DNA of 64,000 nucleotides from Ceratodon purpureus (lineage: Eukaryota > Streptophyta > Bryopsida > Pseudoditrichales > Ditrichaceae). Positions 1 through 64,000 of the stretch are shown one piece after another. A program made the translations under genes and the position numbers. The stretch covers positions 20,450,573 through 20,514,572 of the forward strand of contig CM026426.1 in assembly GCA_014871385.1 (NCBI GenBank), written 5' to 3'. The notes beneath the pieces were generated by a model. The model saw only the letters and a list, made by a program, of their open reading frames with translations. It did no database searches and was not told the DNA's origin. Each line of letters begins with the position of its first letter. The stretch's first letter is position 1.

Positions 1-72
1 GCATGTGGGCGCGAGCAGTACAACGGGCGCGAGCATCCTTGCGAGAGCGCTGTCACGGGCGCACCTCGGGGG
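1..72. repeat. GC-rich repeat fragment at window edge
   Basis: The first 72 bases are built from repeated GGGCGCGAGCA-like words, including ACGGGCGC. The same words dominate the array inside the hAT-type element at 31.2-32.6 kb. It is probably the edge of a related repeat whose rest lies left of the window. Too little is present to define an element. Confidence 0.4.
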
Positions 73-709
73 ATTCACTCAATGAAAACTGTAGAAACTA
101 GGAGAGAACAAATATACGGTATGTATTATTAGATTGGCCTAAAAATTATAAGAATGTTATTTGAAATATAAGCTTCTAATAAATGGTGCAAATTAATTGT
201 AAGTAATATAGGGTCCATGTTAATGATTAGTATTTGTTTTTTTTTTTTTTAATGTACTATGCTATATATTAATTTACAGGATCAAATTCTATAATCAGTG
301 GCTGGAATTGAGTCGAGGGTCCCAGGTTTAGGTTTTCTAAGGTATTTAACTAGGGTCTAGGGTATTGTCTTCACCGTTGGATGGGGGGGATTTTTCCATG
401 GACGGTTCAGATTGCGAAGTGACTAAGGCGGGAGTTCTCTTGGCGGGTTCTCTCGGATTCTTGCATACAACGCGTGGGAGACCAGGAGATTGCGCGTGGT
501 CAAGCTGGATTGTGTCAGATCCGCTTCTTCCGGGGGCGCAAAGCTTGAGTCTGGATTAGGTCGGATTATGCTCTCGAGGCGTAGGTTTCAGTACCTTTTG
601 TGAGTTTGTGGTGTCCACCGAGTCTGGATTGCATTGTGGTTCATTTTTGGATTCTCTTGTTTTGCAATTAGGGTTTGTCGTTCATCTGTTGCGGCTTGCA
701 AGATTGGAG
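73..709. other. Non-coding leader of the transposase-like gene
   Basis: AT-rich sequence with a T run at 237-250 and a TATATATT word near 264. The reading frame of the next gene is open back to 608, but that position is GTG, so I place the start at the first ATG (710). An upstream ATG frame at 398-559 is short and shows no recognisable protein. No clear promoter can be fixed. Confidence 0.4.
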
Positions 710-3700
710 ATGACTTCGTGTAAGGTGAAACTGTACAGCTTGGTGGACGAAGAGTCCAACCCCGAACTTATCAGTCCACTGGTTTGTCGTGAAAATGAGT
801 CGTGTAGGGATTTGAGAGCAAAATTGGAGGCTGCGGGTTGGATGGAGTGGCGTTTCGTCTTTTGGGATGCGGAGGAGAAATGCAAGATTAAGCGCACCTT
901 CGAGGGGATGAACCTTGTGGGAGAGCGGGTTTATGTCATACCAGTTTCTGACGTCAGTGACGAAGGACCGGCCAAGCGGAGACGAGTTGAAGCAGAGGGC
1001 GAAGCTGAGGTCTTGGTTCCCGCAAAAGTCGTGGAGTTCTCAAGCGATACAGATGTTTTTGGAGATCCCCCTCCTCCGACTCGTACGACCCTGTGTGTAG
1101 CAGTACCGGAAGCTTGTGAACCGTACAGCCCAAGTAATTTACTCTGTACTCTGGTCGGAGAGGAGGTGATGGAGAAGTATAAGGCGCAGGTTCTGAAAGT
1201 GCAGAAAGAGTTGGGTCAGATGGATTTCGAGGATCACTTGTGGCATCTTAAATCCTATGACCTAAACGACGTTGGTGTGGTGAAGCTGCATTGTGAGGAA
1301 TGGGGGAAAGATTTTGGAGGGACCACTGGTGATCATTCGAAATCTGCCATCCACAACCTCTTCGCCAACTTCAAAAAATCTCACTTGCAGAGTTCTTTGC
1401 ACATCAGATCTTGGTGTCGAAGAAAGGGCGTGGAATATTGTAACCATCCCCAGTCTCAAGCACCAAAGGGGAGAGCCATCATCATCACGGCTGCTGATCA
1501 CAGGAGGTTTGTCGAAGAAGGACAGGCAATATTGGAGGAAGTGAATAACGAGGTTGAGGGAGGGCAAGGTCCCTTCGTCGTGGTCGGCGATCAAGATATG
1601 ACACAATTAAAGAGTTTCTGGTACAAGGTCATGTGCAAGGTCGATGGAGAAATGTTTCAACTCTGTCCTGCAAGGAAGAATCTCAAGGCGAATCTGCAAA
1701 ATCATTTGCATGGCTTGAAACACAGCAAGGCTCTGCAAGATTTGAGCGTGGGAGAAAGAACCTCCTCAAATGCGATATACAGCGGAAGGAAAGGTAGGCC
1801 GTCTTCTTCGTCACGGTCTACTGTTGGAAACCAGCATGATCTGCACGCTTGGTTTATGACATCGGAAAAGAATTCAATCGGAAACTGCTCCTCTTCCGAA
1901 GGTGGTGAGTTTTCTGACCCTCTCAGTCTACTCTGTTGGGGATTGAGAAGTCAGTCCGTGTCGTATGGGGGTTTTTTTCACGAGATACTCCCTCTTCTGC
2001 ATGATCCTAAACTGGGAAGGATGTGGGTTCCCGAACCGGCTACCTCTACTGAGTTTATGGGTCGAGGAGGGATTATCTCTGTGGATGGGTGTTTCCGTCA
2101 CGCTAAGTGCAAACGTCTGAGTCTAAGTAATGAACCAGTTCTGAATTATACCTGCTCTGAATGCTGTGAGATTCCACGAGAGAATGACTTCCGGCTTAGA
2201 GTGGTGCGTGAGAATCATGCTTTGGTTAAGAGAGGGTTTAGAGATCACTGCCTTGGCCGTAGGGTTGATTATTTGTCCATAAGAGAACTGACTGGTCGTA
2301 GCAGAGTCCTCGCCAAGAAATTCAAAGAAGAGAAAGCGTTGCATTGGCTTATGAAAGCTAAGGTGGCGCAACTAAAACTGTCATCGAACGGTCTGAAGCT
2401 GACTGCTGTAGAGAGTTTCAACAGAAAGGATGTTTTAAGTTTCTGTAACAACATAGTGGCTGCTCACAGAACCAATGCGTTCGGGGGAAAGCCAGCACTA
2501 TGGGACTTCCTCAGGGATGTCGCCACTAATCTGAATTGTGCCAAAGGAGGATTTAGGTATTCAAAAAATACGAAGACATTCTCACAAGCAATGAAAATAT
2601 ATGGTGGGCGTCGCATGTGTGATTTGCTTGCTCTGAATTTTGTTGGACCTTCTTATTCGAGTACTAAAAGAGAGAATAAAAAAGGAGTGCAGTTTATTGC
2701 AGGAGAACATGCTTCGATATTTAAGTGTGTTGTAGATATCTACCGGGAATCCAAGGCTGCCTACGGAATTACTGGGGAAGTACCAGTTATTCTGGCGGAG
2801 GATGAGACTAAAGTAAAAAGTAGAATTTCGTGGGACTCTCGCACTGATGTCCTTATCGGTTTTTGTGGTTCCAAAGTTGATCACCGATGTGACTCTCATT
2901 TCAGACCATCTGTGGGATCTGGAGAGGCTCGTTACAGTAATGTTGTGGAAGCCTTCAAGTTAAACCAAATTGGTAGTTTTGCTAGGGTCATAATGGTTAA
3001 TCCACTTCATGACAGGCTGCCTAGACTTGTGTTGGTCGTGAATGTTACTTGTAACTGTTTCAATAGTGCTTGGGTTTGGGAACAGTGGTCGGTAATTGAC
3101 TCTTTGTGGCAGGAACACTGTGAGGAGGTTGTCAGGCCCATTATCGGACACGCATCTGATGGAGATTCGAGACGAAGGCAACTAATGTTACAAGACTTCA
3201 CAGAGGTATCTGGGGTCCGGTTTAATGTGAATTGGTTGGGGTGGAAATTGTCCGCTTCAGTTTTAGATTCGGGACGTGTTGTTGGCTTACACGATCAGGA
3301 TTATGTGCATAATGGTAAGAAACTAATTAATCCATTAGACTCGGCTGTTAAGAGTTTACAGCTAGGGGCAGATATATGCTTGCTAGAGCACATTGGTCAA
3401 GTGTACAATAAGTTTTCATACGACGATCATGGTTTAAGGTTGGAAGACGTTCAAAGGACAGACCGCCAGAATTGGGCGAGTGCTCAGCGACTCTGTTCAT
3501 TGAAGGTAAGAAACAGTTTAAAAAGACTCCAAAGTGATCGGGACGCACATCAGGAGCAAACCCTGGGTACTCAGATGTATTTGCAGACTGTGTCCAATTA
3601 CATAGACATATTTCTGTCGTTGTCTCTCACATTGCGAGAAAGAGTGGTGCTCGCAGCCAAAGTTTCCTTTTTTTTCCGCCTGTGGAAACTCTGGTTCAAG

Positions 3701-3970
3701 TTCGGAGATCACAGTGTTGGCGGTAATACTAAGAGTTTATCACTACAGGAGTGTTTTGTTTCTAACCAATGTTATTTAGACATTCAGCTAAGTTGTCACT
3801 TCGTTGTGTTACTAATTAAATACTTCCGAGAATTCCACCCTGGCTTAGCTGTCCCCTTGCATTTGACCGGCTCAGATTCGTGTGAAATTTTTTTCAATGA
3901 GGTAGGTGGAATGCAGGGCATGGAGAGATCATATGACTTCCACGAGCTCCTGGGTGCGCGAACACAGTAA
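710..3970 (+). CDS. Large transposase-like protein with P-element/hAT-like catalytic motifs
   Basis: An uninterrupted frame of 1086 residues from ATG at 710. Seen: an N-terminal region of about 80 residues that may be a ubiquitin-like fold; a basic nuclear-localisation-like stretch PAKRRRV (residues 87-93); a Cys cluster (C461, C467, C482, C485, C486) that may bind zinc; then motifs matching RNase-H-fold transposases in order: AEDETKV (D698), ASDGDSRRR (D817), QDYVHNGKKL (D864, H867) and SDSCEIFFNEVGG (E1059). In P-element/THAP9 and hAT transposases the equivalents are a DEM-type first Asp, a DGxxxxR second Asp, a D..H..KNL motif and a QD..E.FF..(I)R final Glu; that is family knowledge. The assignment is inference from motif order and spacing. 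The last residues before the stop look out of frame (see the following pseudogene entry). It could instead belong to an unnamed plant DDE family. Confidence 0.55.
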   Translation: MTSCKVKLYSLVDEESNPELISPLVCRENESCRDLRAKLEAAGWMEWRFVFWDAEEKCKIKRTFEGMNLVGERVYVIPVSDVSDEGPAKRRRVEAEGEAEVLVPAKVVEFSSDTDVFGDPPPPTRTTLCVAVPEACEPYSPSNLLCTLVGEEVMEKYKAQVLKVQKELGQMDFEDHLWHLKSYDLNDVGVVKLHCEEWGKDFGGTTGDHSKSAIHNLFANFKKSHLQSSLHIRSWCRRKGVEYCNHPQSQAPKGRAIIITAADHRRFVEEGQAILEEVNNEVEGGQGPFVVVGDQDMTQLKSFWYKVMCKVDGEMFQLCPARKNLKANLQNHLHGLKHSKALQDLSVGERTSSNAIYSGRKGRPSSSSRSTVGNQHDLHAWFMTSEKNSIGNCSSSEGGEFSDPLSLLCWGLRSQSVSYGGFFHEILPLLHDPKLGRMWVPEPATSTEFMGRGGIISVDGCFRHAKCKRLSLSNEPVLNYTCSECCEIPRENDFRLRVVRENHALVKRGFRDHCLGRRVDYLSIRELTGRSRVLAKKFKEEKALHWLMKAKVAQLKLSSNGLKLTAVESFNRKDVLSFCNNIVAAHRTNAFGGKPALWDFLRDVATNLNCAKGGFRYSKNTKTFSQAMKIYGGRRMCDLLALNFVGPSYSSTKRENKKGVQFIAGEHASIFKCVVDIYRESKAAYGITGEVPVILAEDETKVKSRISWDSRTDVLIGFCGSKVDHRCDSHFRPSVGSGEARYSNVVEAFKLNQIGSFARVIMVNPLHDRLPRLVLVVNVTCNCFNSAWVWEQWSVIDSLWQEHCEEVVRPIIGHASDGDSRRRQLMLQDFTEVSGVRFNVNWLGWKLSASVLDSGRVVGLHDQDYVHNGKKLINPLDSAVKSLQLGADICLLEHIGQVYNKFSYDDHGLRLEDVQRTDRQNWASAQRLCSLKVRNSLKRLQSDRDAHQEQTLGTQMYLQTVSNYIDIFLSLSLTLRERVVLAAKVSFFFRLWKLWFKFGDHSVGGNTKSLSLQECFVSNQCYLDIQLSCHFVVLLIKYFREFHPGLAVPLHLTGSDSCEIFFNEVGGMQGMERSYDFHELLGARTQ

Positions 3971-5178
3971 ACCACCTTGCTGCTATCGAATACGGTGAAA
4001 ATGGGTTAAGATTTGACCGGGTTCACAACAAGCAGAGAAATATTTGGGCGAAGCTTCATCCATTGGGAGAAGGCGAAAGGGCTGCAGACCCGAGTGACTA
4101 CAGTGGGGTCGACAGTGATGATGCGCTGGTCATGTGCTTGAAAGAAGGTCTGAAATCTGCCCAGAGTATGCTTTGAGGACTAAACATGGCTCCTTCAACC
4201 GTTGCTCGAGACAAGAAGTGGTTTCTGGAGCCCTGGGTCGTGGAGGCTCTAGACACGAAGCACTGGAGCTATGTTCCACCCGTGAGGCCCGTGCGGGGAG
4301 AGGATGGAGATGGCGAAGTTATGCGTGAGTCGTTGTCGACAGTAGCACTGCCTACAGACGATTTGGAAGAGTGCCCCGAGTCAGGATGTGTAGGAGAGTC
4401 GATGATAGAAGATGACTTGGACCCGGTTAAGGTTGCAGAAGATGAGTGCCGACACGCCATTCGTGAAATTCTTAGTACAGCGGAAGACTTGACAAGCAAC
4501 GATGTATCACCTCCAACAGCAACTGCACGCATATCACCAGTGGTTACATATTGCACCAAGGTGATATATAAATCCACATTAGTATCCGAACTAAATGGTA
4601 ATCCGTTCCTCTCCAAAGATCGACTAACTAGAATAAAAAACTCAGTTTATTTTAACAATGCCGAGGACTACTTATCTGCAAGTACATCTAGTAGCACGTG
4701 CCTTGTCGTGTTGGGGACAGACTGTGGAGTATACTTTGAAGAGGACGAAACGCAATCCCCACCATCTACCTGTAGAGCTGCTCAAAAGCGCAGTAGGCAG
4801 AGCTCGCAAAGACGGGGGTCACCCGTGGCTGTCACAACTGGTGCAGATAAGGGTTCGTGGTGGATTGGGAGAGTTCAGAAAATCAGGAGGTCTTACGGCA
4901 CCAAATGGGGCCCTTCACGTAACCCCATCGACCTCCTAAACCGCGCCACTACCATAGGTAAGAAGGTAAGTGGTTCACCAACTGTCCAAGTTATGTTCAA
5001 TTGGTTTTCAAAATGAATGGGCCGCAACAAACATAAGTACGATGTCACCGACACTCAATGGATAGATGTGGATTGTATCATTTCTAGTATAGCTCTTACT
5101 TTCGACAGTAGACACAATCTTTACTGTCTCGCAGAAGAAGACAAACAGGTGTTAGACGACTTTGTTTCGAAAAAATGA
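3950..5178 (+). pseudogene. Frameshifted C-terminal part of the same transposase-like gene
   Basis: After the catalytic Glu region the coding sense moves to the next frame near 3950, where it reads CANTVNHLAA, as expected after the FFNEVGG motif. It then runs through a TGA near 4174, on through the open stretch 4186-5016, a second TGA at 5014-5016, and ends at 5178. The segment 4186-5016 is acidic, with Ser-rich and Arg-rich patches. Around 4855-5178 it has a GSWWIGRVQKI segment and a WIDVDCI segment that resemble a BAH- or Tudor-like module (weak inference). One frameshift and two stops therefore separate the catalytic core from its tail, so this copy is probably dead. The intact protein would have been roughly 1490 residues. 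Confidence 0.5.
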
Positions 5179-6000
5179 CGTGGAATTCTGTCGGAGGTTC
5201 TTACTGGCCCAGAGTAAGCTTCCACGTGTTCCTTTCAAGTGGAAGCTGATTCTATTTTGTTTTTGCTTCTCATCGCATTTACGTTTCAATCTACTCTGCT
5301 CAGCTGAGTTTGTTTTAATCGCCCCCATTATCGGTCATGCTGTTGTGTTCAGTGCAGCTGCTATGAATGGTCGTTGGAGCACTTTGGTTTCAATCACCTG
5401 CTCAAAAGTAGGCCATGTAACCCATCCATGATTATTTTCTGTTCAAGTTTCCTACACTGTGTAAGTCACTGCTGCAGCGCATGGGTTGAATGGAATTCTG
5501 TTTATGCTTTTTATATTTGGTTCATATTAGTGTTTGCATTATTTCTTTCTGGCCCCCTATGTTTGTCTAATTCGCAGGCAGCAGTAAACAGTTATCCGTT
5601 TTGGTTGATTTCCCCAGGTTCCACCTATTCCATGGAAGTAGTGAGGCACGGTATGATCCATTCTGGCCGCGGTGGTTCACTTTTTCAACCTGCGAACACA
5701 CGGTAAACCAGTGTTAGCTCTCAATGGACTGATCAAAACAGGTAATTAAGCTTCTCAACTCTACGTAGGGTGCTTAGAGCAAATTCTGTTTTGTTAATTT
5801 TTTAATTTTAATTGTTTTTTTTTTTTTTTTTTATCGTTTCTTTTTTTGAAATTCGAAAGATTCAGTCTAGTCTACGAGTACAGCAAACATGATTGCCAAG
5901 TCACTCTGTTCTATTCAAATCAGTCCCTTCGTGAACATGATCCAAGTACTCTTTTGATGATGTGGAAATACCTGCCTTGATGTGCTTGATTGTGCCCAGG
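5179..6000. other. Non-coding stretch after the transposase-like gene
   Basis: No credible gene. There is a poly-T tract at 5815-5832 and several short open stretches without recognisable content. PIIGHA-like and CEHTVN-like words near 5330 and 5690 faintly echo the upstream gene and may be remnants of a second copy, but I cannot show this. Confidence 0.4.
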
Positions 6001-6001
6001 A

Positions 6002-6136
6002 TTAATCATGGGAGTTTGGAGAGGGGACGCGCAGACATTCCCACGATGTGAGATTTGACACACGCCCATTTCACCCATCATGAGGTACCCTAATCCTGGA
6101 CCCTAAATCTAGACTCCCTGAAACTCCCATGATTAC
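6002..6136. repeat. Short inverted-repeat element (MITE-like)
   Basis: The word TAATCATGGGAGTTT at 6002-6016 recurs inverted at about 6120-6134, enclosing about 100 bp. The size and structure fit a small non-autonomous DNA transposon or fold-back element. No target duplication could be assigned. Confidence 0.45.
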
Positions 6137-6384
6137 CCTACCCCTAATGTCCTCTCTTGTTCTCTCTAATTTCTGGTTTCTCTACCTCCCCTTTGCTCAC
6201 AAAACCTTGTCGCACTTTGATCCTCCGCTACCTCTTTTTGTTGCTGCTTCTCTTAGCTCTTGAGCGTAGCATCTCACTTTGCTGCAGCGTGTTTCAGGGA
6301 GTCGGTGATCCGCAGCATCTGCAATGGAGCCTGCACTGATGAGCGCCATCTTCTCGCCCATCTTCGTGAGGCTGAGATTGGTGG

Positions 6385-6708
6385 ATGCATGGGATTAATT
6401 GGTGCTCGAAGACACCGCTGTGGGAGGACCTCGAAACTATTTGGACGTACTCGCACATCTGCAGGGACTCGCGGGACTTTCTCCAGTCGACCCACGAGTT
6501 CCAAGCACTACGCCTCGCAATGTGGGAATACTTCCTGATCGCAGAACCTGGGTGGGTGGACAAAGTGGACTTCGTTCGCAGCCGCTGGACTCGGAACTTC
6601 GCAACATTTGTGGTGGCCGAGGTGTCCGCAGAAGAGCTTCGAGGCATGAAGGTTGAGGACTTGGCCACGCTGCGAGAGAAGATCGAGGAGAAGAAGATGG
6701 ACTCTTGA
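6385..6708 (+). CDS. Hypothetical protein, 107 aa
   Basis: An ATG-started frame with a protein-like composition: WEDLETIWTY near the start, a Trp- and Phe-rich centre, and a charged C-terminal helix ending in EKIEEKKMDS. The upstream sequence is pyrimidine-rich like a plant 5' leader, and about 500 bp of T-rich sequence like a 3' untranslated region follows. An ATG at 6323 opens a different frame that stops after 24 codons. I do not recognise the family. It could be a small gene, a last exon, or a retrocopy fragment. Confidence 0.35.
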   Translation: MHGINWCSKTPLWEDLETIWTYSHICRDSRDFLQSTHEFQALRLAMWEYFLIAEPGWVDKVDFVRSRWTRNFATFVVAEVSAEELRGMKVEDLATLREKIEEKKMDS

Positions 6709-8206
6709 ACTGATCTTTCTCTCCTTCGGTTCGTGACGTCAGTTCCTTCCTATTCTGGGGTTTCTTAGATGTCTACGTTCTTTGTTGATTTTCCCTACTG
6801 TTTTCTCAGGATGACGTCGTTTCCGCTGTTAAGAGTCGTGCTAGTCCCTTGATGCTCTACTTACTACTCTTGAAACTCGCAATGTGATGTTCTCGTGGGT
6901 GGCTGTTTCTCTTTGGTGAACCCGATGTTCATGTATTGTCCTTGTCGGGTTTCTTTCATTCTAATCCAATTACAGAATTGGGCGATGTACTCGGGATCAG
7001 GTTTCTAACTGTGTGTCGTGACCCGAGATGATGCTTGGGAGATTGGTGGTTGCGTATACTGACGATGGATGCTTCTTGTGTGACTCCAGGTGTGAAGATG
7101 GCGCCGGGGAGGTTTAATCTGTTTTGATTTTTTGGGAACAGCTGCAGGAGTGTAACAGTACTTTGTTTGCTGTCAGCGTTGGACTTTGTTTGTTCCTCAT
7201 TTTTGCGTTGTTGAAAACGATGCTTGCTTCGGTTAGATCACAGGAACTATTTCATGGTAGATAGTTGCACACAAAATCTTGGTGTGCACAGTAGAAACGG
7301 ACCCTTTGCATGCTGTGTTCAAAAACACAAGCTCTCAGAGGTGGAGCACTAGTTTTTGTTGCTGCTTCTCTTTGGTCACCCTTTCTGCACTTGTGTCTTG
7401 TCTATGGTTGTGCTACCTTGATCAGTTTCGGTCTTTTAGAGAGAATGTAATGGTGCAATGTTGTTGTAAACGGAATCGGGTTTTAGCATGTTTCCTTGTT
7501 GTTCTGGATGTATGCGAGTAGGGAACTGTGAATGCAGTTTATTTATGTCATGTTTAGTTAGGCTGCTTTGAATGCATGCGTTTCAGTCCAATGTTCAGCA
7601 CTTCAAATGAATTTGGTTGATTTTTGAGGAATTTAAGGTATTTTTTGATTTTGCATTAGGTTCCACCAAAAATCCGCCAAAAACAAATTTTTTAAACTAA
7701 CTTAGCATGCTATCAAATCTAGTTCAAAAAATTTATAATAAAACGAACAGTACATTCAAATGGGCAAAACAGGGGAATTATGTAATTGAACGTAGTGTAA
7801 TATTCATCCCCTAAAAAATAATACCCCTCCATAAAATACTTGCTGGTCGCAGCTGGTTGTAGATTTCAACACTAAGTGAATCCCCTGAGAATGTTGCATG
7901 TTTATATTTTCTATCATGTTTCTCTTAAACTTGTGATTGTCGTTGTCCGTAAGCGTGGATGACTCTTTGGTTTACTACGCTGTCTCCTTGAGTGTCGTTG
8001 TAGCCTACAATGCTTCAATTCTTTGTCTTACTGCATCTTTGTACTCTGTGGCCGCACACCCTTCTGTTTGGCCTCTGTTTCATTTCTAACTTTTTTGTAA
8101 AAGGGATGCCCTCTCTGTTCGTGCTATCTGTGTATCGGCTCAATAGTTCATTGACAATTGTGGTGGGAGAAGTTAGAACATTCACCTCTGATGGCATGTT
8201 TTGTAG
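6709..8206. other. Non-coding, AT/T-rich
   Basis: Resembles untranslated or intronic plant sequence. Open stretches at 7279-7521 and 8010-8303 are rich in Phe, Leu, Cys and Ser, as T-rich noncoding DNA gives. No repeats or RNA genes were seen. Confidence 0.4.
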
Positions 8207-8299
8207 ATCCTTCGTTATTGCAATTCTAGGAATTTGGCTGTGGTACCCGAAGGAGGCAATACTGGCTTGGTGGGAGAAGGTGTTCCACTCCAGGACGAG
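8207..8299 (+). pseudogene. D2HGDH: Orphan exon of D-2-hydroxyglutarate dehydrogenase
   Basis: Between an AG acceptor (TTTTGTAG) and a GT donor (GACGAG/GTAATT) lie exactly 31 codons reading [20 protein letters not shown] and on through VPLQDE. This matches the start of the FAD-binding PCMH domain of D-2-hydroxyglutarate dehydrogenase, where the usual text is [19 protein letters not shown] (family knowledge). The enzyme oxidises D-2-hydroxyglutarate to 2-oxoglutarate in mitochondria. The following exon, which should encode the SLGSMNKI/GGN(V/I)STNAGG region, is not found downstream, and no preceding exon was seen. It is therefore an isolated exon, either a captured or duplicated fragment or the remains of a broken gene. 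The splice signals are intact and there is no stop. Confidence 0.7.
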
Positions 8300-9880
8300 G
8301 TAATTTCTTCCAGCCTCAATCTTGTTCTGTTAGCAATTTTGTGCACCTTTGCATTTCCTATGGCATGATTGAGGCAGCTTAAATGGAGCAGATTTTGCAG
8401 TATGAGGAGATCGACACCATCCGTGAGTGCAGCGTAGCGGGAGTGCGAGGTCAGCGACACATTGTTACGGAGCCGGACCTCTCCTTCACGGATATTGCAG
8501 AGGCGACCGTGACAGGTTGGCTTCCTGGGCGACTTCTCCTGGCGGATGAGGTCATTCAGAAAGGGAGGGACAAATCTTCTGAAATCGGCGACACGTGGGT
8601 GTAACTTTTGGCTGGTGCTTGTCAAAGTGGAGCATGCAAGGGAGCTCTTACCGTCGCCGACAACACGGACATGGCAAACCGTATCCTCCTTCAGAAGGTG
8701 AGCCCGATGACCCTATATACCTCACTCTGTTAGCGCTCCCCCTTCAGCTTTTTCCCCCTTAACCATCCTCCACCTCCGGCACTCATATCTAGCTCCTGCC
8801 TTTGCGTGTCCAGATGAGATGAAGCAAACTTCAAGCAGATGTCGGCATAGCGCCCGAGAACTGTGCAGGACGTGACAGAGTGGCTGCATTGAGTGGAGTT
8901 ATCCGAACAGGTAAACTCAGAAGTTGATCTCCCCCACAATGGCGCTATTACGAACCTCCTTGATGATGACTTCGAGCCAATATGCCGTCGTTGTTGAAGT
9001 CACTGGCATCGTGCATGAGCCACCCCGAGACCTTGCTCCACTGACGGTGGGAGCTCCTTTCACAGACGGAACGCCTACTTCTCCTTCAACGGCGTCCGCC
9101 ACTCCAAATACACCCCAAGTGCACGCTACATCCTCCGACTCCAACGACAGCGCCAGAGAGGAGTGCACTTGCAATGAACTGTCGTGCGACATGCATGCAG
9201 CAGTGTAGGTCCTCATATAGGGCCATCCTTTCGGACTGAATTAAAATAGATTTAGGATTTTTTTTTTTTGTTTATTGTTTTGGAATTACCGACATAGTGA
9301 TATGACATTCCGACATAGTCAGCAGTAGTCGTAGGAATTATGACGGAGACTGTATAGTTGGAAGAGAGTTTGAAGGCCACTGACTTGGCTACCGACACCG
9401 TCGCGCCATGGAGGCCTCTGTCCCGGTAAAGTCTATGCCACTCTTTCTACCTCAGTGCCCCACTGCTGTCGCTTTACAACGCACTTCAATTACTTGAAGT
9501 CTTGTCACTATTACTCCTTGGTTCTTCACTGAATCTGCGTTCATGATGACGATTCTGACCCTGTCCTTGTGATCATTACCTTGATGTAGGTCCTCAGCGA
9601 TTTTGGGTGCAAGTAATGCTCCGTCACCCCCCCCCCCTCCCTACAAAGACCAACTGAAGTGACTCGGTGATCCACTCAACTACACGTTAGATCTGCACTC
9701 AGTACTCCGCAAATACCTTAATGTACGTTTGGAGTGTAATTAACTGGATCCTCTAATCGGGTACCCTTGATACTAGTGATTGCCGTTTTTTAAGTCCCGC
9801 CAACAGAGGAGGATTTCTAATTAGCATTGACAAGATGTACTAGCTCCTTAAACCAGATTCACTCTCATCGAGTCTAATCC
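8300..9880. other. Decayed sequence with possible exon remnants
   Basis: Several open stretches (8383-8604, 8924-9208 on +) have plant-coding-like composition and possible splice sites, but I could not place them in a family. A C-run lies near 9628-9640. No clear transposon ends are visible. Confidence 0.3.
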
Positions 9881-11219
9881 ATGGCGGTTGAGGGTGATCA
9901 AAGCCGGCCCACTGCATTCAATGGCCTCTTCTATTCATTTAACGCCCGATTCCCCTACACTCTGGTATGTACTTCCTCTAGAAAACCCTTCTGCATTCTT
10001 CATTCACTCTATCTAACTTCGCCCTTCTGCATTCTCCATTCACTCTATCTGACTTCGCTGCCCCGTGCATCCTCCTTGTCTTCAGGTCTTCAACTCCTTG
10101 TCTCCTACGCCCCTTCATCGCCATGGCTGGAGGACGTGCGCGCCTGATACTTCACCGTCAATGTGACCACCAAGGCTCACCAAAAGCAGCTGGTCAGTTC
10201 TTCTCTCCCCTGAATATTTGTTCTTTCATTACTGTGCTCTAGTCTTCTCCGAGTGCATGCCCTCAACCATTAACATTCTCCCTAACCGTTATGGCTATGG
10301 AGCCAGGAAATTCCCAAGAACTTCACCCGGCAGTGCGGCTTTTCTTCGTCACGGGACAACACCGTAGTGACTTCCATGTCCAGCTTCGACCAATGGGCAG
10401 TGCAATTCCGCACCGACCAAGTCACCGATCCTTGATTCTCCGCCTTTACTGTCAATGACAGCTTCAGCAAGTTTGTGCTTGATAACAAAGTTGCCATTGA
10501 GACGTTGCTCGTGCTCAAGGCGGTAGACAATCGGTGCTTGGTTATTACTATCCACCGCCGCCAGGACAAGACCGCCCCGTCAGTTACACCCTTGCCGTCC
10601 CCCAAGACAAAGCTTCGTCCTCACTTTCGGAAGACTTTACGAGCGTGCCATACTCAATCCTTCAAGTCAACCAGACTAGTGAGGCCCCTTCTTCCTCCTT
10701 GTTTTTTGGCAGTGCTTCTTCAATCTCCTTAGGTTAGATATCCTTCAATCTGTTTCCTTTTGTGTATTTTTTGTTTTGGCACAAATCGAATTCTCCTTCA
10801 ATTTTCCATCAACAAGTGCATCAGCTTCAGGTCAGGTGTTCCATGTTGACTCTACCAAAATTAAGAATGTCACGGATCAAGAACATCATATGAAGAGCCT
10901 AATATGTGCCAATGCAGCACAGACACCCTGACATGATTGAATGTTCTTTTAGAATTAACAAAAACTATAAGTCAAATGATTTTTATTTCTTCTTTGCAGG
11001 ACATCCCTCCGGCATTCTAGCGCAACCTCGGCAAGGATCACTTTTAATGGCTGCACTACACTTTACAGGGGCCGCTCCAGACTTTGTTGGTGAAATCCGC
11101 GACGTACAAATCTCAGAAGCAAACCTTTAAATTCTTCACAAAGGGGTGGATTGATTTTGTTGCCGTGAATCAGCTGAAGCAGGGCAGTAATTTTGTCTTC
11201 TCGAAGGCGGAGTTCGAGG
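9881..11219 (+). pseudogene. Decayed two-domain B3 DNA-binding protein gene, broken by an LTR element
   Basis: Four exon-like blocks. Exon 1 (9881-9964) starts at ATG with MAVEGDQSRPTAFNG and ends at a TCTG/GTATGT donor. Block 2 (about 10086-10195) contains a TGA. Block 3 (10305-about 10680) begins EIPKNFTRQCG, contains a TGA near 10436, and continues FVLDNKVA...LLVLKAV. Block 4 (about 11000-11219) starts DIPPAF, contains stops, and ends GWIDFVAVNQLKQGSNFVF. These follow the pattern of B3 domains of the REM type: IP..F at the start, then W.V, GW..FV...L..GD.L.F near the end (family knowledge). B3 proteins are plant transcription factors. The LTR retrotransposon inserted at 11228, just after block 4, and the gene's flank resumes at 36328. 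It was a pseudogene or became one. Confidence 0.55.
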
Positions 11220-11222
11220 TAA

Positions 11223-11227
11223 CAAGG
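11223..11227. repeat. Left target-site duplication of the LTR element (CAAGG)
   Basis: CAAGG immediately precedes the left LTR and recurs immediately after the right LTR at 36323-36327. A 5-bp duplication is typical of LTR retrotransposon integration. Confidence 0.85.
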
Positions 11228-11412
11228 TAGTAAATGGAGGATTTAACCACTAAACCCTAGCCTTCACAATCCTATCAAAATTCAACAAAACCGAACTAAA
11301 CCAAGTCTCCAAACCCTCATAGAATGCTGAAAATGTACAGTGTAAGTGCAAAAAGAGGTCAAAACTGCATAAAATGGGTCAAAACAGCCCCAAAACATGG
11401 TACAGCAGCTCC
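11228..11412 (-). repeat. Left LTR, outer part (interrupted)
   Basis: Matches the first 185 bases of the right LTR (35893 onward) with several substitutions, up to CAGCAGCTCC, where the 15.6-kb insertion begins. The remaining 245 bases resume at 27038. Confidence 0.85.
11404..11412. repeat. Left 9-bp target duplication of the Mutator-like insertion
   Basis: AGCAGCTCC here and AACAGCTCC at 27029-27037 differ at one base and flank the insertion. The uninterrupted right LTR has a single copy at the corresponding place. Nine bases is the usual duplication of Mutator-like elements. Confidence 0.75.
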
Positions 11413-11487
11413 GGGGAAAGTTAGCATGCGAGTGGTGAGCGGAGAGCGGAGAGCGAAGAGCAGCAATTGGAGAGCAGAAATTTGACC
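11413..11487 (+). repeat. Left terminal inverted repeat of the MULE-like insertion
   Basis: About 75 bp, starting GGGGAAAG and containing GCATGCGAGTGGTGAGCGG followed by AGAGC-type purine repeats. It pairs with 26942-27028 on the opposite strand. Confidence 0.75.
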
Positions 11488-13187
11488 TTTTATCAACTTT
11501 TTGACAAAAAACGTATCCTATCACCGCGCAAGTTTACTAAATTTGATCATCTATTTTTGGTAAATTTAAAGTAAGAGAGTGTAATTCCGTGGATTTTATT
11601 TCTTTAGCCACTCCATGTGACTATTTTAATATTCAGTAATTATAATTAGGGCTGACGTCATCATGATGTCATGCCAACATCTTAGTTCTTTCCTTGTATT
11701 ATATGACCTAGGTTTCCTCTTTAATATGTAGATTTTTATCTCATCACACTAATCCTTTATTTTATTTATTTTTTGGAAGCTTTTATATGATAATTTCATG
11801 ATTAGTCTTATGGATTTGATTTCCCTTCCCTTCATAATGAATTATTTATGATATATTTTTTTATCCATTTTAGGAATTTTTTCTTTTGTTGTTCCTTTCT
11901 ACTATGTGTAGATATTACATGTCATCTTCTTAACATTACTTGATATTTTTAATCCCTAAACGGTCGAAGTCCCAGAATGGGCTTTTTGAAATTTTGGGCA
12001 CGTTCCTACAATGTCAATTTTAGATGTAAGTGTCTGAATTTTTTTTGTAGACGTAGGGAATTGCAAGAGCTTTGCGGGAATATAATTTTTTTTTGCAGCA
12101 AACTTTGAAAAAAATATTTATGGTGTCCAAAGCGGTTTTTTCTACTTCTCGGGCAGCTCCAAAATTTTGATACAACCTTCAACTACCTTTGGGATTTGTA
12201 GAGCAAGTAACTAACATGATTAGTTTTGAGATTATAAAAAATAAAAATTCTTATGTTGTGGAAGATTTTCATTCTTTAAGGAGTCAAATTTTTATCATTT
12301 TTTTTGGTCAAGCATGAAAAAAACTTTTTCTTTATCACATAAAAGATAGAGATTTTGCTATTTTTTCTTTTCTGTTTTTCTACATCAAGAATAGACATAG
12401 ACCTTTGTTTTGACCGCATGGATTTTATTCTAACATAAAATGATTTATCAAAAAAAAAGAATGAGTATTAACTATAACATGGACCTGTGTTCCTTATACA
12501 ATTTTTTTCACAATGCTACGCATTTTTGTTGAATCTAAAATTTGGTGCACAAGTAACTAACATCATGTACATCATTTTAGTACAAAACCTCCAACTTGTA
12601 TAGTGCAAAAAATTTACTCGAAGAGAAGTCAAAGTCAGCTGATCCTCTTTTGAAAGGATAAAAAAGAATAATGTTTCTTACTTCAAACTCTATAATTTTC
12701 TAATCCACACGGTCAAATTTATTAAAATTTTTTGTGCATGATCTTTTAGAAATCTTCTATCATTTCCTACAGTTAGAGATGCAAAAGAAATTTTATTTTT
12801 GGTTTGTTCACACTTGCTTCTGAAATGATAGCTTTTGGAGTGTTTTTGGTGAGAAATGGTCACGGCCGATTAGGGGTTAAATTGTAAAGATAATAAAAGC
12901 AAAAAAGGTCCCACAACTAGACCTATAGCTTTTCCAATTTGGTTTTTTTTTGTGTCAAATGGGCCTTGTCTCCGCCAACTGCAAAGCAATTTATGTCTTG
13001 GTCTTTATGATTTTGGTCTTCAGTAGTAGACATCGGGTATTAGAGGGCCATTTGACAAGAGAATTAGCATTTCATGAGTATTTATTACCGAAGTGAGGGA
13101 GAGGGAGGGAAGGAGCTGGGAGACTGAGTGAAGGACCAAGAGTTTGGGAGGGAGAGATGGAGTTGGAACATCAGGTGAGGGGCTCTT
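11488..13187. other. AT-rich non-coding interior of the MULE-like insertion
   Basis: Very AT-rich with many T and A runs. No open frame of note, no repeat family and no RNA gene seen. Confidence 0.5.
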
Positions 13188-13217
13188 CATGCAAGTGGAC
13201 AGCGGAGAGCGGAGAGC
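13188..13217 (+). repeat. Internal copy of the MULE terminal repeat
   Basis: CATGCAAGTGG followed by ACAGCGGAGAGCGGAGAGC matches the left terminal repeat at 11424-11452 in the same orientation. It lies directly against the transporter exon fragment to its right. It could be the outer end of a second, inner element that shares the right terminal repeat. Confidence 0.6.
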
Positions 13218-13224
13218 AACATAC

Positions 13225-13327
13225 CTATCATATCCAATTAACAAAGCACTAGCAGGAATCAACCTCGTAGCAACAACAAACATTGGCCCCGCCTTGGATA
13301 GAATCTCCTTCATAGCCACTATATAGC
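13225..13327 (-). pseudogene. Captured exon fragment of an EamA/DMT-type transporter
   Basis: The minus strand reads VAMKEILSKAGPMFVVATRL then IPASALLIGY, between a CTATATAG acceptor and a GATAG/GTATGT donor. It matches the N-terminal membrane region of plastid EamA-family drug/metabolite transporters, where VAMKEVLPKAGPFFVA.FRLIPAG is usual (family knowledge). Only one exon of about 34 codons is present, and it abuts an internal copy of the MULE terminal repeat. This suggests gene-fragment capture; the family call is by memory of the motif. Confidence 0.6.
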
Positions 13328-13395
13328 AATGCCCTCGAAAAATAAAAGAGATATCAGAAGCAAGGTGCTCAATATAAATTCCACCAACGTCGCTT

Positions 13396-13641
13396 CTATT
13401 TCACGAGCTCATCATTCTGACTATGTTCCATAATATCATTCTTCGCTCTCCAAGCTAATTTTCTAAACTCATTGACATCTCCTTCCTTAAACAAAACCAC
13501 ACACTCTACCTCCATACTTGTATCTATGCAATCCATGCCGCCATTTTCATCTCTATAATTTACCCTAAGAAATCTTCTCACAAACAACTCAACTATTTGT
13601 CCATCCCTAGAGATGGCGTTGTCGAAGGCGTTACTCAACAC
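13396..13641 (-). pseudogene. Unidentified coding-like fragment next to the transporter exon
   Basis: An open minus-strand stretch of about 80 residues with a natural-looking composition (NAISRDGQIVELFVRRFLR, then EVECVVLFKEGDVNEFRKLA). The frame is open a little further upstream. I do not recognise it. It is probably another captured exon or part of the same source gene as its neighbour. Confidence 0.35.
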
Positions 13642-14214
13642 ATCGATCCCATTCTAATCAACATGATCACTAGAGGCCACTTCCAACAACATATGCTTTT
13701 CACCTTTGGCTACAAGCCTAGGCAATGTTGAAAACTACTTTGACGATTGTCCATGGAGAATATGACGTTGCCTATCATACAAGAAAACACTTCTCCAAGG
13801 CCAATATAGGCAATGTCGTTTCCGTCTCTAACTTGATCGAACAATCCAAGTTGCTAGCTCAAAATGATCCTTCAATAAATAGCAACTCAGATGCTAGATT
13901 AAACCCATCCTAACACGCAAAGCATCCCAATAGCCTCTTGTTAACCATGCAAAAAAAATAATCAAACCCAAAATTCAAGAAAATGATTACTAAACAAGAC
14001 GCTAACCAACACCTTGTCAACTGCGTGTTCATTGCCATCGCTCTGCCCAATGATCTCCTCACACAAAAAATCCCCTTCACTTACTTACCATTGCCATCTT
14101 CTGCTCAACTTACATGCAAAATCACAAACATTAATAATCCCTACAAATAATCCACCATTGACAGAAAACATTAATAGCAGCATCATGCGCAAATTAGATT
14201 CAAATTAGTACCCA

Positions 14215-14405
14215 AATTAGCACCAGCTCTCTTTGAACTTCTCATATGAATCACGGAATGCACATGCTTGCTTGATGCATCGAGAAGTCTCGTTGGCATT
14301 GTAGTAGCATTGCAACAACGACTTGTCCTTTTCCTTGTCCATGTTCACAAGTTTGCCATCCTAGTCTCTGAGCCCCACTGGTGGTACAATGTTGCCCTTG
14401 GAAAC
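14215..14405 (-). pseudogene. PRXQ: Captured, frameshifted peroxiredoxin Q fragment
   Basis: After an acceptor (GTTTGTTGCAG) the minus strand reads VSKGNIVPPVGLRD, a stop, DGKLVNMD, then NETSRCIKQACAFRDSYEKF. This follows plant peroxiredoxin Q, in which KG..VP.F.LKDQDGK leads to a DETPGCTKQACAFRDSYEKFK active-site segment (family knowledge). Both Cys of the C-x4-C active site are kept (RCIKQAC). A second frame carries KGKGQVVVAMLLQ, matching the strand just before the active site, so there is a frameshift in between. Peroxiredoxin Q is a thioredoxin-dependent plastid peroxidase. This copy has a stop and a frameshift, and its other exons are missing, so it is a dead fragment carried by the MULE-like insertion. 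Confidence 0.65.
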
Positions 14406-14499
14406 CTGCAACAAACAACAACAATATATGAAAAACCAAAATATCAATTATCGAGGGTAAGAATCAATCAAGATTCTAGTTCCTACATCATGTAGGCAT

Positions 14500-15399
14500 T
14501 TTGGAGACTACAACCTAAGTGTTCATCATGGACTAATGCGGTAGTTTCATGAACCTTTTGCCTTCTCAAAGGGTATACTGATGAGACAATTTGCTACTAA
14601 TGACAGAAAGAGAGTAGACATTGTTACTTGCAACAAACTGTACTTGCACCTAGCTAGCACCCTTCTTGAAGATATAAAAGATTGGCTCTCTAATCAATAA
14701 AGAGTGGCTGATAGAACAATTGTTGAGATCCTAGCGTCATTGCTCCCAGAGCCTACAACAATGCTTTAAATTTTGAGATGCAAATGCCCTAGTATGCATT
14801 GTAAGTCTACATCTAGGGGATGAAATTCTCCAAGGATATTACAGTTCAACTATGGGTACGGACCGACCTCAATGCAAGTGCAAGCTTTCGCTTAAGCTTG
14901 CAAACATGCATGCATTGTAGATGAGATTGGAAATGCTCTCCATCAAATTGACTTTGGGATTCACAGATAACAAGAATTTGACATGAGGTTATACCTTGGC
15001 AACATGGTGACAAGCAACCTAAGAAGCGATGGCAATGCTAGGCGCGGAGGTGGCCAGGGCGCACAGAGCTGCGGTTGTCGTAGCTACGAATTGGAACACA
15101 AAGCTTAGAAACAAACTCACCACCTCAAGTCCTCTATGCATTTGTAGCCTAGACCATTGCCGATGCCAACAATGGTCTAAGTTGGTGCTTTCAGACCACT
15201 ACTATTGCCGCCAATGATATGAGAGGGTCTATTTAATTTTGTATGACCCCATGAAGACACTACCTCCACCAACAACGCTTATATATTAATCCCTTGCCAC
15301 CCGTTCCATCACTTTTCAATCAAGAATTTAACCTTTAAAACCATAATTTACAACCATGATATTATAAAGGAAAAAACTCTGAATTTTAAAATTGGCAGT
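14500..15399. other. Non-coding interior, no recognised content
   Basis: Short open stretches only. A plus-strand ATG frame at 15029-15217 has an Ala-rich start but ends in low-complexity sequence. Nothing else could be supported. Confidence 0.35.
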
Positions 15400-18010
15400 C
15401 AAAACCATTACCACCAACAACAGTGGTTTCAAGGTGAACATTTGATGTTTGAAATTGACAAGTTGGAACCATAGCCGGTAACAGTAGTGGTCTACAAAGT
15501 CCCATTAGGAATGAACTTTGGTAGCGGCCCAGACCACTACCGTTGCCGGCAGTGGTTTGAGAAGTCCTATTCTACAAATTCGATGCTTTGGACATGAACA
15601 AAAATGCTTCATTTTAAACATGTTAAGTGGCAATCCAAACCACTTCTGTCAATTGCACGGGTATCAATGAGTACATTTGACTTTTGTATTTCATTTGTAT
15701 GAGTAGAAATTGTCATTTACATTACCTTTAGTTCCCTTCAATGAAGTACTTCAAAACTTAATTGTATTAAAAACTTTCCAATATGGTCTTTGTTTATTAC
15801 TCTGAAGGCTGCTTGAGACAAACGAAGCTCTATCCTAAAAAATTTAAGTTGTATCAACATCTATATAAGAATAAAGTTCAAAGATCAATTTTTTTTTTAT
15901 ACCACTATTAGTGCCAGCAATGGTCTAAATACATCAATTTAAATTTTTTAATGTTCCCTCATAAACCACTGTTGTTGATGGCAGTGGTTTGAAGTGGTCA
16001 CATTCAAAAACCAAATGTTCCCCTTTAGATTGCCGCCGTTGCTTGCAGTGGTTTGAAGGCTCAAATTCAAAAGTAGAAAATGCCACTTTTGGACCACTAC
16101 CATTGCCGGCAGTGGTTTTAAGTGATTAAAATTGAAAATCAAGTGATCCACTTTAGACCACTACCCGTGTTGGCATTGGTTTGAAGGGGTCAAATTCAAA
16201 AACCAAATGGTCCCCTTAAGACCATTGTTGTTGGCGGCAATGGTCTAGAGCGTCAATTTAATCAGTTAAAATTCTCCTTTTAGATCATTGCTAGTGCCAA
16301 CAATGGTGTGAATAGGTCAATTTCATAATTTAAATGTTCCATTTCAAACGCCTCCCGGTGCCGGCAGTAGTCTCTAGAGTTCCATTCTAAAATTAAAAAA
16401 TCTCTTTTAGACATGTGCCAAGGCTTGCATGGGTCTTGGAGCAAGTAAAAAAGTTCCCAAAGCAACTTCTTTTGGCACAAAGAGCCCTCTTATAAATTTT
16501 AAAAAATATACAAAAACAAGTTTGCTAACACATTTCTGTATCATTTTAGAGGAAGTAAAAGGAATAGTACAACTATTTGAAATCATTTCAAAAAAATAAA
16601 TGTCCCCTTGAAACCATTGCTGTTGACGGTAGTGGTTTGAAAGGGTCGAATTCAAAAACCAAAATGCCCCTTTAGACCACTGCTGTTGACGGTAGTGGTG
16701 TCAAGGGGTCATACTCGAAAACCAAAATGTCCTTTTGGACCACTGCCGTTGTCAGCATTGGTTTCAAGGGGTCAATTTCAAAAACCAAATGTTCCCTTTT
16801 GGAACACTGCCGTCAACGGCAATTGTCTGAAAAGGTCAAATTCAAAAACCAAAAATTTCCTTTTCGACCACTGCCGCTACGGACAGTGGTTTGAAGTGGT
16901 CACATTCAAAAACCAAATGTTCCCCTTTAGACCGCCGCCGTTGCTTGCAGTGGTTTGAAGGGGTCTAATTAAAAAACCAAAATGCCCCTTTGGACCACTG
17001 CCATTGCTGGCAGTGTTCTAAAAAGGTCAAATTCAAAAACAAAAGTTGCCCCGTTGGACCATTGTCATTGCCGACAGTGGTTTGAAAAGGTCAAATCAAA
17101 AAAGAGAAAATGCCCCTTTGGACAATTTCCGTTGCGAGCACTGGCTTGAAAAGGTAATTTGCAAAATCCAGATGTTCATTTTTTGACTACTACAAGTCCC
17201 AGTGAAGGTCTTAATTGCAATTTAACAATATAAGATTAAACCTCATTTATCTCAAACAACTCTTATCGGAACTAAAAAGAGAACAAACAGAAAAATAGTT
17301 ACTTGAATAAGTTTCAGATTAATCATTTTAGAGAAAGTACATATTTATGAAACATCAATTTGCAGTGTGTTAATCCAAAACTTAAGTGTATCTCTTGGAC
17401 CCATGCCGTAAACCGCATTGGACTTGACTCCAATATAAAATATTCAAGATAGAGTTGTTTTTGTATTAAGGGCCATCTAAAAAATTAACAAGTACAAGAG
17501 TCAAATAAATTACACAAACAAACTTTTAAGTAGATCAATTCAGAAAAAGGAGAAGTACAAAAAGGATTAGATTCACATAAAAGAAAATTCAAAATGCACA
17601 TGTCTTTGTTAAACCACTACCGACAACGAGAGTGAATGGGGTTGCCTGTTTCAAATCCCTACCAACACCGGCAAAGGTTTTTTTTGGAATAGATTTCCTT
17701 TTCGTGCTCACAGAGAAGTGTCTCGAATAGAGCATCAGACCACTGCCGGCAACCACGATGAAGTGGCTAGTACCCATGGTGAAGTGGCCAGTACCCACGG
17801 TGAAGTGGCCAGTACCCACGATGAAGTGGCCAGCACCTACGGTGAAGTGGCTTGAATGGGGCCTGACCATGCCCCTTCACCCGAGTAGTAGTTGGTGCCC
17901 AAAGCAATGCCGTTACCGGCAGTGCTTTGGGCACCAACTAACCCCCGTGAAGGGGTTTGAATGCGGCCTCAGACCACTGCCGTTAACGGGAGTGCTCTGG
18001 GCACCAACTA
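15400..18010. repeat. Satellite-like array of palindromic units
   Basis: More than twenty diverged units, each with an imperfect palindrome of the type CCACTGCCGTTGCCGGCAGTGG, followed by a linker TTTGAAGGGGTCAAATTCAAAA and a CCAAATGTCCCCTTT-like spacer. Spacing is about 65-80 bp in the dense parts (15960-16260, 16610-17160) and looser elsewhere. A longer block with two palindromes at 15970-16060 recurs at 16880-16960, so higher-order duplication has happened. Each unit could fold as a short hairpin in DNA or RNA. Confidence 0.75.
17761..17851. repeat. 21-bp tandem repeat, about 4.3 copies
   Basis: Unit AAGTGGCCAGTACCCACGGTG repeated with few changes inside the palindromic array. Because the unit is divisible by three, all six frames stay open, which explains spurious ORFs here. 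Confidence 0.8.
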
Positions 18011-18295
18011 GAAGTCATGCGGTACTGTAGTGCTGTGCTGTTACGAGCTATGAGACACAGAACGCTATATGAATTTTTGGTGGTTGTGGGACTTCGTAAT
18101 TGTTCTGTGAGTTTTGTAGTTTCTTGTTAGAGCTTGACTGGTTGAGTTTTTTTGTGGGAGGTTGGAGATTTTATATTTGGTGGGTGGTGGTGGGAGTTCG
18201 GATTGGGTTTGTTGGTGTAGCTGGTTTCTTCAAGTGTCTGCGGTTTGGGTTTTTGTTGTTTGGGATTTTCTGTAGCTGGTTAGACTGTGCATGGA

Positions 18296-18420
18296 TTTAG
18301 TTTTGTGCATGGATTGGGTTGTGTGCATGGATTCGGTTTTGTGAATGGATTGGGTTTTGTGAATGAATTGGGTTTTGTGAATGGATTGGGTTTTGTGAAT
18401 GGATTTGGTTTTGTGCATGA
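18296..18420. repeat. 18-bp minisatellite, about seven copies
   Basis: Unit AATGGATTGGGTTTTGTG with variants GTGCATGGATT. On the minus strand it reads as the hexapeptide IHKTQS repeated within an open frame (18230-18745, 171 residues, Ser/Thr-rich upstream part). The frame has an ATG, but I see no other support for a gene. Confidence 0.7.
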
Positions 18421-21376
18421 AGTGTTGCTTTCTTTCTGTGTAGGGAGAGAATTTGCGATCAGGGGATGATGTGCTTTCAGGGATTGTGGATATTTCAGTT
18501 GTTTCTTGTGGAGTGATTGGTTGAAGGGATTGCTGGGATTTTACAGTAGTTGTTGCGATTTTTGGGATTCTGGAGAGGATGTTACCGGTGCTTCCGTTTC
18601 GGTCTAAGTTGAGTGGAGTTATGTTAGAAGGTAGCGATTTTTCCGTCAAGCTCTGCTGGGTTGTTAACAATGAAGGATGGCCATAGTTAAGGTCATATTT
18701 GTTTTTCGGTACATCTGAGCTATGATATGACCGATAATCAGACATGGGAAAAATTTCCTCACTCCAGTGCTCAAAGTGATGACTCTTGCCAGAACTCTCA
18801 CCTGGTTCTCCCCATTGAACTTGACGTAGACGACGTCACTCTTAGCATCGCAGCTTCTGACTGCATTGGTGGACGGCAGGAATTTCTTCATTTGCATTGC
18901 TACGAAGGCATTGTTGAGTTAATGAGGCAAATTCTACGAAGTAGGCGTTTTTCATCTCCAGCAAGAATTTCAGGGTATTTCCAGTCACGACGCAACCATA
19001 GCCATCAATTCGTGCGGCAGATTCAATATATCACTAGCAATCACCTTGCGGAGAACTAGTTGGTATTTAGATATTATCATCAATGTAACTTGTGTTATAC
19101 ATGCCAAGACTCGTTTGTATAACTTAAGTAAAATCATATCTCACCGACCATCCTCAAGAAGGTTGATCTCTTCGAAGACACATGCTTCAATAGATAAGGC
19201 TGCAATCGTGAGACAGAAACATTCTTGAAAGTAGTCTGCACTTTCTACCGAAATCTACAATTGCCTCCAAGGCAGACGATCCTCATTTTAGGCATACCTG
19301 AAGTTGCACTGGGCTGTGTTCAAGGTTTATCGTCCACCATCAGCTTGTTCACAACGATTCTTGCTCTCTTTCTTCTTTCCTCTAATTGCTGAATCAACTA
19401 CTTCAAATCGAAGGTCACAGATATAAGTACTCTGCAACTGAGTCTTACATCAAAAGTTATCGTCATTATTATTCTGATTCCCTGACACTATAAGATGAAA
19501 AGCAGGAATTCGTTTTTCGAAACACAGCAGCATAGTCCATGACACATCACCACCGCATCCCGTATCTCGCTGTAACTGCATATTCATCCCATTGCTCCAA
19601 GTGAAAATTCAGGTTCACTCAGCGGAGTCTTTCAAGCATTGAAATCAAGACTATGCTCTCAAGTTTTCGAACTATCCTCCGCCGAGAAAATAACTCACAA
19701 GCATCCAAACTTGAAATAAAACAGCAAGCATTAACCAACCACAAGGAAATTTAAATAAGTTACTTCTACAATGTAAAAATCCATCACAAACATACGTCTT
19801 CCAAAAGCTACACAAATATATGTAATGTTCTCTAAAACACAAATCCCTACTGCACTTGCCTCATTTGCCAGCTGATAACTATAACATTGACTACGCCAAG
19901 GTAGAAAATCTAAGCTGGTAGAAATGTAACGTCAGTGTGGGTTGACAAGCAGGTGACGAACACTCCTTGGGCAGAACGAGCACTTGATGTTTCTTTTTGC
20001 TCTTGGATTAGACCTCGTAGCGAAGCATCTGCATGACAGTCCTTTCACGGAGAGTCTTTAACCTAGAGTGTATTAACTAGAGATCACCACATTGTTGATC
20101 CTGCACTGTTTGGTTTGTATTGCAACATTTCTCCTGGAGGACGTGTAGGATATATATGCTCATCAGACGACGTTGGTGAGAGGAGGTGCTGATATTGTGA
20201 ATCGGGCCTTACTATATGCAGGACATGGAGACAGTGTGGCAGATGCAGGCTGCCGCATTTGGGCAAGAGCTCCTCTTGCAGATTGGTGTCCAATATCCTA
20301 AACATGGAAATTATTTTCAAGCAATTTTGAAAGCCAAACATGTTACACTCACACTATAATTGTGGCATCATCCATGGATTGTCTGGGTAATTGATGAGGT
20401 TTTTTGTGTTCCAGAGTTGGATTGGGTGATGGGTTTGGGTTGCTTGATCTTTGAGTAGGGTTTTATTCCCCTATGTTTGAGTTTAATGGTAGCTAGCTTT
20501 CAAGTCAGTGAGGGGAGAGGTTTGTGGTTTTTTTATTGATAAGTTTTAGACCATTAGACGATCGGGTGGAGGTTGGTTGAGTTTATGGCAAGGATGCTGC
20601 ACTTGGTTTGTAGCTGGTGTGATTTGACAGTGTTGTTTTTGAGCATTGGCTTAGGATTGTTGCACGTAGAGGAGAAGTTGGGAGCCTGGTGAGGAGTTAC
20701 CAACAGGGTGTGGGAAGTGAGGGTGAAGAGTAAGTGTGTGTGTATTTCGTATTGGTGGAGTTTAAAAATAAAATAAAATATTAGGTTAGATGAGCTTCAC
20801 ATTCCCTTTGGACAGTGTGGTTACTGCATAGGTGGTTTTGTCTGTGTGTTGTGTGTTTTTGGTTCTGATCCATTTCAGCGTGTTTATCAGTTTGTTCTCC
20901 AAGGTTCAGTAACGTAGTGGTATCCAGTTCAACTTAGATTGTTGTGATGTTCAAATGATTTCTTGGTTGGTTTCTGCATGATTCACAATCTTTCAAAGGC
21001 ATACAAATTAAATGCTAAAATCGTAGAATACTCTTAAAAGATTTCGTTTCCTCAGACGGTACACAACAGGAATGAGTTATTACTCCAGCTTATTACTTGA
21101 TGTCTCAATTTACTTGTTTTGAACAACTGTAATCTGATCCTTTCTTTAATCTGTGTATATACATGCTAAGAATATAGCAACACAGCTTGAGGTGGTGACA
21201 GAAGCATTTAGCCTACTCTTTGTAGTTGTGAGTTTCTATTTCATGAGTCTTATTACGATTTGTATTTTCATTATGCTTTCATTCTATCTATTATTTTTTG
21301 TTGCAAGTCTCAAGAGTTAATAATTGTATTTTATGATTTTAGGAGTTGGGTGACCAATCGATGCTTGCAACCGTAG
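18421..21376. other. Non-coding interior with possible degraded exons
   Basis: Minus-strand stretches at 18664-19050 and 20084-20341 look coding-like but contain stops and match no family I recognise. The rest is plain AT-rich plant intergenic or intronic sequence. Confidence 0.3.
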
Positions 21377-21384
21377 CTCTTGGA
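21377..21384. repeat. Left 8-bp target duplication of hAT-type element 1 (CTCTTGGA)
   Basis: CTCTTGGA is repeated exactly at 25776-25783, immediately outside the other end. Eight bases is the hAT signature. Confidence 0.85.
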
Positions 21385-21399
21385 CAGGGTTGTTCAAAT

Positions 21400-22260
21400 A
21401 GACGTCCGACCCGGCTCCAGACGTCAAGACGTCCGACCCGGACGTCCCCCGTCCCGGACGTGGCGTCCTCGACGCTCGAGAATTACGTCGCGGTAATAAT
21501 TTTGCGACCCCTGAGGGGTAAAAACATTCCCCAACCGTCCGATCGGCCGATCCCGCCACCACGCCCCATCTCGGCCGTCCGTTCACGGGGACGGCCGCGG
21601 GGTCGCGGGGGACGGCCGCACGCCGATCCGACGGCCAAGATGCGGCCGTGCTGGCACATCGCGGGCCGTTGGATCCCACGGCCGTCGCCATGGCCGACCG
21701 CGGGGACGGCCACGAGGACGGCCGCGGGATCCGACGGCCCGGATCAACCCCGGAGCGGGCCATCAGGGACCGCTCGATCGCCGCGGCCGACCACGGGCCG
21801 TCCGATCCCACGGCCGTCCCCGTGGCCGTCCCCGCGGTCGGCCGCGGCGACGGCCCCGGAATCAGACGGCCCGCGGCCGCCATGGTCGGCCTGGGAGGGC
21901 CGTCCGATCGGGCGGCCGTCTCCGCGGTCGGCCGCGGGGACGGCCACGGGATCGGACTACATGGACGGCCACGTGGACGGCCGTCCCCGGGGTCGGCCGC
22001 GGCCAACCGCGGGGACGGCCGTGCTCCACCCCGCGGTCGGAGGCTGCGGCGGCGTGGTCGGCCATGGCCGTCCACGCGGACGGCCCCTCAGACCGCGGGG
22101 TCGGCCGTGGCCGTCCCTAGGGACGGCCTTGTCCGACCCCGCGGGGACGGCCGCGGCCGACCCCGGGGTCAGGGGGCTGCGACCGCGGTGTCGGCCGCGG
22201 CCGTCCACGCAGGGTCGGCCGCGGCCGTCCTCGGGGACGGCCGGGGGAGGGTGGGGGGGG
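21400..22260. repeat. GC-rich left arm
   Basis: A dense array of GGACGGCC, GGCCGTCC, CCGCGGTCGGCCGCGG and similar words in both orientations, so strands can pair at many registers. A C/T-rich stretch (22270-22345) joins it to the core. Confidence 0.8.
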
Positions 22261-22995
22261 GAGGGTCGAAGGAACTCCCCTCCCCTTGTGTTTTCTCTCC
22301 TCTCGTCCCCTCCTCTCCTCCCCTACTCTCCCCCCTCCTTCTTGTCCCAAACAATCCCACTTGGGATTGTTTGGACATTATATCTCCTCCAAATGGAAAA
22401 TTCAGACATATCCCGGATATTTTGGGGAATGTCCTGAAGATCCTGTGACCGGGGAGGTGGGGTCGACGTTTGAAATTGGGATCTAATAAACTATGTGATA
22501 TTTTGGTTCTTTGGGGGTGGATAACCCCCTAGGATCTACAAATAATGTGAACACGTTTATGAAGAAGAATATATATCCTATTGAATGGAAAGAACTGTAA
22601 ACATTGTGGGTTTACTAAAACAGTTTTTACCAATTCTCATTTAAAGAAACGAAGTTACTCATGTTTTAGCATACGGTAATGAATTAACATTTTATACTAA
22701 CGAATCAAAAGAGTTAATGTCAACAACGAGATGATAAGAGGAACATCACGGAGAGAATGCATTAGAAGTAATTCAATGCATGAATTGATGTACACACTTG
22801 GTTTTTCATGCGGTGCAACTTACGTTTAAATGGTTAAGAGATTTGCATTTATATTTTACCGGTTTACGGTTTCATAAATCTCTTAGAAATATAGATCCAA
22901 TTTCTTCTCGAATAGTGGTATACAATGAAAATACATATATAGATTCTTTGACTATAATTTTTTATGGAATGATTTACCTCAATTTTATTTCTTTA

Positions 22996-23475
22996 ATTTT
23001 ACATACTCCCGTTCTTTAGTATTATGATAAAATCAAAAATAAAAACATAAATAGTAGTTTAGATTATGAGAGAAACTGGAGATAATAATAAATTAAAAAA
23101 AAAAAAAAAATAGACATTCAATTCTCTTGGGATTATGGAATTCATAAGAGGAATAAAACTCAAATCATTGTTTTCATAACAAATGGTCCAATTCTAATTT
23201 CTCATGCCTGGTTTAGAGTTGTATGAAATATAAAAACTCTCCTTACACTTTTATGTCTTTTATTTTACACACTCCCATACCCTAGTACTCTGTTAACATT
23301 AAAAAAAAAAAAATCACTAGCTCACATTATGAGATGAGAAAGGGATAATATATAGTAAAAAACAATACAAAAACACAAAACATTCAATCGTCACTGAATA
23401 ATGCCAATTTGTGAACGACTAAAATTGAAATCATTGTTTTTATAAACAATTCTAGTTTCCCACGCCCAGAATTGA
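22996..23475. repeat. Diverged tandem duplication in the AT-rich core, about 260 bp per unit
   Basis: Blocks around 22996-23215 and 23256-23475 share, in order, TTTTACATACTCCC/TTTTACACACTCCC, ATTATGAGA, ACATTCAAT, AAATCATTGTTTT and GAGTTGTA words. A second small duplication (AAAACTAAAGCAGTAGGGTA) is at 24210 and 24249. An (AT)n run lies near 23806-23835. Confidence 0.6.
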
Positions 23476-23802
23476 GTTGTAACTTATATGAAATAAAATA
23501 AATAAATTAGGTAACACATTTACATTATATACTATAGGAATATATGTTTATTCATATACACTTTAACGTAAATATAAATATGGAATTGGATTCTAACTTG
23601 TACAATGTATAGTATATACGTACAAAAGTAATCACTTACTAATGACACAATGAGAGAATTTAACAAACACGATAATTCATAGACACATAGACTATACCGT
23701 ACCAAGGAAAAATTAAAAAGTCACGACGTGAAATACTTCTAGCTACAAGTACGGAAATAAAATTATTACACGAAAACGTATATTGAGGGGACATAATTTT
23801 AG

Positions 23803-23839
<37 letters not shown>

Positions 23840-25289
23840 GAATACTAAAAATACTGATGAAAGATGTTTGGTAGGGTGGTATTGTTTTGGAATAGTAATT
23901 AATTAAATTAATGAACAACACAAAGAATAAGAGGTTTGAGGACGGATATGAATATTAGAACTATAACGACGACGGGTGTAATATTAAGAAATAACGAATC
24001 GATACACTTGGGGAAGACTGTGAAGTAGAAGTATATTCATAAGTAAACAAATGAGTGAACCATCGAAATAATAGACGAAAAAAAAAAAAAATTTGAGAGG
24101 GAAAGTATCGAAATTATAATTATTATAAGAAATAGAAGTCGGCCATGATGTACTGATACATGGAGAGTTCAAAACGTATATATGAAAGAGGGGTACAGTA
24201 CTCAATAAAAACTAAAGCAGTAGGGTACATCTAGTAGAATATAATTCAAAACTAAAGCAGTAGGGTAGAATTAGTAAAATGGTGGAATAGTGGTCAAATT
24301 AGTAAAATATACTTTAACATGGGTCATGGAGGAAATAAATCGAAATACGAACGTTTGAAACGATATGAAAGGAAGAAATTCAACAGTGACATTTATGGAG
24401 CTTCGAGGGTTGCAGTGGTAGATTAGACAAATTAGACGTTAAAAAAAGGGCATAAACTAGGGGGGAATAAACATAGAGGAAAATAAAGAAGAAGTAAATG
24501 AAAACCATATTCGAAAGTGGAAATTGTATAGAGGGAGGAACGTTAAAAGTACATAAAGAGATGGTAACTCAAATTAAATTGAGAATATGAAGCCGTTTAA
24601 TGAAAGTATAATAGAAGTATTTATGTATTTAAAAAAACAAAAATTCAAAGCGGAGAATAAGAAGACGGAGAACTATTAAGATTACAATTCTGAAATAGGT
24701 GTAGATGAGTTCGATTTTTGCAAGGAACTTCTGGAGTGCGATGGTAGACAGCATGAAATGCGTACGATAGAAACAACAGAAAGAATGATTTGAATAAATG
24801 ACACATACATTAACTTCGGTGGAGCGTATGGAATAATGACTCGTTGAAGAATTTAGATGCTTTGCATACCATGAAGTCTTTTAATTCATGTTAACATTAA
24901 CTGCTGTTCTGATTTTAATTGGTAAAAGAAATTAACAAGTTTAGTTTAATATGTGGTCGGAAGATGTAGCATTATATGTTTTTATCATTTGTATTTTAGA
25001 AAAGGGGGGGGGGGGAATTACCCGCGGCCGCGACGGCCTCGTCCCCACCGTCCGGGGCCGTCTCCGCGAGGGGCCGTCCGCAGTGACGGCCCTTCGACCG
25101 CGGCCGTGATCGAACGGCCGTCCCCTTGGAGACGGCCCCAATCGGACGGCCGCGGGCTGTCGCCGACGGGGCCGTCTCCAAGGCCGTCTCCAAGGCCGTT
25201 CCCGCGCGGTCGGCCGCCATCGGACGGCGACGGCCGCGGAGACGGCCGCGATCGGAGGGCCGCAAGCCGCCCCCTCGGGGGCCGTCTCC

Positions 25290-25555
25290 AAGGCCGTCCA
25301 CCGCGGCGACTGCAAGGGGCCGTCGCCGGGGACGGCCCCCCCCTCCGCGGCGACGGCCTCCCCCCACCGCGGCGACGGCAAGGGGCTGTCGCCGGGGACG
25401 GCCCCCCCCACCGCGGCGACGGCAAGGGGCCGTCGCCGGGGACGGCCCCCCCCTCCGCGGCGACGACAAGGGGCCGTCGCCGGGGACGGCCCCCCCCCAC
25501 TGCGGCGACGACAAGGGGCCGTCGCCGGGGACGGCCCTTTTCCGACGCGGCCGAC

Positions 25556-25592
<37 letters not shown>
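25290..25592. repeat. GC-rich tandem repeat and poly-C run in the right arm
   Basis: About five copies of a 40-60 bp unit containing GGGGCCGTCGCCGGGGACGG followed by C-runs and CCGCGGCGACG, then an unbroken C tract of about 30 bases near 25557-25590. G-quadruplex-forming potential on the minus strand is likely (inference). Confidence 0.75.
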
Positions 25593-25775
25593 TCCGCGGC
25601 GACGGTCGCATCCTCCCCCGCAACCCCTCCCCCGCGTACAAGGTGTGGTTTCACCCCGGGGTGAAACCTATGCGGGTGATTTTTTTTTTCTAAGTCACAG
25701 GACGTCGTGTGGCGCTGGCGGACGTCCGCGGACGTCCCCACGTCCCGAGCGTCCCGGACGACCGTGACAACCCAG

Positions 25776-26941
25776 CTCTTGGAGCTGCTCAGATAATATT
25801 AAAAATTGCTCAAGTTAAGTTCACCTTATGTTTTGCACAAGACTACATATTAAACTTTGGATTCTTTGAAGTACTCTATTCTACTATGGCTACCTCATTA
25901 ACCCCAAAAGTGGAAAGGCCTCAAAACTGCCAAAATCCCTCAGAACTGGCCCCTTTCAATACAAGATATAAGTTTTCAAGTTTTGATGCATTTTGGGGGA
26001 AAATAATTGTAGGATCTAATATCTTACTTTAGATGTACATGTACTCCAAATCTTAGATTCAAAATTCTTACCGTTTGCAAGATTATAATGTTCAAACGTA
26101 AAAAAATAAAAAATAAATTCCTTCATTGCAAAATGGGATTGAAGTGTTTCGTGAGCCAAAAAAATCAATTTCAAAAGTAAATTTGACTTGAGATTCTTCA
26201 AATTCTTGTTCTTAAGTGAGTTAGGAATATGTCATTGCACTTTATCCTCATACGACCTCTAAAACCTAAAGAAATGTTTGATTATTCACACATGGAGGTA
26301 TGATGAAATTCATATACAAAGGTCAATCTTTGATATTAAAAAAGGCATATGGAGAAATGTTGGATTGGAAATCCAAGTGGTGAAATCATGTCTTAAATTA
26401 GTTTTTTAATGTCCAAGAAACAAAATTTGGAAATAAGTTAAACTCAATTTCTAGTGAATTTTTGAAATTTCTGTGATTTGATTAATTTTGTGCTCATCTT
26501 CCATAATCGTAGCCTAGTACTACAAAGTTCTGTTTAAAAGAATTTAAAAAATATAAAAAAATAAAATAAAATAAAAACAGTCGAAAAAGAGGAAGAGACT
26601 CTCCATAGCTCTAGCTTATATATCCATGAAGAAGGTGCTTGGCGCCCCTAAAACCCGACCGCTAAACTCATCAACAACTTTCATCTTATAGAAAAGAATG
26701 AAAATCAAGCTTGAATTATTTTCAATATGTCAATCTATTTTATTAGATCAGTAATATTGAAATAAATAGCACGGTAATAGGAGAAAAATATAGCTTTTTT
26801 CAGATATGTTATCCAAAAGGTCCACGGTTATAGGTCCAAATTAATTTCTGAAATAGAAATTTTCTAAGTATATTCTTATGATATTTGACTTTTCTAATTT
26901 AAGATTCTATTTATAGCAAAAATAATTCTAATTTTGGATAT
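25776..26941. other. AT-rich non-coding interior right of hAT element 1
   Basis: Begins with the 8-bp duplication CTCTTGGA. AT-rich with no credible frame; a run of AAAATA words near 26545-26575. Confidence 0.4.
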
Positions 26942-27028
26942 AGGACCCCATTTTCTGCTCTCCGATCTCCAAATCTCCGCTCTCTGCTCTCCGCTCGCCC
27001 CTCACCGCTCGCATACAAGTCTCGTCCC
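26942..27028 (-). repeat. Right terminal inverted repeat of the MULE-like insertion
   Basis: CTGCTCTCCGATCTCC through CTCACCGCTCGCATAC pairs with the left terminal repeat. The adjoining 27029-27037 is the second 9-bp target copy. Confidence 0.75.
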
Positions 27029-27037
27029 AACAGCTCC

Positions 27038-27282
27038 TAACAGCTCTTAGACCTCTCTGACTCTACCTGCTCTAGTGTAGAATGATCTCTCAAAACCCTA
27101 AACTTGCCTCTTAAACCCTCTGAAAACTGACAGAATCATCCGGTCGGCTGCGACAGAATTCATCCAGTCGGCTCTGACAGAGTTCATCCAGCCAATTGGA
27201 TGACTGTCGGGGACAAGGATGAAAACTGCAAAACAGCTAGTGGAGACTAAGGGAGGAGAGATTAAGGAATCTCTAGTTAACA
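27038..27282 (-). repeat. Left LTR, inner part
   Basis: Matches the last 245 bases of the right LTR, ending GTTAACA. With 11228-11412 it rebuilds to exactly 430 bp, the length of the right LTR. Confidence 0.85.
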
Positions 27283-27300
27283 TTATCCCCTTTTTCCAGT
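27283..27300 (-). other. Candidate polypurine tract
   Basis: The minus strand reads GGAAAAAGGGGATAA directly before the 3' LTR. Position and composition are right for plus-strand priming during reverse transcription. Confidence 0.65.
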
Positions 27301-27632
27301 AGTTCTGCCCTCAGAACGCATGGACTCTAAGAGAAAGGGTGGTAAATGGAAAGAAGGCGAAGTAGCATGGAGTAAGGCAAACTGACTATACTAGGAAATG
27401 TTGGAGAAGAATACTAATCCTTGGTATCAAAAACATGGAATCCCTGCCTCACTAGCAATGATGCGAACTCCTGCTGTGAAGTCGTTCGTTGGTGGTGTTG
27501 CTCTTGCTTGAGCCCATCCGTAGAGCTGAAGTTTGAAACAGTCGGCTCCATAGAATTCGGCTGTGTAAAAGTTGGCTTCGTAGAAGCGGTAGTGGCGCCT
27601 TGATAATCTTCCTAAGAGCCCTCTGAAGAAGG

Positions 27633-29717
27633 CTATGGCGGTTGGCAAGGTAAAGGAGTTGGCTTGCAAAAGTCACTTAGGGAGCTGGCTCCTGGAATTG
27701 AGACTTCATTGTCAAGAACAGTTGGGCAGTGAAAATGCTCCTGCCATAATGCTGACTGCGCTGTTGCCAAGATTGTCTCCCTCAATGGAGTGTTGACAAT
27801 TAGCAGCTGCTGCTTGAATCTGATGGCATCCTGTAATGCTTGTATTGTCACCTTCTCCTCTTTTGTAATCAAGCTGACTCTAGAGTCATCTTCTAAAAGT
27901 ACATTCTCAAAGGTCAAATCCTCCACCTGTACAGGAATCATAGGGAGACCAAAATCAATATCGACAGCTCCGACAAGCATCGTAGGCTCTACCTTGGGAT
28001 CAGCAGATAAATCTGGTGAAATGTGATTGGCAGTCGGCTCTGCAAGGTCATCCACTGCAGGCGGCTTGATCGAGTCGACAACCGCAGTCGACGCTGCAAG
28101 GTCAGACGATGGAGGCGGCTCGACCAAGTCTACAGACGAAGTCGGCTTGATCGCACGGTCCCAGGACAGTTGAGTTGTCAGTTACTCTGAAAGGTTAGGG
28201 GCCACTGCCAGCAGTTGTACTAACAACACTATAATGGGTGTTCCCAAAATTTGGCCGCTAACTGTTCGGACCAGAGTTTGAGGCTGAGGTCAGGCATGAT
28301 CCTCAATGGGTGCTGCAGGCGCCTCCTTGGCGATGTCCCTTAAACAGTCTGGGTCTGGAAAACCAACCCAGTCACCATCCAAAATTGGTCCTGCAGGAGA
28401 ATTGACTTCCACGTCGGCCGTGGCTGACTTCTGCATTTCCTCCTTAGCTTGACAAGCCAACTCGTTCTCCCTGTTTATCTCTTTTGTGAATGCAATGAAC
28501 TCCTTCCGAAGACGCTCCTTCTTCTTCCAATCAACTTGCATATTAGGCTGTCTTGGTTCCGACCTGTTAACTTCCTTATCTTCCAAGGGTAGACCACCCT
28601 TCACCCTGGTTGCTCTGGTCAGCGTAACTGCCACCTCCGGATTGTCTAGCTCCTGCAACTCCACACTATTGACACCCACAGTATGAGTACAGTGTTTTTT
28701 AGAGGCCAATAATTGCTGAAACTTCAATCGTAATGGACAGTTACGCATTTGATGATCAATCCCCAAGCAGAGGTAGCAGGCATAGTTTCTGCTAGAACCG
28801 CCATTTTGGTATCCTCGAGGTCGGCTTTTGACAGGCCTCCTAGAGCTGCTCGCATGTTCATGAGCGGAAACAATGTTGACTCCCACCGTTGGTTTATCGA
28901 CTGGTCGAAGAAGTCTTTTGTTGGGGTTGTCTGGATTGAAGAAGCAGTATGCATCCTCATGTCCAAATTTCTTGCACACTGTGCAAAATCTCCGGTTGGC
29001 AGTGTCGGCTCTGTTTGTCTACAATGTTGCGGTAGTAGACTGGCTGTTGGTCGGCTCTGTCTTCTTAGGCTGAAAGTACAGGTTCTTCCCTGAAGCATCT
29101 GTACAGTGAGTCTCACAGCGTCGTGCTAACTCCTTCTGTTCCATCAAGGTGTTGGCTGTAGAACTAATGGTTGTCACCTTCAAGTAATCCAACAGTCCTG
29201 CCCTGAAATACGTCAACTAAAAGCTTTCACCCACCTCAATTTGGAGACACTTGACCTGGTTCATGAAGCGCTCGTAATACTCCTGGACTTTCTCCCCTTC
29301 ACCCTGTTTGAAAGTCCGTAGGGTCATGTACACCTGCTCATTGGAGTCTTGTTCTCTATACCGCAACTTAAACGCCTCCTTAGCCTCCTCCCAAGTACAA
29401 TTGGGGTGATGATCCAGCCAATCATCAAACCAGCTCTTTGCCTTATCAACAACGGTTGTTCCAAACAAATGGATGATTACAATCTCATTGGTCTCCCCAT
29501 TAAACCATGCACACTCGTCAAAATGTCTCAGGTGAGCATCAGGGTCAATTTCCTCCTTGTATGCCCGGTACGGTAATTGCTTCCGTTGTGCACTGACTGG
29601 TGGCGGTGGAGGAACTAACTTAAAGTTGGTTGTGCGCACTACTGGTACAGCAGGGGGATATCCTGCCGAGGTGGTCGGATATGTCGTTTGTATCGTAGTG
29701 GCGTCGGCACTGCCCAT
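27633..29717 (-). pseudogene. gag: Gag polyprotein of the LTR element: capsid-like core, zinc knuckles and C-terminal part
   Basis: One minus-strand frame runs from about 29717 to 27633, broken by stops near 29217, 29019 and 28290. In order: a Pro-rich lead (KLVPPPPPVSAQR), a retrotransposon gag core (HLRHFDECAWFNGET, then AKSWFDDWLDHHPNCTWEEA, then EYYERFMNQVKCLQI; about 29600-29220), two Cys-rich knuckles (CTVCKKFGHEDAYC near 28985-28950, and CYLCLGIDHQMRNC near 28770-28740), then an acidic C-terminal region without protease motifs. Gag assembles the particle that packages element RNA. The stops show the copy can no longer make full gag. The absence of DTG protease and reverse transcriptase motifs supports a gag-only element. 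Confidence 0.75.
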
Positions 29718-29865
29718 GCGGCTCGCAAAAGATCAGTAAAACCATAGCCTGGAGGTGCTGGAGTAGGCCGAGCATCCACTAGCCGGGCCATATAAGTTGG
29801 ACCAAGTAGTGAGTCTCTAACTGCCGGCTGTGCAGATTGCCAGGATACCATACTGACTGAGTCGG

Positions 29866-31011
29866 CTATCGGGTGTTGTACACAGGTTTTGTCAGGTTGC
29901 CCAAATATCTAGAAAACTTATGTGTCATCAAGGTCAGCTCCGCAAGTAGTGGTCTTGAGACGCTCTTGCCCACAATTGGCTCTAGAGGAAAAGTAGATAA
30001 ATCAGGCGGCCTTGCTGGTATTCTTCGAGTGCGCTCATACTCTTGCCTCCTTTGTTGCTCCTTCCACCAATCCTCCATTCGTGTATGCTCATGCTACTCC
30101 TCTTTTTGTTGCTCCTCTTTTTGCTGCTCCTCTTCTTGCTGCTCTTGTTCATCTTGCTCTGTAGCCAACTGCTGCGCTGCAGACTGCTATGCTACCAACT
30201 ACTGAGCTGCCAATTGTTGTGCTGCCAACTGCTGTGCTGCCAATTGCTGAGCTGCTTCTTGAACACGGTGGTTAAACTCTGTGTCTTACGTTGTTGGGTG
30301 CTTCTAAGGCCACTGCGGTTCTGTATGCCAGTGGTGTAACGATGCTACTCCTCCCAGTGCACCTTGCTAAAAGGCTTCCAGCTGCTGGAGATATGTACAT
30401 GGGTCTGGCCTGCCTTGGGTTTGAATCGCGTGCTGCTGTCTAGCCCGCTCCTTCTTGGCCAACAGGTGGGCCGTGAACGCCTCCACTGCCCGTTGGTCCT
30501 CCTCTTCCAGCTCCCACCCAGCCTGAAGTCGGAATTCATCCAAGAAGTGAACATTCCTACCAGGGATGCCTTCGGGGTGGTTCACCGGCCCGTGCTCTTG
30601 ATCTGATCGACTCATGGTTTCTTCCAACTTTTGCCTTAAGTTCTGAAATGCGGCTGGCAGTGTCTCTCGAGTTTTTGGCACATGCCCCGAAGATACCGAT
30701 CGGCTGTATAGCCGGATCGGCTCCGCTTCTACGTCAGCTCTGTCAGTGACTGTGCTTGGCCACTGTGTCGGCTCTGCCCAGACCTCCTGTGTCTGACTTC
30801 TTTCTTTATGGAAGGTGTTATAGTCGTCCACTGCAATGGAGAAGTCCCCCTTGAATGACGCAGTCTTTCTCTTGTCCTGATATCTCCAGGGAATGTTGGC
30901 TTGATCAAGATGACTGTTCAGCCTATCCCCTTTTTTGAACTGCCTTCCCTCTTGGTATTGGCTCTCCTTTGTCCTCTCATCTGATGATGAAATGTCATTT
31001 TTGACCTCCAT
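29866..31011 (-). pseudogene. N-terminal gag-region frame with Gln/Glu repeats
   Basis: Starts at ATG 31011 (MEVKNDISSSDER) and runs 214 codons to a stop at 30367; the same frame resumes through 30260-29866. It is charged and probably coiled-coil. At 30140-30260 the minus strand encodes tandem QLAAQ and EEQQK units, several broken by TAG where the repeat has CAG. That pattern fits C-to-T decay at methylated CNG sites (inference). The capsid-like core lies one frame off, so a frameshift near 29700-29860 separates them. Function unknown; probably part of a long gag precursor. Confidence 0.5.
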
Positions 31012-31028
31012 GTCAACGAGTTCACCTC

Positions 31029-31036
31029 CTACATAG
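31029..31036. repeat. Left 8-bp target duplication of hAT-type element 2 (CTACATAG)
   Basis: Exact copy at 34492-34499 outside the other end. Confidence 0.9.
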
Positions 31037-31179
31037 CATGGTTGTCATAATAGACCGACCGTCCGTTAGTCCGTTAGTCCGTCATGGTGACAAGACACAC
31101 CCCCGTGTCCATCACATAAGGGAATTGACCGGTTGACTCACGGAAAGGTTAAAACGAATTTACCTAGCGCTGACTTTTG

Positions 31180-32600
31180 CGCGCGCTCGCGCTCGCGAAC
31201 GTCCGGACGGGCGCGAGCTTACAGGCAGTTACGTTCGCACTCGCCTGTATGTTCGCGCCCGTCCGCACTCGCGCGCGCGCAGACGAGCGCAAACGTATTA
31301 GCGAACGCACACTCAGAAACCAGCCAAAGTTCTGAAAAAAACAAATTTTTTATTTTTTTTTTTTCCCGCACTCGCCCGTATGTTCGCGCCCGTCCGCACT
31401 CGCGCGCGCGCAGACGGGCGCGAACGTATCAGCGAACGCGCACTCAGAAACCAGCCAAAGTTCTGAAAAAAAAAAAAAAAAAAAAAAAAAAAATTATTTA
31501 TTTATTTATTTTTTTGGCACTCGCCCATATGCTCGCGCCCGTCCGCATTCGCCCATCCGCACTCGCCCGATGGCGTACGCCGGACTTCCACCAAGTTGTT
31601 GTTCATTTCATTTTGGTGCTACTCCCACCATTGAGTGCGAGCATTCGGGCGCGCGCACACGGGCGCGAGCAATTGCGCGCGTGCAGACGGGCGCGAACGT
31701 ATCAGCGAACGCACACTCAGAAACCAGCCAAAGTTCTGAAATTATTTTTTTATTTTTTTTATTTTTTTTTCGCACTCGCCTGTACGTTCGCGCGCGTCTG
31801 CACTCGCGCGCGCGCAGACGGGCGCGAACGTATCAGCGAACGCGCACTCAGAAACCAGCCAAAGTTCTGAAAAAAAAAAAAAAAAAAAAAAATATTATTT
31901 ATTTATTTTTTTGGCACTCGCCCGTATGCTCGCGCCCGTTCGCATTCGCCCGTCCGCACTCGCCCGATGGCGTACGCCGGACTTCCACCAAGTTGTTGTT
32001 CATTTCATTTTGGTGCTACTCCCACCATTGAGTGCGAGCAATCGGGCGCGAGCAATCGCGCGCGCGCAGACGGGCGCGAACGTATCAGCGAACGCGCACT
32101 CAGAAACCAGCCAAAGTTCTGAAAAAAAATTTTATTTTTTTTTTTTTTTTTTTTTTGCACTCGCCCGTATATTCGCGCCCGTCCGCACTCGCGCGCGCGC
32201 AGATGGGCGCGAACGTATCAGCGAACGCGCACTCAAAACCAGCCAAAGTTCTGAAATTTTTTTTTTTTTTTTTTTTTTTCGCACTCGCTCGTATGTTCGC
32301 GCCCGTCCGCACTCACGCGCGCGCAGACGGGCGCGAGCGTTTGAGCGAACGCGCACACAGAAACCCGCCAAAGTTTTCGAATTTATTTATTTGTTTATTT
32401 TTTATTTTTTCTTTTCTTTTCGCTCTCGCCTGTATGCTCGCGCCGGTCCGCACTCGCCCGATGGCGTGCGCCGGACTTCCACCAAGTTCTTGATCATTTC
32501 ATTTTGGTGCTACTTCCTCCTTTACACTCGCCGGTATGCTCGCGCCCGAGTATTGGCGCCCGTCCGCACTCGCCTGATAGCTTGCATCGGACTTCCATCA
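31180..32600. repeat. GC-rich tandem array with palindromes and A/T runs
   Basis: Seven copies of a unit with CAGACGGGCGCGAACGTATC as core, preceded by GCACTCGCCCGTATGTTCGC and (GC)n runs, followed by ACCAGCCAAAGTTCTGAAA and then a poly-A or poly-T run of 10-30 bases. CGCGCCCGTC...GACGGGCGCG makes each unit palindromic. Two or three units carry a longer insert with CTTCCACCAAGTTGTTGTTC and CATTTCATTTTGGTGCTACT. Open frames across it are repeat artefacts. Confidence 0.85.
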
Positions 32601-32934
32601 AGAAGGTGTTCATTGCAATTTTATGCACAAATAATTGTTGCTAGACCAAGGAGCTCAATTGCTCAATACGCGATGTGATGGAGATCGATGAGTAATGAGA
32701 ACATTTTGTAATATGATATTAGAATTAAAATAGTAGCAAAAGGCATAGATAATTGATTAGTAGAAGATTTTGGAGTTAGTTTAATTTTGTTTAAACTAGA
32801 ACATTTTGTGTACATTTCCAGTATCTTCGCGTTGATTAAATCATAATCTATTGAAACGTCAATTCATTGTTGACTATGTCGTTCATTACACTTGATGGCT
32901 TTTTATCCATGACTTTTTTTTATATTTCTCCCAT

Positions 32935-33860
32935 TCTATCCCTTTATTTGTTGATTTTTCTATTCTTCTTCCATTCTATCTTCTTGTTTTCCTTTTCTTC
33001 TATATCCAGTGGATGATGTATTTATTTATTTTATTAGCCTTCCATTGGTCTCACATTCTGTCTTTTATTTTTATATATTAAAATTTCCAATTGTCTTCCA
33101 TTCTATCATCTCATCCCTTTAACTTCATTATAATTCCATTCTATCTTCTTCTTTTCCTTTTCTTCCATTCTTAGCCTATCATGTATTTATTTATTTATTT
33201 ATTCTTCCATTGGTTTCACATTCTATCTTTTATTTTTATGTATTAAAATTTCCAATTGTCTTCCATTCTATCATCTCATCCCTTTAACTTCATTATAATT
33301 CCATTCTATCTTCTTCTTTTCCTTTTCTTCCATTCTTAGCCTATCATGTATATATTTATTTAATTAACCTTCCATTGGTCTTACATTCTATCTTTTATTT
33401 TTATATATTAAAATTTCCAATTGTCTTCCATTCTATCATCTCGTCCCTTTTAACTTCATTATAATTCCATTCTATCTTCTTGTTTTCCTTTTCTTCCATT
33501 TCTAGTGGATGATGTATTAATTTATTTATTTATTCTTCGATTAGTCGCCCATGCCATCTTTTATTTTTATTTATTTTTCCAATTGTCTTCTATTCTATCA
33601 TCTTGTTCTTTTTAAGTTCATTATTATTCTGTTTTATCTTCTTATTTTCTTTTTCTTCCATTTCTAGTGGATGATGTATTTATTTATTTATTTTTTCTTC
33701 GATTAATCGCCCATTCCATCTTTAATATTTATATATTTTTTTAATTGTCTTTTATTCTATCATCTTGTTATTTTGAAGTTCATTACTATTCCATTCTATC
33801 TTCTTGTTTTCTTTTTCTTCCATTCTTAGTCTATCATGTATTTATTTTATCATTCCAAGT
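32935..33860. repeat. T-rich tandem repeat, about 165 bp, five to six copies
   Basis: Units share TCTTTTATTTTTATATATTA, CCAATTGTCTTCCATTCTAT, CATTATAATTCCATTCTATC and TTCCATTCTTAGCCTATCAT. The copies at 33061, 33224 and 33390 are nearly identical; the outer ones are more diverged. Confidence 0.8.
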
Positions 33861-34491
33861 CTATGATGTATTTTTTTTCCTATATTTGTTACGTAAACTT
33901 ATTATATGTGCCAATTGAATGAAACATGGTAAATAAATTTAAGAATAACATGAAATATAAGTTATTTACATATTTAATTAATGAATGCAATCATGAACAA
34001 AATATAAAACTATATTTAACAAGAATAACTTTAATAGTACAAAAATCAGGATTCAAATCATACAAGAACATATCTACATGAGATTTGGGAGTTCGGTTTC
34101 ATTTCATTTTTGTGCTAGTTTTTTCTACGCACACCGACACGCACGCACCCAACCTCCACCAAGAAGTTGTTCATTTCATTTTGGTGCTTTATTTTTTCCT
34201 ATGTACATGCCTACATGTACATGCCCAAAGGATGAACTATCACCAAAATGAAATGAACAATTTCTTTGTGAAAGTCTCGCGCCTGAATGCTCGCGCCCGT
34301 AGGCACGCGCACGAGCACTCGGGCGCGCACAAAAAAAAATAAAAAAAAATATATGTGTAAACTGTGAGGACAGTAATTTTGCTCGCGCGGAGGAGCCCGT
34401 CCGATAAGCGTCCGTCCGATAACCGTCCGTCACGTCCGTCACGTGACTACACGACAATTTTATGGCCCATCCGTCTATTATGACAACCCTG

Positions 34492-35892
34492 CTACATAGC
34501 TGCACTGCCCTGCGAGCTAAGTCAACTGCGTACCTCTGGTGACGTCGGCTCTGCTGTTTGCTCCTCACTTTGCATCCATCGTTTGTACCTCTCTATGGCT
34601 TGTCTCTCAGCTTGCAAATCGTTCGAGTCACCTTCCTCCATGGATGTGAATGGCTGGTACTGATGGTGTTGTAGTAATCAGTTGGCTGCGTTCATACGGC
34701 TGTGTGTTCTTCTTAGTCTTGGCGGCTGTTACTCCTTGTCTGCTGTGGTCGGCTGTGCTTGGCCTCCTCCAATACGTCAGCTACCAACACTTGGCTCCTT
34801 CCCTTATATTTTTGTAGTCCTTGTCACTTTAGCACTCATTGACCGAGCAGTCGGCTATGTGGCCTGATTAGTGCTTACAGACTTTTTCTTACTTTTTTTT
34901 TTTTTTTACCAGTTAGGAACAAACCAAGGCAATTCTGCAAAATTGCCCCTAACTAGTTCCTATCCCCTTTTTTCACACTGTACAGACCCTTAGAAAATGC
35001 AGTCTAGTGATTACAATGTTGGTTACAATCTTGACAGTACTTGAAACAGAAATCACCCTGAATCTGCCCAAATGCACTTAGCAACCGAATTTACGAGTCT
35101 ACTTTGACATGTGTCAACCTCAGGTCCAGGTCCCAAATGTCAACCGACATCCCCAAAAACGACGTCATATCGCCGACCCAGATCCCTAAATCGAGGTCCG
35201 CAGCGCCGATCAAGGTTCCAAATTGAGGTCCTCAAATTCAAAATTCAAAATTCAAATTTTTAAGATCCTAAAATTCGGATCCTAAATTTTCAGATTCAAA
35301 ATTTGAAATTTGAACTCCTAAAATTTTGGGTTACTTACCTTTTGCCTCTTTTCTTAGTGGGAGTTCAAATCTGATCTGTAGCAGCCTTATCCCTTTTTCC
35401 GCTCCTGAACTGCCCTGAGTTCACAAGGGTCAACGCCAAGGTATATCTGTCCTTTCAACTCCTCACAACACCTACGCCTACCAGCCTGCAACAGAGCCCC
35501 CTCTGCTGCTACTACTCCCTGGACACGTGTTGGACTGCCACTGTCGCTGCACCAATGTTTCCACCTTTGAAAACACCTGAAACCTCTTCGACCGCCATTG
35601 CCCTCTCCACTGCAACAGTCTTGTTGTACTTCAGAAGTCTTGGGACCCTGCTAGTGGCTGGACAGCACTTTGCCAACCTATTCTAACACTGCAGTGACTC
35701 TCTACACCCTGCCAGTAACTATTCACCACCTCGGAATTACAGTAACAGTAGTTCAGCACCCCTAAACACTCCTAACAACCACTGCTGCACCTCTGCAGAC
35801 CTAATGTGTATACACTCAGGACCTCTGTAGTGTGTGGAACACCCTACAACAAGCACGAGATCACATGGTACGAACTAAAGCATGGTCGCCAA
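34492..35892 (-). other. 5' leader of the LTR retrotransposon
   Basis: Starts with the second CTACATAG copy. On the minus strand an ATG at about 34640 opens a short frame (MEEGDSNDLQAERQAIERYK and on), stopping just before the hAT insertion. From there to the LTR no long frame is seen. Next to the LTR is the candidate primer-binding site TTGGCGACCATGC. Confidence 0.5.
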
Positions 35893-36322
35893 TGGTAAAG
35901 GGAGGATTTAACCACTAAACCCTAGCCTTCACAATCCTATCAAAATTAAACAAAACCCAACCAAACTAGGTGCTCCAAACCCTCATAGAATGCTGAAAAT
36001 GTACAGTGTAAGTGCAAAAAGAGGTCAAAACTGCATAAAATGGGTCAAAACAGCCCCAAAACATGGTACAGCAGCTCCTAATAGCTCTTAGACCTCTCTG
36101 ACTCTACCTGCTCTAGTGTAGAATGATCTCTCAAAACCCTAAACTTGCCTCTTAAACCCTCTGAAAACTGACAGAATCATCCGGTCGTCTGCGAAAGAAT
36201 TCATCCAGTCGGCTCTGACAGAGTTCATCCAGCCGATTGGATGACTGTTGGGACAAGGATGAAAACTGCAAAACAGCTAGTGGAGACTAAGGGAGGAGAG
36301 ATTAAGGAATCTCCAGTTAACA
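35893..36322 (-). repeat. Right (5') LTR, 430 bp
   Basis: TGGTAAAGGGAGG to GTTAACA; matches the two halves of the left LTR. Promoter elements cannot be assigned with confidence. Confidence 0.9.
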
Positions 36323-36327
36323 CAAGG
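36323..36327. repeat. Right target-site duplication (CAAGG)
   Basis: Second copy of the 5-bp duplication; the sequence after it continues the B3-gene region broken at 11227. Confidence 0.85.
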
Positions 36328-37747
36328 GTCTGAAGAATGTTTGTCCCAAAGTTCTACTCCATGTGAAGTTGAGGTGGCGAAGTTTGCTAGTAGGAGGTGG
36401 CGTCGGTGAACAAGAAGGCGGTGGAAGCAAGGACATGCACGTTTGGGTGGCTTATAGATGTATATAGTTTTTTGTTTTTCCAGTATTCTGTGTGTGCAAG
36501 GGAACTCAGTTATATTAGCCGCAGCAGATAGCAATGATAAGTAGGACTTTAGTATTTTGGTCTTGTAATGCACATGTGCAACTTCTAAGCAGTACTATCT
36601 ACTAATTTTTGTACACTACTGTCTCTGAGGACCTTGATGCGTGGAGCATCTCTTTGCAGTAAGTAAAACATTCTTCAGTTCTGTACAAACTTTACAAATT
36701 GTAACACCCTGTGCCTTTTTCTTTTGTAACTCAGTTGGCTCTATTGTTTTAATGTTCAAGCAGATGGTAATTTGACATAGATGTCTCATTCTCTCTCTAG
36801 CGCTATGGTCGATTACAACACGTTGAGGGTTGTCGAGGTTTTACAATCAAAGTTCCGGTAGGTGATTGTAGTGCACTCTACAACTTCATCGTCTTGATCG
36901 TAGCTTGAGTTGGGAAGTGTATCTCCTTGAGCATCTCAGTTCCTCAAACGTAAACCTTCGACTTCAGCATCACCACTCTCTACCCCTGACGTCACCCTCA
37001 CTTCGTGATTCAGTGAGACTGTTACAATGTCCAGTGTCTTGGGACATCCCATGCCGTCACGCTGAACTCCGCAGAACTGTCACAGGATGCTTGCGGAGGA
37101 GGTCTCCTATTCGCCCAGCGCAGCCATGTACCTGAACCCCAAACTCCCAGATTAGCGGCAGCGGATTGCGCAGGTCACGAAGTGACCTGGGCACCCCCTA
37201 CGCCGCGTCACATCCTTCGCCACGGACTGCACATCGCGGAGAACGAACGACACAAGGACGTCCTCGACCTAGTCCACCTAACCCCGCGGCCCCATACGTA
37301 AACAGAGTTCCTCAGCAAATGACCACCTCGCAAATAGGAAATTCTCAGAACCTCCGAAGACACTATCGTCACGAATCTTTATCCCCCCATTGTTCACATC
37401 TACACAGCGCACCGCTACGACCAAGTTTCATCTTCATCGGACCACTACACATGAAGAAATTGGGTCCGCTATGGAACGAAGTCACTGTATACGGGGAGAG
37501 TAGCTCATCCGCCTCACATGTCCAACTTGCAAAAGGGGTTAAGAGATGATTCCAAGCATTGTGAGTGTACACATAATATCCTACTTCATGGACCTTGACC
37601 TTCTATTTCACCTGCATTCAGAATTACGAGCTAGATAAACTTTGCTTCATTCAAGGGATTTCGGTTTAGGGGGATGTCTTTGCAATGCAATGAGCAATGT
37701 GCAGCAATACCTAGAAGGAGGATGTCCAGTGCAAAACTGATATGAAC
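36328..37747. other. Flank of the disrupted B3 region, no firm gene
   Basis: Contains TTTGT-rich untranslated-like sequence. At 36803-36845 a short stretch, AMVDYNTLRVVE then LQSK, preceded by an acceptor-like CTCTCTAG, resembles the start of a SAP domain; this is weak and lacks continuation. An Arg/Pro/Ser-rich frame at 37166-37549 has no recognisable family. Confidence 0.3.
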
Positions 37748-37886
37748 ATATTCATTAAATTGGCCAATCTTGTTTATATTGGTTCCCACACTATTCAAAT
37801 AAAGAGTAAAAATGAACCGAAATCACACTATTTGAGCGGCTATTTAAGCGGCCAATATAACCAAGATTGGCCAATTTAATGAATAT
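37748..37886. repeat. MITE-like fold-back element
   Basis: Terminal inverted repeats of 35 bp with one mismatch: ATATTCATTAAATTGGCCAA at the left and its complement at the right, around a 69-bp loop. Non-autonomous DNA transposon is the likely identity. Confidence 0.8.
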
Positions 37887-40800
37887 GGCGTTCTGTTGTA
37901 GCTTCCACATCAGGTGACAACTAGGACTGTGGCTACAATGTGGAGTTGCGTAATTTAGCCCGGATCCGTGTCATACTTACCAAATTCTGCTCTAGACTTC
38001 CAATTTCTTACACCAAGAAGTTACATGGTTTTGGTTGTGAGCTGATCTTGCAGGTTTCTATTTAGCTGGATACATGGTGCAATTTTGTTGAAAGAAGAGA
38101 GATTCCTGAACAGATTTTCATTTGTCATTATTTTTAAAAGCTGATTAATATCTGGACAATTCAGCACAACAACCATGGCCATCAACATGCTTTGAATCAG
38201 TTAAGTGGATAATGTTGTGTAGCGGATGAAATGTCTTGTTTGCATGCAATGCCACTATGGTAGACAATTCTATTTCCAACGTGATTTGTGACTAGGGTGT
38301 GTTGGCAACTCATTTTATGGTGCTTAAGAATTGATCAAATTATTAATGTGAAAATTTAGAAAAATGTTGAACTGTCAAATGTGGCATGCAATGGTCACCG
38401 CATCTTGAGTTGAAAGGACCGGAAAAAGTGCCTATTTCCGACATACCATGTACTTGTCGCTATCACATTTCTATACTATCAATGCTACCATTGTCAAAAA
38501 TATATAATCATGGATTTAAAAGCTACAAATTGATTGATATTCCGTAAACACTTTACCACTTATCATATACTGTACGCGTATTATATATGCAGCAAGGCAA
38601 TATGCATGAATACATGTTGGTTTCACAATCAAGTCAGAAATAGGTGTATTCACCGTACTAGTAACCCTATTACTTCTCACTCAAAACCCATCATTTTTCA
38701 GAGATTGAAAATATGGAAATGTGAACTTTTTCTTATTCATTGTGACCATTTAGACTCATCAAGTCTTATAGTTCTCACTTAGAATAGTAAGTGAGAAGCG
38801 TAAGATTTGCTACTTAGTATACAGCTGCATGTTCCTGCACAAAAACCTCAAAGTTGCTAATGTACTCCTTTTTCCATCTCTTGCATGACTGGTTTTATGC
38901 TCTTAAGGTAGAGTATACATGTTCCATTGTAATAATAGATAGAAGTTTTTAGAGAGATTAATCACCAATTGAAGAATGAATCAATGGATTCCATTTTGAA
39001 GTTCATTCTGAAAGGTAATGTATATAGCTATTAACCGAACTTGCACCATTTGAAGACCGCCATATGAGTAATTATGGTATGGTTATCAATGAAAATAAAG
39101 CAAAATTCCCACATGACCATGATACTTTAATTAAACATATTATCGCTAGTTGTTGGCATCCACATCCCATCCAATGGCCTGGCTGTAAAGAGAAAGTTTG
39201 GGGTGCAGAGTAGAGTTACCCTAGAATTACTTCATTTTGGAAGTAAAAAGTAGCTTGATTAGACATGGTTATTGAAGAGAGATTATCCAAAGAAGTGGAG
39301 AGAAATAAAAAAACCAGAATTTGAAATGAAGAAAGGTTGTTTCCACTATATATACTCAATCTCCCAATTTAACCGCTAAAGGCCTTTTAGACCATATTCT
39401 AGTCGTAGCACTTCTGCATAGGCTATACTAAGGTTTCAGAATTTAATTATTTCTTAAAATTTTTACTCCATGTATCTTTCAAATGGCGCAAATTTCAAAG
39501 CATTTGGAATTACGATGCAAAAGTTATGAATTTTGGAAGAATCTGCTCTAAATCTGGATAGCGGACAACTGATCAAAATCTCCCATTTTTTGTCCAAGTT
39601 GCCCGCCTCTCTCAAGGGCAGAAAGTGACAAGATAAAATTTCAAAGGGTGGGCATTTGCAAAATGATGGACCCAATATTTTTCCATCTATACGCATTATG
39701 ACAATTTTCATCCAATAGAAATCTTTCATCTAATTAAGTGTTTCGATCTAAAGAGGTTGCTAATTTTTTCATCCAAATGACAATTATCATCCAAAGGTTG
39801 ATTTTCATCCAACATCTATTTTTCATCTACATTAACTATTTCACCCAATCTTCGTTTTCATCAAAACTTAATAAATTTCATCCAATATCTATGACGTGGC
39901 AAGGGGTCCATCCAGAGGACCCACTTTTACCAAAAGTGCACTGTGAAATAAAAGGAAAATCTACAACTTAGACTTCAAAAGTCCTAGAAATTTGAAATCT
40001 ACTCCGATTGCGTTGAATTTTTTGTGGTTTTTTCCTTCATTGACTTCAACATATCTACCGTTCGGATTTCCAATTTGACATTTTTAGATTACCTTTCAAG
40101 TAGTTATGATTTTGGAGAATGTAAGGCTATTTCATCACATATTCTTTCACAAAATCAAGGATTTTTTTGTAAGCTTATACCTAACTTCTATACCTAAAGA
40201 AAGCGATGATCCTCTATGATCAAATATGTTTGCAAAGTATAGTTTTTGGGCATCAAAACTTAGGTACACTCTAGGGGCAATGTCAAAACAAACTTTTACA
40301 GTGACTTCAAACATTATAATCTCACAATTTTTTCGATGGTTTGTCTTCAAAATTGGTATACAATTTTTTGAATAAGGTAATTACAAGATCCTACGGTTGA
40401 ATATTCAATCTCATGTCCAAATTTAGAAAACAATAGATTTTTAACAATAAAGAGTAGGTTTTTTAATAGTTTTGGCTCCAAAAACATCAAGGGCCTGTAG
40501 GGATTAAAGACATTTCAAAAGAAATATTTGTCAGCGTAACAAAACCTTGTTCATTCTATTAGAGTGGAGATGTAAAAATCCTCATCATTCATTCTAAAGT
40601 AGAGCTTTAAGCAAGATGTCTAGCAAAAATGCTAATGTGAAGTTGTTCTGTGAGAGGGGCACCTAACTGCCTTCAAAGTAAATTTCAAATGGTACAATTT
40701 CTTTAGATGAGGAGTATGTCATAGATGTCTACTTTATTGCCAGAAAGTTGTCAACATCCTGAATAGTCAAAGTTGAACCTCCAACAAGGCACCAAAATTG

Positions 40801-42529
40801 CACTGCAGCTACAACCATCTTGATCACAAGTCTTGAGTACGACTCTAAAGTTACTCACTCCCCATTCTAGCTGACAAAAATTGTTCTCCAAAACTACACT
40901 ATGGAAGAATGTATAAGCTCATGTAGTACACATATCTGGAGGAAAACTCGATACCTTGGTACACTGATTGTCCTTTTTCAGTATGGACACATAGATGTGA
41001 TAAGCAGATAGCTGACACGCCGCACACTGGAATAGCAGCCATTGTGGCCCCAGCAGAGTACAGTTGAAGTGACTATCTGCAACTGTAAAAACTACTCTGG
41101 GGTCTAATTTCTTCACTCTCTTAATAATCACTAGATAATCAAAATGAAAGTCTAGTGCGTAAAGCGGAAGTCCAGAGTGCATACAAGGAGTTACTTTGAA
41201 TTGCTCTATTTGGAGGTAAAAAGAAGCTTGATTACTCGTGGTATTGGAAGAGAGATCTAAGAGAGGTGGATAGCCCTCACAAAATTAGGGTTAGAAATGA
41301 CACGGGCCCATTGCTGCTTTAAATACCCATACCCCAGTTTAATAACCAGAAGATAGTTTAATAACCAGAAGATAATCACAATGTCACTTACAAGACTGCT
41401 TGAGAGAGACAGTGAAAGTTTTCCTGGAAGACTTGATTGCTGTGGTTTACAAACCGGAGGCTTGACCTAAGACACTGCACTCTCAGCAAAGAAAATGAGA
41501 GTACCGTACTCAATAGATGTCAGCGAAACTAACATGGGTGCCTTCACTAGGAGTCAAGTGTCTCTTTGGGCATAGCTACGTGGAAAAGGTTGTGTCAGTA
41601 CAAGGCCAAGGCCCAATGCCAAGCGTGTCTCTCCACACAAAAAGCAAAGGTGCTATACATGAACAAATATGGGTTCGTGCTTTACATGAACATGAACAAA
41701 AGTATGGGCACATATGAATGATACATCAAAAAAAAATACAATAGGAATGGTCCGCTTGCACCTACTTTTTGGTGCAATTACTAGCTCCAAATTCAGGCAC
41801 AAAATACAGCATGCCATTGCCAAAGCACAATATTTTCATAAATCGGAAATAGAATATTTCAGTTATAACAGATGACTCTTGCACACAAGACCAAACCAAT
41901 GCATGAAAAACAGAAAAAGCAGGTGATTTTCTTGATATGAAAATATATTACACGAGGGTTTCGCAGTAAAGCTGAACTGTAAAAGAGCGTCGTTGAGAGC
42001 CCCATCGAGGATCTCTAAAGCTTGGAAAACCTCAAACCATCGAATCGTCTCCAAGTAGATGCCAAACCACAATTTGCAGGCACTCCGTGCTAAGCTGCAA
42101 TTGATTCCTGCAACAACATCTTGTACAATTCAGCACACTTAAAGCCTAAAAGAAACAAACTATCACACTTTCTCCAACCAAACAACCATTCATTAAACCT
42201 CTTCAATATATCTATCTACTGTCTCAAAAAATCTATCCCAGGAGGAAAATTCTAGCATAACTCAATGTACTTTAATGAAACAGTTCCCAGTTTTACAAAA
42301 TTAAGGTGTTTCGGATTCAAAAGAAGTGTTGCATAATTTACATAAAAGACACTCAAGCATACTCCCAAGTCAAGACTCAATATTTTAGTGGTAGAGATGA
42401 CAGGAACTTGAATGCTTTCAATTCCAAAAACCATCTAAAACCCATCTAGAAAACATTCTAAAAACCATCTAAAAAACATCCTAAAAACCATCAAGAAGAA
42501 AGAAAAGCAAACAAACTCCTTCAGGAATG
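37887..42529. other. Non-coding intergenic DNA
   Basis: AT-rich without a supported gene. Small repeats: TTTCATCCAA recurs about eight times at 39700-39890; a 20-bp direct repeat (TTTAATAACCAGAAGATA) at 41338-41375; AAAACCATCTA-type units at 42428-42495. Confidence 0.5.
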
Positions 42530-42909
42530 ATATGTGTGAGCATTACCTAGTCATGTTCCGAATTTCAGAGAAGAACGTCATGTGCGCAGTCTTCCATCCC
42601 CACACCACCATCGTCATGGCTCTCGAAGCAGACACCTGATCGAATTCCTGAACGTCGGACTCCATCTCGCAACCCAGGAGGACCATCTTTGTGTACACAA
42701 CCGGGACCAACACCTAGTCACTCCTTCACCGAAGTGATCTCAGGGCAGGAGCTTTTCAGCTTCTCAATGAAGTTCTGAAATGCACTCTCGGTGGACGCCG
42801 GCTCAGACCTACACGACAATACCACCACTAAACCATGATGATATACTCCGCCAGTCGATGACCCAACTTGATGACACCATGATAGAATTAGCAACATCAA
42901 GACGATGCC
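42530..42909 (-). other. Probable 3' untranslated region of the patatin-like gene, or a small downstream exon
   Basis: Downstream of the patatin stop on the same strand. An acceptor-like TCGTGTAG is followed by a short frame, AFQNFIEKLKSSCPEITSVK and a stop at about 42718. I cannot tell a spliced 3' untranslated region or alternative last exon from a separate gene. Confidence 0.3.
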
Positions 42910-44532
42910 TCAACCTTCGGCCAAAGCAAACAGTCTGCTAGAGCCGGCAGCTGTGGCTCCTAAAGACGACATGCAACGAACAACTCCGTTTCGGGGCACC
43001 GGCGGCGTTTCTAGTGCAGACATACTACGCATGCGCAGGAGGGACTTTGCGACGACAGTTGAGGACACGCGCAACGACCTTGCTTTCCGCTCCTTCACGA
43101 GCTGGTCCGCGAACCAGTCCAGGCGCTCCCGGTTGCTCACGGACAGCGGCATGCGCCCGCCGAAGGGCAGAAACTCCATGCTCTTGTGGTCTAGCACGTC
43201 TTCCGCAAGTTTCACTAGCTGGTTCACGTCGCTCACATCCGCCGGCGCCTGGTTCGGCAACCCTGCCATCTGTCGATGCAACAAAATGGTTAAGCAGAGA
43301 GAGCAAGACATGGAGAGGAGGATGACTAAGCGTTGATGTGGAGCACATGAGGAGGGTGGGTTGGGGCGGGACCTGGATCCGGAGGTAGTGTTTGCGATGC
43401 TCTCCGAAGGCGATGCTGATGGTGTGATCGACCATGTCGGCGACGCCGTCTAGAACGATCTTCGCGAGGGGCTTGACCCATTGTAAGGCGCCCCATCCAC
43501 GGACGGTTTCGTACATGTAGGTTTGGTCGATCTGGCCGGTGCCGAGGGAGAGGACGAGGAGATCCTCGACGCCGCGGACGGAGGGGAATTCGCGCTTGTT
43601 GTGGAGGACGTGGGTGATGGCGGCGGCGGTCGGGTTGTGCATGACGACGCGGCCGTCGATGGCGGTGCAGGAGGTTTTGCCGTCGACGGAGGTGACGCAC
43701 GCGGGGGGGAAGAAAGGGGGCGTGGCGGTGGTGGCGCGGCAAATCTCCCACAGGTTGAAATTCCATGTCTGGCTCTCGAGCGCGTCCGCGCGGGAGAACA
43801 GGAAGGGCGCGGCGCTCGCGAGGTCGTAGCAGGGGATGAGCACGGGCTTGATCGTGTCGCGGAGCGTGAGCGCATTGCCGTCTTCTCGGATGAGGTACTC
43901 CTTGAGGACGTGCTCCAGTGGCTTCGCAGAGAACCGGCAGCTCTTCGTCGACCTTATTCGCAGCTTCGACCATACCGAGGATTTTGCGACTTTCTTAAAC
44001 ACCTCACGTCCCCGCTCTGCCATCAGCTTCCATGCCTCCTCCGCCCGGAAGAGTGGCCTGCTGTTCTCGTCGCCAGTGAAGAGCATTGTGGCCAACAAGC
44101 CTCCAACCGACGTCCCTGCATCACATGCCAATGCAATGTAAATGATTACTCCAAGTGCTCCGAAAATCTGCTCTAAAGTTCTGGCAGGTGACGCCTCAAT
44201 TTCGAGAAGCAGCAATGTGGAATGTGCAGCAATGTGGAATGCGCGGAGTTGGAACCTGTGACGACATCGAAGTAATCCGCGATGCGAGCATCAGGGTCGC
44301 CACTTTTCTGTTGAAGAAGCTCCTCGAGGTGCGCGAGTAAACGAGCAGGGATAATGCCGGGCATGCCGCCACCGTCGAGGCTGAGGATACACACTTTCCC
44401 TCGAAGCTCCGACTTCTTCTCCAGAAAATCTAGATCGTCTCCGACACCGAGCGAGCGCCCCCCTCCCAAACTAATCTCCTCTCGCAGGCTCCCGAAGAAG
44501 GATTCCAAAGCGATGTCCGGACCCCATTCCAT
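42910..44532 (-). CDS. Patatin-like phospholipase A (pPLA, PNPLA family), three exons
   Basis: Exons 44256-44532, 43373-44115 and 42910-43269 with GT-AG introns (140 and 103 bp). Joined they give 1380 nt, 459 residues, with every junction in frame. Seen: oxyanion-hole motif DGGGMPG (residues 53-59), nucleophile motif GTSVG (S95) formed across the first splice junction, catalytic Asp in AIDGR (D246), and NPTAAAITHVLHNKREFP after it. Family knowledge: these enzymes hydrolyse acyl groups from membrane phospho- and galactolipids and affect lipid signalling and growth. The NPTAAAITHVLHNK segment points to the plant pPLAIII group. Angiosperm pPLAIII proteins usually have Gly in place of the catalytic Ser, whereas this one keeps Ser. 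No signal peptide or membrane segment; the C-terminus is Ser/Ala-rich. The only apparently intact gene here. Confidence 0.85.
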
Positions 44533-46130
44533 ACCTGTCTACAACTCCTCCTCCTACTCTTCCCAAAACGTGTACACTATCTTCACACTGCAAAAAGCCT
44601 CCTCTCACAGGTCCGCTTCAACCCAGGTTCCGAAACTCCAGAAATTCCATCGTGGAATCGCAGGAATAAACCCTGATACTCGAGATTCTCATACCTCAGC
44701 TCATTCAACCCTTACAATGCACTCTGCCTACTCGTAAATAACAAAGAACCTGCATTTCGAGCAATCACGGTAAGATCAAGAGCTCCGAGGTTTAAGCCAC
44801 ATAGATCCGCCTCCGAAGGCTATGTCAACTAAAACCCCACGCAGAAGAAGCGTTTCCGAGCAATGTAGTCACCCACATTGAGCTCCACTGAGCAAACAAT
44901 TTCTTCACAGAACGCCACTAGTTCCAAAAAAAGTGCACCAAGCTCCTCCCAACAAAAACCCGGCAGCAGGAAAGAGAAAGCTAAAGCTTCACCTGCAAAT
45001 TAAATCCGGGTCTTCAAACACACAAAAGCAGAATGAAGTCGTACGAGGTGCCGGAAACAAAAGCACCAAAACTCCCAAATGGACGCAGAATTTGCTACTC
45101 GACGATATTTGTTCACTCAACGCAGAACCTTTCCAAACGACGAATGTGTCCAGATTGCTACATCACCTACCCAGAATATAATGCTAATCATGGAACTCAC
45201 GAGCCTGGACTAAGACGCACATCAAAAACGCTCACGTGAAACCGGAGATCCAAACAACGACCCATATCAGGGGGAGGAATAACTTAAACCCCTGCTGCTC
45301 ACTGTTTCCTATTCACTGTTTTCCTACTCACTGTTTGCTACTCACTGCCCGCACGCACACCAACGCATCTCCCCCATCTCGCACACTCATCAATGCAACT
45401 CCCCTGCAATTATTCACGCACAGCCCCCAACCTATCCGAACTCCTCCCAACTCATCACATCTCATCACATATCCTCACATATCATCAAAACTAGATTAAT
45501 GAAACGCAACGCTCTCGATCACTACCTGCTCCTGATGCTCTCTCTCTCTCTCACTTCCGACACCCAACCAAACGTTAACGCGAGCTTCGAGATCAAGTGC
45601 TATCACAGCCCACCTCCTCCCACCTCATCCTAACTCTTCCCAACTCATACCAACTTATCAAAAACTAGATCATTGAAACGCAACTCTCTCGGTCATTACC
45701 TACTCCTGATGATCTCTCACACTTCCTACACGCAACAAAACATCCAGCGAGAGCGTCGAGAAACGCACACTGTCAGGCTCCAGTGATGATTCCAGGGGAC
45801 GAAACGGGGAATACTCAAAACGGGGTTGTTTTATGCGACGTAAGGGCTCGTTGGGAAGAGGACGGCATGGGGGGGACTTCGGGCGGGTGCGGAGTCGGCG
45901 AGGGAGCGCAGGGGCGGCCCTCGGAGCGCGGCTATGGCGCAGGGGGGGCGGAGCACGAACTGCGGTGACGACGCTGGAACGCTGCGAACTGGGCCGTTTT
46001 CACCCCGCGTCGGGGCGTCGTCCTCGTCGTCGTGCTGATCTGGACGTTTTTAATTTGTTTTAATGCTGATCTGGATTTTGTGTATTGTACAGACTGTGAT
46101 TCATTCTTTTGGCTTGTTGTGAGTCATGTC
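44533..46130. other. Upstream region of the patatin-like gene
   Basis: C/A-rich leader-like sequence (on the plus strand), with a diverged tandem duplication at 45485-45560 and 45655-45730 (CTAGATTAATGAAACGCAAC versus CTAGATCATTGAAACGCAAC). A GC- and CpG-rich stretch at 45830-46050 could be promoter-associated. Open frames in it are not convincing. Confidence 0.4.
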
Positions 46131-47220
46131 CAGGTCTCTTGTAAATTACAAATGTACTAAGGAATGGGTACTTTATTTTTTGTCGGGGGGAAGTTCTTAC
46201 CATTTGTTGGGAGGACACAGCCTTCACCTGCAGGACTTGTTTGGGTTGTTAAAAGAGACATATTGTAATTATTATTTTTATTTTTATTTTTATTTTTTTA
46301 TTTCTATTTTTTATGTTTGTTTTTTATTTTTTTAAGTCAAATGGTGAAAATCCATTGCAACGAGAGAACTTTTACCGAGACATATTATTTAAGATGGTAG
46401 GTGTTGTTCTTTTTCCCTTCCTAATGTGGAACAGGGTAGGGTGGTTTTTTGAGCAGAGGTTTGATATATATGGTTTGTAATTCCAATGAAAATTTGCTTT
46501 GGCGTTGTTACCTGGTCAGGTTGCTCAAGAAAAATACCTTGAAATAAGTAGAAAATTGTGAAAAATGTAAGTTAAAAAATTCAAGTGAAATAATGTGGCA
46601 TTTTGTAATTAGGGCTTTAAGATCAACTTTGGCCATTAAAAAAATTAATTCCAAGAAATCACAAAAAAAAAAGGAAAAAAAAAGAAAAAAAGAAAAAAAG
46701 AGAAACGAAAAAATGAGTAGTCATATGTTGACTATTAGGGAAGTTTTGTGGGAAGCAAAAATTGGGTTAATCTAGCCTAGAGGGACGCTAAAGTATACAC
46801 ACCTATGACCGATAACCAAGGCATTTCAGCATAATAAATCTTGGGTTTTCAATAAGGAGTTATTTTTTGTGCATAGTATCATAAGGTTCATGAAGAATGA
46901 GCTTTTTTTCAAAATTAATTTAGTAAAATTCAAATTAGTATAAATTTTTTTGTTCAAAAGTGGCCCAGACCCCATGACTGACATATAGGTTTAACCATGA
47001 CCGATAACAAAAAAATGAACAAACATATGACTACTTATTTGCATCACACTCACAGAGGCATTCTATTGGAGGATGCCTCCTAAATCTACTAATCATCAAT
47101 TATCGGTTAATGTTTTCCATAACTCTGCAATGGGGAAGCCTACTTACCGTATCAATCATGGGTTCATCATTGATTATGGGTGTGTATACCTTAATGGAAA
47201 GCAACATGAAGGCTCATGAA
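46131..47220. other. Non-coding AT-rich DNA
   Basis: Contains T-rich microsatellites (46265-46335) and an A/G-rich tract (46660-46715). GACCGATAACCA/GACCGATAACAA occurs twice (46807, 46998). No gene. Confidence 0.4.
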
Positions 47221-47860
47221 CAGGGCTGATTTTTCACAAAGTCCCAACCCTTCCATGTCCAAAAACCTTGAATTGAAAGGCCAAAAAAAATGGAACCTGT
47301 CCCAAAACCAGTAATCTCAAAACCAACCCATCTATGGAAAGGAAAAAAAAAACATCCCGTCCCAAAACCGGTTGAAAAAAATAGGACCCGTCCCGTAGTA
47401 TTTGTAAATGCTTTTATTAAAAAAGACCATTTTTTTTTTTTTAAATAAATTTAAAAATGCCAAGGGCTCTCAGTACAAAGCCGTTGTCCTGGCCTGGCCC
47501 GGCCCAAAAGCCCGACCCGGCCTGGCCATTGAGCCCGGCCCTGGTCCAGAGCCCCTGCAGCACAGGGAGCAGAGCAGCGACTTAGTGAGCACAGAGCAGG
47601 CTGGCTGCTGCGGGGAGACAAAGAGCAGGTTGCGCAGCATTTTTCAAGTGCTGCGGTTTCCAGTGGAGGGGGGACTTCTTCAATTGTTTTTTTGAGAGGT
47701 ACGTTTGTTGACATTTTATTATTTCATCTTCTTTCAAGTGTTATACAAGTAATGTGTAGAAGAATAAACATAGAGTCTAGATTTAGGGCAGGTTACACAT
47801 TTAGGGTTTTTGTATTTCATGTGAGTGGTGATTGATGTATTTTGAATTTTCATTGCAGTC

Positions 47861-48409
47861 ATGTCTTTGCCAGTGTCTGGAGTACCCAGACAAAGGAGAG
47901 ATGCCCGGCATCAAAGCATTCTCCATATGTTTAGGGCATCTTCTTCTTCTCAAACTTTGAGTGATGGGAGGAATGAAGTGCCTGAGTTGTCAGAATCCTC
48001 TGTTAGGGGTTCTCCACGTGGTATTCCAGATGTTGAGGTAGAGCAAGGTGGCATTGAAGATCATGATCACACTGAGGAGGACACTGAGATGGGGGAGGGC
48101 AATGATTTGGATGATAGTGCAAATAATGAGGATAGTGTAGGAGTACATGTTCCAGTTCATGGTGGTGGAGGACGGCCTCCAAGGAAGAGGAAGTTTATGC
48201 CGGCATGGCGTCAGAGAAGGCCCTGGTTGATGCACATTGCTCCCCCTAGACAGAAGCCCTACATGAAGTGTGCAACATGTACAGCAGCTGGTCAAAACTC
48301 ACGATGGGGGACCAGAGGAGAAGGTTGTGAATCATTGCAACTTTCAGCTGTGAAGGAGCACGAAGGATCAATCCTTCATGCTCATGCCATGCTCAGATGG
48401 AGACCATGA
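47861..48409 (+). pseudogene. hAT transposase, N-terminal part with TTF-type zinc finger
   Basis: Starts MSLPVSGVPRQRRDARHQSI. An acidic stretch is followed by PPRKRKFMPAWRQRRPWL and a Cys/His finger: MKCATCTAAGQNSRWGTRG, then a Cys, then VKEHEGSILHAHAML. This is the TTF-type finger found at the start of many hAT transposases and ZNF862-like proteins (family knowledge). The frame shifts near 48395: the continuation (METMRNNREAVAMARHVVNA) is in another frame, with two stops (near 48475 and 48657) before the next open block. Confidence 0.7.
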
Positions 48410-48660
48410 GAAACAACCGTGAGGCAGTTGCCATGGCTAGACATGTGGTAAATGCCATTGATGCAGAGAGTGCCTGAATTGTATGTTGTATGAAGATTTT
48501 ATACCATTTGGTAGTTAATGATAGAGCTATCAACCAGTATGACGGTATGTGTCAGATAACTAGACACCTCAGGGCTCTAGACATGCCTGTCAATGATGAG
48601 TACAATGCTTACACTAGTAGACAATCTGCATATGATTTTTTGTGGACCATTTCATAGCAT

Positions 48661-50280
48661 TTGAGGGATGTTGATCTTTTAGGAGTTAGAGATTCACCGG
48701 TGATCTCTCTTCTTGTAGATGAATCAACCGATCGTAGTCTAGAGCAGCATTTGATTGTCTATGTTTGCAGTTTACCGCGTGGTGGCTTAGGCCCTCCACG
48801 TATGCAGTATGTTGGTTTATCTGGTGTTCCACGAACCATAAGAGAGGTATTCTACAGGAATGTGGTGGGTTTATTGGAGGAGTTCCAGTGGCCTCTGGAG
48901 AAATTAGTGGCTTTAGCTACTGATGGAGAAGCTTCTATGACTGGGGTGAGACAAGGACTAGCAAGCAGACTTCAAGCTGATGTATCAACACTTATTAATG
49001 TGCATTGCATTGCACATAGGTGAGTCTTTAATTTTAAGATTTTTTTTTATGACTTTCATTATTTTCTAGAATGTAATATGATCACTAATGAATTCATGTG
49101 TTTGTTTAGAGATGCATTGGCAGCCATTGATGCAGGTGAGGCATCACCGGAGCTGCGGGTTTTGGATGATTTCTCCAACTTTGCATACACGTGGATGGGT
49201 AGGTCATCATTACGGTGGACACAGCTTAATCAGCTGATGGTGGAGTTTGCGATAGATCCATTGGTTGTTCTCCACATACATGGAGTTCGATGGTTATCCT
49301 GTGGACAAGTGATGGAGCGGGTATTGGATTGCATGCCCTCATTTCTGAAGCTTTTCCGTGAAGAAGAAGAAATGTGGTATCGTAAACTTACATCCTTTCA
49401 GTTTCAATTTCTTCTACGGTTACTTGTGGATATTCTTACTGAGTTGAATAAACTCAATAAGCTATTTCAGAGTGACCATGTGGATATTACTCAAATTCGA
49501 GGTCATTTAAACATTTGTATCAATATATTGAGCAGACGTTTTCTAGCAGCTAGAGGTGCAGCATTTGGAAGAGGTTCAAAGGCATTGTGGCCATTTTTGG
49601 AGACCTGTGCAACTTCTATGGAGATGGAGTATCCAATTGCAGATGGTGGCATGAGAAATTATCCAATGCATTTGGAGAGTGTTATTAGAAGAGCTGGCAC
49701 TACCGAGGAGTGCAGACTTATTGGGGCAGAGAATGTGTAGAGGGTGGTGGATGCATTGAATAACAGGTTTCCAGACTTAGGCATCTTCAATGCATTCAAG
49801 CTCTTCAGCCTCTACAGCCCCAATCTCTATCCTGCAGATGATGAGGAGAGGACTCGAATTACTGAGGAATGGTTGGAGATGTTATTTGTGAAGTTCCAGA
49901 GTTCTGAAGCAGAAAAAGATCGGTGTCGAGGTGAGTGCTTGGAGATGGTAGAGACCATGAGAGAGATGATTCCAAATAAGTCTTTATTTGAAGTATGGGA
50001 GTTTGCACGTACAACTCCAGAGTGGTGCATCAATTGGCCTGGTTTGAGTAACTTGTGGAGGAGAGTTATGGTGATTCCTGTGAGCACGGCAATATGTGAG
50101 AGGGGTTTTTCCAAACAGAACGTGATCAAGAGTCATCTCCGTACTAGCTTGAAGTTGGAGACTTTGGATGCTTTGATGCGCATTTCATGTGCAAACATTC
50201 CAGTTGAAAACATCAATTGGAATGCAATGATGCTTGTTTGGAAAAACATGGAGGATAGGAGAATTCATCCACATGTTTGA
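48661..50280 (+). pseudogene. hAT transposase, catalytic and dimerisation regions
   Basis: Continues the same protein. LLVDESTDRSLEQHLIVYV carries the first catalytic Asp region, LVALATDGEASMTGVRQGL the second Asp, and NVHCIAHR the conserved CxxH. A GT-AG intron at 49020-49109 joins HCIAHR to DALAAIDAGE. The open part continues to a TAG at 49738, then resumes in frame to 50280 and ends with the hAT dimerisation motif (STAICERGFSKQNVIKSHLR, then LDALMRIS). Transposase cuts and rejoins the element's ends. With one frameshift and three stops in total this copy is probably inactive, but few changes separate it from an open frame. Confidence 0.8.
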
Positions 50281-50714
50281 ATGGTAAGTTCTTTATTTTT
50301 TTGTAAGAATTGAACATGTTTATATAAACTTAATTTTAATACAATTGCATATATTACCTTCAATTTAAATCTCTGAAATTGTGCTTAAAAGGTTCTAAAT
50401 ATTGTGGTTGATGAATTAATGTGTGCATGTGAATAGAGCTCTTGAAGATTGGTATTTTGATTAGGTATTAGTGATTTGACTCCATTATGTTCACATTCAC
50501 ATGTCATATATGACATGATGTAATTGATATTTGCATCATTCATTTTTTTGTGAAAAATGGTCCAAAAAAAAAATTATTTTTAGAACCCGTCCAAAGTGAA
50601 TTTGACACGTCCCAAAACCGGTTCATTTTTGGAAGACCCGTCCACTGGAAATGTTTTTTTTTTCAGAACATGTCCTTGGACATGTAGGGGACCTTGTGAA
50701 AAATCACCATACTG

Positions 50715-51060
50715 TATGAACATAGGCTCCGGAAAGGGTGCTATTTCCAAGCCCCAACCACGATGGACATATTAGGGCCCCCAATGCCACGTCAGCTATA
50801 ATCCCCTCTCTCACACATGGTCAAGACCTAGGTTTAGCTATGAGCCTGAAGCATCAAACAACACCGAAACAGAACCATGCCCCTAAAGCAGGGCTTTGCA
50901 TTCACTTCCCAAGCTCCAAGGATAGGCCTCTCCCACTATCCTCCAAATATAACAAAAAAAAGCAAGAATTGGAATAGCATGGCCTAACATGAAATGAAAG
51001 CCAACACTAATTAATGTTGTGTAACAACTTGGATGCATACGGATCACTGTAATGTAGTCC
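50715..51060. other. Intergenic spacer
   Basis: No gene or clear repeat between the hAT element and the MITE. Confidence 0.4.
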
Positions 51061-51278
51061 TACGAGCGTTTTTTGGAGGGGCAGACTTGATGAGCCCCTA
51101 GTTTTTGGTTTTTTATTTTAAAATTCCTAAGGAAGTCCTCCTAGAGTAATTTGGGGCCGTAGGCCCCATTTTTGAATATAAAATTACCAAAAATGGTCAT
51201 GGGGGGTCCAAATTAAAAATTTCAAGGTTTTGGAAGAAAAAAGCCAACCAATGGAAGTGGCTCTTAAAAACGCTCGTA
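51061..51278. repeat. MITE, 218 bp
   Basis: TACGAGCGTTTTT at the left and its exact complement at 51266-51278. A non-coding interior includes GGGGCCGTAGGCCCC. If TA is the duplicated target, it would be a Tc1/mariner-type MITE (inference). Confidence 0.7.
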
Positions 51279-51338
51279 GCACTAAAATACATGGATCTGG
51301 TGCATACGTGTATCAGACAATAGAGTTATTTGTAAAGG

Positions 51339-51510
51339 CACTACGCCAAACTTTGACTCCTGGGGTTGGCCGGCTTGGGACTTTGGGGATGGCACTCCCG
51401 GGAGTTAAGAGGCCCGAAGCATAAGGGCTGGCCGGACCAATCAGGAGTCTCGGGAAATCCTTATTTTAAGGGTTCTGCTCCCGGGAGTCGTAGAAGAGCA
51501 GGAGTTCGAA
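51339..51510. repeat. CACTA terminal and subterminal repeats
   Basis: Terminal CACTACGCC with four or more copies of an ACTCCCGGGAGT-like word in both orientations. Subterminal arrays of this kind bind the element's TNPA-type protein in En/Spm (family knowledge). Confidence 0.65.
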
Positions 51511-52252
51511 CAGAGTTACCCCTCCCAGTTGTCGTGGCAGCACTGCAGGCTTCCTCAGGTCACTCATGTCGTCTATCGCACTTTGGATTGTGTAAATAAA
51601 AATTTATTTTAACTTTTAATTTGTTCAAAACGAATCTAGCTGTCCTTCCGGATGCTGTGAACTCTGAGCGGTTACTTTGTTTCAGCGACCGTTAAGTTCA
51701 TTCAAGTCGTATCACCTTACTGTGTTAATGAGTTCCTCACATTATATTGCAAGAATAATTGAACTGAGGAAACGAAGGTACCCAAAAAAGAAAGAAATAG
51801 AACAGTCATTCACAGCCAATCCATTAAAGTGGAAGTCATTCATTCTGCGTGTAAACCCTGTAGAGTACGCTCACATTACAGAAAGGAAAATTTCAAACTG
51901 TTTCTGTTTCTACTGTCACGACCTCTGGTGAAATGGATTTTCACATCCGATGAGGTGTTCTATATAGCCTACGACTATGAAAGATACCTATATCCTTCCA
52001 AAAGCAAGTACCACGGCAGTGAGTAACACAAGGAAAATTGAAAATGTATGTGGTTCACGGTGAAGTATAGCCTACGATCTCTGCGGTACTACATTTACAT
52101 ATGAGAACTGGAAAATGGCAGGAGGAGTAAATGTTAATAGTGACATGTGTACTGGTCTATTATTCACTTCAGCCCTCACTCACTACACTTTATATACACA
52201 TTACCAAATCAACAAACAAGATACAAACACAATCCACTGGGTCTTCATTCAT

Positions 52253-55200
52253 TCAACCTGATATTGTCGTCGTAGCCTTGTCCAGCATTTCCAACCCCCA
52301 GTACATTGCATCCTCTACGATTGTCTTCTGATGATCCTGCGACTCCAAGCTAGTGCTGTCCTCGCTAACATCTGTCGCCTGCTCGGGAGGTTGGTAGCTA
52401 GGAGACAGGGGGTTTACAAATGTTGTCCCGGACCACTTTGGAGGGCTGAGCTCCGACGCTCTCGACGTGCTCGCACCGGCATTGCCCGCTGGCAATCTGT
52501 TTTCGGCACACCATTTTTGTAGAGGGGTCCTGGATGGTGTAGGTTGTAGGGGCCTCATGAGCTTCAGTATATCTATTTCAACTTCTGGTGGTTTCTTCAG
52601 AGGCTCATACATATCGTCGTCGTCTACATCGAAGAGAGGACCCTACTGCTCGTTTACGGCGGTAACATGTGCCGTTAGCTCATCCTCGTCGTGCTTGACG
52701 TCTTCTTCGGCTTCTCCATGAACACGGTGGTCACAGTCTTCTTCTCCCTCTTCCCATTCCTCTCTCCGACTTTTGTCTTCTTCATGGCGATTAAATTCCC
52801 CCATTCTTGCACTGTCTTCCGGCGATCCTGAGTGCTTTTCCTCATTGTCTCCATTCCTTGGACCTGTAGAAACGAAATGAAAACGTTTAAGTCAATAAAA
52901 AAAAACGAGCACTGGCAACCTCCATATCCTCTAAGACGACATAAACGTCTGATCCTCTCTGTAACTTAACAGTTGTGCACGGGCCACACGTCGAGGAGTA
53001 AAATAAAATATGCTTCCTTATACAAACATATTGTACATTAACACGTTTTCAACCTATTGTGAACTGTGAATGTTGTTACCTGTGACATTGCTCTGGAATA
53101 GACCTGACCAACTCTTCCCAGTAGTTTGCACACCGTAGTTGGCATTTCGAACATGATTTGTGGCATTAAACTCCCCTGGCCATTCACGTGCATTACCCCT
53201 GTTCGGAACTACGTCTGCTGCATTACCCCCAAAAAAATTATTAAAAAAATTTCTATCAGATAAAAATCAGTCCCACTCTACATACGTTTCACAGTACAGA
53301 AATCGTAGAATATCGAAACTGATTTACACTTTACTTACTCAGGATGTTGTCTTCTCCATGGCGGTTGAACTCTTTGGCATTTTTATTGTCCTCCGATGAT
53401 TGTGAGTTCTTCCCTCCCTCGTCGTCACTCTCTGGTCCTGTCCAAACAAATCAAATGTTTACGTTAGTCACCTCTATCCGAAACCCATGATTATTGTGCT
53501 AGAGCGGATTGAATGTACAGAAAGATGCAAATCAGATCAATGGACATCACGTTAGTAAGAATTGAGGACATTGCATACGATGATGCTCAATGTCACCGGC
53601 TGGAAACGTGGTCTATAAATAAATCAATAAATTAATTAACTAGGGATTAAAAACAAACACTGGCGAACGAGGAAAATTAATAGTAAAAAAAAAAGGGCCA
53701 GTCCTCCCACTAAGTCAACAATTAAAACTACATGAATAAGTGAGAGGAAAACAAGAGAATTCCCATTCTACAACCATATATTATATTCTGACTCGTTTCC
53801 AAGCACTTGTGAAAGTGTGGAGACGCTACCTAGGTTGTCGCTCCTGAACAGGCCTGACCAACTCTTACCACCAGTCTGTTCACCCTGGTTGCGACCAGGG
53901 AAAGCATTTGTGCAGAAAGACCTTACCGGTCCTTCTTGTGCATTTATCTCGTCTACATCTACATCCTCTGGATTAGCAAAAAACAAATATGTGTTAGTGA
54001 ATTATCATCCACACTATACATGTGTTCCATTATACAATCGCTGTCTAGTTTGCTAAACTGAAATACAGTTTACTTACTTCGTGTATTATCTTCTCGCTCC
54101 GGAGATCCATGTACAGGAGTTACTCGATCTCCACTGGATTTTTCATTATTATGTGGATTCTCTCCCAGCCAGTCCGAAATGCTATTCGGCTCTTCATTGT
54201 CTGAACATTCCAAATTCCTCACCGGCCTAAGCGAGTCTGTCAACATATACAATACAAAAGGGAGTTATGCTACAAACAGTGCGCTTCCATCAAGGAACTT
54301 CAACTGAGTATTTTGAAGATACAAAACTCTTGTTCATCGAGAGGAATCTGTATTAGATTACGAATACATGAGGACAAGCACCTTCAAACATAGTGAATGT
54401 GCTGCAATGTAAATGTATCCAGTCAGGGGTAAATGTAATCACACGGACCTTTGTTTTGGGTCCCGCTCGTTTTGTCACTACCATGGCACGACATTGTGCA
54501 ACGTCGGGGGGGATTTCTCCTCCGTGCTTCAGGATAGAAGTACCCTCTGGCTCTCTTTAGTGGAAGATTAGTTTGCTTTTTTTCTAGTTGCACCGCCCCT
54601 GACAAATGGGCATGGACGTCTACCCCCTGCACAAATACCTTTTTAGACTTTAGTTCATGTATGTATATGTAGACTACGTATACACATCAACAAGAGCAAA
54701 TCATTTACAACGTAGCATTTGCTCACCAAGATCATACCTCAGTGTGCAAGGTCATTTCCGCTTGAACGGTAGGTTGGCAGGTTTTGTTTTTTCCCTTCAA
54801 AAGTGTCGAATCTGTGTCGCAATCTTGAACTCTGGATTCCCTGCTCGGGCGTCCCCGAGTTTTTGCGAGGCCAAGTTGGATTCTGTTACGCTCTTCCTCT
54901 GCCACGCGAGCTTCCCGTTCCAGCAACTCTTCAAAAGGACCGTCATGATTGTTCGCTTTCCAAGTTGCAAACGTTGCCCAGTCAATGTTGTCCGGTCCAT
55001 ATTTTTCTTCTGCAACCCATCCTAGAGCAAAAAACAAAGGGACACTGGAACCCATAGGTTGCTGGTGAACTTCTTCGTAACGCTTCTTCATGGCGGTGTA
55101 GTTGACGTAGCCTTTGGAAATGTTGAAGCCGTTTTTTTCTTTCCGTTCTCCCCAGCGTGCAATGCACTCCTCCTCGTTTGCTATTGACTCGGGTAAACCA

Positions 55201-55280
55201 CCCGGGCTAGGCAAGAAACCGCGGTGAGGAAGCCTCTTTTCCCTCTTAAACCATTTCCTTTGACCCTTCGCTGGTTCCAT
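52253..55280 (-). CDS. Seven-exon CACTA-associated gene with duplicated exon pairs (TNPA-like position)
   Basis: Exons by splice signals: 54738-55280, 54449-54626, 54078-54236, 53830-53967, 53339-53437, 53080-53217, 52253-52863. Joined length is 1866 nt with all junctions in frame. The start is ATG 55280 (MEPAKGQRKWFKREKRLPHR). N-terminal exon: basic then long charged helix (LLEREARVAEEERNRIQLGL). From exon 3 on, exons alternate: A-type (SPEREDN; SSEDNKNAKEFNRHGEDN; SPEDSARMGEFNRHEED) and B-type (TGGKSWSGLFRSDN; TTGKSWSGLFQSN, both exactly 138 nt). All A/B junctions have the same phase. An in-frame TAG at 52643-52645 (codon 492) may end the protein early; the frame stays open beyond it to 52253. 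No family recognised. Position and many exons recall TNPA, the DNA-binding regulator of En/Spm (inference). Confidence 0.65.
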
Positions 55281-58200
55281 GTCTAGTTCTGTAAAAAAGT
55301 GTCTGCAAGAAAAATAAATAAAATGAAAAGAACTTCAATCAAACAAGTCATTCACGGGCATTGAAGTTTTCTCCATATCTGTAAATGTTCATCAGTACTC
55401 GTTTGAGGCATATTACATTTTCCGAAACCATCAAGTTCGAACATCGGCAACGCAAGCTCCAAACGAGACAGTGTGTTCTCGAAGCAAAAGAAATTAAACG
55501 CTCACAACCGGTATCTGTTTTCAACACAGTCTGGTCCGAGATTCAAATACTTCGTTGTTTAGTAAACTCTGAGAGGTCGAAGTATAAGTCCTATCACAAG
55601 AACAGGGATTGTGGTAAAGAAAAACATGTTAGTGCGTGACATAGAACTATTATTCTGTGAAGCGATGAGGGGCTAAAAAAAAATGGTTTTAACGGATAAA
55701 CAATCCAGACCGGATGCATATTGAACGCCAGATACCTACATTGTTTATACATGTAAGCTAGAACGACCTGTCACTGCCACGACAAGCTTCATTGTGCAGT
55801 GCGAGACTAACAGAGAATCAGATTTTTTACTTTTAATTGACGACCATGGCACAATCAGAGCGTACTCAACAATCAGTGTCATGAACTCTTTGTTCATTCA
55901 CTCACTACATTGAAGTCAGCAAACGAAACAAAACAAGCTTCGGAATCAACGGAAAAAACAGAGACCATCGACTATCAATTGGTACAGTGCGTGATGGAGT
56001 AGAAAAGCGAACCTGCTCGCATCCCACTAACGATCGCAACGCCACAAAGATGTCGCACTTCTGGGCCGATTGCCAGTCAAAGAAGCCAGGTAAATGATCA
56101 AACTATGGACGATAACTGGCGGGGAGGCAAAGCAGTAATGGACGTTACAATCCAAACACGTGATCTCTATTGCACCAACATAAACCCACAATCAAATACA
56201 ACACACAAACTTTGGAGACAACCAACATACGTCGGTTCTGTGAGAAATCAACGACATTTAACGGCGCATTCCAAATTTCACCCTTGACTCTCAATTGGCA
56301 TACTAAGGATCAAAAACAAGTTGTACTCACATAGTCGCGTACTGCTGTCGATTGGACGAGGCTCAGGACTCCGCACTTCTGCTCCGATCACAAATCAACC
56401 GAAACCAAAATCAGAAATTGATGATTAAGACTATCAACTACAACGGCCGAGAGGAACAAGTGAAATCAGCGGCACCCACAACATACTCGACATGTAATGC
56501 CTCGTGTTCCACCCACAACCTAACTAAACACCAGTTACGGAAACTCTCAACGCGTACACTGTTCCGCGAGCATCGGAGCAAACACGACCTCCATCTCTCG
56601 AAAAGGTAAACGGGATAAACAAAAACACTTAGTCACCTGGTTGCGCACCGCTGCTGATCACAACGCCGCAGAGATTCTCAAGTTCTGCACTGCAATCGAC
56701 CACACAATGTAGCACACAACGATGAGGAACAAACATGAAAAATGAAGCGCACGAGTACTGCAGTGGTCAGGGCGTGTTATATGTACCCTGGTTCATACAC
56801 AAAAGAACACGCTGGATCGCGCACAAATGATAGCCAGTACCAAAGGTGATTCAATGACAGCCATTACTGCATGTCCCATGCATTCACATCTGGGATCACC
56901 ATATCTCTCGAGTCTCTTCTCACTTGATGGATGGAGCAAGATTTGACGCAGTTGTGTCGATCCATGATGACGACTTGACGGGTGAGGCTCTTGTCTCGTC
57001 CACTGCACTCATCACCTGGAGAACTTTGAGTCTGAATCGACATCCCAGTTCATGTAAGTGTCAGGACTGTTTTCTGCTCGTCGCGTCACATCTGATTGCT
57101 ACAATCATTTCAAACAATGGATCAGACAAAGGAAGGTCTTAGCAAATGTGGATTGCAGATGAACAAAAGCATACAGTCTTTACTGTTCAATAGTGAAAAT
57201 AAGCACTCCTTTCCAGTATTATTGTATTGTGAGGCCTTAAGTCGTGAACATCACCGTGGTTATAGCAACGTTCTTTACTTTATAGTGCAACATTCTCGAG
57301 ACTTGTGCTATTCACTGACATGTTTCTAAAATGACATTCAGTGCAGACAGTCTCAAGAGTAGTTATCATGTCCTCTAATTTTGGTTTCCGCTATCTTCGG
57401 CACAAAATTATGATAGTACTATTCTTTATCAGATAACACTCACGTTTGAAAATAAAAAGGGTAAGAAAAAACCTATGAAAAACCTATTAAAAAAAAAAAA
57501 AAAAAACACAACTTATGAAAGAATGATAAGATGGTTGAGAATGAGATTCTTCACTGCCATATGACAATGTGGTTTCACTCTTTCGCATGATGATACGTTC
57601 AACTCCTAATGTTTTGATGGAGCGTGTTAAACATACACTTCAACCAGGAGTCTGTACTTCAAGTTCACTCGGTTTTCAGCTGTTCATTTGCATCATAATA
57701 AATAAGTACATATGGAACTAATAGCTGAGACAAATAGAAAGGAAATAAATTAAAAACAAATGATTTAAAAATAAATAAAAAAATATTTAATGTTTGAAAT
57801 ACAATAACTTTCAAAATGATTTAGTAATCCAGCTACGGTTTTAAAATTTTTTTCCCAGTTTCTTGCTTCCTTGTACTGCTGCAACTACATTTTTAGATAA
57901 ACAATAGATATCGCAGTGGGAAATAGTGCTGGATTTTATTAATCCCTCAGCTCCTCTTAGGCTCAATTTTTTATAGTTGAACTTAGAGAATGTCAACTTC
58001 ACTTACGCAGATTACGTGCACATAATGAAAGACATCAACTTCGTCTGAGAGAACATCATGTCACAGTGGCATTAAAGGCGATTTGATTGGTCTCTTTACC
58101 GGCTTGGGGCGTCTATATTTGTCTCGCCTAGATTCCTTTATCCTGTATCGCTCCAAATCTCTAACAAACAAAGTAAAACATGCGTTAGCACGATTGTAGT

Positions 58201-59252
58201 TCAAAAACATGTACTGGAAAAAGGAAACCAAGAAAACTTACTATGAGGGTGGGATACAACACTTGGTCTTACAGATGCATCAGAAAATCAAACATTCGGC
58301 ATTGACATAATGAACTAGCATTATCGAATAGGCGTTAAAAGTGAGTACTCAGCCGAATGAAGATAACACTATGACCAAAGTAGATAAACATCGTATGGAC
58401 CAAAAAAATTGAAACATTACATAAAGACATTCATTGTAGGAGATAAGGAACCAAACCAATGTCGGGGCAGTCGTATCGTCTAGTTGGCCGGGTGAAGACC
58501 TGCTACAGAATCAAACTGCCTTCTTTTTATGCGTTTTCTGCGAAAAATCCATGATTACACAACAGAAAGCTATCCATATCATACATGTGGAATGATTTTC
58601 CTTACCAAACCACTACCCCCCATCCCCCCCCCCCCCCCCCCCCAACTCACCCCCTTCTCCCACTACTGAAGCCAATTAAACAGCGCAGGTGAAACCGTTG
58701 CAGTTTTTGTATTTTCTAGCAGAATCAAAAGACAAATTTGTAATCATATAAAAAACAATAAAATTTGAAACAAGTGTCACACGAACCACAGTCAAAAAAT
58801 AAATGGCAGTACCAATGTGCATCCATGAAGTAACATCATATTACAATGAAGTATCAGATGTATTCAACACAAAAAACAACGATAAAACGACTATCAGCTG
58901 GCTATAAACGTCAAAATGTATGTGTTGATGCATGGTCCTTCCAAGTCATGCCGTTCCCTTCAGATCAAACCTTGTGTAAGTGTGTCCCTGTTCCAAAGCA
59001 TGGAATCACATGTGATACAGCCATTATATTTCAAATATTCAACAAACAACTTTCAGAAATGTCACATCAACGTCGACGGAAGAAACACAACTCACAAACC
59101 TTTCTTGCCACCAAATCGTAACAGTACATCACTACTGTCAGTTTTGTATGCGGATTAAAAATGACAATTGCGAAGGTAACCACAACATTACGAAGTGTCA
59201 ACATGTCCAGGTAGACGAGTTGCTTACAATACGGGGTAGACAGCATCTCACG
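55281..59252. other. Non-coding interior of the CACTA element
   Basis: No gene supported. Three diverged copies of a segment about 310 bp apart (near 56010, 56330, 56640) share CGCA-C-CTGCT, GCACTTCTG and CGAT-sensitive words; each ends in a donor-like GGTAA or GGTGA on one strand. A C-run lies at 58627-58642. It may be a long intron or leader of the downstream gene. Confidence 0.4.
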
Positions 59253-59921
59253 TCATGTGCTTCTTGCCGATGGTTCTTCCTTTGCTGCGTTGATAAACTT
59301 CCCAAGCGTCTTGGTCAATGAAAACTTCTTCTTAGTTCTTTTCATTTCCCGGATCTCAGCGACCTCGACGGGATGAAGATCTTCAAGCCTACCTTTCGGA
59401 CGCGTGCGGATGTGCTCGGCAATTCTGCGCTCTCGTTCTTTCGCTTTCATATCGTCAGACAATGTAGCAGTAAGAGGATGTTGGGGTTTGGATTCGACAT
59501 GTGCAATAATCCCAGTATCATCTGGTTTTTTCTCCTCAGCCACTGCGGTAGTGATATTGCCTTGCACAACATCTTCGACAGGGCCGAGTATTTGGGAGGA
59601 CGTTCCTTCTTCTGCTGCTCTCCTAGTTGCTCTCAGCGCCTTCGCTCTCTCCCTCCTTTTGGCACCGAAGATCCACTTCGGTGTTTCGTACTTTGGTTCG
59701 GTCAACGAGTGAGGAATTGTTTTTAAAAAACCATATCCCACACGCTCTATTTCTTGGTCTGCTGCTCGATCAGTCGCACTCATTGTTTGAGTGTCGTCAA
59801 GTGCGAGTGGCTCTTCATCTCCCTGTATCACATTGCTCTCTACTACCGAGTATGTTGTCTCCTGTGTGTGGAGTGGGTCATTGTCCTCTGCTATCGACGC
59901 AATGTTATCCGAACTAGCCAT
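59253..59921 (-). CDS. Hypothetical charged protein in the CACTA element, 222 aa
   Basis: Starts at ATG 59921 (MASSDNIASIAEDNDPLHTQ), eleven bases inside an acceptor TTCGCTACAG. Acidic N-terminal half; basic C-terminal half with KWIFGAKRRERAKALRATRR and EIREMKRTKKKFSLTKTLG. Its start resembles that of the next upstream frame (MARSENTALKSGDNN), and the two are preceded by homologous introns. Family unknown; it may be a nucleic-acid-binding accessory protein (inference). The stop at 59253 may be real, as no donor was found before it. Confidence 0.5.
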   Translation of the reverse strand: MASSDNIASIAEDNDPLHTQETTYSVVESNVIQGDEEPLALDDTQTMSATDRAADQEIERVGYGFLKTIPHSLTEPKYETPKWIFGAKRRERAKALRATRRAAEEGTSSQILGPVEDVVQGNITTAVAEEKKPDDTGIIAHVESKPQHPLTATLSDDMKAKERERRIAEHIRTRPKGRLEDLHPVEVAEIREMKRTKKKFSLTKTLGKFINAAKEEPSARST

Positions 59922-59928
59922 CGTATGC

Positions 59929-60468
59929 CTGTAGCGAAGAAACACGTGATAATATCAAAACATACGTAGGTGTAGCAAGACAACACTCGACTATTACAAA
60001 GCGAAACAGTCATACAACAGTACAGGGCATTCAGCGAGCCAAAAAAAAAAGGAAAACACAATGACCACTCATTGATATTTATCCCTATTGTAATCGCCAA
60101 CGTTACGACCCATACAGAAAGGGATAGGAAAAAGCTAAGGATTGACAGGTACATTACATATAGTCCAGTGAAGGTTCTCTTACAGACGACACTTGTCCTT
60201 GATCGATGAGTCCTCTCTCGCCCAGTCCGTCATCTGCATGTAGAGGACCACATACATAATCTAATTAGTCACTTCCACCCTCGAACATCTGAAAACGCGC
60301 AACATATTGCATCCCTAAATCCTGTTGAATGATGATTGTGCACAAACATTTTTGAACAAATATCAAAGTCTTCATCTGACACTCAATCTGTAGCCATTAA
60401 ATGACATCTCAGTCTGACAAGTAATAGGAATTTTGAAAGCTAGACTTCACGGTGTGAGAAAACCTTAC
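59929..60468 (-). repeat. Duplicated intron, copy 2 (540 bp)
   Basis: Bounded by a donor ACAT/GTAAGG and an acceptor TTCGCTACAG on the minus strand. Aligns along its length with 60852-61402: ACTCGACTATTACAAA, GTACAGGGCAT, CAACGTT, CAGACGACA and CTGCATGTA recur in the same order and spacing. Confidence 0.75.
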
Positions 60469-60844
60469 ATGTTTGCGACGTCTGGTTCGGCAGCGACTTA
60501 GGAATCGGCGTAGGGGAAGTGCCCTTGTGCAGGGCAGCAAGCACAGGATTTCGGAAGAAAGTGAATAATCTTGGCATAACAGGAAAGTATCGTACCACAC
60601 GACGTGGCACTAGGCTTTTTCCACGTCTCCTGTGCCTGCTCGCACCGCATTTGGGGCAGGAATCCAAATCGCCACATGTGTCGCCTCGAAATATAACGCA
60701 TTGGTTCGGGCAAGCATTGACAATATCATATTTGAGCCCAAGTTGTTTGGGCGTTCTCATATTTGATGCCCCATGTTGAGACACTGGCAGGCTGATTGGG
60801 TTGTTGTCCCCAGATTTCAAAGCAGTGTTCTCTGAGCGAGCCAT
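60469..60844 (-). pseudogene. TNP2-like transposase fragment (cysteine motif region)
   Basis: Starts at ATG 60844 (MARSENTALKSGDNN). Residues YDIVNACPNQCVIFRGDTCG, then DLDSCPKCGASRHRR and VPRRVVRYFPVMPRL match the stretch just before the catalytic core of TNP2/Transposase_21 proteins of CACTA elements: ...ACPNDC.L(Y/F)...., CPVCG.SRY, VP.KVL.YFPI.PRL (family knowledge). The exon ends at a donor (ACAT/GTAAGG), and joining to the next exon would not keep the frame. In normal CACTA transposases this segment precedes DUF4218 and DUF4216; here it lies after them. It is therefore a displaced piece, or belongs to a second element copy. Confidence 0.7.
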
Positions 60845-60851
60845 CTTATAC

Positions 60852-61402
60852 CTGTAGCAAATAAGCAAGTTTTAATGTCAAATCATACACCGCAAATAAG
60901 TCAAGCCTCGACTATTATAAAACAATGCGACCATACAAAAGTACATGGCATACACCGGGGAAAATAAATGAATGACTATTCCCTATTCATTTTTGCTACA
61001 ATACGCAACGTTGATAGCTATGCATAAAGGAGCAGCAAAAGATACGGATACACACACAGTTTATCTGAAGTCGACGGAAGGTTATCATGCAGACGACAGT
61101 TGTACTGGAGACCTAACTCTTCTCTCGGTGAATCCGTTATTTGCATGTACAAATCTGATCACATCACCAACCAGAACACCTCCACTCCCGAACTATGTAA
61201 AGGGCGTAAAAATTATTAACGACCAAATGTTTTAAACGACTGTTTGTGCACAAAGTATCACTGAAGTACATACAAACCCTTACAATATCTACCCAACGTC
61301 TGATATACGTCATGGTCTGGATTTTCTTATGAGCAACACAATGATACCATCTCCCAACATTAATAATGAGCTTTTGAAAATACAGATCAAAGAACACCTT
61401 AC
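60852..61402 (-). repeat. Duplicated intron, copy 1 (551 bp)
   Basis: Donor ACAT/GTAAGG at the right, acceptor TTTGCTACAG at the left on the minus strand. Homologous to 59929-60468. Confidence 0.75.
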
Positions 61403-61419
61403 ATGTATGTATTGTAAAT

Positions 61420-62522
61420 TTAATCACCAGCATTGGCGTCGCCGTAAGGCAAGTCCTCTTCGTCCTCGTCGTAGTCTTCTTCCAACCAGACGGCAAAATC
61501 GTTGTCTGGTTCTCTCTGCTGCGCGACCGCCCTAACTTCCGCCTCGGGTACGTTTTGACCGACAGCATTGATGTCCCCTTCCTCGCTTGTTTCACCTGTA
61601 TCTGAGTTGTTCGCTCGATTGCCAGACCACCTGCGAGGATTTTGCAATCCATGTGTAAGGGGATTTGCAAGACCTGGTGCATCGAAAACGTGTTCCGCAG
61701 ACTCTAGACGTTGAAAGTCGTCATCTTCCTGCGTGTGACGCTTGGACCGTGGAGACTTCTCCACCACAACCTTCCAGTCCTCGTCCTCGGGATCATTCAC
61801 GAAGAACACCTATCACCCAATCCAGGTAACATAACCATATATTCAGTACAAGACCTTTGTGATAATCAGAAATGGCGAATGCAGCTAAATCGAACATTAA
61901 AAAGCTTGTGCAATTCAGAAATTGTTTGGTTACTGAGCACTTAGTGAACAAAGAGAAACAATTAAAAGGTTTAGGAAGAAGAAAAACCTGCGACACAGAG
62001 TAGGGAAACACGTAAGGGTTTTCCCTCAACGGATCTTGACGAGAGTTGTATTTGACCAGCCAAAAGCCATGCTCATCGTGACGGATGGAGGGATTTCTTG
62101 CGAGATTCGGACGAATCCAAGAGCATTTCATCACAGTTCGCGTCATAGTGATGTAGGTAACAACAATGATCCGCTTCAGTATGCCAATATAAGGAAGGTC
62201 GGCGTCCACAATATTTGCATCTTGCGCGGAAGCACGACAGCCTTGGGGAGACATAACGAACACTCCAGAGTCAAACGTCTCGTGTGTAACTGACTCGTCC
62301 TCGGGTAAGCATCGGTAATGATTACCGTATGCCCACATCGCGTTATACTCTTCAGCCTCTTTCGATGGGAGACCTGACATCAGTGCTAAATCTGTGTCGA
62401 CACGCTCTCCACTATCGATCTTGGTTTGCACTTGATCATGGTGCCAATCCACGAATTCAGGTAACGGATGCTGCCTCCCTCTTCTTCTCCCAGCTCGATC
62501 TCCCTGTAGCCCTTCATATTCT
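61420..62522 (-). CDS. DUF4216 region of a CACTA transposase (two exons)
   Basis: Exon 61988-62522 begins after acceptor TTCTATTGCAG; intron 61810-61987; exon 61420-61809. Joined, the frame holds (CAG/GTG). Seen: LPEFVDWHHDQVQ, LALMSGLPSKEAEEYNAMWA (a fragment typical of the segment before the domain), GNHYRCLPED, TFDSGVFV, PYIGILKRIIVVTY, then across the intron FPYSVSQ/VFFVNDPEDEDWKVVVE. These match DUF4216 (PF13952), the C-terminal domain of TNP2 proteins, whose usual ending is QA.QVFYV.D...K.W.VV (family knowledge). A long acidic tail (DYDEDEEDLPYGD) ends in TAA at 61420. Looks intact as far as it goes. Confidence 0.8.
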
Positions 62523-62676
62523 CTGCAATAGAAATTCATAACTTTGACAAACGTGAAGATAATAACATAAGTGTATTGTACAGTAGATAATTGCATGATA
62601 CAATTAAACTGAGGTTATGGACTTATTGTTATGAACACCAAACACTGGAAACGATAAATTGCGGAAAAGTACTCAC

Positions 62677-63239
62677 CTTCAGAGATCCTAGGTTGGAACA
62701 GAGTTCCAAACGATATACTTATGAATATCCAATCTCTCTCGATCAGTGAGCCATATATTTTTGATGGCTCCTTCTACACTTTCTCCGTAGTTCTTTACAT
62801 CTTCCTCCATATCCCACATCCTCATTTTTATGTAGGGGGAGAGATTAGTGTAGTCTGTAACAAATCCCAACAATTCATTCGCCAAATAACCGGACGCCAT
62901 GCTTGCCTTAGGCTCGTGTCTGTTATGCACGTACTGCTTCAAAATGTACAGGTACCTCTCTACTCCGTAGCAGCATCTACTTTGAACCGGCCCAAAAACA
63001 CGCAACTCCTTAACAAGGTGAATAATCAAATGAGTCATGGGGTTAAAAAAACCAGGAGGGAACCAAATCTCTAGCAAACAAAGAGTCTCAGCCGTATAAG
63101 TCTCTAGTTCCTTGAGTTCGTCTCTATCAATCACTTTAGCACATACTCTCTTGAAGACGTTTCCCATTCTGATAACCACATCACGTGCCCTTGGATGCAA
63201 GAATCTTCGTATTGGCGCTGGGATGATTTGTGGGATCCG
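62677..63239 (-). pseudogene. DUF4218 exon of the same CACTA transposase
   Basis: The minus strand reads RIPQIIPAPIRRFLHPRARD, then VCAKVIDRDELKELE, ETLCLLEIWFPPGFFNPMTH, LIIHLVKELRVFGPVQSRCC, YGVERYLYILKQYVHNRHEP and ASGYLANELLGF. This is DUF4218 (PF13960; family knowledge: E.L...FPPSFFD.M.HL..HL..E....GPV..R.MYP.ER....LK.YVRN). An in-frame TAG lies at about 62688, just before the donor GAAG/GTGAGT at 62677, and an in-frame TGA precedes the exon. Either a stop has disabled the chain, or this exon ends a separate reading frame. The catalytic TNP2 domain expected upstream is absent. Confidence 0.75.
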
Positions 63240-63245
63240 AGAAAC

Positions 63246-63591
63246 TCAGAATAAACCGGAAGAGCCTCATCCGGTGTTAGTATTCCATTAATTTTTCATT
63301 TTTTTGGTTAATTAGGTAAAACTAGCTAGACACTAGCTGCATTAGGAGTTAACGCAAACCGGATACTCCAGAAACCTAAAAACAGTTAACGTAGGAAGTA
63401 TTCTCGGAACCTTGATTTCGGAAAACTTGGAAGAGAAAATACGGAACGGGTTGACGATCCAAGAACTGACTGTTATCGTAACCGCGTCTAGGATCCAAAA
63501 CGACGCGGAAGTCATCATGACTCGGATAGGCGTCTAGCTCGGTACGGTGGCGGCTGCAATTACGAGCCGCCGCAGCGTTTATGATGCCCGG
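63246..63591. other. Upstream region of the right-edge gene
   Basis: No frame. The boundary with the CACTA body lies near 63245-63290. A word starting TGTTAGTATTCC near 63277 could be the start of an LTR or other element, but no partner is in the window. Confidence 0.35.
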
Positions 63592-63751
63592 TGTATATAA
63601 GCGGGAGTGTTAGGGTTTGGAGTTCCTTTTTGCGGACTGGGAGTAGGGAGTGAAAGAGTGGTGAGGTGTTTTGTCTTTTCCGATTCACTAGCAGTTGGAT
63701 TGCCGGGTTTCTTGCTGTCGGATCGCAAAGGGAGAGAAGTGAGACGTAGAA
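63592..63751 (+). promoter_or_regulatory. TATA box and 5' leader of the right-edge gene
   Basis: GTATATAAGCGGG at about 63592-63604 is a good plant TATA box. About 150 bases of T/G-rich leader follow, without an ATG before 63752. Confidence 0.65.
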
Positions 63752-64000
63752 ATGGCGCACGTCCAGTGTAGAGTTCTTAGTCCTGGCACTCTGGTGAAAG
63801 AGTCGGAGATGGAAGAATTGATTGCCGATCTCACCCGAATGAGGTGCCAGGGTTTGCTGTCACGACCGTGGTTGCTGAAGAATGAGGCGATGGTGAGGGA
63901 GGTCCAGGACGCGCCGGACAATAGGTGGGACAATTCGATCCGGGGCAAGCCCACGCTGTGGAGTGCGGAACAGTGGGCAGAAACTTACGACTTCGAGCAA
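63752..64000 (+). CDS. Start of an unidentified protein, open to the window end
   Basis: ATG at 63752 opens a frame of 83 codons running off the right edge (MAHVQCRVLSPGTLVKESEM at the start, GKPTLWSAEQWAETYDFEQ at the end). High-quality coding look: no stops, balanced composition, and a TATA box about 150 bases upstream. The family is not recognised; Trp-rich GK..LW..E.W..TYDF text could belong to a mobile-element gag-like or DNA-binding protein, but this is a guess. A shadow frame on the other strand is less likely. Confidence 0.6.
   Translation, partial: MAHVQCRVLSPGTLVKESEMEELIADLTRMRCQGLLSRPWLLKNEAMVREVQDAPDNRWDNSIRGKPTLWSAEQWAETYDFEQ

Follow-up and report, generated by a model that had tools for sequence, protein, structure and literature searches.

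The window, which is the whole 64,000-nucleotide stretch of Ceratodon purpureus DNA analyzed here, lies at 20.45-20.51 Mb of contig C6 (110.5 Mb), and the search was extended to the complete 362-Mb assembly of 151 contigs. The part of a CACTA element that falls inside the window occupies 51339..64000 on the minus strand. Homology with a related element on contig C4 starts exactly at 51339, continues to 63231, where a foreign insert begins, and is found again from 66907, beyond the window. The low-coordinate end is marked by a terminal repeat (51339..51364, plus strand) that begins with CACTACGCCAAA, the only exact CACTACGCCAAA in the window, and homology ended at this position when 338 bases beyond it were tested against the C4 element and 39 bases beyond it against the copy L010. 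The C4 element (9614401 to 9638167, 23,767 bp) has a perfect 26-bp inverted repeat, so that its counterpart of the window repeat pairs at 26/26 bp with its own other end. A relative on contig C7 (6659517 to 6681554), the inside of which was fetched partly, has 29-bp inverted repeats. Elements of this family are about 22-24 kb in size, and the window shows one end. A 3-bp target duplication was found in one of the two elements tested: TGG lies on both sides of the C7 element, while the C4 element is flanked by GTA and TGT and has no target duplication.

Six ACTCC(C/T)G sites, distributed over both strands and regarded as candidate binding sites, form a subterminal cluster at 51356..51505. Thus 6 of the 19 ACTCCYG sites in the window fall in the 150 bp at the 51339 end; five are present at the same end of the C4 element, and one or two at its far end. 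Such clustering would be as expected for a binding array.

The transposase gene was found upstream on the minus strand. Its C-terminal part consists of two open frames (61423..62614), and the matching C4 frame showed similarity to DUF4216 at E 0.0017, which is below the cut-off. A DUF4218 piece (62691..63245, PF13960, E 1.9e-31) is cut at 63231 by the insert. The tnp2 region of the window element falls beyond 64000; the C4 element carries both Transposase_21 (tnp2, 1.5e-63) and DUF4218 (1.9e-32). The sequence-only reading had placed the repeat gene in a CACTA element, and this setting is supported by the end at 51339, by DUF4218 upstream of that gene, by tnp2 in the C4 element and by the 3-bp duplication in one relative. 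The insert in the DUF4218 exon, about 3.7 kb relative to the C4 copy (63231 to 66907), is bordered by alignments that overlap by 7 bases, perhaps a target duplication. Between the transposase gene and the repeat gene lies a 233-aa open frame (59256..59954, minus strand), which has no Pfam match and is open in the C4 element too. A second exon like the N-terminal part of the transposase gene was observed at 60443-60871 (minus strand); 219 bases of it align at 75% identity with the main exon of this kind, which lies further upstream, and it is also present in the C4 element.

Several other features were observed in the window. A decayed hAT element with a broken frame and in-frame stops lies at 47846-50280 on the plus strand (zf-C17orf113, 2.5e-9; hAT dimerisation, 4.6e-7). 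A possible MITE with 37-nt inverted arms, 81% complementary and 182 nt apart, is found at 51042-51297, just outside the CACTA end. Palindromic repeats of the TAGACCACTGCCGTTGCCGGCAGTGGT type, about 64 bp apart, at 15150-18010 resemble a transposon end array. GC-rich islands with short palindromic repeats (CGGCCGTCCCCG...GGGGACGGCCG) lie at 21576-22260 and 25071-25610, and repeats of 120-165 nt that contain GCGCGC and poly-T tracts are arrayed at 31176-34330. Two open frames were also noted, one of 421 aa at 43025-44290 (minus strand) with a patatin-like phospholipase match (2.7e-12), and one of 1136 aa at 560-3970 (plus strand) without a Pfam match.

The repeat gene (52253..55280, minus strand) has seven exons with a total length of 1866 nt, and all six introns are GT-AG. 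Exon E1 (55280-54738, 543 nt) encodes a conserved N-terminal domain with an RGRP core, as seen in 150 scored genome matches and in alignments. Exon E2 (54626-54449, 178 nt) is basic and contains an RRRNPPRRCT piece that also occurs in relatives. It is followed by A1 (54236-54078, 159 nt), B1 (53967-53830, 138 nt), which carries TGGKSWSGLFRS, A2 (53437-53339, 99 nt), which carries EFNRHGED, and B2 (53217-53080, 138 nt), which carries TTGKSWSGLFQS. The last exon (52863-52253, 611 nt) comprises A3 and the terminal part. The coordinates, the exon order A1-B1-A2-B2-A3, the lengths, including the equal 138 nt of B1 and B2, and the 1866-nt sum given by the sequence-only reading were all correct on recomputation. 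That reading had also noted equal phase at both ends of each exon in this region. A1, B1, A2 and B2 are flanked by phase-1 introns and have lengths divisible by three, so that an A-B pair can be added without a change of frame; the E1/E2 intron is in phase 0.

The 1866 nt had been taken as a reading frame, but an in-frame TAG at 52645-52643 (minus strand) had been overlooked; the frame is not open and the window gene is not intact. The window copy codes for 491 aa up to the TAG, which is followed by 129 more open codons, and an open run of this length was reached in 39 of 20000 Markov sequences. The window copy thus ends ahead of the conserved C-terminal part, and the (P)KWSGTTF motif is located past the stop. 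A sense codon is present at the same place in both sister copies examined, L009 and L010, which rules out a reassigned TAG codon. A hidden intron that would excise the TAG was also considered (42 in-frame GT-AG pairs, the best of 117 nt), and it was judged possible but unnecessary, since the sister copies keep the terminal exon open without one. The other in-frame stops noted in the window belong to the decayed hAT element. The window copy is judged to be dead, since the stop interrupts its last exon and its transposase gene is split.

We then analyzed the relationship between the exon pairs. In a self-alignment of introns and exons, A1-intron-B1-intron and A2-intron-B2-intron formed one co-linear, end-to-end alignment with 358 of 493 ungapped sites identical and 126 gap columns, and the exon edges fell on the same columns. 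The alignment score was 221, in comparison with a maximum of 80.5 among 500 Markov controls and of 91 among 376 pairs of random window stretches. The DNA similarity of B1 to B2, and that of A2 to A3, was reached by 0 of 300 shuffles each, so resemblance by chance was not what was found for these pairs. The two A-to-B introns were alike (0/200 shuffles as good), as were the two B-to-A introns (0/200). Because introns align with introns, genomic DNA was duplicated, not spliced RNA. However, the similarity of A1 alone to A2 and A3 was not convincing at the level of DNA (102/300 and 15/300 shuffles as good) or protein (504/1000 and 321/1000). A1 is too diverged for confident recognition by itself, and its kinship follows from the co-linear unit with a common donor and intron. 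Taken alone, the run of eight identical residues in B1 and B2 is nominal (468/20000 permutations), the A-exon identity run was reached in 3792/20000 permutations, and the B1/B2 values of dN 0.51 and dS 0.85 alone prove little.

A candidate third copy of B was observed after A3. In protein shuffles it gave 2/1000 and 6/1000, and it ranked 3 of 791 segments in a Smith-Waterman comparison, behind B1 and B2 themselves; hmmsearch gave E = 11, and DNA shuffles gave 138/1000 and 446/1000. The family has a separate terminal motif, KWSGxxF, for which an ancient kinship with KSWxGLF is conceivable.

The number of A-B pairs differed among three copies of this one element. L009, on contig C4, is 92-96% identical to the window copy and contains three A2-B2 units at a spacing of 702 bp, adjacent units being 98.2% identical, which gives four A-B pairs. 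When the exon model from the window was applied, L009 showed an open frame of 724 aa in 11 exons with ten GT-AG introns, and its terminal exon was 165 nt shorter than that in the window, in frame. L010 (C6, 54.2 Mb) is 97% identical to the window copy and has two pairs, as the window copy has; it carries a stop at codon 10 and has lost the acceptor at A2, and its 5' end was not found within the stretch fetched. The earlier reading had called for a genome search for copies with other numbers of A-B pairs, and L009 is such a copy. Units 2-4 of L009 are closest to one another, and thus the L009 array is young. The gene model finds its strongest support in the open frame of L009. Growth of the gene by duplication of phase-matched exon pairs, as claimed from the window, is therefore strongly supported by the four pairs of L009, its open frame and the introns copied along with the exons, and the repeated units are read as exon pairs with their introns, tandemly duplicated as genomic DNA.

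At a spacing of 702 bp and an identity of 98.2%, units can be mis-assembled, and the four-pair copy could be an assembly artefact, with copy number in fact invariant. We consider this highly improbable, because the L009 units are mutually different, the 724-aa frame with its ten GT-AG introns is open, and older, diverged arrays exist in other subfamilies.

The family was examined across the genome with E1, which gave 150 scored matches out of 511 candidates. E1 matched seven entries of the public protein collection; four of them have counterparts in this genome with 94-100% identity, and these four may derive from this species or a close relative. At E <= 1e-50, 25 of 40 E1 matches (window counted) were located on C6, which makes up 30.5% of the assembly (binomial 2.9e-5). 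U and V chromosomes of more than 100 Mb each and a 360-Mb genome are described for C. purpureus in the consulted part of PMC8000587, and we infer that C6 is a sex chromosome. A distant E1 family (L035, about 37% identity) was found at 60 places on many contigs, and the equal score of 53 bits at all of them would suit a recent amplification; a CACTA end was not recognised in L035.

Twenty-five of the 150 E1 loci were fetched with downstream DNA, and motifs were counted over 26 sequences. Direct repeats 300-1000 bp apart were present in the 3.5 kb after E1 at 13 of 25 loci, which are not fully independent (L012, L013 and L015 are near-copies) and among which L010 scored none despite its two pairs; among the controls, such repeats were present in 1 of 19 pieces from farther downstream and in 3 of 14 from the window, those from the window containing tandem arrays of their own. 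Credible KSWxGLF motifs were found in 11 of 26 sequences, and all reverse strands together gave one match. The motif occurs twice in the window copy and L010, once in L017, and four times in L009, L011, L012, L013, L015 and L016; L014 has four and one KSCRGLF, and L032 has three and one with a stop. Isolated matches in L021, L022, L023, L024 and L030 were discounted. The other 15 of 26 sequences were without a credible KSWxGLF, and the family as a whole thus does not depend on this motif. The terminal KWSGxxF was present in 13 of 26 sequences and on none of the reverse strands, and the RGRP core in 23 of 24 sequences of sufficient length.

Modules of other kinds were found in the same region. 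In L018, L020 and L025 the duplicated stretch carries YCSIRFH instead of KSWxGLF, and a 424-bp unit with FSFTAFLGNAGAG occurs three times in L033, so that three module types, KSWxGLF, YCSIRFH and FSFTAFLGNAG, are represented among the fetched relatives. Units 1, 2 and 4 of L011, though not unit 3, are closest to the units at the same positions in L016 or L032, which shows that this array is old. L032 and L016 were also considered as a case of three versus four units; this was rejected, since the stop lies inside a fourth L032 unit and the copy number is equal. When exon edges were located automatically, 12 of 12 units of the near-copies L012, L013 and L015 had lengths divisible by three, but only 4 of 10 units measured in L014, L011, L016 and L032. 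Equal phase is thus shown for the window subfamily and for L012, L013 and L015, not for all.

The gene has no match to any described transposon protein, as would be seen if a host gene, or a captured host fragment, lay inside the element by chance. We give this explanation almost no credence, since 150 scored E1 copies are present in the genome and in several subfamilies E1 is followed downstream by CACTA-type terminal ends.

Codon changes differed among the exons. E1 is constrained, as judged from dN 0.024 and dS 0.171 between L012 and L014. Between the window copy and L009, the changed codons of A1 and A2 were 18 nonsynonymous and 1 synonymous, those of B1 were 0 nonsynonymous and 3 synonymous, and those of B2 were 4 nonsynonymous and 0 synonymous. 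For all exons, dN/dS was 0.51 for window/L009, and the remaining pairs of copies gave 0.84 and 0.57; these values rest on small numbers and may be blurred by two dead copies. The fast change of the A parts, the acidic, low-complexity composition of the middle region, the variation of unit type among subfamilies and the nominal B1/B2 identity run would all agree with tandem duplications inside the gene that are neutral: a middle that is a disordered linker with in-phase introns would tolerate them, and the copy number would have no function. However, KSWxGLF is retained in 11 of 26 sequences from several subfamilies and B1 shows no nonsynonymous change, and we regard neutral duplication as a possibility to be taken seriously although an unlikely one. 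The better argument for function would be the recurrence of KSWxGLF across subfamilies, rather than B1/B2 alone.

In the predicted protein, an AT-hook-like core lies within the N-terminal domain, the middle is built of acidic A parts and of B parts with KSWxGLF, and the C-terminal part carries KWSGTxF. RGRP, the core motif of AT-hook proteins, is found here in E1. No Pfam family was found above the cut-off for E1, a B exon or the A3 part, the AT-hook family included, and for E1 neither sequence nor fold comparison, the PDB included, pointed to a known protein. The position beside the transposase gene, the RGRP core, the basic exon 2 and the ACTCCYG cluster suggest a TNPA-like DNA-binding partner. 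We favour, with moderate confidence, a protein in the TNPA position in which a conserved N-terminal domain and a conserved C-terminal motif enclose a modular middle region, and this region grows through exchange between introns of equal phase. It is taken as plausibly working like TNPA, and is not filed as TNPA.

In the proposed mechanism, unequal crossing-over or slippage would add A-B pairs, because same-phase introns tolerate additions. The N-terminal domain would bind the subterminal ACTCCYG cluster, the repeated aromatic KSWxGLF motifs could act as docking sites, and the number of units could tune valency toward the element ends, the transposase or the protein itself. Selection on copy number, multivalency and DNA binding would be part of this reading. 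A wider proposal is that the CACTA family amplifies interchangeable exon modules (KSWxGLF, YCSIRFH, FSFTAFLGNAG) repeatedly and independently between fixed ends, with module number as a selected valency dial that would set sister elements apart in how they bind ends, recruit the transposase or escape cross-regulation; we offer it as a speculation that is rather improbable as it stands.

In host genes, symmetric-phase exons are known to undergo tandem duplication together with their introns. Same-phase exons and introns are duplicated here as well, but the gene belongs to a transposon, the unit is an exon pair, and its number varies among copies of one element in one genome. According to the consulted part of PMC2613891, TNPA of En/Spm in maize and TNP1 of Tam1 in Antirrhinum are likewise the products of a second multi-exon CACTA gene beside tnpD/tnp2, and these second proteins have little mutual sequence similarity, so that the lack of a family match is weak evidence against a protein of the TNPA type. 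Known TNPAs bind subterminal repeats (PMC2613891, same part), while binding by the moss protein is suggested by candidate sites. The moss gene differs from TNPA and TNP1 in that no sequence or fold relation was detected and in its tandemly repeated exon module in the middle. Tgmt, a 20.5-kb CACTA element of soybean, is similar in its large size, CACTA ends, 3-bp duplication, tnp2 and presumed binding protein, but an exon-pair array is not among the Tgmt features described in that part of PMC2613891. No report of an exon-pair array in a CACTA gene was found among the papers listed in searches of an open full-text collection, including the consulted parts of PMC2613891, PMC9946827 and PMC8978399.

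These copies bear on the cause of the large divergence among CACTA second proteins. Sister copies in one genome show the change midway: the ends, the neighbour genes and the N- and C-terminal parts are the same, and the pairs number two versus four. They provide a natural example of an element, not a host gene, in which exon pairs were amplified, and the effect of the valency of a repetitive region on transposition, repression and specificity becomes testable.
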